A DNA stretch of 64,000 nucleotides. Origin: Streptococcus sanguinis SK355. Its GTDB lineage: Bacteria; Bacillota; Bacilli; Lactobacillales; Streptococcaceae. A program made the translations under genes and the position numbers. Below, piece after piece: positions 1-64,000 of the stretch. The notes beneath the pieces are model-generated. The model was not told the origin of the DNA and ran no database searches. It was given only the letters and a program-made list of their open reading frames with translations. The stretch lies in NCBI RefSeq assembly GCF_000212855.1, contig NZ_GL890993.1:528546-592545 (forward strand), in the 5' to 3' direction. The first letter of the stretch is position 1, and every line of letters begins with the position of its first letter.

Positions 1-1116
1 GTCAAAGGCAGATACCGTAGAAGTAATATCCAAGTTTCCTCCTGACATGATGACATCACCGTTGGAGTCGATAGCATCGGTATCGCCTTCACCGACCTCG
101 ACCTTGATATCGCCACCAGTAATCTTGATAAAGATATCAGCGCCAGTTACGTCACTAGCTGCATTGATCCCATCATCTGTCGCATAAAGATCCAGCTTGC
201 CGCCGTTAATGGTAACATTGGTTCCTTCCAGAGCTTCTACACTCTTGGAAACCGTAATCGTCCCACCATCAATCAAAGCGATATTGCTAGCGTGCAGACC
301 ATCATCACCTGCATTAATCGTGATGGTACCGGACTGGATATAGAGATTCCCCAGAGAAGTATCTTCATCATTGTCCGCGTGGATGGCATCTTCTGTCGCT
401 GTGATATCGATAGTAGCGTCCTTGATATTAATGGCTGAAGCTGCTGACAGACCATGCTTAGCTGCCTTGATCGTATAGGTATCACCTGTCACCCGCAAGG
501 TCTGCTCAGACTTAATCGCTGTTTCATACTTGCCGTCAACTGTCAGGCTTCCAGATCCGTTGAGAGTCAGGTCAGAGTTACTATAGATAGCTGCATCTGC
601 ATCCGTATTACTGTGATTTGATGAATCTGAGATGGTGTTTTGGCTGCCGTCAGCCAGAGTCAGGCTTGTTTTACCCGCATTTTCTACTAGGATAGCTGCG
701 TCTGTCCCGCTCATGGTTACGCCATTTAGGACGATTTGAACTTTGTCGCTATCACCTGCTTTGACGACAATCTGCACATTTTCACTCGTTCCAGAAACGA
801 CATAGGTCCCAGCCTCAGAAATTGTCACGGTAGAGCCGGAGACACTAGCGCCGTCACCAGAGGTCTTAGCACTAGAGCCACTCAGGCTGATGGTCGTCGC
901 CTTGGACTCATCATAAGAAGCATCTGAGTCCTCTGAGGCAAAATAATCAGAAGTATTAGTCTTAGTCTGACTGGTACTGGTAGCATTAGCAGTCTGGGTA
1001 GTGCTTGAAGCTGTAGAGCTGCTGGCATTTGAACTGCATGCTCCCAGCACTGCTGTCATCAAGACCAGTGGAATCATCAATTTAATTTTTTTAAGAGTTG
1101 ATTTTGATTGTTTCAT
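1..1116 (-). CDS. Carbohydrate-binding (Cthe_2159/DUF4353-like) lipoprotein, 3' end outside window
   Basis: The reading frame opens at ATG 1116 and is still open at base 1, so the C-terminus is missing (372 codons seen). The N-terminus is a lipoprotein signal: basic start, hydrophobic stretch, then the lipobox LGAC with the modified Cys at residue 27. A Ser/Thr-rich linker follows, then repeated short units rich in Asn, Gly, Asp and Thr (for example around AIYSNSDLTLNGSG and HADNDEDTSLGNLYIQSG), as in the parallel beta-helix, Ca-dependent carbohydrate-binding family first described from Clostridium Cthe_2159. It would be anchored outside the membrane. It lies 19 bases after the VTC-domain gene on the same strand, so the two are probably cotranscribed. 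The substrate cannot be told from the sequence. Confidence 0.8.
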   Translation of the reverse strand, partial: MKQSKSTLKKIKLMIPLVLMTAVLGACSSNASSSTASSTTQTANATSTSQTKTNTSDYFASEDSDASYDESKATTISLSGSSAKTSGDGASVSGSTVTISEAGTYVVSGTSENVQIVVKAGDSDKVQIVLNGVTMSGTDAAILVENAGKTSLTLADGSQNTISDSSNHSNTDADAAIYSNSDLTLNGSGSLTVDGKYETAIKSEQTLRVTGDTYTIKAAKHGLSAASAINIKDATIDITATEDAIHADNDEDTSLGNLYIQSGTITINAGDDGLHASNIALIDGGTITVSKSVEALEGTNVTINGGKLDLYATDDGINAASDVTGADIFIKITGGDIKVEVGEGDTDAIDSNGDVIMSGGNLDITSTVSAFD

Positions 1117-1135
1117 TTTTCTTTTCCTATCTATT

Positions 1136-1849
1136 TTATTTGCTGCTGATATAATTTGCTTTTTTATAAGCAAAGCCATATTTGGAGAAAGAGCTAGGAG
1201 ACAGTTGGTAGCGATCCATGATTTCACTCAGCCATAGCGGGCAGGTTTCTGGAGTCTTAACTTCCATGATAACGTGATTGGCTGGCAGGAGATGATCTCC
1301 ATGGCGACCAGCCAAGAGACTCAGATCATAAGGACGGTAGGTAAGGTCGTGATCAAAGGTAATCCGAATCCGCTCATCCTCAATCCCTTTCATCGAATAA
1401 CGATTGTAGCCGATATACATCATAGGCTGAATATTGCCAAAACGCTGGGTTAGCCAAGCCATTTCCTTATCTATCTGAACGTCAGTCAGCTGACTGTAAT
1501 CTCCGTCCAGATAGGCTTCCGCTGTCAGCAAATCTGCTGCAATTCGGCGTTTGCTGACCAGATTCTCTGTCTTTTTCTTGATTTCTAAAAAGACTTGACT
1601 ATCTTCGGTCGGATGCTCTTGATAAGTCCGCAAGCGCACCTTCTCGTCAAAGCAAGGATTTTCCAAGGACTCACGAATGAGCTGATAAGACGGCGTATCG
1701 TAGTAGAGATTGTTAATGGTCGAATAAGCTCGCTCATCCTCCACCAGATAGCCTTCAAACTCTAGCAATAGATCCAGCAAGGTTTCCTTGGAAATGATGT
1801 ATTTGGTTTCAAAGCGCTGAAAATGATTTTGAAAATTTTTTTCTGCCAT
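1136..1849 (-). CDS. VTC-domain protein (polyphosphate polymerase-like)
   Basis: A 237-residue soluble protein matching the VTC domain, the catalytic fold of eukaryotic polyphosphate polymerase. Basic and acidic residues of the triphosphate tunnel are recognisable: FETKYII near residue 13, NNLYYDTPSY near 46, VRLRTY near 72, VFLEIKKK near 86, RRIAA near 101, YNRYSMKG near 148 and IMEVKTPE near 193. No SPX domain is present. Bacterial VTC proteins commonly sit with DUF4956, CotH or Cthe_2159-type genes; here the carbohydrate-binding lipoprotein follows directly. GGGAGAAG precedes the ATG. Polyphosphate synthesis is inferred from family membership only. Confidence 0.8.
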   Translation of the reverse strand: MAEKNFQNHFQRFETKYIISKETLLDLLLEFEGYLVEDERAYSTINNLYYDTPSYQLIRESLENPCFDEKVRLRTYQEHPTEDSQVFLEIKKKTENLVSKRRIAADLLTAEAYLDGDYSQLTDVQIDKEMAWLTQRFGNIQPMMYIGYNRYSMKGIEDERIRITFDHDLTYRPYDLSLLAGRHGDHLLPANHVIMEVKTPETCPLWLSEIMDRYQLSPSSFSKYGFAYKKANYISSK

Positions 1850-1903
1850 GGGCTTCTCCCCTCTCTATCTTTCTTGAATGTAATGCAATTTTAAAGATGA
1901 AAA

Positions 1904-1931
1904 CTTAAAAGAAAGATAAAGAAAACTTAAA
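1904..1931 (-). promoter_or_regulatory. Phased TTTAAG repeats upstream of the VTC gene
   Basis: On the minus strand the sequence reads TTTAAG-N5-TTTATC-N5-TTTAAG, three hexamers at an 11-base period. The known CiaR operator of streptococci is TTTAAG-N5-TTTAAG, and a close match is present at htrA in this window. The middle hexamer departs at two of six positions, so this is a candidate response-regulator site, not a certain CiaR box. No convincing -10 was found at the expected distance. Confidence 0.35.
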
Positions 1932-1964
1932 GAAAACAAAACATCTCCCTTTTCAGGAGATGTT
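1928..1964 (-). terminator. Terminator after the YhgE gene
   Basis: A perfect 9-bp stem (AACATCTCC/GGAGATGTT, 1940-1948 with 1956-1964) is followed on the minus strand by TTTGTTTTC. It ends transcription from the YhgE/Pip gene that stops at 2039. Confidence 0.75.
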
Positions 1965-2038
1965 GATTAGAGAAAAAGTAAAAGAATTACAGATAGACTT
2001 TTCATCTACATTCTTACAGATTCATAAAGGCACAGACC

Positions 2039-4462
2039 CTAAGCTAGCTGTTTTTTATCCGTTCGATAGACCAGAGTACCAAGTGCCATGAAAAGAACTA
2101 AAACAAAAGCAAGGAAGACCACCTGACTACCTATTTGGCCATTCATGGAAATCGTTTGGCGTAAGCCCGATACAGAATAGCTCATTGGCAGCCAAGGGTT
2201 GATAACTTGGAAAATCTTACTAGTCAACTCCAGCGGATAGGTTCCTGCACTAGAAGCCAGCTGTAAAAGCAAGAGAATCAGAGAAGCAAAGGCACCGAGC
2301 TTGCTATCCCAAGTAACCAAAGCGGTTACAAGAGCCATAAAGGTCATGCTGGCTAGTACAATCAAACCAAGGGTTGCCCACTCATGGTTAGCAGATAGGC
2401 CTATCAAGTGCACAGCACCATAGACCAAAACACCCGCCACGACAGAAATGACTCCATTTACCTCTATACGGGCCTTCAGCCAATCTCGTTTCGTCCTAGG
2501 TTCTTGACCCGATGGAAGTGTACTAAAGATGATGTTGGTTGAAATAGCCGCCACAAATAAAGCTACTGAAATCATATAAGGCGCCATCCCAATGCCGTTT
2601 TTCTCTACCTTGTTCTCATCTGTCTTGCTCAGTGTCAGAGGATCTGCCAGAGTTTTTGCATTGTCTTCCTTGGTTGAAACAGCCGACAATTTATCGCCTG
2701 CATCCGCGAGTCCATTAGACAAATCGCTCGTCCCCACAGTAAGTTTAGAGAGATTATCTGTTAAAGCACTGCTGCCATCAGCTAGCTTCCCTGTTCCGCT
2801 CGCTAATTGATTGGTCCCATCCGCTAATTTCCCGAAACTAGAGGTCAATTCTGGCGATTTATCTGTTAATTGGGCTGCCCCGTTTGCTAATTTTGTTGTA
2901 TTTGCTAGCAAATCAGGGTTCTTACTTGCCAAAGCTGATGTTCCCTCAGATAGCTGACCAACTGCATTGGTATAACTTATCACCCCTTGTTCCAATTGTG
3001 TCGCGCCAGTCGTTAGTTTATCATTTAGGGTATCTACACCTGTGACTAGTTGATTGGCTCCTCCGCTTGCTGAACCGAGGCCAGTACTCACCGTTGATAA
3101 GCCATTATAAAGGCCATTGATCATGCTAGCTGCCTGTGGCAGAACTTGATTTGATGCACCTTCTAACTGACTAAGTTTTGTTTGACTAGCGCCTTTTATC
3201 GTTTCAAGAGAAGCCCTCATTGTATCGATTTCTGATAAAATCGCCTGAGTAGATTGATCACTTCCTGCTTGACTAGCACTGACTGCTGCGTCAATCTCAG
3301 CCTTAGCCTCACTAGAAAGGCCTTGATAAGCGCTCGTCCCTTGGACACTTGCCAAAGCTGCGGCCTTGGCGTCTTGATTATTATTGATAATGGCCTGAGC
3401 GGATGCTGCTATGCTAGTCAGCGAAGCTTCAATGCTGTCTGTTGGCACTGCTGAGTCACTTGCTGCAGCTTGAATACTAGCATTCAACTGAGTCAAGCCA
3501 GTTGCCAAATCATTCACGTTTTGCTGATTGTTAGCTAAAGTTGTATCTACCGATGACTTTAATGTAGCCAAGCCAGTGTTCAGATTCGTTACACCTGTCG
3601 ATAAGGCCTGAACTCCATCTCCTGACTGAGTAAGCTGTTGGACTCCACCCAATAAGTCTGCTGATCGACCCGACAGCTGATTTGCACCTTTGGCCACAGT
3701 ACTTACACCATTTGCATAAGTGTTTATCCCGTTTGACAAACTACCCAGTCCAGACGATACTTGTGCAACACTCCCAGTATAAGTCTGTAGTCCTGTATTA
3801 AATTGAGCTGCACCGGACGATAATTTGCTCGTAGCTTGATTCAGAGTTCTTAAGTTATCTGCAATTGTCTGACTTCCTGAACCTAGTTGTTGGCTGCCAG
3901 ATGTTAATTGCTGAGCACCATCAGATGCCTTAACCAATCCCGTTTTTAGATCTCCCATATTCTTAAATATGGCGCTTGTATAAGTATCCGTCACATTTTG
4001 CGCCACCGTCTGCTTCAAAGAAGCCATGGCTGAATCACTCATCTTACCAGCAATAAAACTGTGGCCGCTAGACGTTTGATAGTCAATCTTCATTTGCTGA
4101 GGATTATCGGTCAAAATACTGGCTGCACGTTCAGATAAATCACTTGGAAGCGTCACAACCATGTAGTAATCACCCTTTTCCAAACCATTTTGAGCATCTT
4201 CTTTACTGACAAAGTGAAAATCCAGATTTTTATTTTCCTTGAGGCTGGAAACAACATCCTCACCTATAGACAAGGTCTTGCCACTAGCAGTTACAGCTTT
4301 ATCCTGATTGACAACCGCCACTGGCAAGTCCGATACCTTTCCATACGGATCCCACATGGAGCTCAAGAAAATAACATTATACAAGGCAGGAATCAAAGAG
4401 ACTCCTAACATCACAATGATAAAAGTCGGCTTTTTTAAAATGGCTTTCCATTCTCTTAACAT
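2039..4462 (-). CDS. YhgE/Pip-family membrane protein
   Basis: An 807-residue protein of the YhgE/Pip (phage infection protein) family, related to ABC-2 type exporters and to Lactococcus Pip. One N-terminal membrane segment (about residues 13-32) is followed by a roughly 570-residue extracellular region and then about five C-terminal membrane segments (from about residue 628 to the end). The extracellular region is dominated by repeats of the pattern L-x-x-G-x-x-x-L-x-x-G (LTSGSQQLGSGSQ, LADGTNQLASGTGKLADGS), probably coiled coil. AGGAGG precedes the ATG. The promoter carries palindromes typical of TetR operators, so it may be repressed by a TetR protein, perhaps the one at 5764. The physiological role is not known. 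Confidence 0.85.
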   Translation of the reverse strand: MLREWKAILKKPTFIIVMLGVSLIPALYNVIFLSSMWDPYGKVSDLPVAVVNQDKAVTASGKTLSIGEDVVSSLKENKNLDFHFVSKEDAQNGLEKGDYYMVVTLPSDLSERAASILTDNPQQMKIDYQTSSGHSFIAGKMSDSAMASLKQTVAQNVTDTYTSAIFKNMGDLKTGLVKASDGAQQLTSGSQQLGSGSQTIADNLRTLNQATSKLSSGAAQFNTGLQTYTGSVAQVSSGLGSLSNGINTYANGVSTVAKGANQLSGRSADLLGGVQQLTQSGDGVQALSTGVTNLNTGLATLKSSVDTTLANNQQNVNDLATGLTQLNASIQAAASDSAVPTDSIEASLTSIAASAQAIINNNQDAKAAALASVQGTSAYQGLSSEAKAEIDAAVSASQAGSDQSTQAILSEIDTMRASLETIKGASQTKLSQLEGASNQVLPQAASMINGLYNGLSTVSTGLGSASGGANQLVTGVDTLNDKLTTGATQLEQGVISYTNAVGQLSEGTSALASKNPDLLANTTKLANGAAQLTDKSPELTSSFGKLADGTNQLASGTGKLADGSSALTDNLSKLTVGTSDLSNGLADAGDKLSAVSTKEDNAKTLADPLTLSKTDENKVEKNGIGMAPYMISVALFVAAISTNIIFSTLPSGQEPRTKRDWLKARIEVNGVISVVAGVLVYGAVHLIGLSANHEWATLGLIVLASMTFMALVTALVTWDSKLGAFASLILLLLQLASSAGTYPLELTSKIFQVINPWLPMSYSVSGLRQTISMNGQIGSQVVFLAFVLVLFMALGTLVYRTDKKQLA

Positions 4463-4478
4463 GTCTACCTCCTAAAAA

Positions 4479-4575
4479 TTATACATAGTGTCCAAATTTC
4501 GATAAAATTGATTATACACCAATCGAAAATTATTACAAGTTTATTCTTTAAAAATTAGACATCGTGTCTAATTTT
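4479..4575 (-). promoter_or_regulatory. YhgE promoter with two related operator palindromes
   Basis: A -35 TTGTAA (4538-4533) and a -10 TATAAT (4516-4511) lie 16 bases apart on the minus strand. Upstream is a perfect inverted repeat with 11-base arms (AAAATTAGACA at 4551-4561, TGTCTAATTTT at 4565-4575). A degenerate second copy, core ATTATACATAGTGTCC, lies at about 4479-4500, just downstream of the start point. This is the layout of a TetR-type repressor bound at two sites around a promoter. The repressor is not proven. Confidence 0.6.
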
Positions 4576-4836
4576 GTTTAAAAAGATTGTAGGGAAGTGG
4601 AATAAGTTAGCCCTAGTGTCTTTAATCCCTGAATAATCTGTAATCAAAAGGTATTCTTCCATAGGTAGGGACACAGAAAATCAGTATTATGTTAGAATGA
4701 TAAGTTAGGTAAATGGAGTCAAGCATCGAGCTCTTAACTTGACGATACGGTTCCATGTGAAACACTGCTGTCAGCAGACGTCTCACACCACAGCAGCTCA
4801 AGTCAGATTGAGCACAGTAAAGAAAGGTTTTAGACA
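4576..4836. other. Intergenic stretch without a recognisable gene
   Basis: About 260 bases between the YhgE promoter and the broken lipoprotein gene. It contains a third, weak TTAG-N5-GTGTCT element near 4607 and inverted segments (CTGCTGT near 4767, ACAGCAG near 4791) that could fold in the lipoprotein leader. No gene with a start and a ribosome site was found. A clear promoter was not identified. Confidence 0.4.
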
Positions 4837-5519
4837 ATGAAAAAAGAACACCATTTAGCTTATTTGCTCTAGTTGCAGCACTATTTCTTCTGTCAGCCTG
4901 CCGTTTCCTTGTACCATCTAACTCAGATTCTACCACTAACTCTTCTAATTCAGATAAATCAGGAAAAAAAGTTAGTTTAAAGGATTCCTCAAGCTCATCA
5001 AAGCAATCTTCCAAAAGTAAAAGCAGCTCCTCTAGCAGCAGTAGTTCTTCCAGAAGTTCTAGTAAGGATATAGAAAAAACCACAGATGGTCTTCCAGAAG
5101 ATGCCGATCATGCTAAGAAAGATAAGATTTATGCGACTGGCAATGCCAAGGTTTATTACCAATCCTATGAAACAGGCGGTTTTGAAGCTCAAATTCCTGA
5201 ATTTAAAGGATATACCCAAGAAAAAGTTAAAAGTATTTTGGGTGAGCCAGAAAAAGTAAGCACCGACCTCGCTTCTGAATATGAAGCCTTCCAAGACAAA
5301 GAATTAGAAAATCTGAAGAGGCTGGTTCAGGATCAAAAAATAAGCAAAGAACAGGCGCGTGCTTTCTTAGCGGGTGCAGTTGATAATGCTCAAGCATCAA
5401 GATTACAAAACACCTACATAATTTACTCTTATAAAAATGAGCAAATTTCTATTATCTTCTCGCAAGAGGGCGAGCTACTTTACGTCACTCCTGACCCCGA
5501 CTATCTCTACTTTAAATAA
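4837..5519 (+). pseudogene. Lipoprotein (DUF4947-like) with frameshift in the poly-A tract of its signal peptide
   Basis: The ATG at 4837 follows AAAGGTTTTAGACA and is followed by six A (4840-4845). Read as written, the frame stops after 11 codons at TAG. With seven A it would read MKKRTPFSLFALVAALFLLSAC, a textbook lipoprotein signal with lipobox LSAC, and stay open to 5519 (about 227 residues). After the Cys comes a Ser/Lys-rich linker, then a conserved-looking domain with YATGNAKVYYQSYE, FKGYTQEKVKSILGEPEKV and a C-terminus YVTPDPDYLYFK, resembling streptococcal DUF4947 lipoproteins. No other in-frame start lies between the upstream stop at 4818 and the domain. The remainder of the frame is intact, which argues for a recent event, phase variation, slippage or a sequencing error. 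Confidence 0.65.
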
Positions 5520-5528
5520 TGCTCAAAA

Positions 5529-5571
5529 CGAAGGCCGAGACTTTACTTTAAGTCTCAGCTTCGCTATTTTT
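5529..5571 (+). terminator. Terminator after the lipoprotein gene
   Basis: Stem CGAAG...CTTCG with inner GAGACTT/AAGTCTC, separated by a small internal loop, then CTATTTTTAC. It follows the stop codon at 5519 by ten bases. Confidence 0.7.
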
Positions 5572-5647
5572 ACTGCTTTTTGCCAGTCAATCAAGCCTAA
5601 TTAAGATAAAATTTTAACTATCTATGCTTAATTCCGGAATTTAACTC

Positions 5648-5676
5648 TTTTCCACTGGAAAAACATTTGATATAAT
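5648..5676 (+). promoter_or_regulatory. Promoter of the TetR gene with an overlapping palindrome
   Basis: A -10 TATAAT lies at 5671-5676. A perfect 15-bp palindrome, TTTTCCACTGGAAAA (5648-5662), covers the -35 position. Its placement suits autorepression by the downstream TetR protein. It does not resemble the palindromes at the YhgE promoter, so the link between this regulator and YhgE is uncertain. Confidence 0.5.
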
Positions 5677-5763
5677 GGTACGTGGAGAAAAAGAAAAAGT
5701 AGTTTGCTATGATAGCTATTAGCTTGAAGAGCAGACTGAGGCTTAGCCTCAAAGGGAGATTTT

Positions 5764-6294
5764 ATGTTAGAAAGCAATAAGCGCCGAAAAACCAAGGCTA
5801 TTATTGAAAGAGCCATGGTTACACTACTGCATAAGCAGTCCTTCGATCATATCACTACTGTCCAGCTAGCTCAAGCTGCTGGTATCAGCCGTAGTAGTTT
5901 TTATACTCACTACAAGGACAAGTACGATATGATTGAACGTTATCAGCAAAACCTCTTTCATCAGTTGGGGTATATTTTTGAGAACAATCAAGAAGATATC
6001 AAAACTGCGATTACGGAGGTCTTTCAGTTCCTCCAGCAAGAGCCGCTCTTAGCCGCCCTTTTGACGGAAAACGGTACGAAAGAGATTCAAAATTTCTTGC
6101 GCCACAAGCTGCAGGTGATGCTGGCAGATAACCTACAGGACCGTTTTAGCAATCGCATTTACAATCATTTCGAAAAAGAATACAGCCGGGTCTTTCTTGC
6201 CAATGCCTTCTTTGGTGTCTGCCAGATGTGGATTGCTAGAGGAAAAAAAGAAAGTCCTGAACAAATAGCAGAATTTCTTTTGAAAATGCTGTAA
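5764..6294 (+). CDS. TetR/AcrR-family transcriptional regulator
   Basis: A 176-residue one-domain regulator. The N-terminal helix-turn-helix is clear: RRKTKAIIERAMVTLL, then ITTVQLAQAAGISRSSFYTHYKDKYDMIE (about residues 32-60). The C-terminal ligand domain is divergent, as usual, and its ligand is not recognisable. The gene stands alone, with AAGGGAG before the ATG. It could control itself, the YhgE gene on its left, or the KAS III operon that ends 100 bases to its right in convergent orientation. Confidence 0.85.
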   Translation: MLESNKRRKTKAIIERAMVTLLHKQSFDHITTVQLAQAAGISRSSFYTHYKDKYDMIERYQQNLFHQLGYIFENNQEDIKTAITEVFQFLQQEPLLAALLTENGTKEIQNFLRHKLQVMLADNLQDRFSNRIYNHFEKEYSRVFLANAFFGVCQMWIARGKKESPEQIAEFLLKML

Positions 6295-6397
6295 GAAGTT
6301 GCTCGAATCCAATGGATCCTGGCTCTTCTGATATTTTGAAAAATTAAACAGGGTGTATAAAACCTCTTTTGGTTCTGTACACCCTATTTTTATTGTA

Positions 6398-7342
6398 TTA
6401 TAATTTCATAGCCAACATATTGACTGTCATACCAGCTGCTGTTCCCATCAGAGCGATGGTATCCCCTTCTCTGACTAGGTTGCGCTCCAAAGCATAACAG
6501 AGAGAAAAGGGCACTGCCACTGACACCATATTACCATAGTCTTGCACAATATTAAGGTATTTATCATCAGGTATACCCAAGCTGCGCATGACCATTGGCA
6601 GAGCACGACTCGCCTGATGCGGAATGATATAATCCAAATCAGATAGGCTGAGGCCGCTCTTTTCTTTAAATTCTTTAAACATTTCCGGAATTTTTCTGGC
6701 AGAAAGCAAGAGAATCTTCTTGCCATTCATGTCAAACATGTAGTGAGTTTTGGTAGCATCCGAATACTCCTTAGGCTGAAAAGATGTCAAACCACCGCGA
6801 ATCTCTGTATCATGAGCTCCCTCAGACCAGGTCCGCTGCATGCTGGAGATGACCCCTCTTTCTTCCTCTGTTGCTTCAAAAATCAAAGCTGCTGCTCCGT
6901 CACTGAACAACTCAAAACTTTCCTTCTGATTGGGATTGAGACCCAAACTTCCAACCTCACTGGACACGATGAGGATCCTCTGATACTCACCAGCCTCCAA
7001 CAAATGAGACATGAGACTTAAAGCTGAGATAAAGCTGGTGCAGGTCGTATTGATATCCATGGCTGGAATAGACAAGCCCTTAGCCACCAACTCATGAATC
7101 AGGGCAGCAGTGCAGGGAATAGGCTGAACGCCCACCGCACTGGCCGATACGATGCAGTCAATATCTTTGATTGTCAAGCCCGCTTGCTGCAGGGCTTTTT
7201 CAATCGCCTTAACCGCCATGGAAAGCTGGGTTTCTTCATTTTCCACCACTCGATAACGGGTCTGATCCTTAAAAGTCACGGTATTTCTAGGTAGATGCGT
7301 ACCATAACCAACAATCTTTATATGATTCTTTACTGCAGTCAT
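6398..7342 (-). CDS. Ketoacyl synthase III-like (FabH/OleA-like) condensing enzyme
   Basis: A 314-residue thiolase-fold protein of the KAS III superfamily. The catalytic triad is intact: Cys101 in NTTCTSF, His242 in IIPHQAS and Asn271 in YGNMVSVAVP. It therefore should make a carbon-carbon bond by decarboxylative or non-decarboxylative Claisen condensation of acyl thioesters. The position away from the fatty acid synthesis genes, and its operon with a ligase, an MBL hydrolase and an SDR, argue against a housekeeping FabH and for a dedicated pathway, as with OleA. AAGGAG precedes the ATG. It is the last gene of the operon; a hairpin (GGCAGTT/AACTGCC, 7377-7395) lies in the 100-base gap before it. 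Confidence 0.8.
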   Translation of the reverse strand: MTAVKNHIKIVGYGTHLPRNTVTFKDQTRYRVVENEETQLSMAVKAIEKALQQAGLTIKDIDCIVSASAVGVQPIPCTAALIHELVAKGLSIPAMDINTTCTSFISALSLMSHLLEAGEYQRILIVSSEVGSLGLNPNQKESFELFSDGAAALIFEATEEERGVISSMQRTWSEGAHDTEIRGGLTSFQPKEYSDATKTHYMFDMNGKKILLLSARKIPEMFKEFKEKSGLSLSDLDYIIPHQASRALPMVMRSLGIPDDKYLNIVQDYGNMVSVAVPFSLCYALERNLVREGDTIALMGTAAGMTVNMLAMKL

Positions 7343-7442
7343 ATTAAACTCCTTCTTGTCAGACTTGGGGCTGCTCGGCAGTTGGGTAAACTGCCAAAGC
7401 GCTTCAGCCTCTGATTCATATATTTTTCCACTTGGGGCATTC

Positions 7443-8702
7443 TTAAGTCCGATAGATACGTTTCAACTTACGACTTCTGTCCCGCTGATAATCTTCAAAA
7501 GAAATAGCCGGCATAAGAAAGCTTTTATCAGTCGCTAAGTTTTGAAACTGCTGGATAATCTCGTCTTCTCGCTGCTGACTACGATGTTCGATAGCAATGG
7601 TCAGCGAATGGTCCTGTTTCTGAGCGACTTGGTATTCTCCAATCCCATCAACTAAGAGCAGACAACGGCGGATAAAGTCTGGAAAGACCTCCACCGACTG
7701 ACCTGCAGCATTTTCAAACACGAAAATATCATCCGAGCGCCCCTCAATCCTATCAATCCGTGTAAAGACCGAACCGCAGGGGCAAGGTTCAGGATTTTCC
7801 ACCAAGATATCATTCAGCTCATATTGAAAAATTGGCTGAGAAGTCCGCTTGAAATCCGTAATTATTGGATAAAAGCGTCTATCATCCAAGTAGCACTTTT
7901 TTACATGGACAATATCTTCATTTAGATGAAGATTCCCGTGGATACAAGTGCAGGCTAGAAAGCCCTCGGTCGCTTGGTAGACCTGATCCACCTTTTTTAG
8001 ACCAAATCCTTCTTGAATCCTCTGCCGATCTGGCTCTTCTAAAATCTCTGCCACCGATACGACTTTGCTAGGGGCAATTTTCAAATTTCCTGCCTGGACT
8101 TGTTTAGCCAGCTCCAAGAGCATTGATGCTGGCGCTACCAAAATCGTTGGCTGGTAAGCATTCAAACGCTCTACATGCTCTTCGGCTCCCTGAAAAGTAT
8201 CAAAATACTCCAGAGAAATCAAGCCTGAATTGACAGTCTGATAGAGCTGGTTATCTGCCCGAAGAAAAAAGGCTATTTTGTGCCCAAAGAGTTTACCTTT
8301 AGGCAGCATCTTGGCCAAGATGGCTGCCGCCCACATGCTGCGCTCCTTTTCAGTGGTGACAAACAAGCCTCGGTGACCAGATGTCCCTGAAGACAAGCCG
8401 ACAGCAATCTCTCCTATCATGGGACTAAAATCACGTGTCCGCTCGCTCTCCAGGGCAAAGGCTAGCAACTCATCTCGATTCAGTCCCTGAGTATTGAGCT
8501 CATTGAAATGCTCCATCATAAAGGCTTTATTCATCTTAAAATCTGCTGGAATACCTGATTTGAAATAAGGCGATTCCTGCTGCAGAAATTCCCGATAGAT
8601 TGCTAAATCCTTGACTTGATAGCGTTCCAGAGCCTGTCGATCTTTAAATCGATGCCCCCAGCGCATGACGCTAAAGGTTTTTAGAAATGTTCCTAGTTTC
8701 AT
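7443..8702 (-). CDS. Adenylate-forming enzyme (CoF synthetase/PaaK-like)
   Basis: About 419 residues from the chosen ATG at 8702. It resembles the F390-synthetase/phenylacetate-CoA-ligase branch of adenylate-forming enzymes. Visible motifs are the P-loop SSGTSG (104-109), YQATEG (242-247), TDFKR (282-286) and GRSDD (321-325). Cys pairs CTC (251-253) and CPC (307-309) could bind zinc. The expected chemistry is activation of a carboxylate as acyl-AMP, perhaps with transfer to a thiol. An ATG at 8735 would add 11 residues but has no ribosome site. The gene overlaps the MBL gene by 32 bases, so expression is coupled. The substrate is unknown; a fatty or beta-hydroxy acid is inferred from the neighbours. 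Confidence 0.75.
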   Translation of the reverse strand: MKLGTFLKTFSVMRWGHRFKDRQALERYQVKDLAIYREFLQQESPYFKSGIPADFKMNKAFMMEHFNELNTQGLNRDELLAFALESERTRDFSPMIGEIAVGLSSGTSGHRGLFVTTEKERSMWAAAILAKMLPKGKLFGHKIAFFLRADNQLYQTVNSGLISLEYFDTFQGAEEHVERLNAYQPTILVAPASMLLELAKQVQAGNLKIAPSKVVSVAEILEEPDRQRIQEGFGLKKVDQVYQATEGFLACTCIHGNLHLNEDIVHVKKCYLDDRRFYPIITDFKRTSQPIFQYELNDILVENPEPCPCGSVFTRIDRIEGRSDDIFVFENAAGQSVEVFPDFIRRCLLLVDGIGEYQVAQKQDHSLTIAIEHRSQQREDEIIQQFQNLATDKSFLMPAISFEDYQRDRSRKLKRIYRT

Positions 8703-9498
8703 ACAAAATCTGTTCCACTCTCTCAGCCGGATCATGACTGACTAGCACCTGATAACCGACAGCAAGCAACTGCCGCAGCAAGGCCACACCAGCCATGTAT
8801 TCTTCCTTGTTATCCTGGATTAGTGACGGCAAGAAACGCATCTGCTCGGTATAAGGCAACAGATCCACGCCCCAGCACAAATCAGCTCCGATAAACAGAT
8901 GATAATCTGGCAAAAAGAGACACGCTTGACCAGCGGCATGCCCATCAACTGAGGCCAGATATATACTGCCATCCCCAAACAAATCAACTGTCTTGCGATA
9001 GAGGAATTCTGCTTGGACCTGCTGAGGTTCCACCACTTCCAACCGACTCTCAAAATCCTGCGGAAGAAATTCCTTGAAAATCAAATCCTTAAGCTTGGCA
9101 TGCTGATAAGTTTTGAAAACGGTCTTGGTCAGAATGAAGCGGGCCTTGGGAAAGAAAGCGGCTCCGCCAATGTGATCTGGATGCAAGTGCGACAAGATGA
9201 CATAAGAAATATCTTCTGGCGCAATTCCTTTTTGCTCAAGCAGCCGATCTACACGCTCCTCTTCTGACATATCAACAGGCGTTCCCAGACCATAAAGCCA
9301 GTATTTGAGCTTGGGCTTCAGAATAGCTGGAGAATAGCCAGTGTCATAGAGAATATAGCCTTTCTCACGATGCTTCAAAAGGAAAACACCAGCCGGAAAA
9401 ATCATTTTTTTCTTGGCAACTCCCTTAAACATCTGTTGCAAGTGACTGCTGCAGCGCCCAGGCTGAAGATACTCAATTTTCTCGATAATGTTGGACAT
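8671..9498 (-). CDS. Metallo-beta-lactamase-fold hydrolase (lactonase-like)
   Basis: 275 residues from ATG 9498, which follows AAGGG at a suitable distance; an upstream GTG at 9516 is possible but less likely. The zinc-binding motif HLHPDH (His104, His106, Asp108, His109) is intact, with a third-ligand DGHAAGQ, a bridging GADLCWG and a late VSHDPAE. The arrangement is that of N-acyl homoserine lactonase-type and related hydrolases. It overlaps the SDR gene before it and the ligase gene after it, so it is a firm operon member. In this context it may open a lactone or hydrolyse a thioester made by the other enzymes; this is inference. Confidence 0.8.
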   Translation of the reverse strand: MSNIIEKIEYLQPGRCSSHLQQMFKGVAKKKMIFPAGVFLLKHREKGYILYDTGYSPAILKPKLKYWLYGLGTPVDMSEEERVDRLLEQKGIAPEDISYVILSHLHPDHIGGAAFFPKARFILTKTVFKTYQHAKLKDLIFKEFLPQDFESRLEVVEPQQVQAEFLYRKTVDLFGDGSIYLASVDGHAAGQACLFLPDYHLFIGADLCWGVDLLPYTEQMRFLPSLIQDNKEEYMAGVALLRQLLAVGYQVLVSHDPAERVEQILYETRNISKNL

Positions 9499-10450
9499 AT
9501 TTTGCAATCCCTTCACTGATTGTCAACTTGGGTTGATAGCCCAAATCTCTTACTGCTGCTGATATATCCAGCGTTTGGCTGTAACGCATTAAGTAATAGG
9601 TGTAAAGAGTCAGAGGTGGCTCTTTTTCAATGTTAAAAAAGCGATAAAAGCTTTCAAATCCTTGTGCCAGAAGACCTAGAAAAGCAGCAGGCAACTTAAC
9701 ATAACGTTTACGAACCTGTAAACCATCCAAAGCTTCATCCAGCATATCCCTGAAACTACGGGATTCTCCGTTGGTAATGTTGTAAACTTGTCCTTGCGCT
9801 TCTGGAATCTCTAAAGCCAGACGAACAGCCAAGGCTACATTTTCCACACAGGTCATATCCATCATTTGCTGGCCATTTCTGATAAGTGGAATCGCCAGTT
9901 TTTGACTTAAGCGCAGAATCCTAGGAAAGATACTGGTATCTCCAATACCAAAAAGCCCTCTAGGGCGCAAGATAACCGATGGAACTTGAGGGTAGCTTCG
10001 AACAATCCGCTCAGCCATGAGCTTGCTTTTTATATAGAAATTCAGCTCATTTTCCTGAGGAGCAGCCTCTTCTTTGATAGCCAATTGGTCACGCGCCGCA
10101 GCATAAACACTCGGAGAGGAAATATAGACCAGTCTTTGCACTCCAAAATGTCGGCAGGCTTCCATAACCAGCTTGGTCCCTACTACATTGGTTTGATAAA
10201 ACTGCTCCCAGGGTCCCCAAATCGTTGAGAGAGCACCAGCATGTACCACTGCATCCACTCCTTCGCAGGCTGCAAAAATCTCCTCTTCTCTAGTAAAATC
10301 ACCAGCAAAAAACTCTACTAAAGGACCCTCTAACTGCCGACCAGCCTTCAGATTACGGCCAAAAGCCCGCACCTGATAGCCTTGTTCAGCTAGCTCTTCA
10401 ACAACATACTTTCCTAGAAAGCCAGTCGCTCCTGTCACTAGAACCTTCAT
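9473..10450 (-). CDS. Extended SDR oxidoreductase (3-beta-HSD/OleD-like)
   Basis: 325 residues from ATG 10450, which has AAAGGAG six bases upstream. The NAD(P) motif GATGFLG is at residues 7-13, and the active-site pair is Tyr139 and Lys143 (YIKSK). Segments STIWGPWEQFYQTNVVGTK, LVYISSPSVY and MMDMTCVENVALAV are the pattern of 3-beta-hydroxysteroid dehydrogenase-like reductases, including OleD, which reduces 2-alkyl-3-keto acids in bacterial olefin synthesis. It heads a tight operon of four genes. A TATAAT-like -10 is at 10498-10493 on the minus strand, without a clear -35. Reduction of the condensation product of the KAS III enzyme is a reasonable inference. Confidence 0.8.
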   Translation of the reverse strand: MKVLVTGATGFLGKYVVEELAEQGYQVRAFGRNLKAGRQLEGPLVEFFAGDFTREEEIFAACEGVDAVVHAGALSTIWGPWEQFYQTNVVGTKLVMEACRHFGVQRLVYISSPSVYAAARDQLAIKEEAAPQENELNFYIKSKLMAERIVRSYPQVPSVILRPRGLFGIGDTSIFPRILRLSQKLAIPLIRNGQQMMDMTCVENVALAVRLALEIPEAQGQVYNITNGESRSFRDMLDEALDGLQVRKRYVKLPAAFLGLLAQGFESFYRFFNIEKEPPLTLYTYYLMRYSQTLDISAAVRDLGYQPKLTISEGIAKYVQHYREN

Positions 10451-10662
10451 TGCTACTCCTTTCATACAATTTTCTGTTTCTGTCTTGTCCCCATTATACA
10501 CCATTTCAGCAAATCTTCCGTAAAAAAGCTGGAAAAAATCTTTACAGAGTGTCTCAGCTGATTGGATAGGAGCAGAAAAAATAAGATAATTCCCAAAACA
10601 GCTGTCTCAATCCATTGACATTTTTTAAGTTGGAAATAGCTCTAATTAATTCATTGAGAGTA

Positions 10663-10691
10663 TTAAAAAAGAAGCCGGGAAACCGGCTTCT
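10663..10691 (-). terminator. Terminator after rpsD
   Basis: A perfect stem GAAGCCGG/CCGGCTTC (10671-10678 with 10683-10690) with a GAAA-type loop. It is followed on the minus strand by TTTTTTAATA, just after the rpsD stop. Confidence 0.9.
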
Positions 10692-10704
10692 GAACAAATA
10701 CAAA

Positions 10705-11316
10705 TTAAAGCATTTTGTTGTAGAATTCAACGATAAGAGCTTCGTTGATTTCTGGGTTGATTTCATCGCGCTCTGGAAGGCGAGTCAATGAACCTTCTAA
10801 TTTTTCAGCATCAAATGATACGAATGCTGGACGTCCAAGAGTTGCTTCAACAGCTTCAAGGATTGCTGGAACTTTCAATGATTTCTCACGAACTGAGATC
10901 ACTTGACCTGGAGTTACGCGGTATGATGGGATATCAACGCGTTTGCCGTCAACAAGGATGTGACCGTGGTTTACGAATTGACGAGCTTGACGACGAGTAG
11001 TCGCAAGACCAAGACGGTAAACAACGTTATCCAAGCGACGCTCCAAGAGAAGCATGAAGTTGAAACCAAGGATTCCTTCTTTGATTTTTGAAGCTTGAAC
11101 GAACAAGTTACGGAATTGTTTTTCACCTACACCGTAAGTGAAACGAAGTTTTTGCTTTTCAGCCAATTGCAAACCATATTCAGACAATTTGCTGCGGTTG
11201 TTTGGTCCATGTTGACCAGGTACATAGTTGCGGCGAGCCAATTCTTTCCCTGTACCAGTAAGAGAAAGACCCAAACGACGAGCTTGTTTCCAAGATGGTC
11301 CTGTATAACGTGACAT
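10705..11316 (-). CDS. rpsD: 30S ribosomal protein S4
   Basis: 203 residues, the normal streptococcal length, starting [16 protein letters not shown] at ATG 11316 with GGGAGGA upstream. S4 nucleates assembly of the small subunit by binding 16S rRNA. The C-terminal S4 RNA-binding domain is visible ([27 protein letters not shown], about residues 94-120). The gene is monocistronic, with its own promoter, a long leader and a terminator. In Firmicutes S4 usually represses its own translation through the leader. Confidence 0.97.
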
Positions 11317-11501
11317 AAAAATGTCCTCCCGTAAAATTTTTTTGAGGAAATAGTCACTTAGAAAGCCCTGATTCGTGCAGAACATTTTCGCCCAAACAGC
11401 TAAGGCTACTTTTATAGCTGATGTTCTGTTGACGAGCTCCATGCTTTCCTGCTGCTATTTCACACAAGGGCTATTGTACCATGAATAAAGTCAAAAGTAA
11501 A
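11317..11501 (-). promoter_or_regulatory. rpsD promoter and structured leader (candidate S4 autoregulatory RNA)
   Basis: The promoter is TTTACT (11501-11496), 17 bases, TACAAT (11478-11473). The transcript would have a leader of about 150 bases. It contains an 8-bp stem CAGAACAT/ATGTTCTG enclosing a second stem CAGCTA/TAGCTG (11397-11402 with 11415-11420). Nested stems and the location before rpsD fit a Firmicute S4 leader; the pseudoknot was not resolved by eye. Confidence 0.55.
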
Positions 11502-11578
11502 GGGACTTATGCAAAAAATCAAGCCAAAAGGCTTGATTAAAGTTATTTCTAGAAAGTAAAGGAATTCAGGCAGTTGCT

Positions 11579-12301
11579 TCACACTCCCAAAATCTTCAAA
11601 ATCTCCTGCTTGTATCGTAGCTTCTGCAATTCCTTATCCTCGTTGTCTAACCAGACCAGCTGGAGATCTGCAACAATTTGCCCAGGCCGATTTTTCAGAA
11701 TATAGATACGGTCACTGAGAGCCAGAGCTTCCTCGATGCTATGAGTGATAAGGAGAGTTGTCAGACCCAGCCTACGATGAATATCCAGATACCAAGCGTG
11801 TAGCTCCATCTTGGTCAGCTCATCCAAAGCACTAAAGGCCTCGTCTAGAAGAAATAGCTTGTGACCGAACATATAGGTTCGTAGCAGAGCCACGCGCTGC
11901 CGCATCCCCCCGCTCAGTTCATGTGGATACTTGTCTGCCACATCAAAAAGCCCGAACTCCTTCAAAATCTGACTTGCCTGCTCCGTCGCTTCCTTTTTGG
12001 ATACCTTTCGGATTAAGAGAGGCAAGATGACATTCCCCAGCACCGTCTTGTGCTCCAGCAGCAAGTCCTTCTGTAGCATGTAGCTCACGCGACCCTTGGG
12101 ATTTTCCTGTCCGTCTAGGACAATCCTACCCGTCTGGACCTCCAAAATCCCCGCAATCAGATTAAAGAGGGTCGTTTTCCCGACTCCACTAGGCCCCAAA
12201 ATCGCTACAACCTGGCCTGCTTCTACCTCTAGGCTGATGTCTTTCAAAATCTGCTGCTCATCGTAAGCATAGCTTACATTTTCAAGTTTAATTTCTGTCA
12301 T
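11579..12301 (-). CDS. thiZ: ABC transporter ATPase, thiamine-precursor uptake
   Basis: 240 residues of a SsuB/TauB-like ATPase with Walker A GPSGVGKTT (about 34-42), signature LSGGMRQR and Walker B LFLLDEAFSALDE. It energises the permease and binding protein encoded just before it. Its ATG overlaps the stop of the binding-protein gene as TAATG, so translation is coupled. Last gene of the TPP-riboswitch operon, so uptake of a thiamine pyrimidine precursor is likely. Confidence 0.85.
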   Translation of the reverse strand: MTEIKLENVSYAYDEQQILKDISLEVEAGQVVAILGPSGVGKTTLFNLIAGILEVQTGRIVLDGQENPKGRVSYMLQKDLLLEHKTVLGNVILPLLIRKVSKKEATEQASQILKEFGLFDVADKYPHELSGGMRQRVALLRTYMFGHKLFLLDEAFSALDELTKMELHAWYLDIHRRLGLTTLLITHSIEEALALSDRIYILKNRPGQIVADLQLVWLDNEDKELQKLRYKQEILKILGV

Positions 12302-13299
12302 TATTTTATATAATCGTTGCTGAATCCCTTGTCCCTCAAGTCATTGTCCACGATACCTTTATCCTTGGCCCATTTGTAAAAGGCATTCCAGCGGCTAGCC
12401 TCAAACTGACCCCACTTGTCCTTATCCGATGCATATTGCTCGGACAAATATTTTTGGGAATCCAAGACAAAGTCACGCTTGCTTTTCAACTCTGGCGCAT
12501 GCTTGATTAAAATATCCGCTGCTTCTTCAGGGTGCTCCATAGCATATTGATAGCCCTTCTTGATAGCCTGCAGGACTTTTTTCGCCTCTTCCGGATTCTT
12601 CTTCAGGTAGTCATTATTGGCAATGATGACTGGAGAATAGTAGTCAAACTCCTTTACATAGTCCTTCATATAAAAGAAATTTGTATCCATGCCCTGAGTT
12701 TGAGCCATGATGCCGTCCCAGCCATGATAAATCCACGCTGCATCAAACAAGCCATTTTCAATCGGCGTAATTGAGTTGGAATCGTTGTTGGGAACTTTTT
12801 CCACTTCATCAAACTGACCTCCTTGGCTTTCAACCAAGGTTTTGAGCATGCCCAGCTCCACCGGATCATTCCAGGTGCCATATTTCTTGCCAGCCAGATC
12901 CTTAGGACTTGTAATCCCTGCAGATTTTTTGGAAATAATGCCCGAAGTATTATGCTCTACAATAGCCGCGACAGCTGTGATTTCTGCGCCCTTATCCAGT
13001 TTTTTAGCCATAGAGTCCTGGAAATAAATACCAAAAGGTGCCTTGCCATTGATAATCAGATCCGAACTGCTATCTTCAGGCGGCAACTTGATATCCACAT
13101 CCACGCCTGCTTCCTTGAAGTAGCCCTTTTCCTGAGCCACATAAAGGCCGGTATGGTTGGTGTTAGGTGACCAGTCTAGGATAAAATCAATCTTTTTATC
13201 CTTCTTAGCTGACTTCGAGCCTGACTGACTGCAGGCCGCTAGACTAAAGATAGATACGGCAGCCAAACCTGCCAGCAGCATTTTGTAACTTTTTTTCAT
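12301..13299 (-). CDS. thiY: THI5/NMT1-like substrate-binding lipoprotein
   Basis: 332 residues from ATG 13299 (AGAGGAT upstream). The signal MKKSYKMLLAGLAAVS ends in lipobox LAAC, giving a membrane-anchored binding protein. The body begins IDFILDWSPNTNHTGLYVA and contains GKKYGTWNDPVELGM, typical of the NMT1/THI5 family that binds formylaminopyrimidine or HMP. The sequence context (TPP riboswitch upstream, permease and ATPase in the same operon) supports a thiamine-precursor role rather than sulfonate or nitrate uptake. Confidence 0.87.
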   Translation of the reverse strand: MKKSYKMLLAGLAAVSIFSLAACSQSGSKSAKKDKKIDFILDWSPNTNHTGLYVAQEKGYFKEAGVDVDIKLPPEDSSSDLIINGKAPFGIYFQDSMAKKLDKGAEITAVAAIVEHNTSGIISKKSAGITSPKDLAGKKYGTWNDPVELGMLKTLVESQGGQFDEVEKVPNNDSNSITPIENGLFDAAWIYHGWDGIMAQTQGMDTNFFYMKDYVKEFDYYSPVIIANNDYLKKNPEEAKKVLQAIKKGYQYAMEHPEEAADILIKHAPELKSKRDFVLDSQKYLSEQYASDKDKWGQFEASRWNAFYKWAKDKGIVDNDLRDKGFSNDYIK

Positions 13300-13343
13300 T
13301 ATTATCCTCTTTTCTTTCTTCGGAAAATAGCAGAGCTGAGCTC

Positions 13344-14096
13344 CTATTTCCACTTAATGACATATTTTTCACTGACAGCCACCAGCTTCATCCCCAGAAG
13401 ACTGATAACCGAAACCAATATGATAATGGCAAACATGGTATCGTACTGGAAAAGTTTCTTAGACTGAATCATATAAACACCCAAGCCTTCAAAACCGCCC
13501 AGCCATTCGGAAACCACGGTCGTGATAAAGGCATAAGATACACTGACGCGCAAGCCCGCATAGAAATAAGGCAAGCTAGCTGGAATCTTAAAATGCCAGA
13601 GAATCTGCCAGCGATTGGCCTGCATAAGCTCAAAGAGAGTCAAGGTGTCTCTGTCACAATGCCGAAAACCATCCAGAATACTGACGATAATCGGAAAAGT
13701 CGTCGTCAGAATAATGAGCACAATCTTGGGCAAAATCCCATAACCCAGCCAGAGAACCAGAATTGGCGCCAAAGCAATGGTCGGAATAGTCTGCACCACG
13801 ACCATCATGGGGTAGATCAGATCATTGAGCCAGCTCATGCTGTCCATGAGTATAGCTAGTATACAAGCCAAGATGACGCCCAAGACTAAACCCAGCAAGG
13901 CTACTTTTAAGGTCGCCCAGCTATGACTTGCTAGAAATCCGGCATCTCTGATAAAAGCCTGACCGATTTCCAGAGGTGTCGGCAGGATAAACTTGGGCAA
14001 GAGCTTGAGCCAGCCCATGACCTGCCAGATGACAAGTACACCCAGCATCCCTAAGAGACCGATTTGCTGCCGCATCAGCCTTTGTAGTGCTTTCAT
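13344..14096 (-). CDS. thiX: ABC transporter permease, thiamine-precursor uptake
   Basis: A 250-residue BPD-type inner membrane permease with about six hydrophobic segments. The EAA loop is seen around FELMQANRWQILWHFKIPASLPYFYAGLRVSVS (about residues 153-187). First gene after the TPP riboswitch and its terminator; GGAGG precedes the ATG. It forms the channel of the transporter with the ATPase and lipoprotein that follow. Confidence 0.87.
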   Translation of the reverse strand: MKALQRLMRQQIGLLGMLGVLVIWQVMGWLKLLPKFILPTPLEIGQAFIRDAGFLASHSWATLKVALLGLVLGVILACILAILMDSMSWLNDLIYPMMVVVQTIPTIALAPILVLWLGYGILPKIVLIILTTTFPIIVSILDGFRHCDRDTLTLFELMQANRWQILWHFKIPASLPYFYAGLRVSVSYAFITTVVSEWLGGFEGLGVYMIQSKKLFQYDTMFAIIILVSVISLLGMKLVAVSEKYVIKWK

Positions 14097-14167
14097 TGAT
14101 TAGTTTTCCTCCCTTCCTGCATTTTAGCACTGCAATTCTTCAAGATATCACCATTCGATAAAGATGA

Positions 14168-14203
14168 TAAAAGAAAAGGCCTTTTCCATATATGGAAAAG
14201 GCG
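14168..14203 (-). terminator. Riboswitch expression-platform terminator
   Basis: A perfect 24-base palindrome spans 14179-14202 (arms GCCTTTTCCAT and ATGGAAAAGGC). It is followed on the minus strand by CTTTTCTTTTATC. It lies between the TPP aptamer and the permease gene, so it should form when TPP is bound and stop transcription of the operon. Confidence 0.85.
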
Positions 14204-14222
14204 CACAAATACCACATTTTTC

Positions 14223-14308
14223 GGTATGTTTCCTACGCTGGCATTACCCAGATCAGGTGCGGTCGAAGCTTACACTTCCTCTCAGACTGTACACAGACTC
14301 CCATATAT
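14223..14308 (-). promoter_or_regulatory. TPP riboswitch (THI element)
   Basis: The minus strand has both conserved halves of the thi box in order: CTGAGAGGAAG, then ACCTGATCTGGGTAATGCC followed by AGCGTAGGAA. Closing pairing between TATG near the 5' end and CATA near the 3' end is visible. The downstream terminator predicts that thiamine pyrophosphate turns the three transporter genes off. Confidence 0.95.
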
Positions 14309-14314
14309 AGGACT

Positions 14315-14343
14315 ATGATAGCGCAATCATCAGCAAATGTCAA
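14315..14343 (-). promoter_or_regulatory. Promoter of the TPP-riboswitch operon
   Basis: TTGACA (14343-14338), a 17-base spacer and TATCAT (14320-14315) on the minus strand. The predicted start is at the 5' edge of the riboswitch. Confidence 0.75.
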
Positions 14344-14398
14344 GGTTGGAGCTTGGGCTCACTCCTTTTCAACTATAAGCGAAGCGAACTATCATCAA

Positions 14399-15022
14399 TC
14401 AGTCAAACTTACCTTTCGTAGCCAGCAAAGTCTCCAAAGCTTTGATATTCTCTGTCTCGCTTGTGGATAAGATGGTTTCAAAGCCCAGTTCAGCTGCCGT
14501 ATCTAAGTTAGCCTGAATATCATCAATAAAGACGGACTCCACTGGATCCAAACCATACTTTTTCAAGAGCTTTTGGTAAATCTCTGCTTCCGGCTTGACG
14601 ACCCCGACCTCTGAGGAAAGGATATACCCCGACAGCAGTGGGTAAATGGGCAACAAACCAGCTTTTTCAATATGATAAAAAATCTCACAAGTGGTTGACA
14701 AGATATAGATTCGATAGCCCTGGTCAGCCCATAGCCAAATTCTTTCCTGTAAATCACTGTAAACATGCACAACCTCATACCAATGATAAAAGATATTCTT
14801 AACGGCAGAATGATAGGAAACGTCCAGCTGAGCCAAGACTTCCTCACAAGCTTCTTTCAAACTCAGCTCTCCCTTGTCCGTCTGATGCCAGACACCCGAC
14901 CCAAAAATGGCCTGTTTAAGGACCTGCCGCCGCTCTTTCTCAGGTTCAAAATAGGTCAAGATTTTCTCAGAATTCCATTCAATCAGAACATTGCCCAAAT
15001 CAAAAACCAAATTTTTAATCAT
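14399..15022 (-). CDS. HAD-family phosphatase (YihX-like)
   Basis: 207 residues from ATG 15022 (AGGTGG upstream). Motif I is FDLGNVLIEW, motif II YILSTTCE and motifs III/IV around VVKPEAEIYQKLLKKYGL and VFIDDIQANLDTA. The Asn after DLG and the cap pattern fit the subfamily of YihX-type sugar-phosphate or FMN phosphatases. It lies between veg and the thiamine-precursor operon; the substrate is not known. Confidence 0.8.
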   Translation of the reverse strand: MIKNLVFDLGNVLIEWNSEKILTYFEPEKERRQVLKQAIFGSGVWHQTDKGELSLKEACEEVLAQLDVSYHSAVKNIFYHWYEVVHVYSDLQERIWLWADQGYRIYILSTTCEIFYHIEKAGLLPIYPLLSGYILSSEVGVVKPEAEIYQKLLKKYGLDPVESVFIDDIQANLDTAAELGFETILSTSETENIKALETLLATKGKFD

Positions 15023-15118
15023 GATGACCACCTGTTTTCTTTGCTTATCATCCTCTATATAAGTCGATTTGACTGAAGAATTGCTTCAAATATAAGTAAA
15101 AAGGCCCACTGGACCTTT

Positions 15119-15394
15119 CTATTCATCAAAATAACGGATGAGGTTCTTTTCTGTCAAAATGTCAGAGTAGGTATAAGACTCCACATAAGTATTAGAGATT
15201 TCCCCTGGCTGACCGCCTTCATTGGAATATTCCACGATAAACAAAGACGGATAGACTTCAATCAGACGGCCTTGCTTGCTTTTTTGGCGCTTACGACCGT
15301 TTTCCAGCGTCATCTCGACGATTTGTCCTTCATGCGCCTTGATATCTTCTTTGATTTTTTTCATTTTTGCCACATCTGTAAATGCATCACTCAT
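15119..15394 (-). CDS. veg: Veg family protein
   Basis: 91 residues, the normal size of this small Sm-like beta-barrel protein. The family pattern is clear: DVAKMKKIKEDIKAHEGQIVEMTLENGRKR, then GRLIEVYPSLFIVEY. In Bacillus subtilis Veg stimulates biofilm matrix expression; in streptococci the role is not established. It starts two bases after the dnaB stop, so it is in the rplI-dnaB operon. Confidence 0.9.
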   Translation of the reverse strand: MSDAFTDVAKMKKIKEDIKAHEGQIVEMTLENGRKRQKSKQGRLIEVYPSLFIVEYSNEGGQPGEISNTYVESYTYSDILTEKNLIRYFDE

Positions 15395-15396
15395 CT

Positions 15397-16752
15397 TTAT
15401 TCATCCTCTCTTTTGGAAATACTTGAGAATTTATTATACTCTTTCTGGAAAATTAACTCTACTGTACCACGCGCTCCGCTCCGGTTTTTCTCAATAATGA
15501 CTTCAACCTTGTTGTTGGGAATGCCTTCTTCCTCCTCACCAGCGCGATCATAATAATCATCCCGGTAAAGGAAAGCAACGATATCCGCATCCTGCTCAAT
15601 GGAACCTGATTCCCGAATATCAGACAGCACTGGTCTCTTATCCTGCCGCTGTTCCACGCCACGCGAGAGCTGACTCAGCGCAATGACCGGCACCTTGAGC
15701 TCCTTCGCCAAGATTTTCAACTGCCGGGAAATTTCCGAAACCTCTTGCTGGCGATTTTCACGGCCAGTTCCTGTAATCAGCTGCAGATAGTCAATCAAGA
15801 CCAGCCCTAGATTGCCCGTTTCCTGAGCCAGTTTTCGAGCCCGCGAGCGAATCTCTGTAATCCGAATCCCTGGTGTATCATCGATATAAATACTAGCGTT
15901 AGCCAGATTAGCTGTCGCAATGGTATATTTTTGCCACTCTTCATCTGTCAGTTGCCCCGTACGAATGGAATGAGAATTAATTACCCCTTCTGAAGCCAGC
16001 ATCCGGTCCACCAAGCTCTCCGCCCCCATTTCCAGAGAGAAAATGGCCACAGTCTTATCCAGCTTAGTTCCGATATTCTGAGCGATATTAAGGGCAAAGG
16101 CTGTCTTTCCGACCGCTGGCCGAGCCGCCAGAATGATTAATTCTTCCTCATGCAGACCAGTCGTCATCTTGTCCAGCTCACGGTAGCCAGTCGCAATCCC
16201 AGTGATATCTGATGTCTGCAGAGACCGGGCCTCCAGATTGCTAAAGTTAAGATTCAGCACATCACGGATATTTTTAAAGCCACTGCGGTTGGCTGTTTCG
16301 CTGACATCAATCAGTGCTTTTTCAGCTCCGGCAATAATTTCCTCTGACAAACGGTCACCATCGTAGGCTTGATTGATAGACTCTGTCAGACGCGAAATCA
16401 GCCGCCTTAAAATAGCCTTTTCTGCAACGATTTTAGCATAGTATTCCGCATTGGCAGATGTTGGCACGGAATTGACCACTTCCACCAAGTAGCTGAGACC
16501 GCCGATATTCTGCAAGTCACCCTGGCTGTCCAAAATGTTACGAACAGTCGTTGCATCAATGGCATCGCCGCGGTCAGCCAAGTCAATCATAGCCTTGAAA
16601 ATCAAGCGATTGGCATACTTAAAGAAATCAGCAGGCTCGATATACTCACGAACAAAGACCAGTTTGCTCTCATCAATGAAAATGGCTCCTAAAACGGACT
16701 GCTCCGCTAAAATATCCTGAGGCTGAGCTCGGAGTTCATCAATCTCTGCCAT
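15397..16752 (-). CDS. dnaB: Replicative DNA helicase
   Basis: 451 residues. The N-terminal DnaB domain (AEQSVLGAIFIDESKL) is followed by a RecA-like ATPase domain with Walker A ARPAVGKTAFALN (about residues 209-221), Walker B VLIDYLQLI and the arginine-rich loop ENRQQEVSEISRQLK. The hexamer unwinds DNA at the fork (called DnaC in Bacillus). It follows rplI by 26 bases, the standard gdpP-rplI-dnaB order of Firmicutes. Confidence 0.97.
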   Translation of the reverse strand: MAEIDELRAQPQDILAEQSVLGAIFIDESKLVFVREYIEPADFFKYANRLIFKAMIDLADRGDAIDATTVRNILDSQGDLQNIGGLSYLVEVVNSVPTSANAEYYAKIVAEKAILRRLISRLTESINQAYDGDRLSEEIIAGAEKALIDVSETANRSGFKNIRDVLNLNFSNLEARSLQTSDITGIATGYRELDKMTTGLHEEELIILAARPAVGKTAFALNIAQNIGTKLDKTVAIFSLEMGAESLVDRMLASEGVINSHSIRTGQLTDEEWQKYTIATANLANASIYIDDTPGIRITEIRSRARKLAQETGNLGLVLIDYLQLITGTGRENRQQEVSEISRQLKILAKELKVPVIALSQLSRGVEQRQDKRPVLSDIRESGSIEQDADIVAFLYRDDYYDRAGEEEEGIPNNKVEVIIEKNRSGARGTVELIFQKEYNKFSSISKREDE

Positions 16753-16778
16753 CGGTAAATCCTTCCTTCAAATCACTA

Positions 16779-17231
16779 TTATCCTTCTTTAACCCGCAAA
16801 CGAATCACTCCAGCTATATCCTGATAAATTTTCACTGGAACATCTATCAGACCAATGGAACGAATCGGTGAGTCCACCTTAATATGCCGTTTGTCAATTT
16901 TGATGCCAAACTGCTTCTGCAGTTCTTCTGCTATTTTCTTGCTGGTAATAGAGCCAAAGGTGCGGCCGTCCGGACCAACTTTTTCAGTAAATTCAACAAG
17001 AGTAGCTTCTTCTGCTAATTTAGCTTTAATAGCTTGAGCTTCTGCCACTAGTTCCGCATGGGCTTTTTCTTCAGACTTTTGCTTGCCGCGCAGTTCACCA
17101 ATAGCCTGGGCTGTTGCTTCCTTGGCTAAATTTTTCTTAATCAGAAAATTTTGAGCGTAGCCAGTCGGCATTTCCTTGATTTCGCCTTTTTTGCCCTTGC
17201 CTTTTACATCTGCTAAAAAAATTACTTTCAT
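16779..17231 (-). CDS. rplI: 50S ribosomal protein L9
   Basis: 150 residues starting [31 protein letters not shown], the L9 N-terminal domain, then a long connecting helix and a C-terminal domain ([22 protein letters not shown]). Its ATG overlaps the gdpP stop as ATGA, so it is translationally coupled. Confidence 0.97.
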
Positions 17232-19219
17232 CCTTTTTTCTCCTCGTCTATTATTACTTCCTCTTTAATGACTTGGTCCATAATTTCTTGATTCAGCGAC
17301 TGAAGAACCTCAGAAACTGTTTTACCTTCAATTTGAGCTGCTGCCAGATTGAAATGACCGCCACCGCCCAACTTTTCCATAATTCGCTGAACATTGATCT
17401 TGCTGCGACTGCGAGCCGAAATAGACACATAGCCTTTGGTATTCTTGCTCACGACAAAAGTAGCTTCAATTCCTGACATGGAGAGCATGGTATCAGCTGC
17501 CTTACTGATAACAACTGTATCATAAGTGTTCTCCTCTGGACCAGCTGCTACAATGACATTTGGCAAAATCTTCTTGCCGTTTAAAATCAGTTCATTAATC
17601 GCACGATATTCCTCAAAATTCGTAGCGGAAATATCCTGAATCACAACACTGTCACTGCCCCTAGTTCGTAGATAGCTGGCCACATCAAAGGTCCGACTGG
17701 TGACCCGAGATGAAAATCCTTTGGTGTCAAGCATGATACCTGCCATGAGAAGGCTGGCTTGCATCTTACTGAGACGGTTCTTTTTAGAATTCTGGAACTG
17801 AATCAGCTCCGTTACCAATTCACTGGCACTGCTAGCCCCACTTTCGATATAGGCAATTACCGCATTTTCAGGAAAATCTTCATCACGACGATGGTGATCG
17901 ACTACGATAATCTGACTGAATTGATCAAAGAAATCCTTAGACAGAGTCAGAGATATCTTGGAGTGGTCAACCATAATCAAAAGCGAACGATTGGTCACCA
18001 TATTCACTGCTTCAGAAAGCGGCACCAGATAGTCAGCCCCTTCCTGCTGGAGCTTTGTAATGGATCGTTCAATGTCAGAAGCCATCTGAGACGGATCATA
18101 GACCACATAAGCTTTCTCAATGATATTACTAGCAAAGAGCTGCATTCCCAGAGCGGATCCCAAGGCATCCATATCCAAATTTCTATGTCCGACTACAAAG
18201 ACCTGATCCACACTCTTAATCTTATCAGAGATCGCAGTCATCATAGCCCGAGTTCGGGTGCGCGTGCGCTTAACAGCTGACGCCGTTCCTCCACCAAAGA
18301 AGATTGGGTTCATGTTGTCATTATTTTCTTTAACGACAGCCTGGTCCCCACCGCGAACTTCAGCTAAGTTGAGGTTAAGCAGAGCGACACGGCCGATTTC
18401 ATCATGATTGCCATCACCATAAGAAAAGCCCATACTGAGTGTCAGCGACAGTTCTCGATTTTTAGCTTCCGTCCGAAATTGATCAATGATAGAAAATTTA
18501 TTTTCCATCAGCTGTTCCAGCACTGTGTAATCCGTAAAAAGATAGAACCGATCCATGCTAACCCGGCGGTAAAACATGTGAAACTGCTCAGAAAATTCTG
18601 CTACGAAATTGGCTACAAAGCTATTGATTTGACTGATGTCCGTATCAGAAACGACGTCTTCTAAATCATCATAATTATCCACCGAGATAATCCCGATTAC
18701 TGGGCGCGTTGTCACCAGACCAACGGTGGCTTCGTATTCATTGGATGCATCAAAAAAATAAAACACACTGGATGCACGGTCCAAGTAAACCGAATATTTC
18801 TTGTCTCCAACCGTAGCATAATGACCAGAGTCTGAATAAGCAGCCTTCATGATATTCTTGAGCATATCAGCATCAAAATCACCATCTTCAGTTGTAAAAA
18901 TCAGTTCTGCATAGGGATTAAACCACTCTACATCACCGTTATCTTCACTGATTTTAATGACACCAACTGGCATCTTATCCAGCAAGGAAGCGAGGCTTCC
19001 TTCTGCTTGATGATTGACATAATGAATCTGCTCAATCTCATCTAGCTCTGATACTCTCTGTTGCTGGATAAAAAGCACAATCAAAAGAGCCAGCACAAGC
19101 ATGAGAGCAGCTAGCATGGCCAAACTATCACCAAAAAGCCTCAGACAGATGGCTAAGATTATAAAGGAAATTAGACCCGCCATCGCCAAGTGAATTGGGG
19201 CAAAACGAAATTTTTTCAT
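17228..19219 (-). CDS. gdpP: Cyclic-di-AMP phosphodiesterase GdpP
   Basis: 663 residues from ATG 19219, the second of two adjacent ATGs and better spaced from AGAGG. Two N-terminal membrane segments (about 10-55) are followed by a PAS-like region, a degenerate GGDEF domain and a DHH/DHHA1 module. Catalytic motifs are [26 protein letters not shown] and, in DHHA1, [12 protein letters not shown]. It cleaves c-di-AMP to pApA and so affects osmotic balance and cell-wall stress responses. It begins the gdpP-rplI-dnaB-veg operon. Confidence 0.95.
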
Positions 19220-19311
19220 CATAGACCTCTTATTCCGCCATTTTACCATAAATCCTAGAAAAAAGCGAATTTCTCCCAATAAGTAAAGCATTTAAGAAGG
19301 GTAAAGGAAGC

Positions 19312-19374
19312 GAAAAACAGCCTTTCAAAGTTTACAACGTTGTAAACCTCTTGTAAATTTACACAAAAAGGCTG
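19312..19374 (-). terminator. mnmG terminator enclosing TTTACA/TGTAAA palindromes
   Basis: Outer stem CAGCCTTT/AAAGGCTG (19318-19325 with 19367-19374), followed on the minus strand by TTTTTCGC. The large loop holds the perfect palindrome GTTTACAACGTTGTAAAC (19330-19347) and TGTAAATTTACA (19352-19363). The same hexamers recur in other intergenic regions of this window. Confidence 0.6.
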
Positions 19375-19406
19375 CTTCCCAAAGGAAACTAAGCCTTTTA
19401 CAAGAG

Positions 19407-21314
19407 TTACTTCGCTTGATTTTTAGAAATGCTTCTAGACTTGCCTTCTAAGTAAACCATCAAAATGGAAATATCTGCTGGATTGACACCAGAAATACGA
19501 CTTGCCTGACCAATCGTTTCTGGATTGATTTTCTTAAACTTCTGTCGTGCTTCTGTCGCAATCGAGTCAATATCATCCCAGTCAATATTTGCTGGAATCC
19601 GCTTCTCTTCCATGCGCTTCATCTTTTCAACCTGATCAAGAGCTTTGGAAATATAGCCTTCGTACTTAATCTCTGTCTCAAGCAACTCGATAATCTTTTC
19701 ATCAAGCTCTTCTGCAGCTGGACCAATGAACTGAACCACATCTTGATAAGACACTTCCGGTCGCCTTATAAATTCTTTGGCAGTTACTGCATCTGTCAGA
19801 GGCTTAAAACCAAGTGCTTCTACCTTGGCATTGGTTTCCTTGACAGGCTTTAGCTTGATGGATTCCAAACGCTTCATTTCATTGTCAAATTGATTCTTTT
19901 TAATCTCGAAACGAGCCCAGCGCTCATCATCTACCAGACCAATTTCTCGTCCCAGCTCTGTCAAACGCATATCGGCATTGTCATGGCGGAGAATCAAACG
20001 GTACTCAGCTCGGCTAGTCAAGAGTCGGTAAGGTTCTACAGTTCCCTTGGTCACCAAATCATCAATCATGACTCCAATGTAACCATCACTGCGCTTCAGA
20101 ATCAGCTCCGGCTTACCTTGGATTTTCAAGGCCGCATTTATCCCAGCAATAATCCCTTGACCTGCAGCTTCTTCATAACCAGAAGTCCCATTGGTCTGAC
20201 CTGCTGTAAACAGCCCTGAAATTTTCTTGGTTTCCAAGGTTGCCCGCAACTGGTGGGGCATAATCATATCGTACTCAATGGCATAGCCTGTCCGCATCAT
20301 CTCAGCATTTTCTAGACCCTTGATAGAGTGAACCAAGTCCTTCTGCACATCTTCTGGCAAACTAGTTGACAACCCCTGCACATAAACTTCTTCTGTATCA
20401 CGACCCTCAGGTTCTAAGAAAAGCTGGTGGCGTTCTTTGTCCGCAAAACGGACGATCTTATCCTCAATAGACGGGCAATAGCGTGGCCCCACTCCCTTGA
20501 CTACTCCTGAAAACATAGGAGCCCGATGCAAGTTATTTTGGATAATCTCATGACTTTCCGCATTGGTATAAGTCAACCAGCAAGGAACTTGATCTTTCAC
20601 ATAGTCCTCATCACGAGACGTGTAAGAGAAATGATTGGCTTTTTCATCACCTGGCTGAATTTCAGTCACATCATAATTGATAGATGACGCCTTAACACGT
20701 GGAGGAGTTCCAGTTTTAAAACGACCAATTTCAAATCCTAGGTCACGCAGATTATCTGCTAAAGGAATGGCTGCTAAGCTATGGTTTGGACCAGATGAAT
20801 ACTTGAGATCACCAATAATAATTTCTCCCCGCAAGGCTGTTCCAGTCGTAACAATAACAGCTTTAGCTGCATACTCCTGATGGGTCGCTGTTTTAACCCC
20901 AATGACCTTACCATCTTCTACCAAGATTTCATTAATCATGGTTTGCCGCAGAGTCAGATTTTCTTGATTTTCAACAGTCTTCCGCATTTCTTTGGAGTAA
21001 ACTTCCTTATCCGCCTGGGCCCGAAGAGCCCGAACAGCGGGTCCTTTACCAGTATTGAGCATCTTCATTTGGATATAGCTCTTGTCAATATTCTTGGCCA
21101 TCTCCCCACCCAAAGCATCTACTTCACGAACGACAATCCCTTTAGCAGACCCTCCGATAGAAGGATTGCAGGGCATAAAAGCCAGCATCTCAATATTGAT
21201 GGTTGCTAAAAGAACCTTGCAACCCATTCGACTAGCAGCCAGCGATGCCTCAACCCCAGCATGCCCTGCTCCAATCACGATAATATCATAACTTTCAGTA
21301 AAATTGTGTGACAT
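19407..21314 (-). CDS. mnmG: tRNA uridine 5-carboxymethylaminomethyl modification enzyme MnmG
   Basis: 635 residues. The FAD-binding motif is [22 protein letters not shown] (about 10-31), followed by the family signatures [30 protein letters not shown] and [17 protein letters not shown]. With MnmE it modifies U34 of several tRNAs. mnmA, which modifies the same nucleotide, lies two genes upstream on the same strand. Confidence 0.97.
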
Positions 21315-21458
21315 TTCTTTTTCCTTCGTTTTTTTTCACCAAAAAAGGCCAAGTCTCCAGAAGTGCAGGACAAAAAAGCCTGCAACATCCATGAGCTTTG
21401 ACCATCATGACTATTGTTAAAGCTATTTTATCAAATCAAATCGTTTTGTCAATGCAAA

Positions 21459-22073
21459 TCACTGTTTGAGCAAGGTCTGCACACTGACGATAATCATCTG
21501 TATTCCTATCGAGAATAGTAAAAGTCCCATCATTTTCGTTATAATTTTCATCAAATTTTCTCCCAAGAAGCCTGCAATTTGTTTTGCACTTCTTAACAGG
21601 AGATAAGTGATGACACATAGTAGAGCAAAAGCAACTACGGTTATCAGTTGATTCTGCAAACCTCCATTAGCCAGACTTAAAGCAGTTGTAATTGTACCTG
21701 GTCCCGCAAAAAGTGGCATTGCAAGAGGAGAAATAGCAATAGACATTGGATCTGAATTTACTGCTTGCTGCTCCATTCCTTTATAGCTGGGTGAATGATT
21801 ACCATTAATCATATGATAACCGATAACGGCCACTAATATTCCACCAGCAATTCTGAAAGAAACAATTGTAATTCCAAATACTTTAAAAATGAAATCTCCT
21901 GAAAAGATAAAAACAGTTACAATAACAAAGGCAATCAAAAGACTCCTAAAAGCAATTTTTCGTGAAATTTTTTGACTATCATCTGCTACTAAAGCCATGT
22001 AAGCAGGAAGATTTGAAATTGGGTTCATTATAGCGAAAAATGCCATAAATGCATAAAAAAATTGAGAACTCAT
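21459..22073 (-). CDS. MarC-family integral membrane protein
   Basis: 204 residues with six hydrophobic segments. The MarC pattern is seen in FFAIMNPISNLPAYMALV near the start and in the mid-protein segment IAISPLAMPLFAGPGTITTALSLA. The biochemical function of this family is not established. It starts 19 bases after the mnmA stop and may be cotranscribed with it. Confidence 0.85.
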   Translation of the reverse strand: MSSQFFYAFMAFFAIMNPISNLPAYMALVADDSQKISRKIAFRSLLIAFVIVTVFIFSGDFIFKVFGITIVSFRIAGGILVAVIGYHMINGNHSPSYKGMEQQAVNSDPMSIAISPLAMPLFAGPGTITTALSLANGGLQNQLITVVAFALLCVITYLLLRSAKQIAGFLGENLMKIITKMMGLLLFSIGIQMIIVSVQTLLKQ

Positions 22074-22092
22074 TGTTTTTATTTAACTCCAG

Positions 22093-23325
<1,233 letters not shown>

Positions 23326-23362
23326 ATCAGAAATTTAACTAAATTTATTAACTGTAAATTAT

Positions 23363-23380
23363 GTTTACAACTTTGTAAAC
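23363..23380. repeat. TTTACA/TGTAAA palindrome between mnmA and sdaAB
   Basis: GTTTACAACTTTGTAAAC, differing in one base from the copy at 19330. Another TGTAAA lies at 23353-23358. It is in the divergent intergenic region between the mnmA and sdaAB promoters. Confidence 0.5.
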
Positions 23381-23510
23381 TTATTGATTTGCTCGTTTAC
23401 TTTCCTATCAAACAAATTTTATAATATCCACTTTTAATTCATTTAAAAAATCAGCAGAAAGCCCTTAACTTTGTTATAATGAAAATAATAATAAGCTGCA
23501 AGGAGAAATC

Positions 23511-24182
23511 ATGACTTCACTAAGATTTCAATCTGTTTTTGATATTATCGGACCTGTGATGATTGGCCCATCAAGCAGTCATACGGCAGGCGCCGTCCGT
23601 ATCGGAAAAATTGTCTCCTCCATTTTTAATGACGAGCCTACGGAAGTAGAATTCCAGCTCTTTAACTCTTTTGCCAAAACTTACCGAGGTCACGGAACTG
23701 ACTTGGCTCTTGTCGCAGGGATTTTAGGAATGGAGACAGATGACCCTGAGATTCCTAACAGCCTTGAAATTGCTCATAAACGTGGCATCAAGATTGTCTG
23801 GACCATTCAAAAGGATAGCAATGCTCCCCACCCCAATACAACAAAGATTACAGTAAAAAATGACCGTAAAACAATCAGTGTGACTGGAGTCTCTATCGGT
23901 GGCGGCAACATTCAAGTAACAGAGCTGAATGGCTTTTCTGTATCTCTGAGCATGAATACTCCGACCATTATTATTGTCCACCAGGATGTTCCAGGCATGA
24001 TTGCCCATGTCACCGAAGCTCTTTCACGCTACAATATCAATATAGCTCAGATGAATGTTACTCGTGAGAAGGCTGGAGAAAAAGCGATTATGATTATTGA
24101 AGTTGACAGCCGCAGCTGTGAGGAAGCCATTGACGAAATTCGCAATATTCCTCATCTGCATAATGTGAATTTCTTTAAATAG
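23511..24182 (+). CDS. sdaAB: L-serine dehydratase, iron-sulfur-dependent, beta subunit
   Basis: 223 residues. The N-terminal part has the family pattern FDIIGPVMIGPSSSHTAGAVRIGK (about 10-33), and an ACT domain follows (TIIIVHQDVPGMIAHVTEALSRYNINIAQM, about 151-180). With SdaAA it converts L-serine to pyruvate and ammonia. AAGGAG precedes the ATG. The -10 (TATAAT near 23475) has an extended TG. It is followed after 8 bases by sdaAA. Confidence 0.95.
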   Translation: MTSLRFQSVFDIIGPVMIGPSSSHTAGAVRIGKIVSSIFNDEPTEVEFQLFNSFAKTYRGHGTDLALVAGILGMETDDPEIPNSLEIAHKRGIKIVWTIQKDSNAPHPNTTKITVKNDRKTISVTGVSIGGGNIQVTELNGFSVSLSMNTPTIIIVHQDVPGMIAHVTEALSRYNINIAQMNVTREKAGEKAIMIIEVDSRSCEEAIDEIRNIPHLHNVNFFK

Positions 24183-24190
24183 GAGAAGAT

Positions 24191-25063
24191 ATGTTTTATT
24201 CCATCAAAGAATTGGTAGAGCAAGCTGACTTGGATTACCAAGGAAATGTTGCTGAATTGATGATTGCTACCGAGTATGAATTAACTGGTCGTGAAAGAGA
24301 TGAAGTCCTGCGACTGATGGGTCGCAATCTGGAAGTCATGAAAGCCTCTGTCCTTCTTGGACTTGATGAGAGCAAGTCTCGCAGTGGCTTGACTGGCGGA
24401 GACGCAGCAAAACTTGACCACTATATCCAGTCAGGAAAGACTTTATCAGATTACACTGTGCTGACTGCTGCAAAAAATGCTATTGCTGTCAATGAGCATA
24501 ATGCTAAAATGGGTTTAGTTTGTGCAACACCTACTGCCGGCAGCGCTGGCTGTCTGCCAGCTGTTCTTACATCTGCCATTGAAAAATTAGGACTCTCAGA
24601 AGAAGAACAGCTAAACTTTCTATTAGCTGCAGGCGCTTTTGGCCTAGTTATTGCCAATAACGCCTCAATTTCGGGTGCTGAAGGTGGCTGTCAAGCTGAG
24701 GTTGGCTCCGCTTCTGCTATGAGTGCAGCTGCTTTAGTTCTCGCTGCTGGAGGTTCACCTTTTCAAGCCAGTCAAGCTATTTGTTTTGTCATTAAAAACA
24801 TGCTGGGCTTGATTTGTGATCCAGTAGCTGGTCTGGTAGAAGTGCCTTGTGTCAAGCGAAATGCTATGGGAGCCAGTTACGCATTTATTGCAGCTGATAT
24901 GGCTCTTGCGGGAATCGAGTCTAAAATTCCTGTTGACGAAGTCATTGACGCCATGTATCAAGTTGGGTCAAGTCTGCCTACTGCTTTCAGAGAAACAGCT
25001 GAAGGTGGCCTAGCTACAACACCTACAGGCCGCAGACTTTCAAAAGAAATCTTTGGAGAATAA
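24191..25063 (+). CDS. sdaAA: L-serine dehydratase, iron-sulfur-dependent, alpha subunit
   Basis: 290 residues with the cluster-binding cysteines in VCATPTAGSAGCLP (about 112-125), DPVAGLVEVPCVKRNAMG (about 215-232) and GAEGGCQAEVGSASAMSA. These hold the 4Fe-4S cluster that acts as Lewis acid. It forms the active enzyme with the beta subunit encoded just before it. Confidence 0.95.
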   Translation: MFYSIKELVEQADLDYQGNVAELMIATEYELTGRERDEVLRLMGRNLEVMKASVLLGLDESKSRSGLTGGDAAKLDHYIQSGKTLSDYTVLTAAKNAIAVNEHNAKMGLVCATPTAGSAGCLPAVLTSAIEKLGLSEEEQLNFLLAAGAFGLVIANNASISGAEGGCQAEVGSASAMSAAALVLAAGGSPFQASQAICFVIKNMLGLICDPVAGLVEVPCVKRNAMGASYAFIAADMALAGIESKIPVDEVIDAMYQVGSSLPTAFRETAEGGLATTPTGRRLSKEIFGE

Positions 25064-25114
25064 CCTTGACAAATTTGTCAAGTAGATTTACTAGATAGTA
25101 AAAAAGGAGACAAG

Positions 25115-25762
25115 ATGAGTCATTTGAAATATATCTTCTTTGATTTGGATGGAACCTTAGTTGACAGTTCAAAGGGCATCCAAGAATCCTTTGAATACAG
25201 CTTCAAACAACTTGGAAAAGAGTGCCCTGAAGAAAGTATTATAAAAAGTTTTATGGGGCCGCCTCTGGAAGTAAGCTTCGCCTCTGTTCTTGAAGAAAGC
25301 CAAGTTCCAGAAGCGATTAACTATTACCGCAGCTTCTATAAGGAAAAAGGCATCTGGGGCGTCCGCCTCTATGAGGGGATACCAGAATTGCTGACACAGT
25401 TAAAAGAAGCCAGCTATCAGATTTATGTAACAACAAGTAAAAATCAACCCACAGCACAAGATTTATTAGCAAATCTAGCCATCTCTGAGCAATTCGATGA
25501 TATTTTTGGCTCACTGCCAGATTCATTTCACAAAGCAGATGTTTTGCGCCGAGCTCTGCAAACACTAGATGCAAATCCTGAAGAAACCATAATTATAGGC
25601 GATACAAAGTTTGATATAATTGGCGGTAAAGAAGTAGGAATCTCAACTCTAGGAGTCCTTTGGGGGTTTGGCAGCCAAAAAGAGTTACTAGAAAATGGAG
25701 CAGATTTCCTGGCTCATTCTCCCAAACACATTTTAAAAATATTAAACGAACACTTTTCATAA
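25115..25762 (+). CDS. HAD hydrolase (phosphoglycolate phosphatase-like)
   Basis: 215 residues of the HAD-IA group. Motif I is FFDLDGTLVDSSKGI (about 8-22), motif II YVTTSKNQ, motif III around Lys in FHKADVLRRAL and motif IV IIIGDTKFDIIGGKEVG. AAGGAG precedes the ATG. It lies 51 bases after sdaAA, so it may share its transcript. The substrate is not known. Confidence 0.85.
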   Translation: MSHLKYIFFDLDGTLVDSSKGIQESFEYSFKQLGKECPEESIIKSFMGPPLEVSFASVLEESQVPEAINYYRSFYKEKGIWGVRLYEGIPELLTQLKEASYQIYVTTSKNQPTAQDLLANLAISEQFDDIFGSLPDSFHKADVLRRALQTLDANPEETIIIGDTKFDIIGGKEVGISTLGVLWGFGSQKELLENGADFLAHSPKHILKILNEHFS

Positions 25763-25858
25763 CTTTACATAGCTGTCAATCTAGATAAGATTGTTATCTT
25801 TAAATCTTTATCTATACTACCATTTTCTGCTTATAAATTGTCAATTTTATGTAAACTA

Positions 25859-25887
25859 AAAAAACCACAGGGATTCTGTGGTTTTTT
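25859..25887. terminator. Bidirectional terminator between the HAD and LysM genes
   Basis: AAAACCACAG, a short loop, then CTGTGGTTTT with A and T runs on both sides. It can end both converging transcripts. Confidence 0.85.
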
Positions 25888-25896
25888 AGTTTTATC

Positions 25897-26487
25897 TTAG
25901 TAACCCCAAGCTGAAAGTCCTTGAGCACTATAGGCGCTATATGCTGATTGGATTTGATCATCAACAGTAGCTGTTGAACCCCAACCTGGCATTGTTTGGA
26001 AAAGACCACTAGCACCTGAAGGGTTGTAAGCATCTACTTGACCATTTGATTCACGGGCAATGATAGCTTCCCAAGTTGATGCAGGAACACCAGTCATTTC
26101 TGCCATACGTGATGCTGCATAAGAACCAGTTGCACCAGCGGTATTACCATTGCTAAGTACAAGGCCTCCTGAAGTTGCTGCTGAATTAGCTGTTGCTGCA
26201 GGTGCTGCATAATTATTTACGGGAGTTGCAGTTGCTGCTACGCTTGTTTCAGACGTTTTGGCACTATTTCCAAGTTCCAAGATTTGACCAACACGGATGT
26301 GATTCGGATCTGCAATCTTGTTTAACTCTACTAATTTCTCAAGAGTTGTATTTTTTTCGTTAGCAATAGCTGATAAAGTATCACCGGCTTCAACTGTATA
26401 GGTCTCAGCATTTGCAATACCTGAAACCAAGAAAGCCGCTGCAGCGACTGCACCTGTTAAAGTCCATTTTGCTGTTTTTTTGTTCAT
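25897..26487 (-). CDS. Secreted LysM protein with C-terminal transglycosylase-like domain
   Basis: 196 residues. A signal peptide ends at SGIANA-E. One LysM domain follows ([29 protein letters not shown], about 30-58), then an Ala/Thr-rich linker, then a C-terminal domain with [37 protein letters not shown] and [13 protein letters not shown]. The Glu in ARESNG is placed like the catalytic Glu of lytic transglycosylases. It should bind and perhaps cleave peptidoglycan. A WalR-type site lies upstream, which fits the cell-wall regulon. Confidence 0.85.
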
Positions 26488-26535
26488 TAAAATGTAATTC
26501 TCCTTTCGGTGATAATACTATCTTACACATAAAAT

Positions 26536-26552
26536 ATTACCAGAAAGTTACA
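26536..26552 (-). promoter_or_regulatory. WalR/VicR-like site upstream of the LysM gene
   Basis: Minus strand TGTAAC-N5-GGTAAT, compared with the WalR consensus of two TGTWAH-type hexamers with 5-base spacing; one base differs in the second hexamer. WalRK controls many streptococcal cell-wall hydrolases. The remaining intergenic DNA (26553-26698) shows no gene. Confidence 0.5.
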
Positions 26553-26698
26553 TTACCAAGTCAAACGTTACAAGAACATTTAGTTTAGACGTTAAAAACA
26601 GACTTTTAGAGCTTTTTTGCCAAATATTTTCTTTGACGAGGCAAAAAATAGACAGGTTTAACTTATACTATTCTCTAAAAAACACTTTAAACAGTAGG

Positions 26699-27493
26699 TC
26701 AGTTTTTCAATATATAAAGCAGAATACCTAATATAAGTAAGCTAATAATAGCCAAGCTGTCATTTCTTTTCCATGCCAAACGGCGAAAACGTGTCCGCCC
26801 TTCACCTCCATTATAGCCACGCGCTTCCATGGCAATTGCTAGAGCATCTGCCCTTTTAAAACTAGAAGCAAACAAAGGGATTAGAATGGGAATAATAGAT
26901 TTGACCTTTTGAACAAGCTTTCCCTCGCCAAAGTCAACACCACGCGCCCTCTGGGCGTTCATAATCCGAGTAGTATCATCCATTAAAGTTGGAACGAAGC
27001 GCAGGCTCATAGAGAGCATCAGGCCAATCTCATGTGCTGGCACCTTGAAGACCTTCAGAGGTTTCAGCAAAAACTCAACCGCATCGGACAAGCTTAAGGG
27101 CGTCGTTGTCAGAGTCAGAAGAGTAGAAAAGAAAATAATCAGAATAAAGCGACTAAAAATAATACCAGCCTGTGACAGTCCTGCTTCTGTAATTCTGATA
27201 AAAGCGAACTGAAAAATTGTAGCGCCTCCCGAGGTCAAAAACAGCTGGAACAAGGTGGTAAAAGCTATTATAAAAACCATGGACTGGATACCCTTTAAAA
27301 AGAACTTCAAAGGAACCTTAGACAGCAAAACCAAACTAAAAACGAAAATAAACAGCAGCAGATTGGTCACAAGATTATTGGCCCAGAAAATTAATAGAAT
27401 AAAAAGAAACATCGCCAGCAACTTGCTCCGCGGATCCAAACGATGAATAATTGAATTTCCGGGAATATAGCGGCCTAAAATCAACTTATCCAT
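26699..27493 (-). CDS. ecfT: ECF transporter transmembrane protein EcfT
   Basis: 264 residues from ATG 27493 (AAGGAG upstream, 8-base overlap with ecfA2). It has five or six hydrophobic segments and the coupling motifs with ARG signatures ([14 protein letters not shown] and [11 protein letters not shown]) that dock the two ATPases. It is the shared scaffold of group II energy-coupling-factor vitamin transporters. No substrate-specific S component is next to it, as is normal. Confidence 0.95.
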
Positions 27494-28325
27494 GCAAGAT
27501 CTCCTTGAATTCTTCAATTGTAATAGGATAGTGCGAGAAGGTCATCCCTTTCTCCGCCAATTCGTGAGCAAATTTTGTAATCTTAGGAACACCCAATTGA
27601 ATACTCTCCATAAAATCAAGATCCTGAAAGACCTGAGCAGGCTGACCGCTCTTGACTACTCTGCCCTTATCTAAAACATAGACTGTATCAACAAAGTTAG
27701 CTACATCATCCATTAGGTGAGTTACCAAAACAATTGTCATACCGGCACGATGCAGCTCTTCAAAGAGCCTCATCAGTTCTTTTCGACCGGATGGATCAAG
27801 TCCTGCTGTCGGCTCATCCAAAACCAAGATATCAGGCTCCATGGCCAGTATACCTGCTATGGCCACCCTGCGCATCTGGCCACCAGAAAGTTCGAAAGGA
27901 CTGCGATTGAACAAATCCTCAGAAATTCCGACTAAGTGCAATTTTTCACGCGCCAAAGCTTCGGCTTCTTCCTTAGAAACACCAAAATTCTGAGGACCAA
28001 AAGCCACATCTTTCAAAACTGTTTCATCAAAAACTTGACTTTCCGGAAATTGAAAGACTAGACCGACCTTCTTGCGCACCTGTTTAATGTCTTTATTGAC
28101 GGAATCAGCCGTGATGACTGTACTGCCTACTTCAACACTGCCCTGATTAGGAACCAGCAAGCCATTTAAAAGCTGGAGAATGGTTGACTTACCGCTACCA
28201 GTATGACCGATAAGAGCGGTGTAGCTGCCGGATTTTATCTCCAAATCCACTCCAAAAAGCGCTGGTCCCTCAAAAGGGGTGCCAGCTTGATAAGTATAAC
28301 TTACATTTTTGAGAGTAATGCCCAT
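27486..28325 (-). CDS. ecfA2: ECF transporter ATPase EcfA2
   Basis: 279 residues. Walker A is GHTGSGKST (about 39-47), the signature [14 protein letters not shown] and Walker [14 protein letters not shown]. It pairs with EcfA1 to drive vitamin uptake. It overlaps the end of ecfA1 by 25 bases and the start of ecfT by 8, so the three are coupled. Confidence 0.95.
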
Positions 28326-29137
28326 AGTTGATCCTGCAATTCTTTTTCTGTTAAGTAAGAGTCTGGCAGAGGAAGCCCTGACTGACGCAAAGCCGCCTTT
28401 ACCTTATTAACAAATGGCTGATCCAATCCTAGCTCTTCCAAATCTTCTCGAGAAAAAAGTTCTCTCGGGGTAGCGGTAGACTCAACCTGACCCTCTTTCA
28501 TAACCAAAACACGGTCGCTTAAGGCTATTTCATCCAGGTCATGAGTGATAGAAATGACGGTCAGCTGATTACTATCTTTAATTTTTTTCACGGTTTGGAT
28601 AAGATCCAAACGTCCCTCTGGATCCAGCATGCTGGTTGCTTCATCCAAAATAATAATATCCGGTCTCAGAGCTACGACACCTGCAACAGCTACCCGCTGT
28701 TTCTGCCCTCCGGAAAGACGAGCTGGTTCACGCTCCTTAAAATCCTGCATCCCGACAAGCTCTAATGCTTGCTGGACTCGCTCTACCATCAGATCATAGT
28801 CTAGCCCTTGATTTTCCAAACCAAAGGCTACATCGTCTTCTACAGTTGCTCCAACAAACTGATTATCTGGATTTTGGAATACCATACCAATCTGTCTGCG
28901 TTTTTCCCAGACATTTTCAGCTGTCAGCTTATCGCCTGAGATAATAATATCTCCGCTTTCCGCTTCTAAAAGACCGTCAATCAAACGAACTGTGGTTGAT
29001 TTTCCGCTGCCATTATGACCGACAATGGACAGCCATTCCCCTTTTTTTACTTGAAAGGAGACATCATTTAAGGTGTAATTCTCAGACTCACTATCGTATT
29101 TGTACTTAAGATTTCTTACTTCGATGATATTTTCCAT
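28301..29137 (-). CDS. ecfA1: ECF transporter ATPase EcfA1
   Basis: 278 residues from ATG 29137, one base after the pgsA stop and without a strong ribosome site, so translation probably depends on pgsA. Walker A is GHNGSGKST, the signature [14 protein letters not shown] and Walker [16 protein letters not shown]. Partner of EcfA2 and EcfT. Confidence 0.95.
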
Positions 29138-29138
29138 A

Positions 29139-29678
29139 TTATTTAAAGGTATCTTTAAAGAGATAGGCACTTCCCTTGAAGTAGTCATATCCAGAATAAA
29201 TCGTAAAGATTAAAGCGATATACAGAAGGATTTGTCCTAATAGAGTCCAATGAATCAGGAGAAAAATTATAGCAAACATCTGCGTGAAGGTTTTGATTTT
29301 ACCTGGCATAGCAGCTGCTAAAACTGTACCGCCTGTTTCCACTAAAAGCAAGCGCAGACCTGTTACTGCCAATTCCCGGCAAATAATAATAGCCACAACC
29401 CAGGCAGGAGCCATTTTCATCTCAATCAACATGATAAAAGCAGACATCACTAAAAGCTTATCAGCCATGGGATCAGCAAATTTACCAAAATTTGTTACCA
29501 CTTCCCACTTTCGTGCCAAATAGCCATCTAGATAATCAGTTATACTTGCAAAAGCAAATATAAAAGCAGCTAAAATATGCATGGTGTAAGAATGACCGAA
29601 TGTTAAAATCACAACAAATACAGGGATTAAAGCAATTCTAACAAGAGTTAAGGCATTTGGAATATTTTCTTTTTTCAT
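29139..29678 (-). CDS. pgsA: CDP-diacylglycerol-glycerol-3-phosphate 3-phosphatidyltransferase
   Basis: 179 residues with the CDP-alcohol phosphotransferase motif D-G-x2-A-R-x8-G-x3-D-x3-D (DYLDGYLARKWEVVTNFGKFADPMADK split across about 47-73) and four or five membrane segments. It makes phosphatidylglycerol phosphate, the precursor of phosphatidylglycerol. It sits between rodZ and ecfA1 in a long cell-envelope operon. Confidence 0.95.
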   Translation of the reverse strand: MKKENIPNALTLVRIALIPVFVVILTFGHSYTMHILAAFIFAFASITDYLDGYLARKWEVVTNFGKFADPMADKLLVMSAFIMLIEMKMAPAWVVAIIICRELAVTGLRLLLVETGGTVLAAAMPGKIKTFTQMFAIIFLLIHWTLLGQILLYIALIFTIYSGYDYFKGSAYLFKDTFK

Positions 29679-29694
29679 GGTATTCCCTTCGTTT

Positions 29695-30519
29695 TTATCC
29701 TTTCGTAATGTTCAAACTAATGGTTCCACTATCACTAGTCAAAGCCGAAGTATCTAGTTTTTGTCCCTCTATCGTCACAGTTGCTCCTTTAACAGGTGCT
29801 AACGTAATAAGATACTTATTGCCTGGCTCAAGAGAAACCGTCTGGCTTGATTTTTCAGGAGATAAGGTGATGCCTTCGGCTAGTTCTGAATCGCTTATGC
29901 TTACCAAATTGGTTGTTTGCTCCACAGAAACGGTCACTTTAACAGGCTGACTTGCTCCGCTATACTCAGCAATCAAATTCTCTCCGCTTCCACTAACTGT
30001 CAATTTGCTAACTGAGGAAGAAACTGACTTAGAATCAGCCGAAGAAAAGGAACTCTTCTGACTGTTAGTGCTTGTAGAGGAAACCAGACTATAATTGCTG
30101 TTAGATGCTTTGAAACTTACCGAATTAGTATGAGCATAGCTCCAGATATAATAAGCTACGAAAGCAGCAATAGCTGAAGCCAACAAGAGAAAATAGAACA
30201 AGGGCAGAAAAGAGCTTTTATTTTTATTTTTTCTGCTCCTGAATTCCTCATCTGCTGCTAGTGCCACTTCATCAAAGACAATCATCTCACCAGCTTCGTA
30301 AGCCTCCAGAATAATAGACTCATCCAAATCTACAGCCCAAGCATATTTCCGCAAGAAGCTACGGGCATAGAAAGGACTAGGAAGCAAATCATAGTCATTT
30401 CGTTCCAGCGCTTCTAGCAAATCCTGCTGGATATCTGTCTTTTTTGACAATTCCTCTAAGCTCAGTCCTTGATTAGTCCGGGCAAGCTTCAACACTTCTC
30501 CTATCGTTTTTTTTCTCAT
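29695..30519 (-). CDS. rodZ: RodZ-like cytoskeletal helix-turn-helix protein
   Basis: 274 residues from ATG 30519. The N-terminal helix-turn-helix (IGEVLKLARTNQGLSLEELSKKTDI, about 6-30) and the segment SPFYARSFLRKYAWAVDLD fit RodZ. A membrane segment is at about 108-130. A Ser-rich linker and a C-terminal DUF4115-like beta domain lie outside. Streptococci lack rod-type MreB, so its partners in ovoid cells differ from those in rods; in pneumococcus it is linked to peripheral wall synthesis. Confidence 0.85.
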   Translation of the reverse strand: MRKKTIGEVLKLARTNQGLSLEELSKKTDIQQDLLEALERNDYDLLPSPFYARSFLRKYAWAVDLDESIILEAYEAGEMIVFDEVALAADEEFRSRKNKNKSSFLPLFYFLLLASAIAAFVAYYIWSYAHTNSVSFKASNSNYSLVSSTSTNSQKSSFSSADSKSVSSSVSKLTVSGSGENLIAEYSGASQPVKVTVSVEQTTNLVSISDSELAEGITLSPEKSSQTVSLEPGNKYLITLAPVKGATVTIEGQKLDTSALTSDSGTISLNITKG

Positions 30520-30582
30520 ACGTACTTTTCCCTTATTTCTATTCTTCACTATTTTAACAAAATTTTAAAAACGATTCTGGAA

Positions 30583-31878
30583 TTATTTTGGAAAAATAGT
30601 AAAATCTGTCATATCACACTGATCGATAAAACGATGACCTAGTTTTATCACATCATTTAAGCTGATATCCTGTAAGATTTTTGGCAAATCAAACAGATTC
30701 TCACCCGTCAAATGCGGTTCATATTGGGTTGCAATATACTCAAGCGAGTTTAAACCGTGCAGAAAATCACCAAACATCTCACTTTTAATCGTATCCAAAT
30801 GCTCTTCTGTCACATCCGGATCCTTATCAAAATTCTTGATAGCTGAGCGAAACTGATGAGAAAGTCCAACCGGCTCCTGAGTATCCATCGTCAGCATGAC
30901 AAAGTGAAAATCTTTTTCTACTTCCACTTCCAGCGTTAAAGAATTATCCATTTTCCCACTTTCATAGAGGGACTGGAAACGCTTGGAAGTCCAGCCAAAC
31001 ATCATGGCAAATAAGAGTTTCAAAGTGATTTTATAGCGATACAACTCCGATTCATCAACAAAGTCTGTCCCTCGAATCCCAACTGCCAGTTTTGGACTAG
31101 CTACCTCCATTCGGTAGGTATCCGTTGATACCACTGGGTGAAGGCTAACAGGAATTTTTTCAATAGGTTCCGAACTCCCAGCAAAAACTAGTTTTTCCTG
31201 CTGTTCAGCAATCTCTGTAGCTATCTGTTCCAAATCGAAATTACCAATCACAAACAAAGTCATATTAGAAGGATGATAAAAGTTACTGAAATTTTCCTTC
31301 AAATTTTCGACGGTAATCTCAGAGATAGACTCTTTCGTTCCTGCAATGTCTTCTGCCAGAGGTGTTTGAGGATAGAGATTGGCCAAGGCTCCAAAAAAGA
31401 GACGATAATCTGGATTATCCTGATACATTTCAATTTCTTGGCCGATAATATCCTGTTCCCGCAAAATGGATTGTTTTGTGAAATCAGCCCGATGCACCAG
31501 TTCTTGCAAAAGCTGTAGGTTTTCTGAGATATTATCCGTTGCAGAAAATAAATAGCTGGTTCGAGTAAAGCTCGTAAAGGCATTGCTCTCAGCCCCTAGC
31601 TTAGTAAATTCCAGCAGCAAATCCTTTCCCTGCGGGCCTTCAAAAAGCTTATGTTCCAAAAAATGAGCTATTCCCGCCGGATACTGAGTGACCTGCTTGG
31701 TTTCACGTGAAACAATCTCCGTATCCACTGAACCAAAATTAGTTGAGATAATCCCATAAGTTTCATTAAAATCATTTTTAGGCAGAAGAAAAACACGCAA
31801 ACCATTTGCCAAGACTGTCTGATAAACAGTTTCTCCCACTGCTGAATAATTGATTTTTTCTAGCACTTCTCCCTGCAT
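30583..31878 (-). CDS. M16-family metallopeptidase (YmfH-like, active-type)
   Basis: 431 residues. The inverted zinc motif HxxEH is intact (His72, Glu75, His76 in GIAHFLEHKLFEG), with the downstream Glu in TRTSYLFSA/QEIEMYQDNP regions. Its ATG overlaps the stop of the previous gene as TAATG. Together with that gene, which lacks the motif, it resembles the active/inactive M16B pair YmfH/YmfF of Bacillus and paired peptidases in peptide maturation. The substrate is unknown. Confidence 0.85.
   Translation of the reverse strand: MQGEVLEKINYSAVGETVYQTVLANGLRVFLLPKNDFNETYGIISTNFGSVDTEIVSRETKQVTQYPAGIAHFLEHKLFEGPQGKDLLLEFTKLGAESNAFTSFTRTSYLFSATDNISENLQLLQELVHRADFTKQSILREQDIIGQEIEMYQDNPDYRLFFGALANLYPQTPLAEDIAGTKESISEITVENLKENFSNFYHPSNMTLFVIGNFDLEQIATEIAEQQEKLVFAGSSEPIEKIPVSLHPVVSTDTYRMEVASPKLAVGIRGTDFVDESELYRYKITLKLLFAMMFGWTSKRFQSLYESGKMDNSLTLEVEVEKDFHFVMLTMDTQEPVGLSHQFRSAIKNFDKDPDVTEEHLDTIKSEMFGDFLHGLNSLEYIATQYEPHLTGENLFDLPKILQDISLNDVIKLGHRFIDQCDMTDFTIFPK
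31700..31713. promoter_or_regulatory. parS centromere site (perfect)
   Basis: GTTTCACGTGAAAC, exact match to the 14-base core of the ParB-binding consensus. It lies inside the YmfH-like gene, about 16 kb left of dnaA. Confidence 0.93.
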
Positions 31879-33125
31879 TATTTTCCTTCCATAAAGTAAA
31901 TAGCTTGTAATTTTAAGAGACCAGCTGCTTTGACAATATCATCTTTATGAACCTGTTCCAAAGCTTCCAGCCAAGCTTCAAGAGATAAGAATTTTTTGCC
32001 TAAAACAGAAGCCATATAAGCTCTCTCTAATATTGTATTCTGTCGATCCTGAGCTAAGAGGACCGAGTTTTTCAGCATTTTCTTGGTTTGATCCAATTCT
32101 TCCTGACTAAACATGCCACGCTTCAAATCACCAATCTGTCGGTTGATTAAAGCAACTGTTCTAGTCCGATTGCTGCGGTCAATACCAGCGTAAATCCGCA
32201 TCATGCCTGAAAAAATATCAAAGTTGCTGGAAATCGTATAAGCCAGTCCTTCCTTTTCACGAAGATTGACAAATAATTTCGAATGGGCAAAGCCACCTAG
32301 CAAAGCATTTAAAACGACCAAAGGCAGGTGCTCACTCTCTCCGTACTGAATAGGGAAGTGATAGCCCAACTCAATAATTGACTGATGCACGTCCTTCTGC
32401 TCCAGTCCTTCTCGCAAAACATTGGAATATTCTTGCTGATAAACTAGCTGAAGTTCTTGCTGGCGAGGCGCAAAATTGAAAGATTGAATTTTCTCCCGAA
32501 CAGCCACTTCATTAAAGTCCCCAATAAAGAAAAAGTCAATCTGATTTTCCTGAAGCATCTGCTGAAAAGCAGCAAAACTGCTTGCAGCGGTCTCTTTCTG
32601 GATTAATTCAATCGTCCCAACACGAGGCATCTGCATTTCCTCTTCTTCATAAAAGAGTTTATCTAATTCTCGATGAGCATGATAAAAATGATTCTCAATT
32701 TCAGCTTCCAAATCATTCAAGATATTTTTCTTCTCAATTTCAAAAACAGATTCATCAAAAGCGTCCTGACTTACCAATGGAGAAAACAAGCTGGCTTTCA
32801 AAAAATCAAGCATGGCATCTGTCAGGACATTTTTACGACTCAAAAATTTATCCCGCACAAAAGAAAGATTGATATCTAAATAATGCACCAATCCTCTCCT
32901 TGAAAGACTCGTTGAATAATCAGCGCCATACAAATTGGCCAAACGTTCTCTGAAGGCTTGCGAAGTAGGATAAACAGCATTGACAGTTTCTAGCATACTG
33001 GCTGTTAAAACCCGACCAGCTACTGTTTCTTTGGACATAGGCGCTGAAAAACGAACCCTAATTTTATTTGTTTTAAATTTTTCTGATTGAATAAAATGGA
33101 GACGAACTCCTTTAGTGATTTCCAT
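31878..33125 (-). CDS. M16-family peptidase-like protein (YmfF-like, no zinc motif)
   Basis: 415 residues from ATG 33125 (GAGGGG upstream). The fold pattern of M16 peptidases is visible (ILNDLEAEIENHFYHAHREL, LNALLGGFAHSKLFVNLREKEGLAYTISS, the latter containing the conserved R/Y pair). The HxxEH zinc motif is absent, so it is probably the non-catalytic half of a heterodimer with the next gene. An extended -10 promoter (TGATATAAT, TATAAT at 33163-33158) starts the long operon through rodZ, pgsA and ecf. Confidence 0.82.
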   Translation of the reverse strand: MEITKGVRLHFIQSEKFKTNKIRVRFSAPMSKETVAGRVLTASMLETVNAVYPTSQAFRERLANLYGADYSTSLSRRGLVHYLDINLSFVRDKFLSRKNVLTDAMLDFLKASLFSPLVSQDAFDESVFEIEKKNILNDLEAEIENHFYHAHRELDKLFYEEEEMQMPRVGTIELIQKETAASSFAAFQQMLQENQIDFFFIGDFNEVAVREKIQSFNFAPRQQELQLVYQQEYSNVLREGLEQKDVHQSIIELGYHFPIQYGESEHLPLVVLNALLGGFAHSKLFVNLREKEGLAYTISSNFDIFSGMMRIYAGIDRSNRTRTVALINRQIGDLKRGMFSQEELDQTKKMLKNSVLLAQDRQNTILERAYMASVLGKKFLSLEAWLEALEQVHKDDIVKAAGLLKLQAIYFMEGK

Positions 33126-33312
33126 GACGCCCCTCATACTGAATAATATAGACTACTATTATATCATGAAATGCCTCTGATTTGTTTGTTCCACCAAGCT
33201 TTTTGCTGATTAAAACGTTTTCTGATAACAGGAGAAAATTTCCGATTTTATCCAAAGCACCTCAGCACTTTTTACTAACAAATATGGTATAATGACAGGG
33301 TTGAGGTAAAAT

Positions 33313-33711
33313 ATGGAATATAAATTATTTGATGACTACATCACGCTACAAGCCCTTTTGAAAGAAACAGGAATTATCCAAAGCGGCGGAGCAATTAAAA
33401 CATTTCTAAGTGAATATCCAGTTCTTTTTAACGGTGAGCCAGAAAACCGCCGGGGAAAAAAACTCCGTGTCAATGACAGGATTTCCCTTCCCGATCAAGG
33501 AATTGAAATTAATCTGACAGCTCCTAGTCAAGAAGAAATTCTGCAACACCAGAAAGAAATCGCAGAAAAAAAACGAGTTGCTGAACTTGTCAAAGCCATG
33601 AACAAGGACTTAAAAAAATCTCAGACTTCTAAAAAAGAAAAGCGTAAGAATACAGGGCTACCTAAAAAGCAGAAAACTACTAAAAGCCCTGTTCGTTTCC
33701 CTGGTATCTAA
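33313..33711 (+). CDS. yaaA: S4-domain protein YaaA
   Basis: 132 residues. An S4-like RNA-binding domain covers about residues 5-70 ([47 protein letters not shown]). The remainder is a Lys-rich tail of about 50 residues, which the shorter Bacillus YaaA lacks. The gene lies two bases before recF, as in most Firmicutes, and has been linked to large-subunit biogenesis or RecF function by position only. Confidence 0.88.
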
Positions 33712-33713
33712 TC

Positions 33714-34808
33714 ATGTGGCTGCAATCATTAAAAATCAAGCATTTCCGAAATTATCAGGAAGCTGATATTGACTTCCATCCTGGATTAAATGTCTTTCTA
33801 GGCCAGAACGCACAAGGTAAAACCAATATTTTAGAAGCTGTTTATTTCCTAGCCTTGACAAGAAGCCACCGCACACGCTCAGATAAGGATCTGATTCATT
33901 TTACAGAAAATGAACTCCTTGTCTCTGGTATCTTAGAAAAAAAGACTGGTAAAGTTCCCCTTGACATTAACTTGACACCAAAAGGTCGTATCACAAAAGT
34001 CAACCACTTGAAGCAAAGTAAATTATCAGACTACATTGGAACTATGAATGTTGTTCTTTTTGCTCCTGAAGATTTACAGTTGATTAAAGGCTCCCCCAGT
34101 CTACGTCGTAAATTTATAGACATTGAACTCGGACAAATCAAGCCAGTCTATCTATCAGATTTATCCAATTACAACCATATCCTCAAACAACGCAATGCCT
34201 ATCTGAAAGCTAATGACAAAGTTGATGAAACCTTCTTGACTGTCCTTGATGAGCAGCTGGTTGACTATGGCTGTCGTGTCATAAGGCATCGGTTAGATTT
34301 TTTGCAAAAATTAGAAAGCTTTGCTCAAGACAAGCACTGGGACATCTCTCAAAATTTGGAAGAATTGACTGTCAAGTATCTGTCATCTATTCCTTTACAC
34401 CAAATTGACAATTTAGAAGAAACTTACTGCTCTTCCTTATTAAGCAGCCGTAAACGTGACCTATTCAAAAAAAATACAGGAGTTGGTCCCCATCGTGATG
34501 ATATTGCTTTTTTTATCAACCAGATGGATGCCAACTTTGGTAGTCAAGGTCAGCATCGCAGTCTTGTTTTATCACTGAAACTAGCCGAAATCAAGTTAAT
34601 AGAAAGCATTACGAAGGAAACGCCTATTTTGTTGCTTGACGATGTAATGAGCGAACTTGACAATAAACGTCAACTAAAATTATTAGAAACTATCTCTCAG
34701 GATATTCAAACTTTCATCACTACAACAACTTTAGAACATTTAAAAAATCTTCCACAAGATATTAAAATTTTCACCATTCAGCAAGGACAAATTATATCTC
34801 AATCCTAG
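33714..34808 (+). CDS. recF: DNA replication and repair protein RecF
   Basis: 364 residues. Walker A is [18 protein letters not shown] (about 29-46), followed by TRSHRT, the signature [17 protein letters not shown] and Walker [13 protein letters not shown]. It binds single-/double-strand junctions and helps RecO/RecR load RecA at gaps. In many Firmicutes recF is next to dnaA-dnaN; here it is about 13 kb to the left, as in other streptococci. Confidence 0.96.
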
Positions 34809-34820
34809 CATTACATGAGA

Positions 34821-34868
34821 TTTACGTTTTTGTAAATTTCATTTACAAGATCTTGCTTATGTTGTAAA
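34821..34868. repeat. TTTACR/TGTAAA palindromic half-sites after recF
   Basis: TTTACGTTTTTGTAAA (34821-34836), then TTTACA at 34842-34847 and TGTAAA at 34863-34868. Four half-sites within 48 bases of non-coding DNA, of the same type as at 19330 and 23363. Confidence 0.45.
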
Positions 34869-34953
34869 CGAATTATATCAAATTGTTGTTAGAATAGCTT
34901 TTATAGCCTTTTGAATTGTAAAAATATGTCAATTTAAATCGTAAATTTAAAAA

Positions 34954-34978
34954 GAGGTTGGGAAAAATTCCCGACCTC
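34954..34978. terminator. Bidirectional terminator between recF and guaB
   Basis: GAGGTTGGGAA/TTCCCGACCTC with one wobble pair, flanked by A-rich and T-rich runs. It serves both converging genes. Confidence 0.8.
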
Positions 34979-34988
34979 GTTTTATTTT

Positions 34989-36500
<1,512 letters not shown>

Positions 36501-36614
36501 CTAATACCCAAAGAAAAATGAAGTTCAGTTTTCTTTGAATAAGAGCTGGTTTTTTTGTTGTTAATATCATACCATTCTATAGGAAATTGTCAATCATTAT
36601 TACACAAAAAATAA

Positions 36615-36648
36615 AAACCATCATTTTTGAAACTAAAAACGATAGTTT
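36615..36648 (-). terminator. Terminator after trpS
   Basis: A 14-bp stem with two wobble pairs (AAACTATCGTTTTT with AAAAATGATGGTTT on the minus strand), loop AGTTTC, then TTATTTTTTG. It follows the trpS stop at 36675. Confidence 0.75.
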
Positions 36649-36674
36649 TTGTGATCTATAATCAATAATGTTCG

Positions 36675-37700
36675 TTATTTAAAATAATTAATCCCCATCG
36701 CAGACTTCACTTCTGAAAGAGTCTGAGCGGCAGTCTGACGAGCCTTATCGCATCCTTCTTGTAGCATCTGATAGACCTGTCCCATGTCTTTAGCAAACTC
36801 CACACGACGCTCACGAATCGGACCTAGCTCTCGCTCTAGAATTTCTAACAGATAGCGTTTGGTTTTGACATCTCCCAGACCACCTCTTTGATAATGCTCT
36901 TTCATTGCAGCAATATCCGCAGCATCTTCTGGACGGCCAAAAACATCCAAATAATGAAAGACCATATTTCCCTCAATTTTTCCAGGATCTTCCACTCTGA
37001 TATGATTAGGATCTGTATACATGCTCATGACTTTCTTTTGCAGAATATCCATATCATCTGCCAAATAAATGCCGTTATTGAGAGACTTAGACATCTTAGC
37101 ATTGCCATCCAATCCAGGCAAACGTCCAGCTGCTTCGTTTTCAGGATAAATCCCTTCCGGTTCTACCAAAACATCTGTCTGATAAGCGTGGTTAAAGGAA
37201 CGAACAATCTCCCGAGTCTGCTCAATCATAGGCTTTTGATCATGTCCTACTGGTACAAAATTAGCCTTGAAAGCAGTAATATCAGCTGCCTGAGAAATTG
37301 GATAAACTAAAAATCCAGTAGGCAAACTTTCCCCAAATCCTTTTTGAGCAATCTCCGTCTTGACAGTAGGATTACGCTCAAGACGAGCCAATGACACCAA
37401 ATTCATGTAATACATTGACAACTCTGCCAACTCAGGAATCTGACTTTGAATAAAAATAGTCACCTTTTCAGGATCCAATCCAGCCGCTAGATAATCCAAA
37501 GCTACATTCCCAATGGACTCAACAATTGTCTGAGGGTCCTTTGCATGATCTGTCAAAGCTTGCTGATCAGCCAAAAATACAAACATCTCATATTTACCCT
37601 GATCCTGCAAAAGCACACGGTTCCGTAAACTTCCTACATAATGACCAATATGCAATTTTCCTGTCGGACGATCTCCTGTTAAAATAATTGGTTTAGTCAT
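36675..37700 (-). CDS. trpS: Tryptophanyl-tRNA synthetase
   Basis: 341 residues. The class I signatures are [13 protein letters not shown] (about 14-26) and KMSKSLNN (about 203-210). It charges tRNA-Trp. No T-box leader is present: the leader is only about 25-30 bases and lacks the T-box sequence. Instead a palindrome overlaps the promoter. Confidence 0.97.
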
Positions 37701-37728
37701 TTATTACTCCTCAATTTATAATGAGTTC

Positions 37729-37752
37729 ATTATATCATTTTCAATGAAAATG
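37729..37752 (-). promoter_or_regulatory. trpS promoter with a 17-bp palindrome
   Basis: Extended -10 TGATATAAT on the minus strand (TATAAT at 37734-37729). Directly upstream is the perfect palindrome CATTTTCAATGAAAATG (37736-37752), which replaces a normal -35 and spacer. It could be an operator. The rest of 37753-37990 contains only the repeat at 37812 and the ABC-F leader. Confidence 0.45.
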
Positions 37753-37811
37753 AGAAAGAAGTTTCTAGAAAAAAGCTAAAATTCCAGTTTTTACAGCTTG
37801 ATTGATATCCC

Positions 37812-37828
37812 TTTACAATATTTGTAAA
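37812..37828. repeat. TTTACA/TGTAAA palindrome between trpS and the ABC-F gene
   Basis: TTTACAATATTTGTAAA, a 17-base inverted repeat in the divergent intergenic region, of the same family as the copies at 19330, 23363, 34821 and 51655. Confidence 0.45.
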
Positions 37829-37990
37829 CTTAATTGACAAACTATTCTATCTATAAAACCTAAAAATATTAGTTCATTCTATTCTCCTTTTTTCTTTCTG
37901 CTTTGATTTTTTCTTTTTATCTCAGAATTATTTGAAAAAAGTTCTGTTTTCTAGTAAAATGAAGAAGATTATATATATAGGAGAAAGACA

Positions 37991-39613
37991 TTGCTTACAG
38001 TATCAGATGTATCACTGCGTTTCAGTGACCGAAAATTGTTTGATGAAGTCAACATCAAATTTACAGAAGGAAATACTTATGGATTGATTGGAGCTAACGG
38101 CGCTGGAAAATCAACCTTTTTAAAAATTTTAGCTGGCGATATTGAGCCAACAACAGGCCACATTTCTCTAGGACCAAATGAACGTCTTTCAGTCCTTCGC
38201 CAGAACCACTTTGACTATGAAGAAGAACGGGTTATTGATGTTGTAATCATGGGAAATGAGCATCTCTACAACATCATGAAAGAAAAAGATGCTATTTATA
38301 TGAAGCCTGATTTTTCTGATGAAGATGGTGTACGTGCGGCCGAGCTTGAGGGAGAGTTTGCTGAACTAGGTGGCTGGGAAGCTGAAAGTGAAGCCTCTCA
38401 ATTATTGCAAAATCTCAATATTCCGGAAGATCTTCACTACCAAAATATGAGCGAGCTTTCTAACGGAGACAAGGTCAAAGTACTCTTAGCCAAAGCCCTT
38501 TTTGGTAAACCTGATGTCTTACTTCTGGACGAACCAACTAACGGTTTAGATATTCAGTCTATTACTTGGTTGGAAGACTTTCTTATCGATTTTGATAATA
38601 CAGTTATTGTTGTATCCCACGACCGTCACTTTTTGAATAAAGTCTGCACTCATATGGCCGACCTTGACTTTGGAAAAATCAAACTCTATGTCGGAAACTA
38701 TGATTTCTGGAAAGAATCAAGCGAACTAGCGGCTAAGCTTCTAGCTGACCGAAATGCCAAAGCAGAAGAAAAAATCAAGCAACTTCAAGAATTTGTTGCT
38801 CGCTTTTCTGCCAATGCTTCAAAATCAAAACAAGCAACTTCTCGTAAAAAGATGCTTGACAAGATTGAATTAGAAGAAATTGTTCCATCTAGCCGTAAAT
38901 ACCCATTTATCAGCTTTAAAGCAGAACGTGAAATTGGTAATGATCTCTTGACAGTGGAAAACCTTTCTGTCAAGATAGACGGAGAAACTATTCTTGATAA
39001 TATTAACTTCATTTTACGTCCTGGCGATAAAACAGCTTTGATTGGCCAAAACGATATCCAAACAACAGCTTTGATTCGTGCCTTGATGGGTGATATTGAG
39101 TATGAAGGAACTGTCAAGTGGGGTGTCACAACCAGTCAATCTTACCTGCCAAAAGATAATTCTCGTGACTTTGCTAGTGGTGAATCAATCCTTGACTGGC
39201 TGCGTCAATTTGCTAGCAAAGAAGAGGATGACAACACTTTCCTTCGAGGATTCCTTGGGCGCATGCTTTTCTCTGGAGATGAGGTTAACAAGTCTGTCAA
39301 TGTCTTGTCAGGAGGAGAAAAAGTCCGGGTTATGTTATCTAAGTTGATGTTGCTTAAATCCAACGTTTTAGTCTTGGACGATCCAACCAATCACTTAGAT
39401 TTGGAATCAATCTCCAGCTTAAATGATGGCTTGAAAAATTTCAAAGGATCCATTATTTTTGCCAGTCATGACCATGAATTTATTCAAACCTTGGCTAACC
39501 ACATCATTGTTCTGTCTAAAAATGGTGTCATTGACCGTATTGACGAAACCTATGATGAATTCTTGGAAAATCAGGAAGTTCAGGCAAAAGTCAAAGAACT
39601 TTGGAAAGATTAA
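37991..39613 (+). CDS. ABC-F family ATPase (YbiT-like)
   Basis: 540 residues, two ABC domains without membrane segments. The start is TTG at 37991 with AGGAGA eight bases upstream. The first domain is complete: Walker A GANGAGKST (about 37-45), signature LSNGDKVKVLLAK, Walker B VLLLDEPTNGLD. The linker (about 255-305) is long and charged, the P-site tRNA interaction motif. In the second domain the Walker A reads GQNDIQTTAL and has lost the invariant Lys, while signature LSGGEKVRVMLSK and Walker B VLVLDDPTNHLD remain. ABC-F proteins act on stalled ribosomes. No antibiotic-resistance type is recognised. Confidence 0.9.
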   Translation: MLTVSDVSLRFSDRKLFDEVNIKFTEGNTYGLIGANGAGKSTFLKILAGDIEPTTGHISLGPNERLSVLRQNHFDYEEERVIDVVIMGNEHLYNIMKEKDAIYMKPDFSDEDGVRAAELEGEFAELGGWEAESEASQLLQNLNIPEDLHYQNMSELSNGDKVKVLLAKALFGKPDVLLLDEPTNGLDIQSITWLEDFLIDFDNTVIVVSHDRHFLNKVCTHMADLDFGKIKLYVGNYDFWKESSELAAKLLADRNAKAEEKIKQLQEFVARFSANASKSKQATSRKKMLDKIELEEIVPSSRKYPFISFKAEREIGNDLLTVENLSVKIDGETILDNINFILRPGDKTALIGQNDIQTTALIRALMGDIEYEGTVKWGVTTSQSYLPKDNSRDFASGESILDWLRQFASKEEDDNTFLRGFLGRMLFSGDEVNKSVNVLSGGEKVRVMLSKLMLLKSNVLVLDDPTNHLDLESISSLNDGLKNFKGSIIFASHDHEFIQTLANHIIVLSKNGVIDRIDETYDEFLENQEVQAKVKELWKD

Positions 39614-39645
39614 TCCCTTGTCAATTTACGTTTACAAAGCTTTAC

Positions 39646-39680
39646 AGAGGCATGAAACAACGTTTCTGCCTCTTTCTATA
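39646..39680 (+). terminator. Terminator after the ABC-F gene
   Basis: Nested stem AGAGGCA/TGCCTCT with inner GAAAC/GTTTC, then TTTCTATATA. It lies just before the yfhO start. Confidence 0.65.
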
Positions 39681-39688
39681 TAAGAAAT

Positions 39689-42274
39689 ATGAATCACATT
39701 AAAGAATCTTTTAAAAAAAATTGGCCTTATTTTTGTGCCTTCTTTCTTCCATTTTTCATCATGTTCTTTGTCTACTTGATGTACGGAATTTACTGGAATA
39801 GCGAAACGTCTCCCTTGCTTGGTGACGGCTTTCATCAGTATGTCATTTTTGACACCAACCTAAGAAATATCCTTCATGGCACAGATAGTATTTTCTATAC
39901 TTTCTCTAGTGGACTTGGGCAGAATTTCTATGCTTTATCCAGTTATTATTTAGGTAGCTTCTTATCTCCCTTGGTTTATTTCTTTGATTTGAAATCAATG
40001 CCAGATGCCGTCTATCTATTTACCTTAATCAAGTTTGGATTAATTGGACTCTCTACCTTTATCAGTATCAAAGGAATATTCAAAAAGATTCCAGCTTTAC
40101 TCATCATCACTCTTTCAACTTCATTTTCTTTAATGAGTTTTTCGGTCAGTCAATTGGAAATTAAAACCTGGTTGGATGTGTTTATCCTTGCACCTTTGAT
40201 TGTGCTAGGTTTACATAGATTGATAACTGGAAAAGGCAGAGTACTATACTTTACAACACTGTCAATCCTCTTCATCCAAAATTATTATTTTGGTTATATG
40301 ATGGCGATCTTTTTGGTCTTTTGGTACCTTCTTCAATTATCTTGGGATTTCAAAAATAGAATTAAAAGTTTACTTGACTTTACAGTCGTATCTGCTTTAG
40401 CAGGTCTGACTAGCCTAATCATGATCCTGCCAACTTACCTAGACATAAGCACTCATGGTGAAACATTAACAAAAGTTTCTTCTTTGTTGACAGAAAAAAG
40501 TTGGTTCTTAGATGTATTTGCTAAAAATTTTATTGGCAGTTTTGATACAACCAAGTATGGTTCCATCCCTATGATTTATGTTGGCACCTTCCCCTTGATT
40601 CTGGCTATCTTATTTTTCACCTTAAAATCTGTTAAGTTTCACGTGAAACTTTGCTACTTTTTACTCATTTCAATTTTCATAGCTAGTTTTTATCTTCAAT
40701 ATTTAGACTTACTTTGGCAGGGAATGCATGCACCGAACATGTTTCTTCACCGTTATTCTTGGCTATTTTCTCTGGTAGTTATCTATATGGCTGCTGAGAC
40801 TTTAAATCGTTGGAAAGACGTGAAATTAATGAATGTTGCCATTAGTTTCATTTTGCTCAGCCTTGGATTCATTCTTACTTTTATTCAGAGAAAACATTAT
40901 GACTTTTTAGGTCCTGAGAATTATATTCTAACATTAGAATTTCTGCTGGCTTATCTCTTGATTAGTTTTGTCTTAGCAAAATCTTCTATTCAACCAAAAA
41001 TCATTCTCCCTGTCTTGCTCTTCTTTGTTACTTTTGAACTGTCACTTAATTCCTATTATCAAGTTGGAGGAATTGCTAAAGAATGGGTATTTGCCACTCG
41101 TTCATCTTATGCTAGCCACCTTGACGAGATTGACAAGCTTGTTAATTATTCCAAAAAGGAAAATATTGATTTTTTTAGAACTGAAAGATTGAATCCACAA
41201 ACAGGAAATGACAGTATGAAATTCAACTACAATGGAATTTCCCAGTTCTCATCTGTTCGAAATACTCAGGCAAGTTCTACTTTAGATAAACTTGGTTTTA
41301 AATCAGCAGGAACAAATCTGAATCTCCGTTATCAAAATAACAGTATTTTGATGGATAGTATTTTTGGTGTTCGCTACAATCTATCTGAAACAGATCCTCA
41401 AAAATTCAGTTTTCTTCCTGAGAAAACTGAAAAAGAAATGTCTCTCTACCAAAATGATGCTGCACTTGGTTTAGCTTTTCTGACCAATGATGTTTACCAG
41501 GATGTCAAGTTTACAAATTTGACTTTAGATAATCAGACAGAATTTTTGAATCAATTGACTGGCTTTGATTTTAAATATTATGATAAAGTAGATGCTATAA
41601 CTACTAATGAAAATGTCAAGCAAATTGGTAACAGAGTGACTGTGAATGTTGACAGAGAACATAATACAAGCTTTGCTAGTGTAATCTATACTGTCAATGT
41701 ACCTGCTAACAGTCAACTATATGTTAATGTTGCTGGGATTGATTTTAGTAATGATGATCAGACAGATATTGACATTACTGTCAATAACTTTACAGAACGT
41801 TATACAACTAATAATGTTTTTCCTTTCTTTAATGCTGGCTATTTCAGTCAAAGTCAAACAGTATCTATTCACTTTACATTCCCAGACAATTCGACAGTTT
41901 CTTTTGATACACCAGAATTTTTTGCCGTTAATACTGAGCAATATCAAAATGTCATTCAAAAATTAAAAGAGCAGCCCGTTTCCACAACTACTGATTTAAA
42001 CACAGTAAAAACAAACTATAGAGCGGAAAAGGATACTTCATTATTCTTTACCATTCCTTATGATAAGGGATGGTCAGCCACTCTTAACGGGAAGCCTGTC
42101 ACACTAAAACGAGCTCAAAACGGCTTTATGAAATTAGATGTGAAAAAAGGAGAAGGAAATGTTGTCCTCACTTTTATTCCTAATGGACTGAAAGAAGGTG
42201 GCATTGCCTTCATATCTGGCATAATCTTATTTGTTTGCTATAATTTTCTACGTAGGAAACGACAGAGAATATAA
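39689..42274 (+). CDS. YfhO-family membrane protein
   Basis: 861 residues with about 12 membrane segments in the first 440 and one near the C-terminus (about 833-853), and a large extracellular domain between. The GT-C-type start is seen in SETSPLLGDGFHQYVIFDTNLRNILHG (about 40-67), with an acidic loop like that of lipid-linked glycosyltransferases. In Bacillus and Listeria YfhO-type proteins are linked to glycosylation of lipoteichoic acid. No SD of note. A perfect parS site lies inside the gene. Confidence 0.85.
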   Translation: MNHIKESFKKNWPYFCAFFLPFFIMFFVYLMYGIYWNSETSPLLGDGFHQYVIFDTNLRNILHGTDSIFYTFSSGLGQNFYALSSYYLGSFLSPLVYFFDLKSMPDAVYLFTLIKFGLIGLSTFISIKGIFKKIPALLIITLSTSFSLMSFSVSQLEIKTWLDVFILAPLIVLGLHRLITGKGRVLYFTTLSILFIQNYYFGYMMAIFLVFWYLLQLSWDFKNRIKSLLDFTVVSALAGLTSLIMILPTYLDISTHGETLTKVSSLLTEKSWFLDVFAKNFIGSFDTTKYGSIPMIYVGTFPLILAILFFTLKSVKFHVKLCYFLLISIFIASFYLQYLDLLWQGMHAPNMFLHRYSWLFSLVVIYMAAETLNRWKDVKLMNVAISFILLSLGFILTFIQRKHYDFLGPENYILTLEFLLAYLLISFVLAKSSIQPKIILPVLLFFVTFELSLNSYYQVGGIAKEWVFATRSSYASHLDEIDKLVNYSKKENIDFFRTERLNPQTGNDSMKFNYNGISQFSSVRNTQASSTLDKLGFKSAGTNLNLRYQNNSILMDSIFGVRYNLSETDPQKFSFLPEKTEKEMSLYQNDAALGLAFLTNDVYQDVKFTNLTLDNQTEFLNQLTGFDFKYYDKVDAITTNENVKQIGNRVTVNVDREHNTSFASVIYTVNVPANSQLYVNVAGIDFSNDDQTDIDITVNNFTERYTTNNVFPFFNAGYFSQSQTVSIHFTFPDNSTVSFDTPEFFAVNTEQYQNVIQKLKEQPVSTTTDLNTVKTNYRAEKDTSLFFTIPYDKGWSATLNGKPVTLKRAQNGFMKLDVKKGEGNVVLTFIPNGLKEGGIAFISGIILFVCYNFLRRKRQRI
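40636..40649. promoter_or_regulatory. parS centromere site (perfect)
   Basis: GTTTCACGTGAAAC, exact match, inside the yfhO coding sequence about 7.4 kb left of dnaA. Confidence 0.93.
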
Positions 42275-42311
42275 ATATATCAAAAATCAGATCTTTACCA
42301 ATATAAAAAAT

Positions 42312-42350
42312 AAGGCTCTTCATTAAAATGCTAGTGAAGGCCTTTTCTTG
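42312..42350 (+). terminator. Terminator after yfhO
   Basis: Stem AAGGC-CTTCA with TGAAG-GCCTT (one bulged T), followed by TTCTTG. The adjacent opposite-strand hairpin at 42352-42379 ends the tRNA transcript. Confidence 0.65.
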
Positions 42351-42351
42351 A

Positions 42352-42379
42352 ACAATAAAAAAACACCCACTAGGAGTGT
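42352..42379 (-). terminator. Terminator of the left tRNA cassette
   Basis: Minus-strand stem ACACTCC/GGGTGT followed by TTTTTTTATTG, seven bases after the tRNA-Asn. Confidence 0.75.
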
Positions 42380-42385
42380 CTCTAG

Positions 42386-42459
42386 CTCCGGCAGTAGGAC
42401 TCGAACCTACGACATCATGATTAACAGTCATGCGCTACTACCAACTGAGCTATGCCGGA
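42386..42459 (-). tRNA. tRNA-Asn (GTT), left copy
   Basis: 74 bases, cloverleaf complete, anticodon GTT in CTGTTAA. The CCA end is not encoded. The acceptor stem is TCCGGCA/TGCCGGA, while the right copy at 63142 has TCCGCCA/TGGCGGA, a compensated exchange of the fifth base pair. Confidence 0.97.
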
Positions 42460-42464
42460 TAATA

Positions 42465-42536
42465 TAGTCCGTACGGGATTCGAACCCGTGTTACCGCCGT
42501 GAAAAGGCGGTGTCTTAACCCCTTGACCAACGGACC
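42465..42536 (-). tRNA. tRNA-Glu (TTC), left copy
   Basis: 72 bases, anticodon TTC in CTTTTCA, T-arm GGTTCGAATCC. It is identical to the right copy at 63065. It precedes tRNA-Asn by five bases in the same transcript. Confidence 0.97.
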
Positions 42537-42567
42537 ATATGGTATGCTCTCTTTCAGAACATATTCC

Positions 42568-42595
42568 ATTATATCAGGTTTTTAAGCTTTGTCAA
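42568..42595 (-). promoter_or_regulatory. Promoter of the left tRNA cassette, inside the 3' end of comE
   Basis: TTGACA (42595-42590), 16 bases, TATAAT (42573-42568). The -35 is read from the comE codons for Val-Asp-Lys and the comE stop lies in the spacer. The right cassette has the same promoter, including the shared CTGATATAATGGAATATGT. Confidence 0.9.
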
Positions 42596-43346
42596 CTCTT
42601 TTCCATTTATTTTCGAAAATATCTTTCAGATATTTCACTCTTAAACGAGTGACCGGACAGCGATGATTTTCGTAAAAAATAATTTCTCGATTTTTCTTGT
42701 CATAATCAACAATGTTGCCAATATTAACCAGATAAGATTTATGTGGTGAAAAAAATCGTTTGGATTGCTGATCCTTTTCTTGAATATCTGTTATCGTTCC
42801 ATAAAACTCCTTGAGAAAATTTTTACCGACAATCCGAAGTTTATGAGAGCTCCCTGTCGTTTCGATATACAAAATATCGTTATAAGGCATTCGAACATCA
42901 TTGCCACGATAACTATATTCAAAATAATCTACCATATTGGTATTTTCAATTAGTGTACTCTTAGTGTAAAGAATACTGTCTTTGATTCTATTTTTAAAAG
43001 CATCATTGTTGATATCTTTATCGATAAAATCAAGTGCTGATACTTTATATTTAAAAGTCATAGTAGCAAATTCAGATTTTGAGGTTACAAAAACTATAAT
43101 GGCATAAGGATTATGATGACGGATAAATTGAGCTACTTCCAGCCCTTTTGTTTCCTCCCCCTTAATGTCAATATCCAAAAAATAAAGCTGGTTAACGTCT
43201 CCATTTTCAATATATTTTTTGAATTCTTTGATTTTTCCTGTAACCTGAACCTGGATGTCAATTCCAAGTTCCTCAGCAATTTCTGCTAATGTCGTTTCCA
43301 TCCTGACTTGATGAGATACGGTATCCTCTAAAACTAACACTTTCAT
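42582..43346 (-). CDS. comE: Competence response regulator ComE
   Basis: 254 residues: receiver domain with phospho-acceptor Asp58 (YFLDID) and Lys in the VFVTSK loop, then a LytTR DNA-binding domain (about 145-245, FFSPHKSYLVNIGNIVDYD). It is activated by ComD and binds paired imperfect direct repeats in the comC promoter and other early competence promoters. It starts five bases after the comD stop. Its last codons double as the -35 of the tRNA promoter. Confidence 0.97.
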   Translation of the reverse strand: MKVLVLEDTVSHQVRMETTLAEIAEELGIDIQVQVTGKIKEFKKYIENGDVNQLYFLDIDIKGEETKGLEVAQFIRHHNPYAIIVFVTSKSEFATMTFKYKVSALDFIDKDINNDAFKNRIKDSILYTKSTLIENTNMVDYFEYSYRGNDVRMPYNDILYIETTGSSHKLRIVGKNFLKEFYGTITDIQEKDQQSKRFFSPHKSYLVNIGNIVDYDKKNREIIFYENHRCPVTRLRVKYLKDIFENKWKRVDKA

Positions 43347-43351
43347 AAATT

Positions 43352-44686
43352 CTATCTCCTAATTGTTAAAATCTGTGTAAAATTGCTTGGCTCAATTTGT
43401 GTATCAAGGGTGATAAATTCATACCTATCTAAAATTTCCTTGATGTTATTCAATCCGTAGCCTCTATTTTCTCCTTTAGTTGAAAATTCGGGCTGATAGA
43501 GTTCTTCCAAATCCAATCTTCCTTCTTTACGAGAATTTTGAACAACAAAAATGGTTCTATCATCCAGTTGAACCAAAGAAACATGGACAATTTTTTCTAG
43601 GCTGTCAATAGCACTCTCAATAGCGTTATTTAATAAAATACTAGCAATTCTGACCAGATCTAACAACTTGATTGGAAGACGTTCCACTTTATCCTTAACT
43701 TCAAAAGTCAGCTGAATCTGATGTTCACGCGCTTGAAAGATTGTCTCAGTCATGACACTTCTTAAAGCTGAATCTCCTACATTATTCAAATCAAAAACTG
43801 TATATTTATCTGAACGCAGTTTCAAATTTGCATCAACCAAGACCTCTTGATAAATGTGCTCAATTTCCTTGATATCTCCAGTTTGAATAGCTACTTGCAT
43901 ACTTGTCAGCATGCTAGCATAATCATGACGAAATCCTTTGATTTCATAGTATAATCTCACAATTTCATCAGTATATTCTTGAAGTCGAAGCTGTTCAGAT
44001 TCTTTTTGACGCAAACGCTCTTCTTTCTCGTATTTCTCACGGCTGTCCTTGAATGTCACCAAAGTAGAAAGAAAGGCCAAGAAACAAATAGTAGCAATCA
44101 TACTGCTAAAACTGTTGAAATGCTTTATATTACTAATCCAGTGAGAGAGATTTAAAATCAGCCAATTCATCGCATATAAACTACTAATCATCAGAATCTG
44201 AGATTTAAAGAAACTTCTTTTAAGATAATCTATTCTGAAATCAAAAATATCAATAACCTTTACCATAAAGAACAAGGATATTAAGTTGATACATGTCAGA
44301 AACAGGCCCATGTACTGAGCTACAAAATCATCTCCTAAAACAGATGAAATAATAACTGAAAAGAAAGTAGTAGAGCTATCAATTGACAAACATAAAAAGA
44401 AGGAAAGTAAGAAAGATTGATATTTTTTAATTTTTTCAACTCTACAAAAATACCAAACTATAAATAGAGGGAGAAAAAATGACAGTGTATATGATGGAAT
44501 TGTGCTAGAAAATGAAAATATGTGTCCTAAAAAAGCAATTATAAACGGAATTATAATCTCAAGACCAAAGCAAACAGCTACAAAAAAGCGAGTATGCTTA
44601 ATTTTAGTAATTTTTGATAAAATTACTAAAAATGCAGCTACATTAATAAAAGGATGAACAATTAATCCGATTATTTCAAGTGACAT
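43352..44686 (-). CDS. comD: Competence histidine kinase ComD
   Basis: 444 residues. Six or seven membrane segments fill the first 210 residues and form the peptide sensor; then a coiled-coil segment and an HPK10-type kinase with the phospho-His at His254 (GFRHDYASM), the N box LLNNAIESAIDS and the G box GYGLNNIKEI. It senses the peptide from comC, which lies 27 bases upstream. GGGGGG precedes the ATG. Confidence 0.97.
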   Translation of the reverse strand: MSLEIIGLIVHPFINVAAFLVILSKITKIKHTRFFVAVCFGLEIIIPFIIAFLGHIFSFSSTIPSYTLSFFLPLFIVWYFCRVEKIKKYQSFLLSFFLCLSIDSSTTFFSVIISSVLGDDFVAQYMGLFLTCINLISLFFMVKVIDIFDFRIDYLKRSFFKSQILMISSLYAMNWLILNLSHWISNIKHFNSFSSMIATICFLAFLSTLVTFKDSREKYEKEERLRQKESEQLRLQEYTDEIVRLYYEIKGFRHDYASMLTSMQVAIQTGDIKEIEHIYQEVLVDANLKLRSDKYTVFDLNNVGDSALRSVMTETIFQAREHQIQLTFEVKDKVERLPIKLLDLVRIASILLNNAIESAIDSLEKIVHVSLVQLDDRTIFVVQNSRKEGRLDLEELYQPEFSTKGENRGYGLNNIKEILDRYEFITLDTQIEPSNFTQILTIRR

Positions 44687-44713
44687 AAATTTCCCCCCTA
44701 AACTTTAAAATTC

Positions 44714-44821
44714 TTATCTTCCAAAAATCCAACCCCATGGATTTGGAACACCTCTTAAATCCCAAAAGGTTTGAACAAGTGAATTGCTATTTGCAGCAAT
44801 TTGAAAAGAATAGATTTTCAT
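44714..44821 (-). CDS. comC: Competence-stimulating peptide precursor ComC, without a Gly-Gly leader
   Basis: 35 codons: a leader MKIYSFQIAANSNSLVQTFW, then the known S. sanguinis pheromone DLRGVPNPWGWIFGR. The usual double-glycine cleavage site is absent; the cut would fall after Trp20. AGGAGAT lies before the ATG. comD and comE follow in the same operon. Its transcription should be driven by phosphorylated ComE bound to the direct repeat upstream. No comAB transporter is in this window. The way the peptide is processed and exported is not explained by the standard double-Gly pathway. Confidence 0.97.
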   Translation of the reverse strand: MKIYSFQIAANSNSLVQTFWDLRGVPNPWGWIFGR

Positions 44822-44866
44822 AACTATCTCCTATCTTTTTGTATTGTAAGTCACCTTACATTTATC

Positions 44867-44935
44867 ATTATAGAAAAATAGAAAGAGTTAGTGACAATTT
44901 TCCCTGAAATGTCATTTTTTATCCCCAAAATGACA
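44867..44935 (-). promoter_or_regulatory. comCDE promoter with ComE direct repeat
   Basis: A -10 TATAAT is at 44872-44867. Upstream are two 13-base direct repeats, TGTCATTTTGGGG (44935-44923) and TGACATTTCAGGG (44914-44902), 21 bases apart, two helical turns, as expected of a ComE box. The leader contains a 16-base palindrome with arms TGTAAG and CTTACA (44846-44861). Confidence 0.85.
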
Positions 44936-44952
44936 TTATACCAAAAAAATAG

Positions 44953-44986
44953 AAGAAAAAAACACGAAATATTGTAAAATACTTCG
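44953..44986 (-). terminator. Terminator after tRNA-Arg
   Basis: A 9-bp stem with one wobble (CGAAGTATT/AATATTTCG on the minus strand), tetraloop TTAC, then TGTTTTTTTC. It insulates comCDE from the tRNA-Arg transcript. Confidence 0.8.
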
Positions 44987-45001
44987 CATTTTTTACCTTT
45001 C

Positions 45002-45075
45002 TGATCTCAGCAGGATTCGAACCTGCGACCGTTCGCTTAGAAGGCGAATGCTCTATCCAGCTGAGCTATGAGACC
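45002..45075 (-). tRNA. tRNA-Arg (TCT)
   Basis: 74 bases, anticodon TCT in CTTCTAA, T-arm GGTTCGAATCC, acceptor GGTCTCA/TGAGATC. It reads AGA codons. The CCA end is not encoded. Confidence 0.97.
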
Positions 45076-45086
45076 AATACCATCTC

Positions 45087-45115
45087 ATTCTATCAGAAAA
45101 TAGGGTTGCCGTCAA
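45087..45115 (-). promoter_or_regulatory. tRNA-Arg promoter
   Basis: TTGACG (45115-45110), 17 bases, TAGAAT (45092-45087), just after the rlmH stop on the same strand. Confidence 0.75.
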
Positions 45116-45117
45116 GA

Positions 45118-45597
45118 TTACTTATGATAAGGACTCCCTTGCTGAATCATAAAAGCTCGATAGATCTGCTCTATTAAAACAAGGCGCATCAGTTGATGAG
45201 GTAAGGTTAATTTGCCAAAACTCATAAGAAGATTTGCCCGCTTTTTTACTGCAGGAGATAAACCTAAACTTCCTCCGATAACAAAAGTGATATCAGAAAA
45301 TCCACGCACTGTAGTATCCATCATGAGCTGACTAAACTTTTCTGACGGAAATTGCTTTCCTTCAATTGCCAAAGCAATAACAAATTCACGCTCATTGATT
45401 TTAGCCAGAATTTTATTTCCTTCTTTTTCAAGAATCTGCTGATTTTCTAAATCACTAGCTTTATCAGGTGTTTTTTCATCCGCTAGCTCAATCATTTCCA
45501 CCTTGCAGAATCGATTGAGACGCTTCATGTATTCAGCAATTCCATCCTTTAAATATTTTTCTTTCAGTTTTCCAACTGTTACAAGTTTTATTTTCAT
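45118..45597 (-). CDS. rlmH: 23S rRNA pseudouridine-1915 N3-methyltransferase RlmH
   Basis: 159 residues, a SPOUT methyltransferase. The knot is seen in [47 protein letters not shown] split across about 110-155, with the C-terminal GSPYHK. It methylates the pseudouridine at 1915 of 23S rRNA. It diverges from htrA and is the usual neighbour of the origin in streptococci. Confidence 0.97.
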
Positions 45598-45703
45598 AAG
45601 TTTATTCTATCATATTCATCTATACTTCACACTTTATTAACAAGTAAAATTTATCTGGGAATCAGCTAATCTGTGTATTTTCTAATGCCTATCAACAGTT
45701 TTT

Positions 45704-45734
45704 CTAAGTTTTCCACAAGGTGTGGAAAACTTAG
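45704..45734. promoter_or_regulatory. Palindromic DnaA-box pair between rlmH and htrA
   Basis: A perfect inverted repeat with 14-base arms, CTAAGTTTTCCACA and its complement, around AGG. Each arm contains TTTTCCACA, one base from the DnaA box TTATCCACA. It sits directly upstream of the CiaR site of htrA, in the divergent promoter region. Confidence 0.65.
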
Positions 45735-45738
45735 AGGA

Positions 45739-45771
45739 TTTAAGTTATAATTAAGTTTGTCTGAATATAAT
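45739..45771 (+). promoter_or_regulatory. htrA promoter with CiaR site
   Basis: TTTAAG (45739-45744), N5, ATTAAG (45750-45755), then the -10 TATAAT at 45766-45771. This is the known streptococcal CiaR operator layout over the -35 region, where CiaR activates. Confidence 0.85.
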
Positions 45772-45800
45772 TTCATCAATTGTAATTCAAGGAGGAAAAC

Positions 45801-46973
45801 ATGAAAAATTCTTCAAATGCCATCAAAAGGGCTTTATTTCTTTTTGCAGTGTTAATTGTAGGTTTTATCGGCGGAAGTTTAGGAAATTATGTTACTACAT
45901 TATTAACTTCACGTGTAAAAATGAATGGAAATTCAACAACTAGTGTAACTACTTCATATAAAAACTCTACAGACATTTCAGAAGCTGTGAAAAAGGTTCA
46001 AAATGCGGTTGTTTCAGTAATTACTTATGCTGAATCTTCTAGCAGCGTTATCAATGATGAATCTTCCAACGATGAATCACAAATCTCCAGTGAAGGTTCT
46101 GGCGTAATTTATAAAAAAGATGGAAAATCAGCCTATCTGGTAACCAACACCCACGTTCTGAACGGATCAACCAATGTAGATATCTTGCTAGCTGATGGAA
46201 ACAAGGTTCCAGGTGAAGTAGTCGGATCAGATGTTTATTCAGATATCTCTGTCGTTAAAATTAGCTCTGAAAAAGTAACTGATGTCGCTGAATTTGGAGA
46301 TTCTGGTTCTCTGACAGTTGGTGAAACAGCAATCGCCATCGGAAGCCCTCTTGGAACAGAATACGCTAACTCTGTAACACAAGGAATTATTTCTAGTTTA
46401 GGCAGAAACGTTACGTTACAATCTGAAAATGGTGAAAATATTTCAACAACTGCACTGCAAACAGATGCTGCAATTAATCCTGGTAACTCTGGCGGCCCAT
46501 TGATTAACATCCAAGGACAAGTTATTGGGATTACTTCAAGTAAAATTTCAACAAATGGCCAAACCTCTGTTGAAGGGATGGGATTTGCGATTCCATCTAA
46601 TGATGTCGTAAATATTATCAATCAACTTGAGAAAAATGGAACAGTCACACGTCCTGCTTTAGGAATTCAAATGATGGATTTATCTAATTTGACAACTTCT
46701 GATTTTTCTAAATTAAATCTTCCTGCTTCAGTGAAATCAGGTATTCTTGTTCGCTCTGTTCAACAAGGAATGCCTGCTGATGGCAAGCTTCAAAAAAATG
46801 ATATCATTACAAAAGTAGATAATACAGATGTGGAATCGACTAGTGACCTTCAGTCTGCTCTCTACAAGCATAGTATTGGAGATGAAGTAGAGATTACTTA
46901 TTATCGAGATGGTAAATCTCAAACAGTCAAAATCAAACTCACTAAATCAACAAAAGAGCTAAGCTCAAATTAA
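45801..46973 (+). CDS. htrA: Serine protease HtrA/DegP
   Basis: 390 residues. One N-terminal membrane segment (about 11-36), a trypsin-like domain with His118, Asp148 and Ser230 (GNSGG), then one PDZ domain (about 285-385). It degrades misfolded exported proteins and in pneumococcus limits competence by cleaving CSP. The CiaR site upstream fits this. AAGGAGG precedes the ATG. parB follows. Confidence 0.97.
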
Positions 46974-46992
46974 CCTATTTACAAGATTGTCA

Positions 46993-47022
46993 ACACACCT
47001 TTACACAATCGTAAAGGTGTGT
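46993..47022 (+). terminator. Hairpin between htrA and parB
   Basis: A perfect 12-bp stem (ACACACCTTTAC/GTAAAGGTGTGT) with loop ACAATC and only a weak T run. It ends 14 bases before the parB ATG and may act as an attenuator or a processing site. Confidence 0.6.
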
Positions 47023-47036
47023 TATTCTATATACAA

Positions 47037-47798
47037 ATGGAAAACTTTCAATATATTGCACTTAAAGATATTCGAACCAATCCTTATCAGCCTCGTAAAG
47101 AGTTCTCGCAAAAAAAGATTGAAGAATTAGCAGCATCAATCAAAGAAAATGGTCTCATTCAGCCAATCATTCTTCGGAAATCTTCACTTTTTGGTTATGA
47201 AATTTTAGCAGGAGAACGGAGATTTAGAGCTGCCTCTTTTCTTGGCCTAGAAACAATCCCAGCTGTCGTCAAAGAATTATCTGATGATGAAATGTTGAAA
47301 CAGGCCATTATCGAAAATCTTCAAAGAGAAGACTTGAATCCTATAGAAGAGGCGGAGTCTTATCAAAATTTGATTGACAAAGGCTTGACACATGATGAAA
47401 TTGCTAAAATTATGGGAAAATCTAGACCCTATATCAGCAATATTGTCAGACTTTTACAGCTGTCTAAAGAAGTTCGCCAAGCTATCAAGGAAGAAGAGAT
47501 TTCTCAAGGACATGCTCGCCTGCTGGTTCCCTTAAAAGAAGAGGAACAATTACTATGGTTGGAAAAGATCTGTCGAGAAGATTTATCAGTTCGAGCAGTT
47601 GAAAAGCTTCTCCAGCAAAAAAAGAGTCTCAAAAAGAAACCTAATAAAGAACTGTTTGCTAAATCTGAAGAGGAAAAAATTAAAAAAATTCTCGGTCTGG
47701 AAGTTTCTATTCAGTTAAAAAGCCAGAGTAAAGGAAAGCTGATTATTCCTTTTGAAAGCGAAGAAGAATATCAAAGAATTATAAACAGTTTTAAATAA
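47037..47798 (+). CDS. parB: Chromosome-partitioning protein ParB (Spo0J)
   Basis: 253 residues from ATG 47037 (a GTG at 47019 lies within the hairpin and would add six residues). The N-terminal ParB CTPase motifs are NPYQPRKEF (about 17-25) and GERRFRAA (about 62-69). The helix-turn-helix is THDEIAKIMGKSRPYISNIVRLLQL. It loads SMC at parS. Streptococci lack ParA, and none is seen here. There is no clear ribosome site. Two perfect parS sites lie in this window. Confidence 0.95.
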   Translation: MENFQYIALKDIRTNPYQPRKEFSQKKIEELAASIKENGLIQPIILRKSSLFGYEILAGERRFRAASFLGLETIPAVVKELSDDEMLKQAIIENLQREDLNPIEEAESYQNLIDKGLTHDEIAKIMGKSRPYISNIVRLLQLSKEVRQAIKEEEISQGHARLLVPLKEEEQLLWLEKICREDLSVRAVEKLLQQKKSLKKKPNKELFAKSEEEKIKKILGLEVSIQLKSQSKGKLIIPFESEEEYQRIINSFK

Positions 47799-47828
47799 AA
47801 CTGTTATTTTCTTTTTTAAAAATAACAA

Positions 47829-47946
47829 GATTATCCACTGTTAAATCAATTAGGAAGCCTATTAGAATAAGAAATTTTAGCTTTATTCACATTCTGTGGA
47901 TAACTTCAGCTAACAATGTGAATTCTTTTCCAGTTCTTGTGGAAAA
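47829..47946. promoter_or_regulatory. DnaA-box cluster upstream of dnaA
   Basis: TTATCCACT (47831-47839), TGTGGATAA (47895-47903, perfect box, reverse orientation) and TGTGGAAAA (47938-47946) in the 213-base parB-dnaA gap. They probably serve both dnaA autoregulation and origin function. An AT-rich hairpin follows parB at 47802-47827. Confidence 0.8.
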
Positions 47947-48011
47947 CTTTGAACCTTTATGATAAAATAAGATGCGTATGAATCAGAAAATTATAGAAAA
48001 GGAGGGAAGTT

Positions 48012-49364
48012 ATGACCAAAGAACAGGACTTTTGGAATCGTATTTTAGAATTGGCTCATGCTCAGCTAAAACAGACAACTTATGATTTCTTTGTTGCTGA
48101 AGCCAAGCTTGTCAAAGTTGAAGAAAAACAAGCTATTATTTTCCTGGATAGTCCAGTAAAACAACTATTTTGGGAGCAAAACTTAGTAGGAGTTATTCTT
48201 ACTGCAGGATTTGAGATTTTTAATGATCAGATTGCTGGAAAGTATATTTTTGAAGAAGAAACTAACATTGATACACCGAAATCTGCAGTAACCAGTCCTC
48301 AAATCAGCACTGTTCAGCCAAGCTTGCCACCTATTGATACTGGCTTAAAGTCAAAATATACCTTTGACAATTTTGTTCAGGGAGACGGAAATATCTGGGC
48401 TAAAGCTGCTGCCTTAGCGGTATCTGAGAATCTAGCCACAACCTATAATCCTCTTTTTATCTATGGAGGACCTGGCTTGGGCAAAACCCATTTATTAAAT
48501 GCTATTGGCAATCAGATTTTAGAAAATATTCCAGATGCGCGTGTCAAGTATATACCAGCTGAAACCTTTATTAATGACTTCCTCGAACATTTAAGATTGG
48601 GAGAGATGGATAGCTTTAAAAAAATCTATCGTAGTCTAGATCTTCTGCTGATTGATGACATTCAATCTTTGGGAGGAAAAAAAGTTTCAACTCAGGAAGA
48701 ATTTTTCAACACTTTCAATGCTCTTCATGGTGAAAATAAACAGATTGTTTTAACCAGCGACCGCAGTCCTGATCATCTGGACAATTTGGAAGAACGCTTG
48801 GTAACACGTTTCAAATGGGGATTAACTCAGAATATTACACCGCCAGATTTTGAAACACGGATTGCCATTCTGCGAAACAAAATTGAAGATTTGGATTATA
48901 TTTTCCCGAATGATACCTTAGAATATCTTGCAGGACAGTTCGATTCCAATGTCCGCGACTTGGAAGGTGCTTTGAATGACATCAGTCTCATCGCTAGAGT
49001 TCGTCATCTGAAGGAAATCACTATTGATATCGCTGCAGAAGCTATTCGAGCACGCAAGCAGGATTCAAGCCAGGTAACAGTTATCCCGATTGATAAGATT
49101 CAGTCTGAAGTTGGGAAATTCTATGGTGTTAGTGTCAAAGAGATGAAAGGCAGCCGTCGAGTACAAAATATCGTTTTAGCTAGACAGGTAGCTATGTATC
49201 TGACTCGTGAGCTGACTGATAACAGTCTGCCTAAAATTGGCCGTGAGTTTGGCGGCAAAGATCATACGACTGTTATCCATGCACATGGAAAAATCAAAAC
49301 CATGATTGAATCAGACGACAATTTGCGTTTAGAAATTGAAAGCATCAAGAATAAAATAAAATAG
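48012..49364 (+). CDS. dnaA: Chromosomal replication initiator DnaA
   Basis: 450 residues. Domain I (1-85), a short linker, the AAA+ domain with Walker [15 protein letters not shown] (about 152-165) and Walker [11 protein letters not shown], then the domain IV helix-turn-helix ending in [11 protein letters not shown] (about 415-425). It binds the boxes on both sides and opens the AT-rich element before dnaN. AAAAGGAGGG precedes the ATG. Confidence 0.98.
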
Positions 49365-49515
49365 CGTGTGGAAAACTACAGATTTTTTTCAAAACTTATC
49401 CACACTTTGTGAACAAGTCTCAAAACTTGTTAGAATAAGGACCAAGCTATTTTTCCACAGAATTCACATAAACTACTATTACTATTAATCTTATAATCAT
49501 AAATAAATAAAAAGG
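49365..49515. other. oriC: oriC: DnaA boxes, DnaA-trio and AT-rich unwinding element
   Basis: Boxes TGTGGAAAA (49367-49375), TTATCCACA (49396-49404, perfect) and TTTTCCACA (49451-49459) lead to CTACTATTACTATTA (49473-49487). Read on the other strand as 3'-GAT GAT AAT GAT AAT, this is a run of five DnaA-trios, the element by which DnaA engages single-stranded DNA. An A+T-only-rich stretch follows to 49515. This arrangement marks the unwinding site. Confidence 0.9.
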
Positions 49516-49522
49516 AGATCCT

Positions 49523-50659
49523 ATGATTCATTTTTCTATTAATAAAAATCTCTTCTTACAAGCGTTAAATACTACTAAAAGGGCTATCAGCCATAAAAAT
49601 GCAATTCCTATTCTTTCTACTGTGAAAATTGATGTTACCAAAGAAGGAATCACTTTAATTGGTTCGAATGGCCAAGTGTCGATTGAAAACTTTATTTCTA
49701 CTCAAAATGAAAATGCAGGCTTGCTTGTCAACTCAACAGGTTCAATTTTATTAGAAGCGACTTTCTTTATTAATGTTGTTTCTAGCCTGCCAGATATTAT
49801 TTTGGATTTTAAAGAAATTGAACAAAAACAAATCGTTTTGACTAGCGGCAAATCAGAGATTACCCTGAAAGGAAAAGACGCTGACCAGTATCCACGAATC
49901 CAAGAAATTTCTGCCAGCAATCCCTTGGTTCTTGAAACAAAAATTCTCAAAGATGTCATTAACGAAACAGCTTTTGCAGCAAGCGTTCAGGAAAGCCGTC
50001 CAATTTTAACTGGTGTTCATTTTGTTTTGACAGATAACTGTTCTTTGAAAACAGTTGCAACAGACTCCCACAGAATGAGTCAAAAGAAAATTACTCTGGA
50101 GAAAAACGGAGATAATTTCGACGTAGTTATTCCAAGTCGCTCTTTACGGGAATTTACGGCTGTTTTTACCGATGAAATTGAAACGGTAGAGGTTTTCTTT
50201 GCTAACAATCAAATTCTTTTCAGAAGCGAAAATATCAGCTTCTACACCCGCCTATTAGAAGGGAATTATCCAGATACAGATCGTTTGATTCCGACTGAAT
50301 TTACAAGTGTCCTTACTTTTAATACATCTGATTTGCGTGCAGCTATGGAACGCGCTCGTCTCTTGTCTAATGCCACACAGAATGGAACAGTTAAACTGGA
50401 GATTGCAGGCGGTATTGTCAGTGCCCATGTAAATTCACCAGAGGTCGGCCGTGTTAACGAAGAAATTGATACAGAAAGTGTAACTGGCGAAGATTTGACC
50501 ATTAGCTTTAATCCAACTTATTTGATTGATGCTTTGAAGGCCATTGACAGTGAAAAAGTAACAATTAGCTTTATTTCATCCGTTCGCCCGTTCACCTTGG
50601 TACCGAGTGAAGACACAGAAAACTTTATTCAGCTGATTACACCTGTCAGAACTAATTAA
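49523..50659 (+). CDS. dnaN: DNA polymerase III sliding clamp, beta subunit
   Basis: 378 residues, three repeated clamp domains. It starts MIHFSINKNLFLQALN and ends FIQLITPVRTN. It forms the dimeric ring that tethers DNA polymerase. AAAAGGAG precedes the ATG. It follows the oriC unwinding element. Confidence 0.98.
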   Translation: MIHFSINKNLFLQALNTTKRAISHKNAIPILSTVKIDVTKEGITLIGSNGQVSIENFISTQNENAGLLVNSTGSILLEATFFINVVSSLPDIILDFKEIEQKQIVLTSGKSEITLKGKDADQYPRIQEISASNPLVLETKILKDVINETAFAASVQESRPILTGVHFVLTDNCSLKTVATDSHRMSQKKITLEKNGDNFDVVIPSRSLREFTAVFTDEIETVEVFFANNQILFRSENISFYTRLLEGNYPDTDRLIPTEFTSVLTFNTSDLRAAMERARLLSNATQNGTVKLEIAGGIVSAHVNSPEVGRVNEEIDTESVTGEDLTISFNPTYLIDALKAIDSEKVTISFISSVRPFTLVPSEDTENFIQLITPVRTN

Positions 50660-50672
50660 GATGAAAAGCGGT

Positions 50673-50720
50673 GGGCCAAGTTACAGATTTTTAAATCTTG
50701 GTCCTAAGCTCTTTTTATTT
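50673..50720 (+). terminator. Terminator after dnaN
   Basis: GGGCCAAG/CTTGGTCC stem with one wobble and an inner AGATTT/AAATCT, then CTTTTTATTT. Confidence 0.7.
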
Positions 50721-50785
50721 ACAAAGTATGATAGATGCTTAATATTTCTTCCTTGACTATGATAGTTCCTTGAAAGGAGAAAAAA

Positions 50786-50980
50786 ATGTATGAAATTGGT
50801 TATTTTGTAGAAATGAAAAAGCCCCATGCCTGCACCATAAAAGCGACTGGTAAAAAGGCGAATCGCTGGGAAATCACCAGGGTTGGTGCAGATATCAAAA
50901 TCCGTTGCACCAATTGTGAACATCTTGTGATGATGAGTCGTCACGATTTTGAAAGAAAAATGAAGAAAATAATTGATTAG
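50786..50980 (+). CDS. DUF951-family protein (YyzM-like)
   Basis: 64 residues starting MYEIGYFVEMKKPHAC. The conserved pattern ends in GADIKIRCTNCEHLVMMSRHDFERK. Three Cys and a His could bind metal. AAAGGAG precedes the ATG. The family sits next to dnaN in most Firmicutes; its role is unknown. Confidence 0.9.
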   Translation: MYEIGYFVEMKKPHACTIKATGKKANRWEITRVGADIKIRCTNCEHLVMMSRHDFERKMKKIID

Positions 50981-51065
50981 ACGAAAACTCATTGTAAATG
51001 CTATTGTGGAAAACTGATTTGCATTGCTGAGGATCAGATTTAGATTTTTTCTTATTTTTCAATCA

Positions 51066-51100
51066 AAAATGGATAGGACTTTCTAGGTCCTATCCATTTT
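51066..51100. terminator. Bidirectional terminator
   Basis: A perfect 14-bp stem (AAAATGGATAGGAC/GTCCTATCCATTTT) with a 7-base loop. It serves the DUF951 gene and the convergent lipoprotein gene. Confidence 0.85.
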
Positions 51101-51104
51101 ACTT

Positions 51105-51596
51105 TTATTTAAGATTTTCAAATTTACCGTCTTTAACTTCTTTATAGCCTGCTTTTTCGAGTAATTTAGCAGTTTCTTTGTAACTGATATAATCTGCTTT
51201 TTGATTACCAGATGTTTGAAGAAGCTGTTTACTTTGTAGTTCTTCAATATCAGCTTTGCTAAAATCGATTGTCAGTTTTTCAGTTAAATAATCATCTTTG
51301 TACTCAATTTTATGAGTTAATCCTTTGATACCTTCAATAGATTTAGCATAGGCTTCTGTTTGCTCTTTAGCAGTGTCTTTTGTCAAGCCAACTGGTTTAT
51401 AGTAGAATGTATTGTTTGTTTCGTTTTTAAGCATCTCATCACCTTTGTATTCAACAGTGATGCGACTATCTTGTTTAGTATTTTGGTCAATCAACTGGAA
51501 ATAAGCTTTTTTAGGACTGCTGCAGGCAGCTAAAACAAACAAAGCGGAAACCGCAAGGAAAGAAAGAAAAAGTGTTTTGAAAGTATTCTTTTTCAT
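51105..51596 (-). CDS. YehR-like (DUF1307) lipoprotein
   Basis: 163 residues. The signal MKKNTFKTLFLSFLAV ends in lipobox LAAC (Cys about 25). The body fits the DUF1307/YehR family (KIEYKDDYLTEKLTIDFSKADIEEL). It would be anchored on the outer face of the membrane. It is the only leftward gene between dnaA and comX. Its role is unknown. Confidence 0.85.
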   Translation of the reverse strand: MKKNTFKTLFLSFLAVSALFVLAACSSPKKAYFQLIDQNTKQDSRITVEYKGDEMLKNETNNTFYYKPVGLTKDTAKEQTEAYAKSIEGIKGLTHKIEYKDDYLTEKLTIDFSKADIEELQSKQLLQTSGNQKADYISYKETAKLLEKAGYKEVKDGKFENLK

Positions 51597-51654
51597 TAGG
51601 GACTCCTTTAATAAGAATATTAGCTATATTATACCATTTTTTTCTTCAATTTAT

Positions 51655-51670
51655 TTTACATTTCTGTAAA
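51655..51670. repeat. TTTACA/TGTAAA palindrome before ychF
   Basis: TTTACATTTCTGTAAA, an inverted repeat with a 4-base centre between the divergent DUF1307 and ychF genes. Same hexamers as the repeats at 19330, 23363, 34821 and 37812. Confidence 0.4.
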
Positions 51671-51761
51671 GAAAGCTAGAAAAATAACTCAAATCCGCTG
51701 TTTAGGATAAAGATTTATGGTATAATGGTTTGGATTGAAAAGATGAATGGAGAAGATAAGA

Positions 51762-52877
51762 ATGGCTTTGACAGCAGGAATCGTTGGTTTACCCAATGTT
51801 GGTAAGTCAACTTTATTTAATGCAATTACAAAGGCAGGTGCAGAAGCAGCTAATTACCCTTTTGCGACAATTGATCCAAATGTCGGTCGGGTAGAAGTTC
51901 CGGATGCACGTTTGGATAAATTAACAGAACTCATCAAACCACAAAAGAAAGTTCCAACAACCTTCGAATTTACTGACATTGCTGGAATTGTGAAAGGTGC
52001 TTCAAAAGGAGAAGGGCTAGGGAATAAATTTTTGGCCAATATCCGTGAAGTAGATGCGATCGTCCATGTAGTACGTGCCTTTGATGATGAAAATGTCATG
52101 CGGGAACAGGGCCGCGAGTCTGAATTTGTAGATCCAATGGCAGATATTGAGACCATTAATCTAGAATTGATTTTAGCAGACTTAGAAAGTATTAACAAAC
52201 GTTATGCGCGTGTAGAGAAGATGGCTCGTACCCAAAAAGATAAGGATTCAGTGGCAGAATTTAATGTTTTACAGAAAATTAAGCCTGTCCTGGAAGATGG
52301 TCTGTCAGCTCGTACAATTGAATTCACAGAAGAAGAGCAAAAAATTGTCAAAGGGCTCTTTCTCTTAACGACTAAGCCAGTTCTCTATGTGGCCAATGTC
52401 AGTGAAGATGAGGTGGCTGATCCAGATAATATTGACTATGTGAAGCAGATTCGTAAATTTGCAGCTACAGAAAATGCTGAGGTTGTTGTCATTTCAGCGC
52501 GTGCAGAGGAAGAAATTTCTGAATTGGACGATGAAGATAAGTCAGAATTTCTGGAAGCTATCGGCTTGACAGAATCAGGTGTGGATAAACTGACCAGAAC
52601 AGCTTATCATCTGTTGGGACTTGGAACCTACTTTACAGCTGGTGAAAAGGAAGTGCGTGCTTGGACCTTTAAGCGTGGAATGAAAGCTCCGCAAGCAGCT
52701 GGCATTATTCACTCAGACTTTGAAAAAGGTTTTATTCGAGCAGTCACTATGTCTTATGATGACCTAGTGCACTATGGCAGCGAAAAAGCAGTTAAAGAGG
52801 CTGGACGTTTGCGCGAAGAAGGAAAAGAATATATCGTTCAAGATGGCGATATTATGGAATTTAGATTTAATGTGTAA
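51762..52877 (+). CDS. ychF: Redox-regulated ATPase/GTPase YchF
   Basis: 371 residues from ATG 51762 (GGAG upstream). G1 is GLPNVGKST (about 8-16), G3 DIAGIVKGASKGEGLGNKFL, and the G4 position reads NVSE, the unusual motif that makes YchF prefer ATP. A TGS domain is at the C-terminus (ending IMEFRFNV). It is associated with ribosomes and the stress response. The promoter has an extended -10 (TGGTATAAT, 51718-51726). Confidence 0.96.
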   Translation: MALTAGIVGLPNVGKSTLFNAITKAGAEAANYPFATIDPNVGRVEVPDARLDKLTELIKPQKKVPTTFEFTDIAGIVKGASKGEGLGNKFLANIREVDAIVHVVRAFDDENVMREQGRESEFVDPMADIETINLELILADLESINKRYARVEKMARTQKDKDSVAEFNVLQKIKPVLEDGLSARTIEFTEEEQKIVKGLFLLTTKPVLYVANVSEDEVADPDNIDYVKQIRKFAATENAEVVVISARAEEEISELDDEDKSEFLEAIGLTESGVDKLTRTAYHLLGLGTYFTAGEKEVRAWTFKRGMKAPQAAGIIHSDFEKGFIRAVTMSYDDLVHYGSEKAVKEAGRLREEGKEYIVQDGDIMEFRFNV

Positions 52878-52950
52878 AGTATTTGTAAAGTCTAAAAATT
52901 CTAGGTTGGAACTTTTTTTCCAGCCCTTTTGGCTTTTATAAAGGAGAAAA

Positions 52951-53520
52951 ATGGTAAAGTTAATAGTTGGTTTGGGAAATCCAGGAGAAAAATATATTGA
53001 AACTAAACATAATGTTGGTTTTATGTTAGTTGACAAGGTTTGTAAAGATCTTGATTTAAAATTTACAGCTGATAAAATCTTTCAAGCGGATATTGCTTCT
53101 ACTTTTCTGAATGGTGAAAAAGTCTATTTTGTAAAACCAACTACATTTATGAATGAGAGTGGAAAGGCCGTTCAAGCTTTACTGGCATACTATGGTTTAG
53201 ATATAGAGGATTTATTGGTCATCTATGATGATTTGGATATGGAAGTTGGTAAGATTCGTTTGCGCAGCAAGGGTTCAGCTGGCGGCCATAACGGCATTAA
53301 ATCTATAATCAAACACATTGGAAGTCAAGAGTTTAAACGGATAAAGATAGGTATCGGCCGTCCAAGAGAAGGCATGACAGTGGTTCACCATGTTTTAGGA
53401 AAATTCGATAAAGATGATTATATAAAGATTCTGAATACTCTTGATAAAGTTGACAATGCTGTAAATTATTATTTACAGTCAGGCAATTTTGAACAAACAA
53501 TGCAGAGATACAATGGATAA
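52951..53520 (+). CDS. pth: Peptidyl-tRNA hydrolase
   Basis: 189 residues: [25 protein letters not shown] (catalytic His20), with Asn68 in FMNESGKAV and Asp93 region [13 protein letters not shown]. It releases peptides from prematurely dropped peptidyl-tRNA. It overlaps or abuts mfd. Confidence 0.97.
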
Positions 53521-53524
53521 TAAA

Positions 53525-56500
53525 ATGAACCTGATTGACTTATTTTGTCAAAACCAGCAAATTTCAGATTGGAAGAAAAATCTCCATAAAAGCAGCAGAC
53601 AGTTGATAATGGGATTGTCTGCATCAACAAAAGCGATTACTATAGCGGCTGGATTAGAAGAAGCGGATAAAATCCTTGTGCTGACTTCTAGTCAAAATGA
53701 AGCAGATCGTTTGGCTAGTGATTTGATTTCTTTGTTGGGAGAAGACAAGGTCTATACTTTTTTAGCAGATGATACTCCTATAGCAGAATTTGTTTTTGCA
53801 TCACAGGAAAAAATATTTTCGCGATTAGATGCTCTAAACTTTTTAATAGACCATCAAAAGTCTGGAATTCTAGTTACTAATATCGCAGCTAGCAAATTAC
53901 TCTTGCCTGATCCCATTGATTTTAAAACAACCAACATAAATTTGAAAGTTGGACAAGAATATGACCTAAATAATCTTGTAAAGATGTTGTCAAGATCAGG
54001 ATACAAGAGGGTATCTCAAGTTTTAAGTCAAGGAGAATATAGTCTAAGAGGAGATATCTTAGACATTTTTGAGCGCTCAGCAGACTCTCCCTATCGACTG
54101 GAGTTTTTTGGAGATGAAATTGACGGTATTCGGATTTTCAATCCAGAAAATCAAACTTCAATTGAGAACGTAGAAAGTATTTTGATTAAACCTGCTTCTG
54201 ATATCCTGCTTTCTGAGAAAGATTATGCTAGAGGACTAGAAAATCTGGAAGTAATTTTAGAAAAAGCTGTTGATCCTGCTTTGAAATCTTACTTAGAAGA
54301 GTTACTAATCAGTGCCAAAGAGAGGTTTTATCATGCAGATATTCGTAAATTCCTTTCTTATTTTTATCAGAAAGAATGGACTATTTTAGACTATTTGCCT
54401 GTTCATAGCCCTGTGTTTTTTGATGATTTTCAAAAAATTGTGGATCGACATGCTCAATTTGAACTGGAAACAGCTGGTTTATTGACAGATGATTTACAAA
54501 ATTGTAAAGCTTTATCAAGTCAGAAATATTTTGCAGATAAGTACCAAGATTATCGTCAATATAAACCAGCAACCTTCTTTTCAAGCTTTCAAAAGGGTTT
54601 GGGAAATTTGAAATTTGATGCTTTGTATCAATTCAATCAGTACCCAATGCAAGAATTTTTCAGTCAGTTTCCCTTGCTAAAAGAAGAAATTAATCGTTAT
54701 AAAAAATCTGGCTATACAATAATCTTACAAGCAAATTCTTCAGCAGGTTTACAAAGTTTACATAAAAATTTACAGGAATATGATATTTATTTAGACTATA
54801 TAAAAGAGACTGAGATTCACAAAAATGCAGTTCAGCTTATTGAAGGAAATCTTGTCCAAGGCTTTAATTTCGTAGATGAGAAAATTGTTCTTATTACAGA
54901 GTATGAAATTATTCATAAGAAAATAAAACGAAAAATTCGGCGTCAGAATATCTCTAATGCTGAACGACTGAAAGATTATAATGAGCTAGAAAAAGGGGAT
55001 TATGTTGTCCATAATATTCATGGGATAGGACGTTATCTGGGGATAGAAACGATTGAAATATCTGGTGTCCACCGTGATTATCTGACGATTCAATATCAAA
55101 ATTCTGATCGTATTTCGATTCCAGTTGATCAGATTGATCTCTTATCAAAGTATGTTGCCAGCGATGGAAAAACACCTAAGGTAAATAAGCTAAATGATGG
55201 TCGTTTCCAGAAGAGTAAGCAAAAAGTTCAGCATCAGGTTCAGGATATTGCGGATGATTTGATTAAACTATATGCTGAACGTAGCCAGCTAAAAGGCTTT
55301 GCTTTCTCAGCGGATGATTCCAATCAAGAGGAATTTGATAATGATTTTCCTTATGTTGAAACAGAGGACCAGCTAAGAAGTATTCAGGAAGTGAAGAAGG
55401 ATATGGAAAGTAGTCGTCCAATGGACCGGCTCTTAGTTGGTGATGTTGGCTTTGGGAAAACAGAAGTAGCTATGCGGGCTGCTTTTAAGGCTGTCAATAA
55501 TCATAAACAAGTAGCTGTATTAGTGCCAACAACGGTTTTAGCCCAACAGCACTATACTAACTTTAAAGAACGCTTTAATGATTTTGCAGTCAATGTTGAG
55601 GTACTCAGCCGTTTCAGGAGTAAGGCAGAACAAAAACAGACTCTAGAGAAGCTACAGAAGGGACAAGTTGACATTATCATTGGAACCCACCGACTCTTAT
55701 CCAAAGATGTAGAATTTGCGGATTTAGGTTTGATCATCATTGATGAGGAGCAGCGTTTTGGAGTTAAGCACAAGGAAACATTAAAGGAATTGAAAAAGAA
55801 AGTTGATGTCCTGACCTTGACAGCAACTCCTATTCCTCGAACTCTTCATATGTCTATGCTGGGGATTCGCGATTTGTCAGTCATTGAGACCCCACCAACT
55901 AATCGCTATCCTGTTCAGACCTATGTTTTAGAAAGCAATCCTACAGTGATTCGAGAAGCTATCTTACGTGAAATAGACCGAGGTGGACAGGTTTACTACC
56001 TTTACAACAAGGTTGACACAATCGAACAGAAAGTTTCAGAGTTAAGAGAGTTAATCCCAGAAGCTTCTATAGGCTATGTTCATGGCCAAATGAGTGAAAT
56101 TCGTTTAGAAAATACGTTACTGGATTTCATCAATGGAGAATATGATATTTTGGTGACCACTACCATTATTGAAACTGGGGTTGATATCCCCAATGCCAAT
56201 ACTTTGTTTGTAGAAAATGCTGATCATATGGGGCTGTCAACCTTGTATCAACTTCGTGGACGAGTTGGCCGCAGCAATCGGATTGCCTACGCTTATCTAA
56301 TGTACAGACCAGATAAAATTCTGACAGAAGTTTCTGAAAAGCGTCTAGAGGCTATTAAAGGATTTACAGAGTTAGGTTCTGGATTTAAGATTGCTATGCG
56401 AGATTTGTCTATTCGAGGAGCTGGCAATATTCTAGGAAGTATGCAATCTGGCTTTATTGATTCTGTTGGTTTTGAGATGTACTCACAGCTTCTAGAAGAA

Positions 56501-57016
56501 GCCATTGCTAAAAAGCAGGGCAGAGAAAACAAGCGTCAAAAAAGCAATGCAGAACTTAATCTGCAGATTGATGCCTATCTACCTAGTGACTATATTTCTG
56601 ATGAAAGACAGAAGATTGAAATTTACAAGAGAATTCGTGAGATTGACAGCCGTGTAAACTATGAAAATTTACAGGATGAATTGATTGATCGCTTTGGGGA
56701 GTATCCTGATGTTGTAGCCTATTTGTTGGAGATTGGACTTGCTAAGTCTTATTTAGATCAGGCATTTGTAAAGTCAGTGGAACGCCAGCAGAATGCAGTA
56801 ATTATTCATTTTGAGAAGATTTCACAGCAGCTTTATCTGACGCAGGATTATTTTGAAGCACTTTCAATGACGAATTTAAAGGCTCGAATTGGCGAAAAAA
56901 ATGGCTTGATTGAAGTGATTTTTGATGTGAAGAACAAAAAAGATTATGAGATTTTAGAAGGTCTGGTTAATTTTGGAGAAAAGATGCTGGAAATTAAACA
57001 GCGCAAGGCAGAATAA
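53525..57016 (+). CDS. mfd: Transcription-repair coupling factor Mfd
   Basis: 1163 residues from ATG 53525, the start that fits other streptococcal proteins (MNLIDLF); ATG 53513 is possible and would overlap pth. UvrB-like N-terminal modules, an RNA polymerase-interacting domain (LEKGDYVVHNIHGIGRYLG), RecG-like motor with Walker A GDVGFGKTEVAMRAAF and DEEQ box, and a C-terminal TRCF domain. It removes stalled RNA polymerase at lesions. Confidence 0.96.
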   Translation: MNLIDLFCQNQQISDWKKNLHKSSRQLIMGLSASTKAITIAAGLEEADKILVLTSSQNEADRLASDLISLLGEDKVYTFLADDTPIAEFVFASQEKIFSRLDALNFLIDHQKSGILVTNIAASKLLLPDPIDFKTTNINLKVGQEYDLNNLVKMLSRSGYKRVSQVLSQGEYSLRGDILDIFERSADSPYRLEFFGDEIDGIRIFNPENQTSIENVESILIKPASDILLSEKDYARGLENLEVILEKAVDPALKSYLEELLISAKERFYHADIRKFLSYFYQKEWTILDYLPVHSPVFFDDFQKIVDRHAQFELETAGLLTDDLQNCKALSSQKYFADKYQDYRQYKPATFFSSFQKGLGNLKFDALYQFNQYPMQEFFSQFPLLKEEINRYKKSGYTIILQANSSAGLQSLHKNLQEYDIYLDYIKETEIHKNAVQLIEGNLVQGFNFVDEKIVLITEYEIIHKKIKRKIRRQNISNAERLKDYNELEKGDYVVHNIHGIGRYLGIETIEISGVHRDYLTIQYQNSDRISIPVDQIDLLSKYVASDGKTPKVNKLNDGRFQKSKQKVQHQVQDIADDLIKLYAERSQLKGFAFSADDSNQEEFDNDFPYVETEDQLRSIQEVKKDMESSRPMDRLLVGDVGFGKTEVAMRAAFKAVNNHKQVAVLVPTTVLAQQHYTNFKERFNDFAVNVEVLSRFRSKAEQKQTLEKLQKGQVDIIIGTHRLLSKDVEFADLGLIIIDEEQRFGVKHKETLKELKKKVDVLTLTATPIPRTLHMSMLGIRDLSVIETPPTNRYPVQTYVLESNPTVIREAILREIDRGGQVYYLYNKVDTIEQKVSELRELIPEASIGYVHGQMSEIRLENTLLDFINGEYDILVTTTIIETGVDIPNANTLFVENADHMGLSTLYQLRGRVGRSNRIAYAYLMYRPDKILTEVSEKRLEAIKGFTELGSGFKIAMRDLSIRGAGNILGSMQSGFIDSVGFEMYSQLLEEAIAKKQGRENKRQKSNAELNLQIDAYLPSDYISDERQKIEIYKRIREIDSRVNYENLQDELIDRFGEYPDVVAYLLEIGLAKSYLDQAFVKSVERQQNAVIIHFEKISQQLYLTQDYFEALSMTNLKARIGEKNGLIEVIFDVKNKKDYEILEGLVNFGEKMLEIKQRKAE

Positions 57017-57106
57017 AGGTTACAATTCAGTGAAGTTTGGCTTTTTAAGCTCTATTTTTCTCAAAAAATGGTAGAATAATAAATTAAGAGAAAATGAGGT
57101 AATAGG

Positions 57107-57373
57107 ATGAGATTAGATAAATATTTGAAAGTGTCACGGATTATCAAGCGACGTCCAGTGGCTAAAGAAGTAGCTGATAAGGGCCGGATAAAAGTGAATG
57201 GTATCTTGGCAAAGAGCTCAACAGATTTGAAAGTGGATGACTTGGTTGAAGTACGTTTTGGTAATAAACTCTTGACTGTAAAAGTTTTAGAGATGAAAGA
57301 CAGTACTAAAAAGGAAGATGCAGCTAAGATGTATGAAATCGTCAGTGAAACAAGGATAGAAGAAGATGCCTAA
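57107..57373 (+). CDS. rqcP: RqcP, S4-domain ribosome quality-control factor
   Basis: 88 residues, an S4 domain from the start: [20 protein letters not shown], then [20 protein letters not shown]. The family (YabO/RqcP) stabilises the P-site tRNA during Ala-tailing by RqcH on split large subunits. Its stop overlaps the start of divIC by eight bases. Confidence 0.93.
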
Positions 57374-57734
57374 AAATATCGTCCAACTCAATAATCGTTT
57401 TATTCAAGATGAAAATCAACGCCGCAGATATGTGGATCAGGAACGGCGGAAACGTAATCGTTTTATGGGCTGGGTTCTGATTTTGGTTATCCTCTTGTTT
57501 ATTCTACCTACCTATAATTTATATCAGAGTTATCAAACCTTACTGCAGCGTCGTGAACAGTATTCTAAACTCCAGGAGAAATATCAGACGCTCAGCGAAG
57601 AAAAGGACTACCAATCTGATATAGCAGCAAAGTTAAAAGATGATAGCTATGCGGCTAAGTATGCACGCGCTAAATACTCTTTTTCAAAAGAGGGTGAGTA
57701 CATTTATACTATCCCAGATTTATTACCACAGTAG
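57366..57734 (+). CDS. divIC: Cell-division septum protein DivIC
   Basis: 122 residues: a cytoplasmic N-terminus rich in Arg ([19 protein letters not shown]), one membrane segment (about 34-54), then a coiled-coil region ([21 protein letters not shown]) and a short conserved tail. It is part of the DivIB/FtsL/DivIC complex of the divisome. Confidence 0.93.
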
Positions 57735-57736
57735 TT

Positions 57737-57865
57737 ATGGAAGATTTATTAAAAACAATTGAGCAGTTCTTGGCCTTTTCAGATGAGAAATTGGAAGAAC
57801 TGTCTGAAAAAAATCAAACTTTGAAACTTCAAGAAAATCAAGAGGAAAGGGGAAAACATGCGTAA
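57737..57865 (+). CDS. Small acidic protein between divIC and the serine hydrolase
   Basis: 42 codons: MEDLLKTIEQFLAFSDEKLE at the start and a Gln/Glu-rich end. It starts two bases after the divIC stop and overlaps the next gene by eight bases, so it fills the gap exactly. The charge pattern suggests one amphipathic helix. A protein of this size is found at the same place in pneumococcus (SP_0009, from memory). No clear ribosome site, so translation probably depends on divIC. The function is unknown. Confidence 0.7.
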   Translation: MEDLLKTIEQFLAFSDEKLEELSEKNQTLKLQENQEERGKHA

Positions 57866-59141
57866 GTTTTTGTTACTGATATTTTTGCTGCCAGCTTTAT
57901 TTAGCAGTATCACAGTTATTAGTACCGAAAAAGATTTCGTATTAGACGAGGAAGAAAAATATCATTTTACAAGCACTACGTATGGACGCTATTATGATAG
58001 CATCCCGACAAATCCTAATGTTTATGAAGAAACTCCTACATTTACAGATTCTACTCTGAGTAAGACTGCTGGAAAGCTAGTTCCAGACCAGCCAATCCAG
58101 ATAACAGGATTTTATGTAAATGAAGAAGGAGTTCCGATTTTCAAGCTGAAAAATGGGCAGTTTGTGATAGCGGATAAAAATACAATTTACGAAGATACTG
58201 TCCAGTCAATCGAAGATGTTCATCAAGAAATGTGGTTAAAACTTGGCTTCATTCTTTATGATAAAGCCAATATCAACGGAGCCAAAAAAGTCAATACAAC
58301 ATTAGCTCCATATACAAAAGTAACCATTGTTCAAATTGTCCAGACTGTCAAAGGAACTTATGCCCAGGTTGAAGGACAGGGCTGGGTTTCTATGGAATTT
58401 CTGGATGATACTGATAATCGAATGGACAAGGTTCAAGAAATTCTGAGTAGTAAGTACAACAAGGCGGACTACTCTATCTATGTCAAACAGCTGGATACAG
58501 GCAAAGAAGCAGGTATCAATCAAGATCAAGAGATGTATTCGGCCAGTGTGACCAAACTGCCTTATCTTTACTATGTGCAGGAACAGCTGAATCAGAAAAA
58601 AATTTCCTTAGATCAGAAGTTCAAGTATGTTGGAGCAGTTAATGATTTTGCAGGTGCTTACGAACCAGAAGGAAGTGGCAGCATTGAGAAGTCAGCTGAT
58701 GACAAGGAATATTCAGTTCATGATTTAATAAATCGAGTGGCCAAAGAATCAGATAATGTCGCCCACAATATCTTAGGCTATTATGCGACCAATCAATCTG
58801 ATAAAAATTTTCAGCAGACGATCAACAAAATAGCTGGAAAGAAATGGGATGTGGAAGAAAGACAGGCTTCTTCACGTATGGCTGGAAATGTTTTGGAAGC
58901 TATCTATGAGCAAAATGGCATGATTATTGATGCCTTGTCTCAGACAAATTATGATAATCAACGGATTTCTAAAAATATTGATGCTAAAGTAGCTCATAAA
59001 ATTGGCGACGCCTATGATTTCAAGCACGATGCTGCGATTGTCTATGCAGATTCCCCTTTTATCATTGTCATTTTTACTAATAATGCAAACTACGATAACA
59101 TTTCCCAGATAGCAGACGATGTCTATGGAGTCCTGAAATGA
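57858..59141 (+). CDS. Exported serine hydrolase, class A beta-lactamase/PBP-like fold
   Basis: 427 residues with an N-terminal signal (RKFLLLIFLLPALFSSI). After a 190-residue N-terminal region with SH3-like parts comes a beta-lactamase-like domain with Ser230-Val-Thr-Lys233, Ser298-Asp-Asn300 and Lys381-Ile-Gly383 (KTG position). The catalytic Ser is thus kept. Its place between divIC and tilS is conserved in streptococci. A role at the wall is likely, but the substrate is unknown; nothing indicates beta-lactam resistance. Confidence 0.82.
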   Translation: MRKFLLLIFLLPALFSSITVISTEKDFVLDEEEKYHFTSTTYGRYYDSIPTNPNVYEETPTFTDSTLSKTAGKLVPDQPIQITGFYVNEEGVPIFKLKNGQFVIADKNTIYEDTVQSIEDVHQEMWLKLGFILYDKANINGAKKVNTTLAPYTKVTIVQIVQTVKGTYAQVEGQGWVSMEFLDDTDNRMDKVQEILSSKYNKADYSIYVKQLDTGKEAGINQDQEMYSASVTKLPYLYYVQEQLNQKKISLDQKFKYVGAVNDFAGAYEPEGSGSIEKSADDKEYSVHDLINRVAKESDNVAHNILGYYATNQSDKNFQQTINKIAGKKWDVEERQASSRMAGNVLEAIYEQNGMIIDALSQTNYDNQRISKNIDAKVAHKIGDAYDFKHDAAIVYADSPFIIVIFTNNANYDNISQIADDVYGVLK

Positions 59142-60415
59142 TTAAGCAAGAATTTCTTAAAAAAATGCAGGAGAAAAAGTATTTCCAAGGCCATCGAAAA
59201 GTTTTGGTTGCTGTATCAGGTGGACTGGATTCTATGACACTGCTGCAGCTGTTGATTGATTCTCAAAAAGAACTGGCTATCGAGCTTGCGATTGCTCATG
59301 TCAATCACAAACAGCGGCCAGAGTCAGATCAAGAAGAAAAGGCATTAGTAAAGATTGCGGAACAGCTTGGTGTAAAGATTTTTACATCAAGTTTTTCTGG
59401 TAAATTTTCAGAAACTGCTGCTCGGCAGTTTCGTTATGATTTTTTCGGGAAAGTGATGCAGGAGGAGCACTATACAGCTTTGGTAACTGCCCACCACGCA
59501 GATGATCAAGCTGAGACTGTTTTTATGCGGCTGCTGCGTGGAGCTAGACTTCGTCATTTGTCCGGTATGAAAGCTGTCCAGTCTTTTGCTTGCGGGGAGC
59601 TGATTCGTCCTTTGCTTACTTTTCATAAGTCAGACTTTCCAGAGATTCAGCATTTTGAAGATAGCAGTAATTTTCAAAATGACTATCTCAGAAATCGAAT
59701 TCGCAATCTTTATCTGCCGAATCTAGAAAAAGAAAATCCACAATTTAAGGATTCTTTGCGGTATCTGGGCAAGGAAATTGAAGATTGGCAGGCCGCTTTG
59801 TCTTACTTGACCAGAGATTTAGATATAGAAAATGTTCAAGTCTTTCATCAGCAAATCCCTCAGGTTCAACGTTTTCTATTGCAGAACTATCTTGAAAACT
59901 TTCCTGGTCTGAATCTGAGTAAGCAGCAGTTTGAGGAGGTTTTAAACATCCTGCGGACTAAGGCTAATTATCAGCACACTTTGAAAAAAGACTATGAGCT
60001 TGTTAAAGATTACCAGCGTTTTGAAATTAGAAAAATCAGTCGTAAGCCCGATTTAAAAATGGATTCAATTTTGTTAGAATTTGAGAATCTGATTGAGTTT
60101 GGGCATTATCGATTTTCATTCGGCCTTCCTTTGAATGGTGAAAATATCCAGAAAGTTTTTGTTTCGCGTGAAACTTCGCTAACACTTCGCTTCCGAAAAG
60201 AGGGAGACAGTATTTTGCTAAATGGTCATCACAAGAAACTTCGTCGTCTTTTTATTGATAAGAAGGTTTCCTTTGAAGAACGGAATTCATCTGTAGTAGT
60301 GGAACAAAATCATCAAATTTTAGCAATCTTAAATATTGCTATCAGTGATTTGAGTAAGGCATTAAAAAGTGATATAATGAGTACTGTACTTTATATTCAG
60401 AAAATAGATGGGTAA
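59138..60415 (+). CDS. tilS: tRNA(Ile)-lysidine synthetase TilS
   Basis: 425 residues. The PP-loop is [15 protein letters not shown] (about 24-38), then [10 protein letters not shown] and [18 protein letters not shown]. It changes C34 of the AUA-reading tRNA-Ile to lysidine. It overlaps the previous stop as ATGA and runs into hpt. A parS-like sequence with one mismatch lies inside it. Confidence 0.97.
60161..60174. promoter_or_regulatory. parS-like site, one mismatch
   Basis: GTTTCGCGTGAAAC, with G for A at position 6, inside tilS about 11 kb right of dnaA. ParB often tolerates one change. Confidence 0.6.
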
Positions 60416-60419
60416 AATT

Positions 60420-60962
60420 ATGCTAGAACAAGATATCAAAAAAATATTGATTTCCCATGAAGAAATCGTGGATGCTGCAAAAAAACTTGGCCAGCAATTA
60501 ACCAAAGACTACCAAGGTAAAAATCCAATTTTTGTTGGAATTTTAAAAGGTTCCGTCCCTTTTATGGCTGAGCTGATCAAGCATGTTGATACACATATTG
60601 AGCTTGATTTTATGTTGGTTTCCAGCTACCATGGTGGTACTACCAGCTCAGGTGTCATTAATGTTATTAAAGACATTGATCAAGACATTACAGGACGTGA
60701 TATCCTATTTGTTGAGGATATCATTGATACTGGTAAGACTTTGAAAAGCCTGTGCGATTTGTTTAGAGAAAGAAATGCTGCATCAGTGAAAATTGCTACA
60801 CTTTTGGATAAGCCAGAAGGGCGTATTGTTGAAATCAATGCAGATTATACATGTTTCACAATCCCAAATGAATTTGTTGTTGGATATGGGCTAGATTACA
60901 ATGAGAACTATCGTAATACTCCATATATTGGTATTTTGAAAGAAGAAGTTTATACAAAATAA
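60420..60962 (+). CDS. hpt: Hypoxanthine-guanine phosphoribosyltransferase
   Basis: 180 residues from ATG 60420 (an in-frame ATG at 60408 lies within tilS). The PRPP motif is [11 protein letters not shown] (about 99-109). It recycles hypoxanthine and guanine. The tilS-hpt-ftsH order is typical of Firmicutes. Confidence 0.97.
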
Positions 60963-60979
60963 AGGTTTACTATTAATAG

Positions 60980-62959
60980 ATGAAAAATAAGCAAAATAAT
61001 GGTTTTATAAAAAATCCATTTCTCTATATTCTGATTATTGTTGTCCTAGTGACAGGATTTCAGTATTTCTTTTCAGGAGATACTGGCGGTCGCAGTCAGC
61101 AAATCAATTACACAGAATTAGTAAAGGAAATTAAGGAAAATAATGTCACAGAGATGAGCTACCAGCCAAATGGTAGCGTCGTTGAGATTTCAGGTACTTA
61201 CAAAACACCTCAGGAATCGAAAGAAGATACAGGGATTTTATTTTTCACTCCAACCGTTTCTAAAGTAGAGAGATTTACAAGTATTATTTTACCGTCAGAT
61301 ATTACAATTTCTGATTTACAAAAGTTAGCTTCTGAGCATAACACTGAAATCAGCATAAAGCGCGAAAGTTCAAGCGGAATGTGGATTACAATCCTCACTT
61401 CCATCGTTCCTTTTGTGATTGTCATCTTCTTCTTTATGTCCATGATGAATCAAGGTGGCGGCGGTGGTGCCCGCGGTGCCATGAATTTTGGCCGCAATAA
61501 GGCGCGTGCTGCTAACAAAGAAGATATTAAGGTTCGTTTTTCGGATGTAGCTGGTGCCGAGGAAGAAAAGCAAGAGCTAGTAGAAGTTGTTGAGTTTCTG
61601 AAAGATCGGAAACGTTACACCAAGCTAGGTGCTCGTATTCCTGCCGGTGTCCTTCTAGAAGGACCTCCAGGAACTGGTAAAACCTTGCTTGCTAAGGCAG
61701 TTGCTGGAGAAGCAGGAGTTCCTTTCTTCAGTATCTCAGGTTCCGACTTTGTAGAAATGTTTGTTGGGGTCGGAGCAAGCCGTGTCCGTTCTTTGTTTGA
61801 GGATGCGAAAAAAGCAGCCCCTGCCATTATCTTTATCGATGAAATCGATGCAGTCGGTCGTCAGCGTGGTGTTGGCCTTGGCGGTGGTAACGATGAGCGT
61901 GAGCAAACCCTTAATCAGCTTTTGATTGAAATGGATGGTTTTGAAGGCAATGAAGGAATCATTATCATTGCGGCTACTAACCGTTCGGATGTATTAGATC
62001 CAGCCTTGCTGCGTGCTGGCCGTTTTGACAGAAAAGTCTTGGTCGGACGTCCTGATGTTAAAGGTCGGGAAGCTATTCTCCGTGTTCATGCTAAGAATAA
62101 ACCGCTGGCTAAAAATGTTGATTTAAAACTAGTTGCTCAGCAGACACCAGGTTTTGTTGGTGCTGATTTGGAAAATGTCTTGAATGAAGCTGCTTTGGTT
62201 GCTGCCCGTCGTAACAAGAAAGTTATCGATGCTGATGATATTGATGAAGCAGAAGACCGGGTAATCGCAGGACCTTCTAAGAAAGACAAGACTGTTTCTG
62301 AGCGTGATCGTCAAATGGTTGCTTATCATGAAGCTGGACATACTATTGTTGGTTTGGTATTGTCAAATGCGCGTGTCGTACATAAGGTAACCATCGTACC
62401 TCGTGGCCGTGCTGGCGGCTATATGATTGCTCTGCCTAAGGAAGACCAAATGCTTCTATCTAAAGAAGACATGAAAGAGCAATTAGCTGGTCTTATGGGT
62501 GGCCGTGTGGCTGAAGAGATTATCTTTAATGTTCAAACAACAGGTGCTTCTAATGACTTTGAACAGGCAACTCAGATGGCCCGCAGTATGGTAACGGAAT
62601 ATGGAATGAGTGAAAAACTTGGTCCAGTTCAATACGAAGGCAATCATGCTATGTTTGGTGCAGCCAGTCCTCAAAAATCAATATCAGAACAGACTGCATA
62701 TGAGATTGACGAAGAAGTAAGAGAACTTCTCAATGAAGCTCGTAACAAAGCTGCAGAGATTATCCAGTCCCATCGCGAAACTCATAAATTGATTGCTGAA
62801 GCGCTTCTTAAATATGAAACTTTGGATAGCAATCAGATTAAATCATTGTATGAAACTGGCAAAATGCCAGAAGAGTCTGAACTTGAGTTGGATAAGGAAG
62901 CACACGCACTTTCTTATGATGAAATTAAAACGAAAATGGAAGAAAAAAGTTCCGAGTAG
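60980..62959 (+). CDS. ftsH: ATP-dependent membrane zinc protease FtsH
   Basis: 659 residues. Two membrane segments (about 13-30 and 132-153) flank an extracellular domain. The AAA+ part has Walker [20 protein letters not shown] (about 228-246) and second region of homology; the protease has HEAGH (about 452-456). It degrades membrane and regulatory proteins. A terminator follows. Confidence 0.97.
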
Positions 62960-62962
62960 AAG

Positions 62963-62989
62963 AAGTTGGAGAAACTCCAACTTTTTTCT
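62963..62989 (+). terminator. Terminator after ftsH
   Basis: A perfect stem AAGTTGGAG/CTCCAACTT with an AAA loop, then TTTTCTCTTTTTC. Confidence 0.9.
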
Positions 62990-63007
62990 CTTTTTCTGAA
63001 ATAATTA

Positions 63008-63035
63008 TTGACAAAGGAAGAAAAGCTGATATAAT
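63008..63035 (+). promoter_or_regulatory. Promoter of the right tRNA cassette
   Basis: TTGACA (63008-63013), 16 bases, TATAAT (63030-63035). The sequence CTGATATAATGGAATATGT is identical to the left cassette. Confidence 0.9.
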
Positions 63036-63064
63036 GGAATATGTTCTGCAGAAGGACAAGAAAT

Positions 63065-63136
63065 GGTCCGTTGGTCAAGGGGTTAAGACACCGCCTTTTC
63101 ACGGCGGTAACACGGGTTCGAATCCCGTACGGACTA
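63065..63136 (+). tRNA. tRNA-Glu (TTC), right copy
   Basis: 72 bases, identical to the left copy at 42465, in the opposite orientation. Anticodon TTC. Confidence 0.97.
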
Positions 63137-63141
63137 TATAA

Positions 63142-63215
63142 TCCGCCATAGCTCAGTTGGTAGTAGCGCATGACTGTTAATCATGATGTCGTAGGTTCGA
63201 GTCCTACTGGCGGAG
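63142..63215 (+). tRNA. tRNA-Asn (GTT), right copy
   Basis: 74 bases, anticodon GTT. The acceptor stem TCCGCCA/TGGCGGA differs from the left copy by a G-C to C-G swap that keeps pairing. Confidence 0.97.
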
Positions 63216-63223
63216 CTAGGTTT

Positions 63224-63255
63224 AAAAAATCAAATGTGTAAGCATTTGATTTTTT
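63224..63255 (+). terminator. Terminator of the right tRNA cassette
   Basis: A perfect 13-bp stem (AAAAAATCAAATG/CATTTGATTTTTT), nine bases after tRNA-Asn. It can act in both directions. Confidence 0.85.
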
Positions 63256-63281
63256 CTTGCTTTCATACTTCGCACAATCCT

Positions 63282-63399
63282 CCCAAATGACTAAATATGT
63301 GCCTGAAATGACTTAAAAATAGTTATTCGAGTCAGAAGAGTTCCTGAAAGATGCTTTTTAGAAGAAAGAGCCCACCTTGCTTTCTATTTACAGTAGAAT
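63282..63399 (+). promoter_or_regulatory. comX upstream region with ComE-type repeat and -10
   Basis: Two repeats, CCCAAATGACT (from 63282) and CCTGAAATGACT (63302-63313), lie 21 bases apart, the same spacing as in the comC box. They read in the orientation opposite to that found at comC relative to the gene. A possible -10 TAGAAT is at 63394-63399, about 80 bases further on. No other gene lies between 63216 and 63427. Confidence 0.6.
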
Positions 63400-63427
63400 T
63401 AAGTCAAGTAAATTTTAAGGAGGAACT

Positions 63428-63913
63428 ATGGATTTTAGAGCTACTTATGAGAAGGTGAAATGGATAGTTTGGAAGTGTAAGAAAGATTACTATATTCATT
63501 TGTGGGAACATAGTGATTGGGAGCAAGAAGGAATGTTAGTTTTATACGAACTTCTGCTTAAAGAAAAAGGAATTGAAAACGATGAGGAAAAACTCTATCG
63601 TTATTTCAAAACAAAATTCAGAAATCATATACATGATAAAATTCGTAAACAAGAAAGCCAAAAGCGCAAATTGGACCGCCAGCCTTATGAAGAAGTGAGT
63701 GAGATTGGACATCGACTAAAATCAAAAGAGCTGTTTCTAGATGAGTTAGTTGCCTTTAGAGAAGCGATTGACAATTACAAAAGAACTCTCGATGATGTTG
63801 GATTGGATAATTATCAGAGGTTGATGAGCAACGAGCGCTTTAAAGGAAGAAGAGCTATGCTTAAAGATTTAAAAAATCACCTAAAAGATTTTCAAGACAA
63901 TACGATTTTATAA
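63428..63913 (+). CDS. comX: Competence sigma factor ComX (SigX)
   Basis: 161 residues. Region 2 is seen in HLWEHSDWEQEGMLVLYELLLKEK (about 23-46) and YFKTKFRNHIHDKIRKQESQKRK (about 60-82). It binds RNA polymerase core and reads late competence genes through the TACGAATA box. GGAGGAA precedes the ATG. It links the comCDE quorum circuit to DNA uptake genes elsewhere. Only this copy is in the window. Confidence 0.96.
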   Translation: MDFRATYEKVKWIVWKCKKDYYIHLWEHSDWEQEGMLVLYELLLKEKGIENDEEKLYRYFKTKFRNHIHDKIRKQESQKRKLDRQPYEEVSEIGHRLKSKELFLDELVAFREAIDNYKRTLDDVGLDNYQRLMSNERFKGRRAMLKDLKNHLKDFQDNTIL

Positions 63914-64000
63914 TGAATAAACTTGATGACTCTCAATCTGTTTTATTAGAACAGGTTCGAGCATCAAGTTTTTTATTAAATAAAAAAATAAAAAATATTA
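63913..64000 (+). CDS. Possible small gene after comX, cut by the window end
   Basis: An ATG overlaps the comX stop as TAATG and the frame stays open to the window edge (29 codons, starting MNKLDDSQSVLLEQVRASSF). Against it, the same DNA forms a hairpin with 9-bp outer stem AACTTGATG/CATCAAGTT (63920-63928 with 63962-63970), inner CTGTT/AACAG, and a following TTTTTTATT, as a terminator would. Either reading is possible; the terminator seems more likely. Confidence 0.3.
   Translation, partial: MNKLDDSQSVLLEQVRASSFLLNKKIKNI

Follow-up and report, generated by a model that had tools for sequence, protein, structure and literature searches.

The four genes of one operon in the window, the 64,000-nucleotide stretch of Streptococcus sanguinis SK355 analysed here, can be read as one half of a set of eight that lies together in four other loci of Lactobacillales but is divided in this genome. 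The chief new finding comes from beyond the window: the partner half of the set, which includes two glycosyltransferase genes, was found elsewhere in the genome (Table 1). The complete set would plausibly make a glycosylated long-chain acyl lipid, a proposal that we put at about an even chance.

Table 1. The operon in the window, its flanks and the second operon of the same genome. Positions are those of the window unless a contig or locus is named.
Feature	Position	Strand	Description
SDR	9473..10450	(-)	325 aa; extended SDR (Epimerase/3Beta_HSD), OleD-like; operon gene 1
MBL	8671..9516	(-)	Metallo-beta-lactamase-fold hydrolase, N-acyl-homoserine-lactonase-like; ORF start GTG; likely true start ATG 9498
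LIG	7443..8735	(-)	Adenylate-forming enzyme, TIGR02304 (F390 synthetase-related); ORF start ATG
LIG alternative start	ATG 8702	(-)	Likely true start; start site in many relatives
KAS	6398..7342	(-)	314 aa; KAS III-type condensing enzyme, nearest MxnB/CorB
Terminator-like stem	10670..10691	(-)	In the interval from rpsD to the operon, following rpsD; pattern match only
TetR-family regulator gene	5764..6294	(+)	Convergent with the 3' end of the operon
SDR2-GT21-x215-GT1 operon	C1:1,907,811-1,911,617 (L180:9811-13617)		1.37 Mb from the window operon

The four genes that the earlier note placed at 6398..10450 are present and intact on one strand, and all of the motifs it listed (Cys101/His242/Asn271, SSGTSG, HLHPDH, GATGFLG and YxxxK) are in the sequence; Pfam and NCBIfam bear out its protein classes. 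As ORFs of the window, SDR overlaps MBL and MBL overlaps LIG, with a gap of 100 nt between LIG and KAS. All four genes are kept, free of internal stops, in seven named S. sanguinis strains, with dN/dS values of 0.01-0.31 against the window genes; the four genes are under purifying selection. Named S. sanguinis strains match the four window proteins at 94-99%. Terminator-like pattern sites number 7 in the region, against 6.3 expected from shuffles, and a search of positions 1-20000 with Rfam at gathering scores gave no match. The TetR-family gene adjoins the operon in the S. sanguinis loci and in L094.

The core of KAS III, OleD-like SDR, MBL and TIGR02304 ligase is found together in Streptococcus, other Lactobacillales and Paenibacillus-type Bacilli, as well as in Fusobacterium, Bacteroidota and Proteobacteria. 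A LIG over the family cut-off was identified in 51 of 197 Streptococcus genomes, 49 of 299 Bacilli, 9 of 398 genomes of a phylum-wide draw, and 6 of 247 genomes in the phylum of a Bacteroidales MAG. The four genes are matched side by side in all 16 Streptococcus loci read from named strains and in all 30 read from the 51 genomes with a LIG match (the two sets share some strains, and the 30 stretches end within SDR). All four are present in 30 of 31 further loci (L121-L131, L159-L178). In plasmid records, KAS and SDR matches are within 20 kb of LIG in all of the best 25 LIG matches, the hosts being Fusobacterium vincentii, Pontibacillus, Paenibacillus, Burkholderia, Paraburkholderia, E. coli, Ketogulonicigenium, Paracoccus, Pseudomonas, Rhizobium, Shinella and Roseateles. 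Beyond these, a Novosphingobium match (H36) also has KAS and SDR adjacent, and the remaining listed plasmid LIG matches have no KAS among the matches listed. On the P. amygdali megaplasmid pMPPla107 (L103) a distance of 15 kb separates LIG from the rest of the core; the core of pBASL58 (L102) is similarly spread. This neighbourhood survey, across the two sets of Streptococcus loci, the best 25 plasmid matches and the further loci, bears out the idea that the operon is conserved as a unit, and the adjacency seen in all three groups rules out chance clustering.

Within E. coli, 672 of 5,426 complete genomes match the cluster. In 671 the match spans 80% or more of the cluster length; NZ_CP107128 has two matching places, the better of them with 70% coverage. 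In strain EC958 (ST131, L106) a seven-gene cluster is located between narI and tRNA-Tyr/purU. In S. oralis DD15 (L019, duplicated as L044) KAS is split over two reading frames, and the operon of this strain may be broken.

In four Lactobacillales loci (L121, L123, L124, and L092), genes for a second SDR (SDR2), a glycosyltransferase (GT21), a 215-aa protein (x215) and another glycosyltransferase (GT1) directly precede the core SDR. None of the four is adjacent to the window operon. A search of the S. sanguinis genome itself with an S. infantis-type GT1 gave one match, and the flanks read around it contain the second operon, with the same gene order as in the four contiguous loci. Since the set is contiguous elsewhere and the same four genes are present here 1.37 Mb away, the window operon is read as half of a pathway. 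Of 19 other streptococcal genomes with x215, ten were read and all ten have the second operon in the same order; the x215 of G038 contains one TAG. Across 197 Streptococcus genomes LIG is present in 18 of the 20 with x215, versus 33 of the 177 without it, a statistic inflated by kinship. The two halves are not obligate partners, because S. oralis-type loci have the GT1 gene alone beside the core and genomes of this kind, G019 for example, gave no x215 match, and because two of the 20 x215 genomes (G134 and G191) have a complete second operon without LIG.

The GT21 of S. sanguinis was assigned through its homologues in L098 and L121, to which it is 44% and 51% identical and which score 69.9 and 82.6 bits against Glyco_transf_21 (cut-off 21.7). 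The second-operon glycosyltransferase resembles family 21 enzymes, and HpnI weakly, but is far below the HpnI cut-off. The best model for SDR2 (L123) is a mycolate reductase, at 141 bits of 380 and hardly above generic SDR models. GT1 resembles the macrolide glycosyltransferases (TIGR01426), with two relatives scoring 55-64 bits of 260, far below the cut-off. In x215, Ser128, Asp178 and His197 are invariant over nine aligned rows; its relatives gave no match of note when scanned with Pfam and NCBIfam.

The genes accompanying the core vary with the lineage. In loci of the S. oralis and S. infantis types, the gene ahead of SDR encodes a GT1-type glycosyltransferase. All 14 loci from Bacilli outside the Lactobacillales (L159-L170, L177, L178) have an ATP-grasp gene in the cluster and nine have a GNAT gene, for which a search of the S. 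sanguinis genome, run without a positive control, gave no match. In E. coli the genes after the core encode a PAP2 phosphatase, a fatty-acid hydroxylase and a fatty-acid desaturase, and the partners in E. coli, Fusobacterium and Rhizobium belong to lipid-related families. The annotated records read show no acyl carrier protein gene next to the core; in unannotated loci the ORF calls began at 70-80 aa, so that a short one could have escaped there. We suggest tentatively, at somewhat less than an even chance, that a portable core of KAS III, SDR, MBL and PaaK-fold ligase, joined by lineage-specific head-group enzymes, makes an undescribed class of bacterial lipid, with the S. sanguinis pathway split over two unlinked operons. 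The head-group enzymes would then be one or two glycosyltransferases in streptococci, enterococci and fusobacteria, an ATP-grasp enzyme with or without a GNAT in Paenibacillus-type Bacilli, and the hydroxylase and desaturase in E. coli, including ST131.

The condensing enzyme can be ruled out as a housekeeping FabH, in agreement with the earlier note. It scores 162.9 bits against FabH models (cut-off 292.1) and the same genome has a separate FabH gene (C1:98200-99162). Over 295 Lactobacillales genomes the matches listed for the KAS profile form two well-separated groups, with 28 scoring at least 327 bits and all others no higher than about 238. A tree of 29 proteins was built by maximum likelihood from 21 of 25 aligned KAS, without the three LstB rows. 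It places the 21 cluster KAS and one Priestia enzyme in one clade (support 96/94), with four FabH-type (98/93) and three OleA-type proteins (100/100) apart from it. The Priestia gene, on a P. megaterium plasmid (L114:2872-4186), is followed by genes for an acyl carrier protein and an MMPL transporter, and no SDR, MBL or LIG is annotated in that stretch. Paracoccus sp. TOH has a KAS without the other three genes.

Cys101, His242 and Asn271 are invariant in the 25-row alignment of KAS relatives which, like those of the other three genes, draws on Firmicutes, Fusobacterium and Proteobacteria. The catalytic base of OleA is given as Glu117-Pro in the portion of PMC7064751 consulted, and excerpts of PMC4578411 name E105 as its counterpart in PpyS and Val as the residue in MxnB and CorB. 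All 47 cluster KAS sequences have Ile or Leu here, followed by an invariant Pro76 (46 ORFs, with two loci counted twice, and the window enzyme, which has Ile75). In the reference alignment the position is Ile or Leu in 21 of 21 cluster KAS and Glu in the three OleA-type and three LstB rows. MxnB and CorB are the closest solved structures, by sequence and predicted fold, and share with KAS the Cys-His-Asn triad and an aliphatic residue in place of the glutamate. They differ in using chains from modular PKS lines, whereas the streptococcal enzyme shows a gap of 18 residues in its N-terminal part and is encoded beside SDR, MBL and ligase genes. A viral fold search with KAS gave generic ketosynthases only.

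That LIG is an adenylate-forming enzyme is confirmed by 547.4 bits against TIGR02304 (cut-off 251.9), by its adenylation motifs and by its C-terminal Lys; it has no Pfam match. Ser115, Gly117-Thr-Ser-Gly120, Tyr305, Asp309 and Lys423 are invariant over 23 rows, with Ser116 replaced by Thr in some. The predicted model has the PaaK fold, so the enzyme is like PaaK, coenzyme F390 synthetase and TIGR02304 proteins, although a search of the open-access literature under the ligase name found no characterised member of this family. Three TIGR02304 relatives over the cut-off have no adjacent KAS (L085, L088, and L176), nor do four lower-scoring ones (L089-L091 and L097). The ligase gene in L085 and L088 is followed by one for a protein of about 405 aa, the L088 copy of which has no NCBIfam match. 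A LIG tree including three of these relatives is poorly resolved.

The MBL is a hydrolase as claimed, on its domain assignment and its metal-ligand set, HxHxDH at 110-115 with His193, Asp212 and His261 being invariant in 20 of 20 rows. All seven ligands of the AiiA and AttM N-acyl-homoserine lactonases are present (His110, His112, Asp114, His115, His193, Asp212, and His261), and these lactonases are its best PDB sequence matches. It differs from them in falling far below the curated lactonase cut-offs (79.3 of 390 bits at best) and in being beside the other three genes in the loci read.

In PaaK-fold entries with a ligand in the title the ligands are aromatic or small hydroxy acids, and PaaK, NatL2 and ClxA, matched by the predicted LIG model, have titles that name aryl ligands. 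The fold would equally suit an aryl acid, and a PQS-like pathway can be envisaged in which LIG would activate an aromatic acid, KAS would extend it as PqsD does, MBL would be a PqsE-like thioesterase and SDR would reduce the product. The KAS profile does reach PqsD, at 175 bits. However, the MBL profile is nearer to lactonases (94 bits) than to PqsE (29 bits), and the lipid-related partners in E. coli, Fusobacterium and Rhizobium speak against an aryl product, making this an unlikely account that keeps some weight.

The Ole-like logic proposed by the earlier note stands in part. OleD (NF042422) is the best curated model for the SDR, at 209.6 bits, level with two LstD-type SDRs of lipstatin-like clusters (222.6 and 213.0 bits), all three being below the cut-off of 580; the SDR is about 30% identical to three LstD-type SDRs. 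Its Tyr139 and Lys143 are invariant over 21 rows, while GATGFLG is partly variable. A KAS III-family enzyme, an OleD-like SDR and an adenylate-forming enzyme are encoded together with accessory enzymes, as in oleACD and the lipstatin (LstA-D) clusters. The operon is Ole-like in its SDR and its general logic, but a strict OleABCD equivalent is rejected on three tests: the cluster KAS are without the Glu-Pro base, the ligase shows no significant similarity to OleC, and an MBL takes the place of OleB, Pfam identifying no OleB alpha/beta hydrolase among the four window genes. A profile of 23 LIG finds none of three OleC-type proteins at E<=10, blastp gives E 2.5 or worse, and no OleC model is among the seven NCBIfam matches. 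As far as the excerpted survey text goes, no ole clusters were seen in Firmicutes or Bacteroidetes (PMC7158056), whereas this cluster occurs in Firmicutes. With the separate KAS clade also against it, it is improbable that KAS would condense two fatty acyl chains head to head, SDR form a 2-alkyl-3-hydroxy acid, LIG close a beta-lactone in the role of OleC and MBL open or process it in that of OleB. Lipstatin-like clusters are present on Streptomyces and Rhodococcus plasmids (L118, L119, and L120), with a KAS III-type gene, a second LstB-like gene, an OleC-type ligase, an SDR, an NRPS and a formyltransferase. No papers on the ligase name or the cluster composition were found in the open-access literature, which lacks most subscription papers.

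It is very doubtful that two beta-ketoacyl chains are joined in the manner of MxnB and CorB to give an alpha-pyrone or another small signal for secretion, with MBL as a lactonase tuning it and GT1 inactivating or exporting it: the nearest relatives of KAS, MBL and GT1 fit, but the GT21, hydroxylase, desaturase and ATP-grasp/GNAT partners are unexplained, and the ligase and SDR would be superfluous, since MxnB by itself makes a pyrone from two beta-ketoacyl chains according to the part of PMC5724707 cited.

For the glycosylated lipid that we prefer, the predicted first step is the coupling by KAS of an acyl thioester with a malonyl- or beta-ketoacyl-thioester, through FabH/MxnB chemistry without the OleA glutamate. 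The beta-keto group formed would then be turned into a hydroxyl by SDR, and MBL would hydrolyse the thioester or a lactone to the free hydroxy acid, which LIG may adenylate with ATP and transfer to a hydroxyl, an amine or CoA as the acceptor. One more ketone would be reduced, and sugars added, by the enzymes of the second operon. The data establish which genes are present, their order and conservation, the catalytic residues, the predicted folds of KAS and LIG, and the division over two loci. These reactions, their substrates and product, and the joint action of the two operons are predictions from sequence. Counting against them are the S. oralis-type loci with GT1 only, the two genomes with the second operon and no LIG, the aryl and small-acid ligands of PaaK-fold enzymes, the weak model scores of SDR2 and GT1, the lack of an annotated acyl carrier protein beside the core, the lone KAS of Paracoccus sp. 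TOH, and the presence of the acyl carrier protein-linked Priestia KAS inside the cluster clade. The earlier suggestion of a lipid product is probably right.

Should the proposed pathway be correct, common human oral bacteria, the enterococci and part of E. coli would share one uncharacterised lipid pathway, in which the core enzymes stay the same and the decorating enzymes can be exchanged. The logic of a KAS III, an OleD and an adenylating enzyme would reach beyond beta-lactones and olefins, and family TIGR02304 would gain its first function. The pathway would also be a defined gene set, ready for deletion and lipid analysis.
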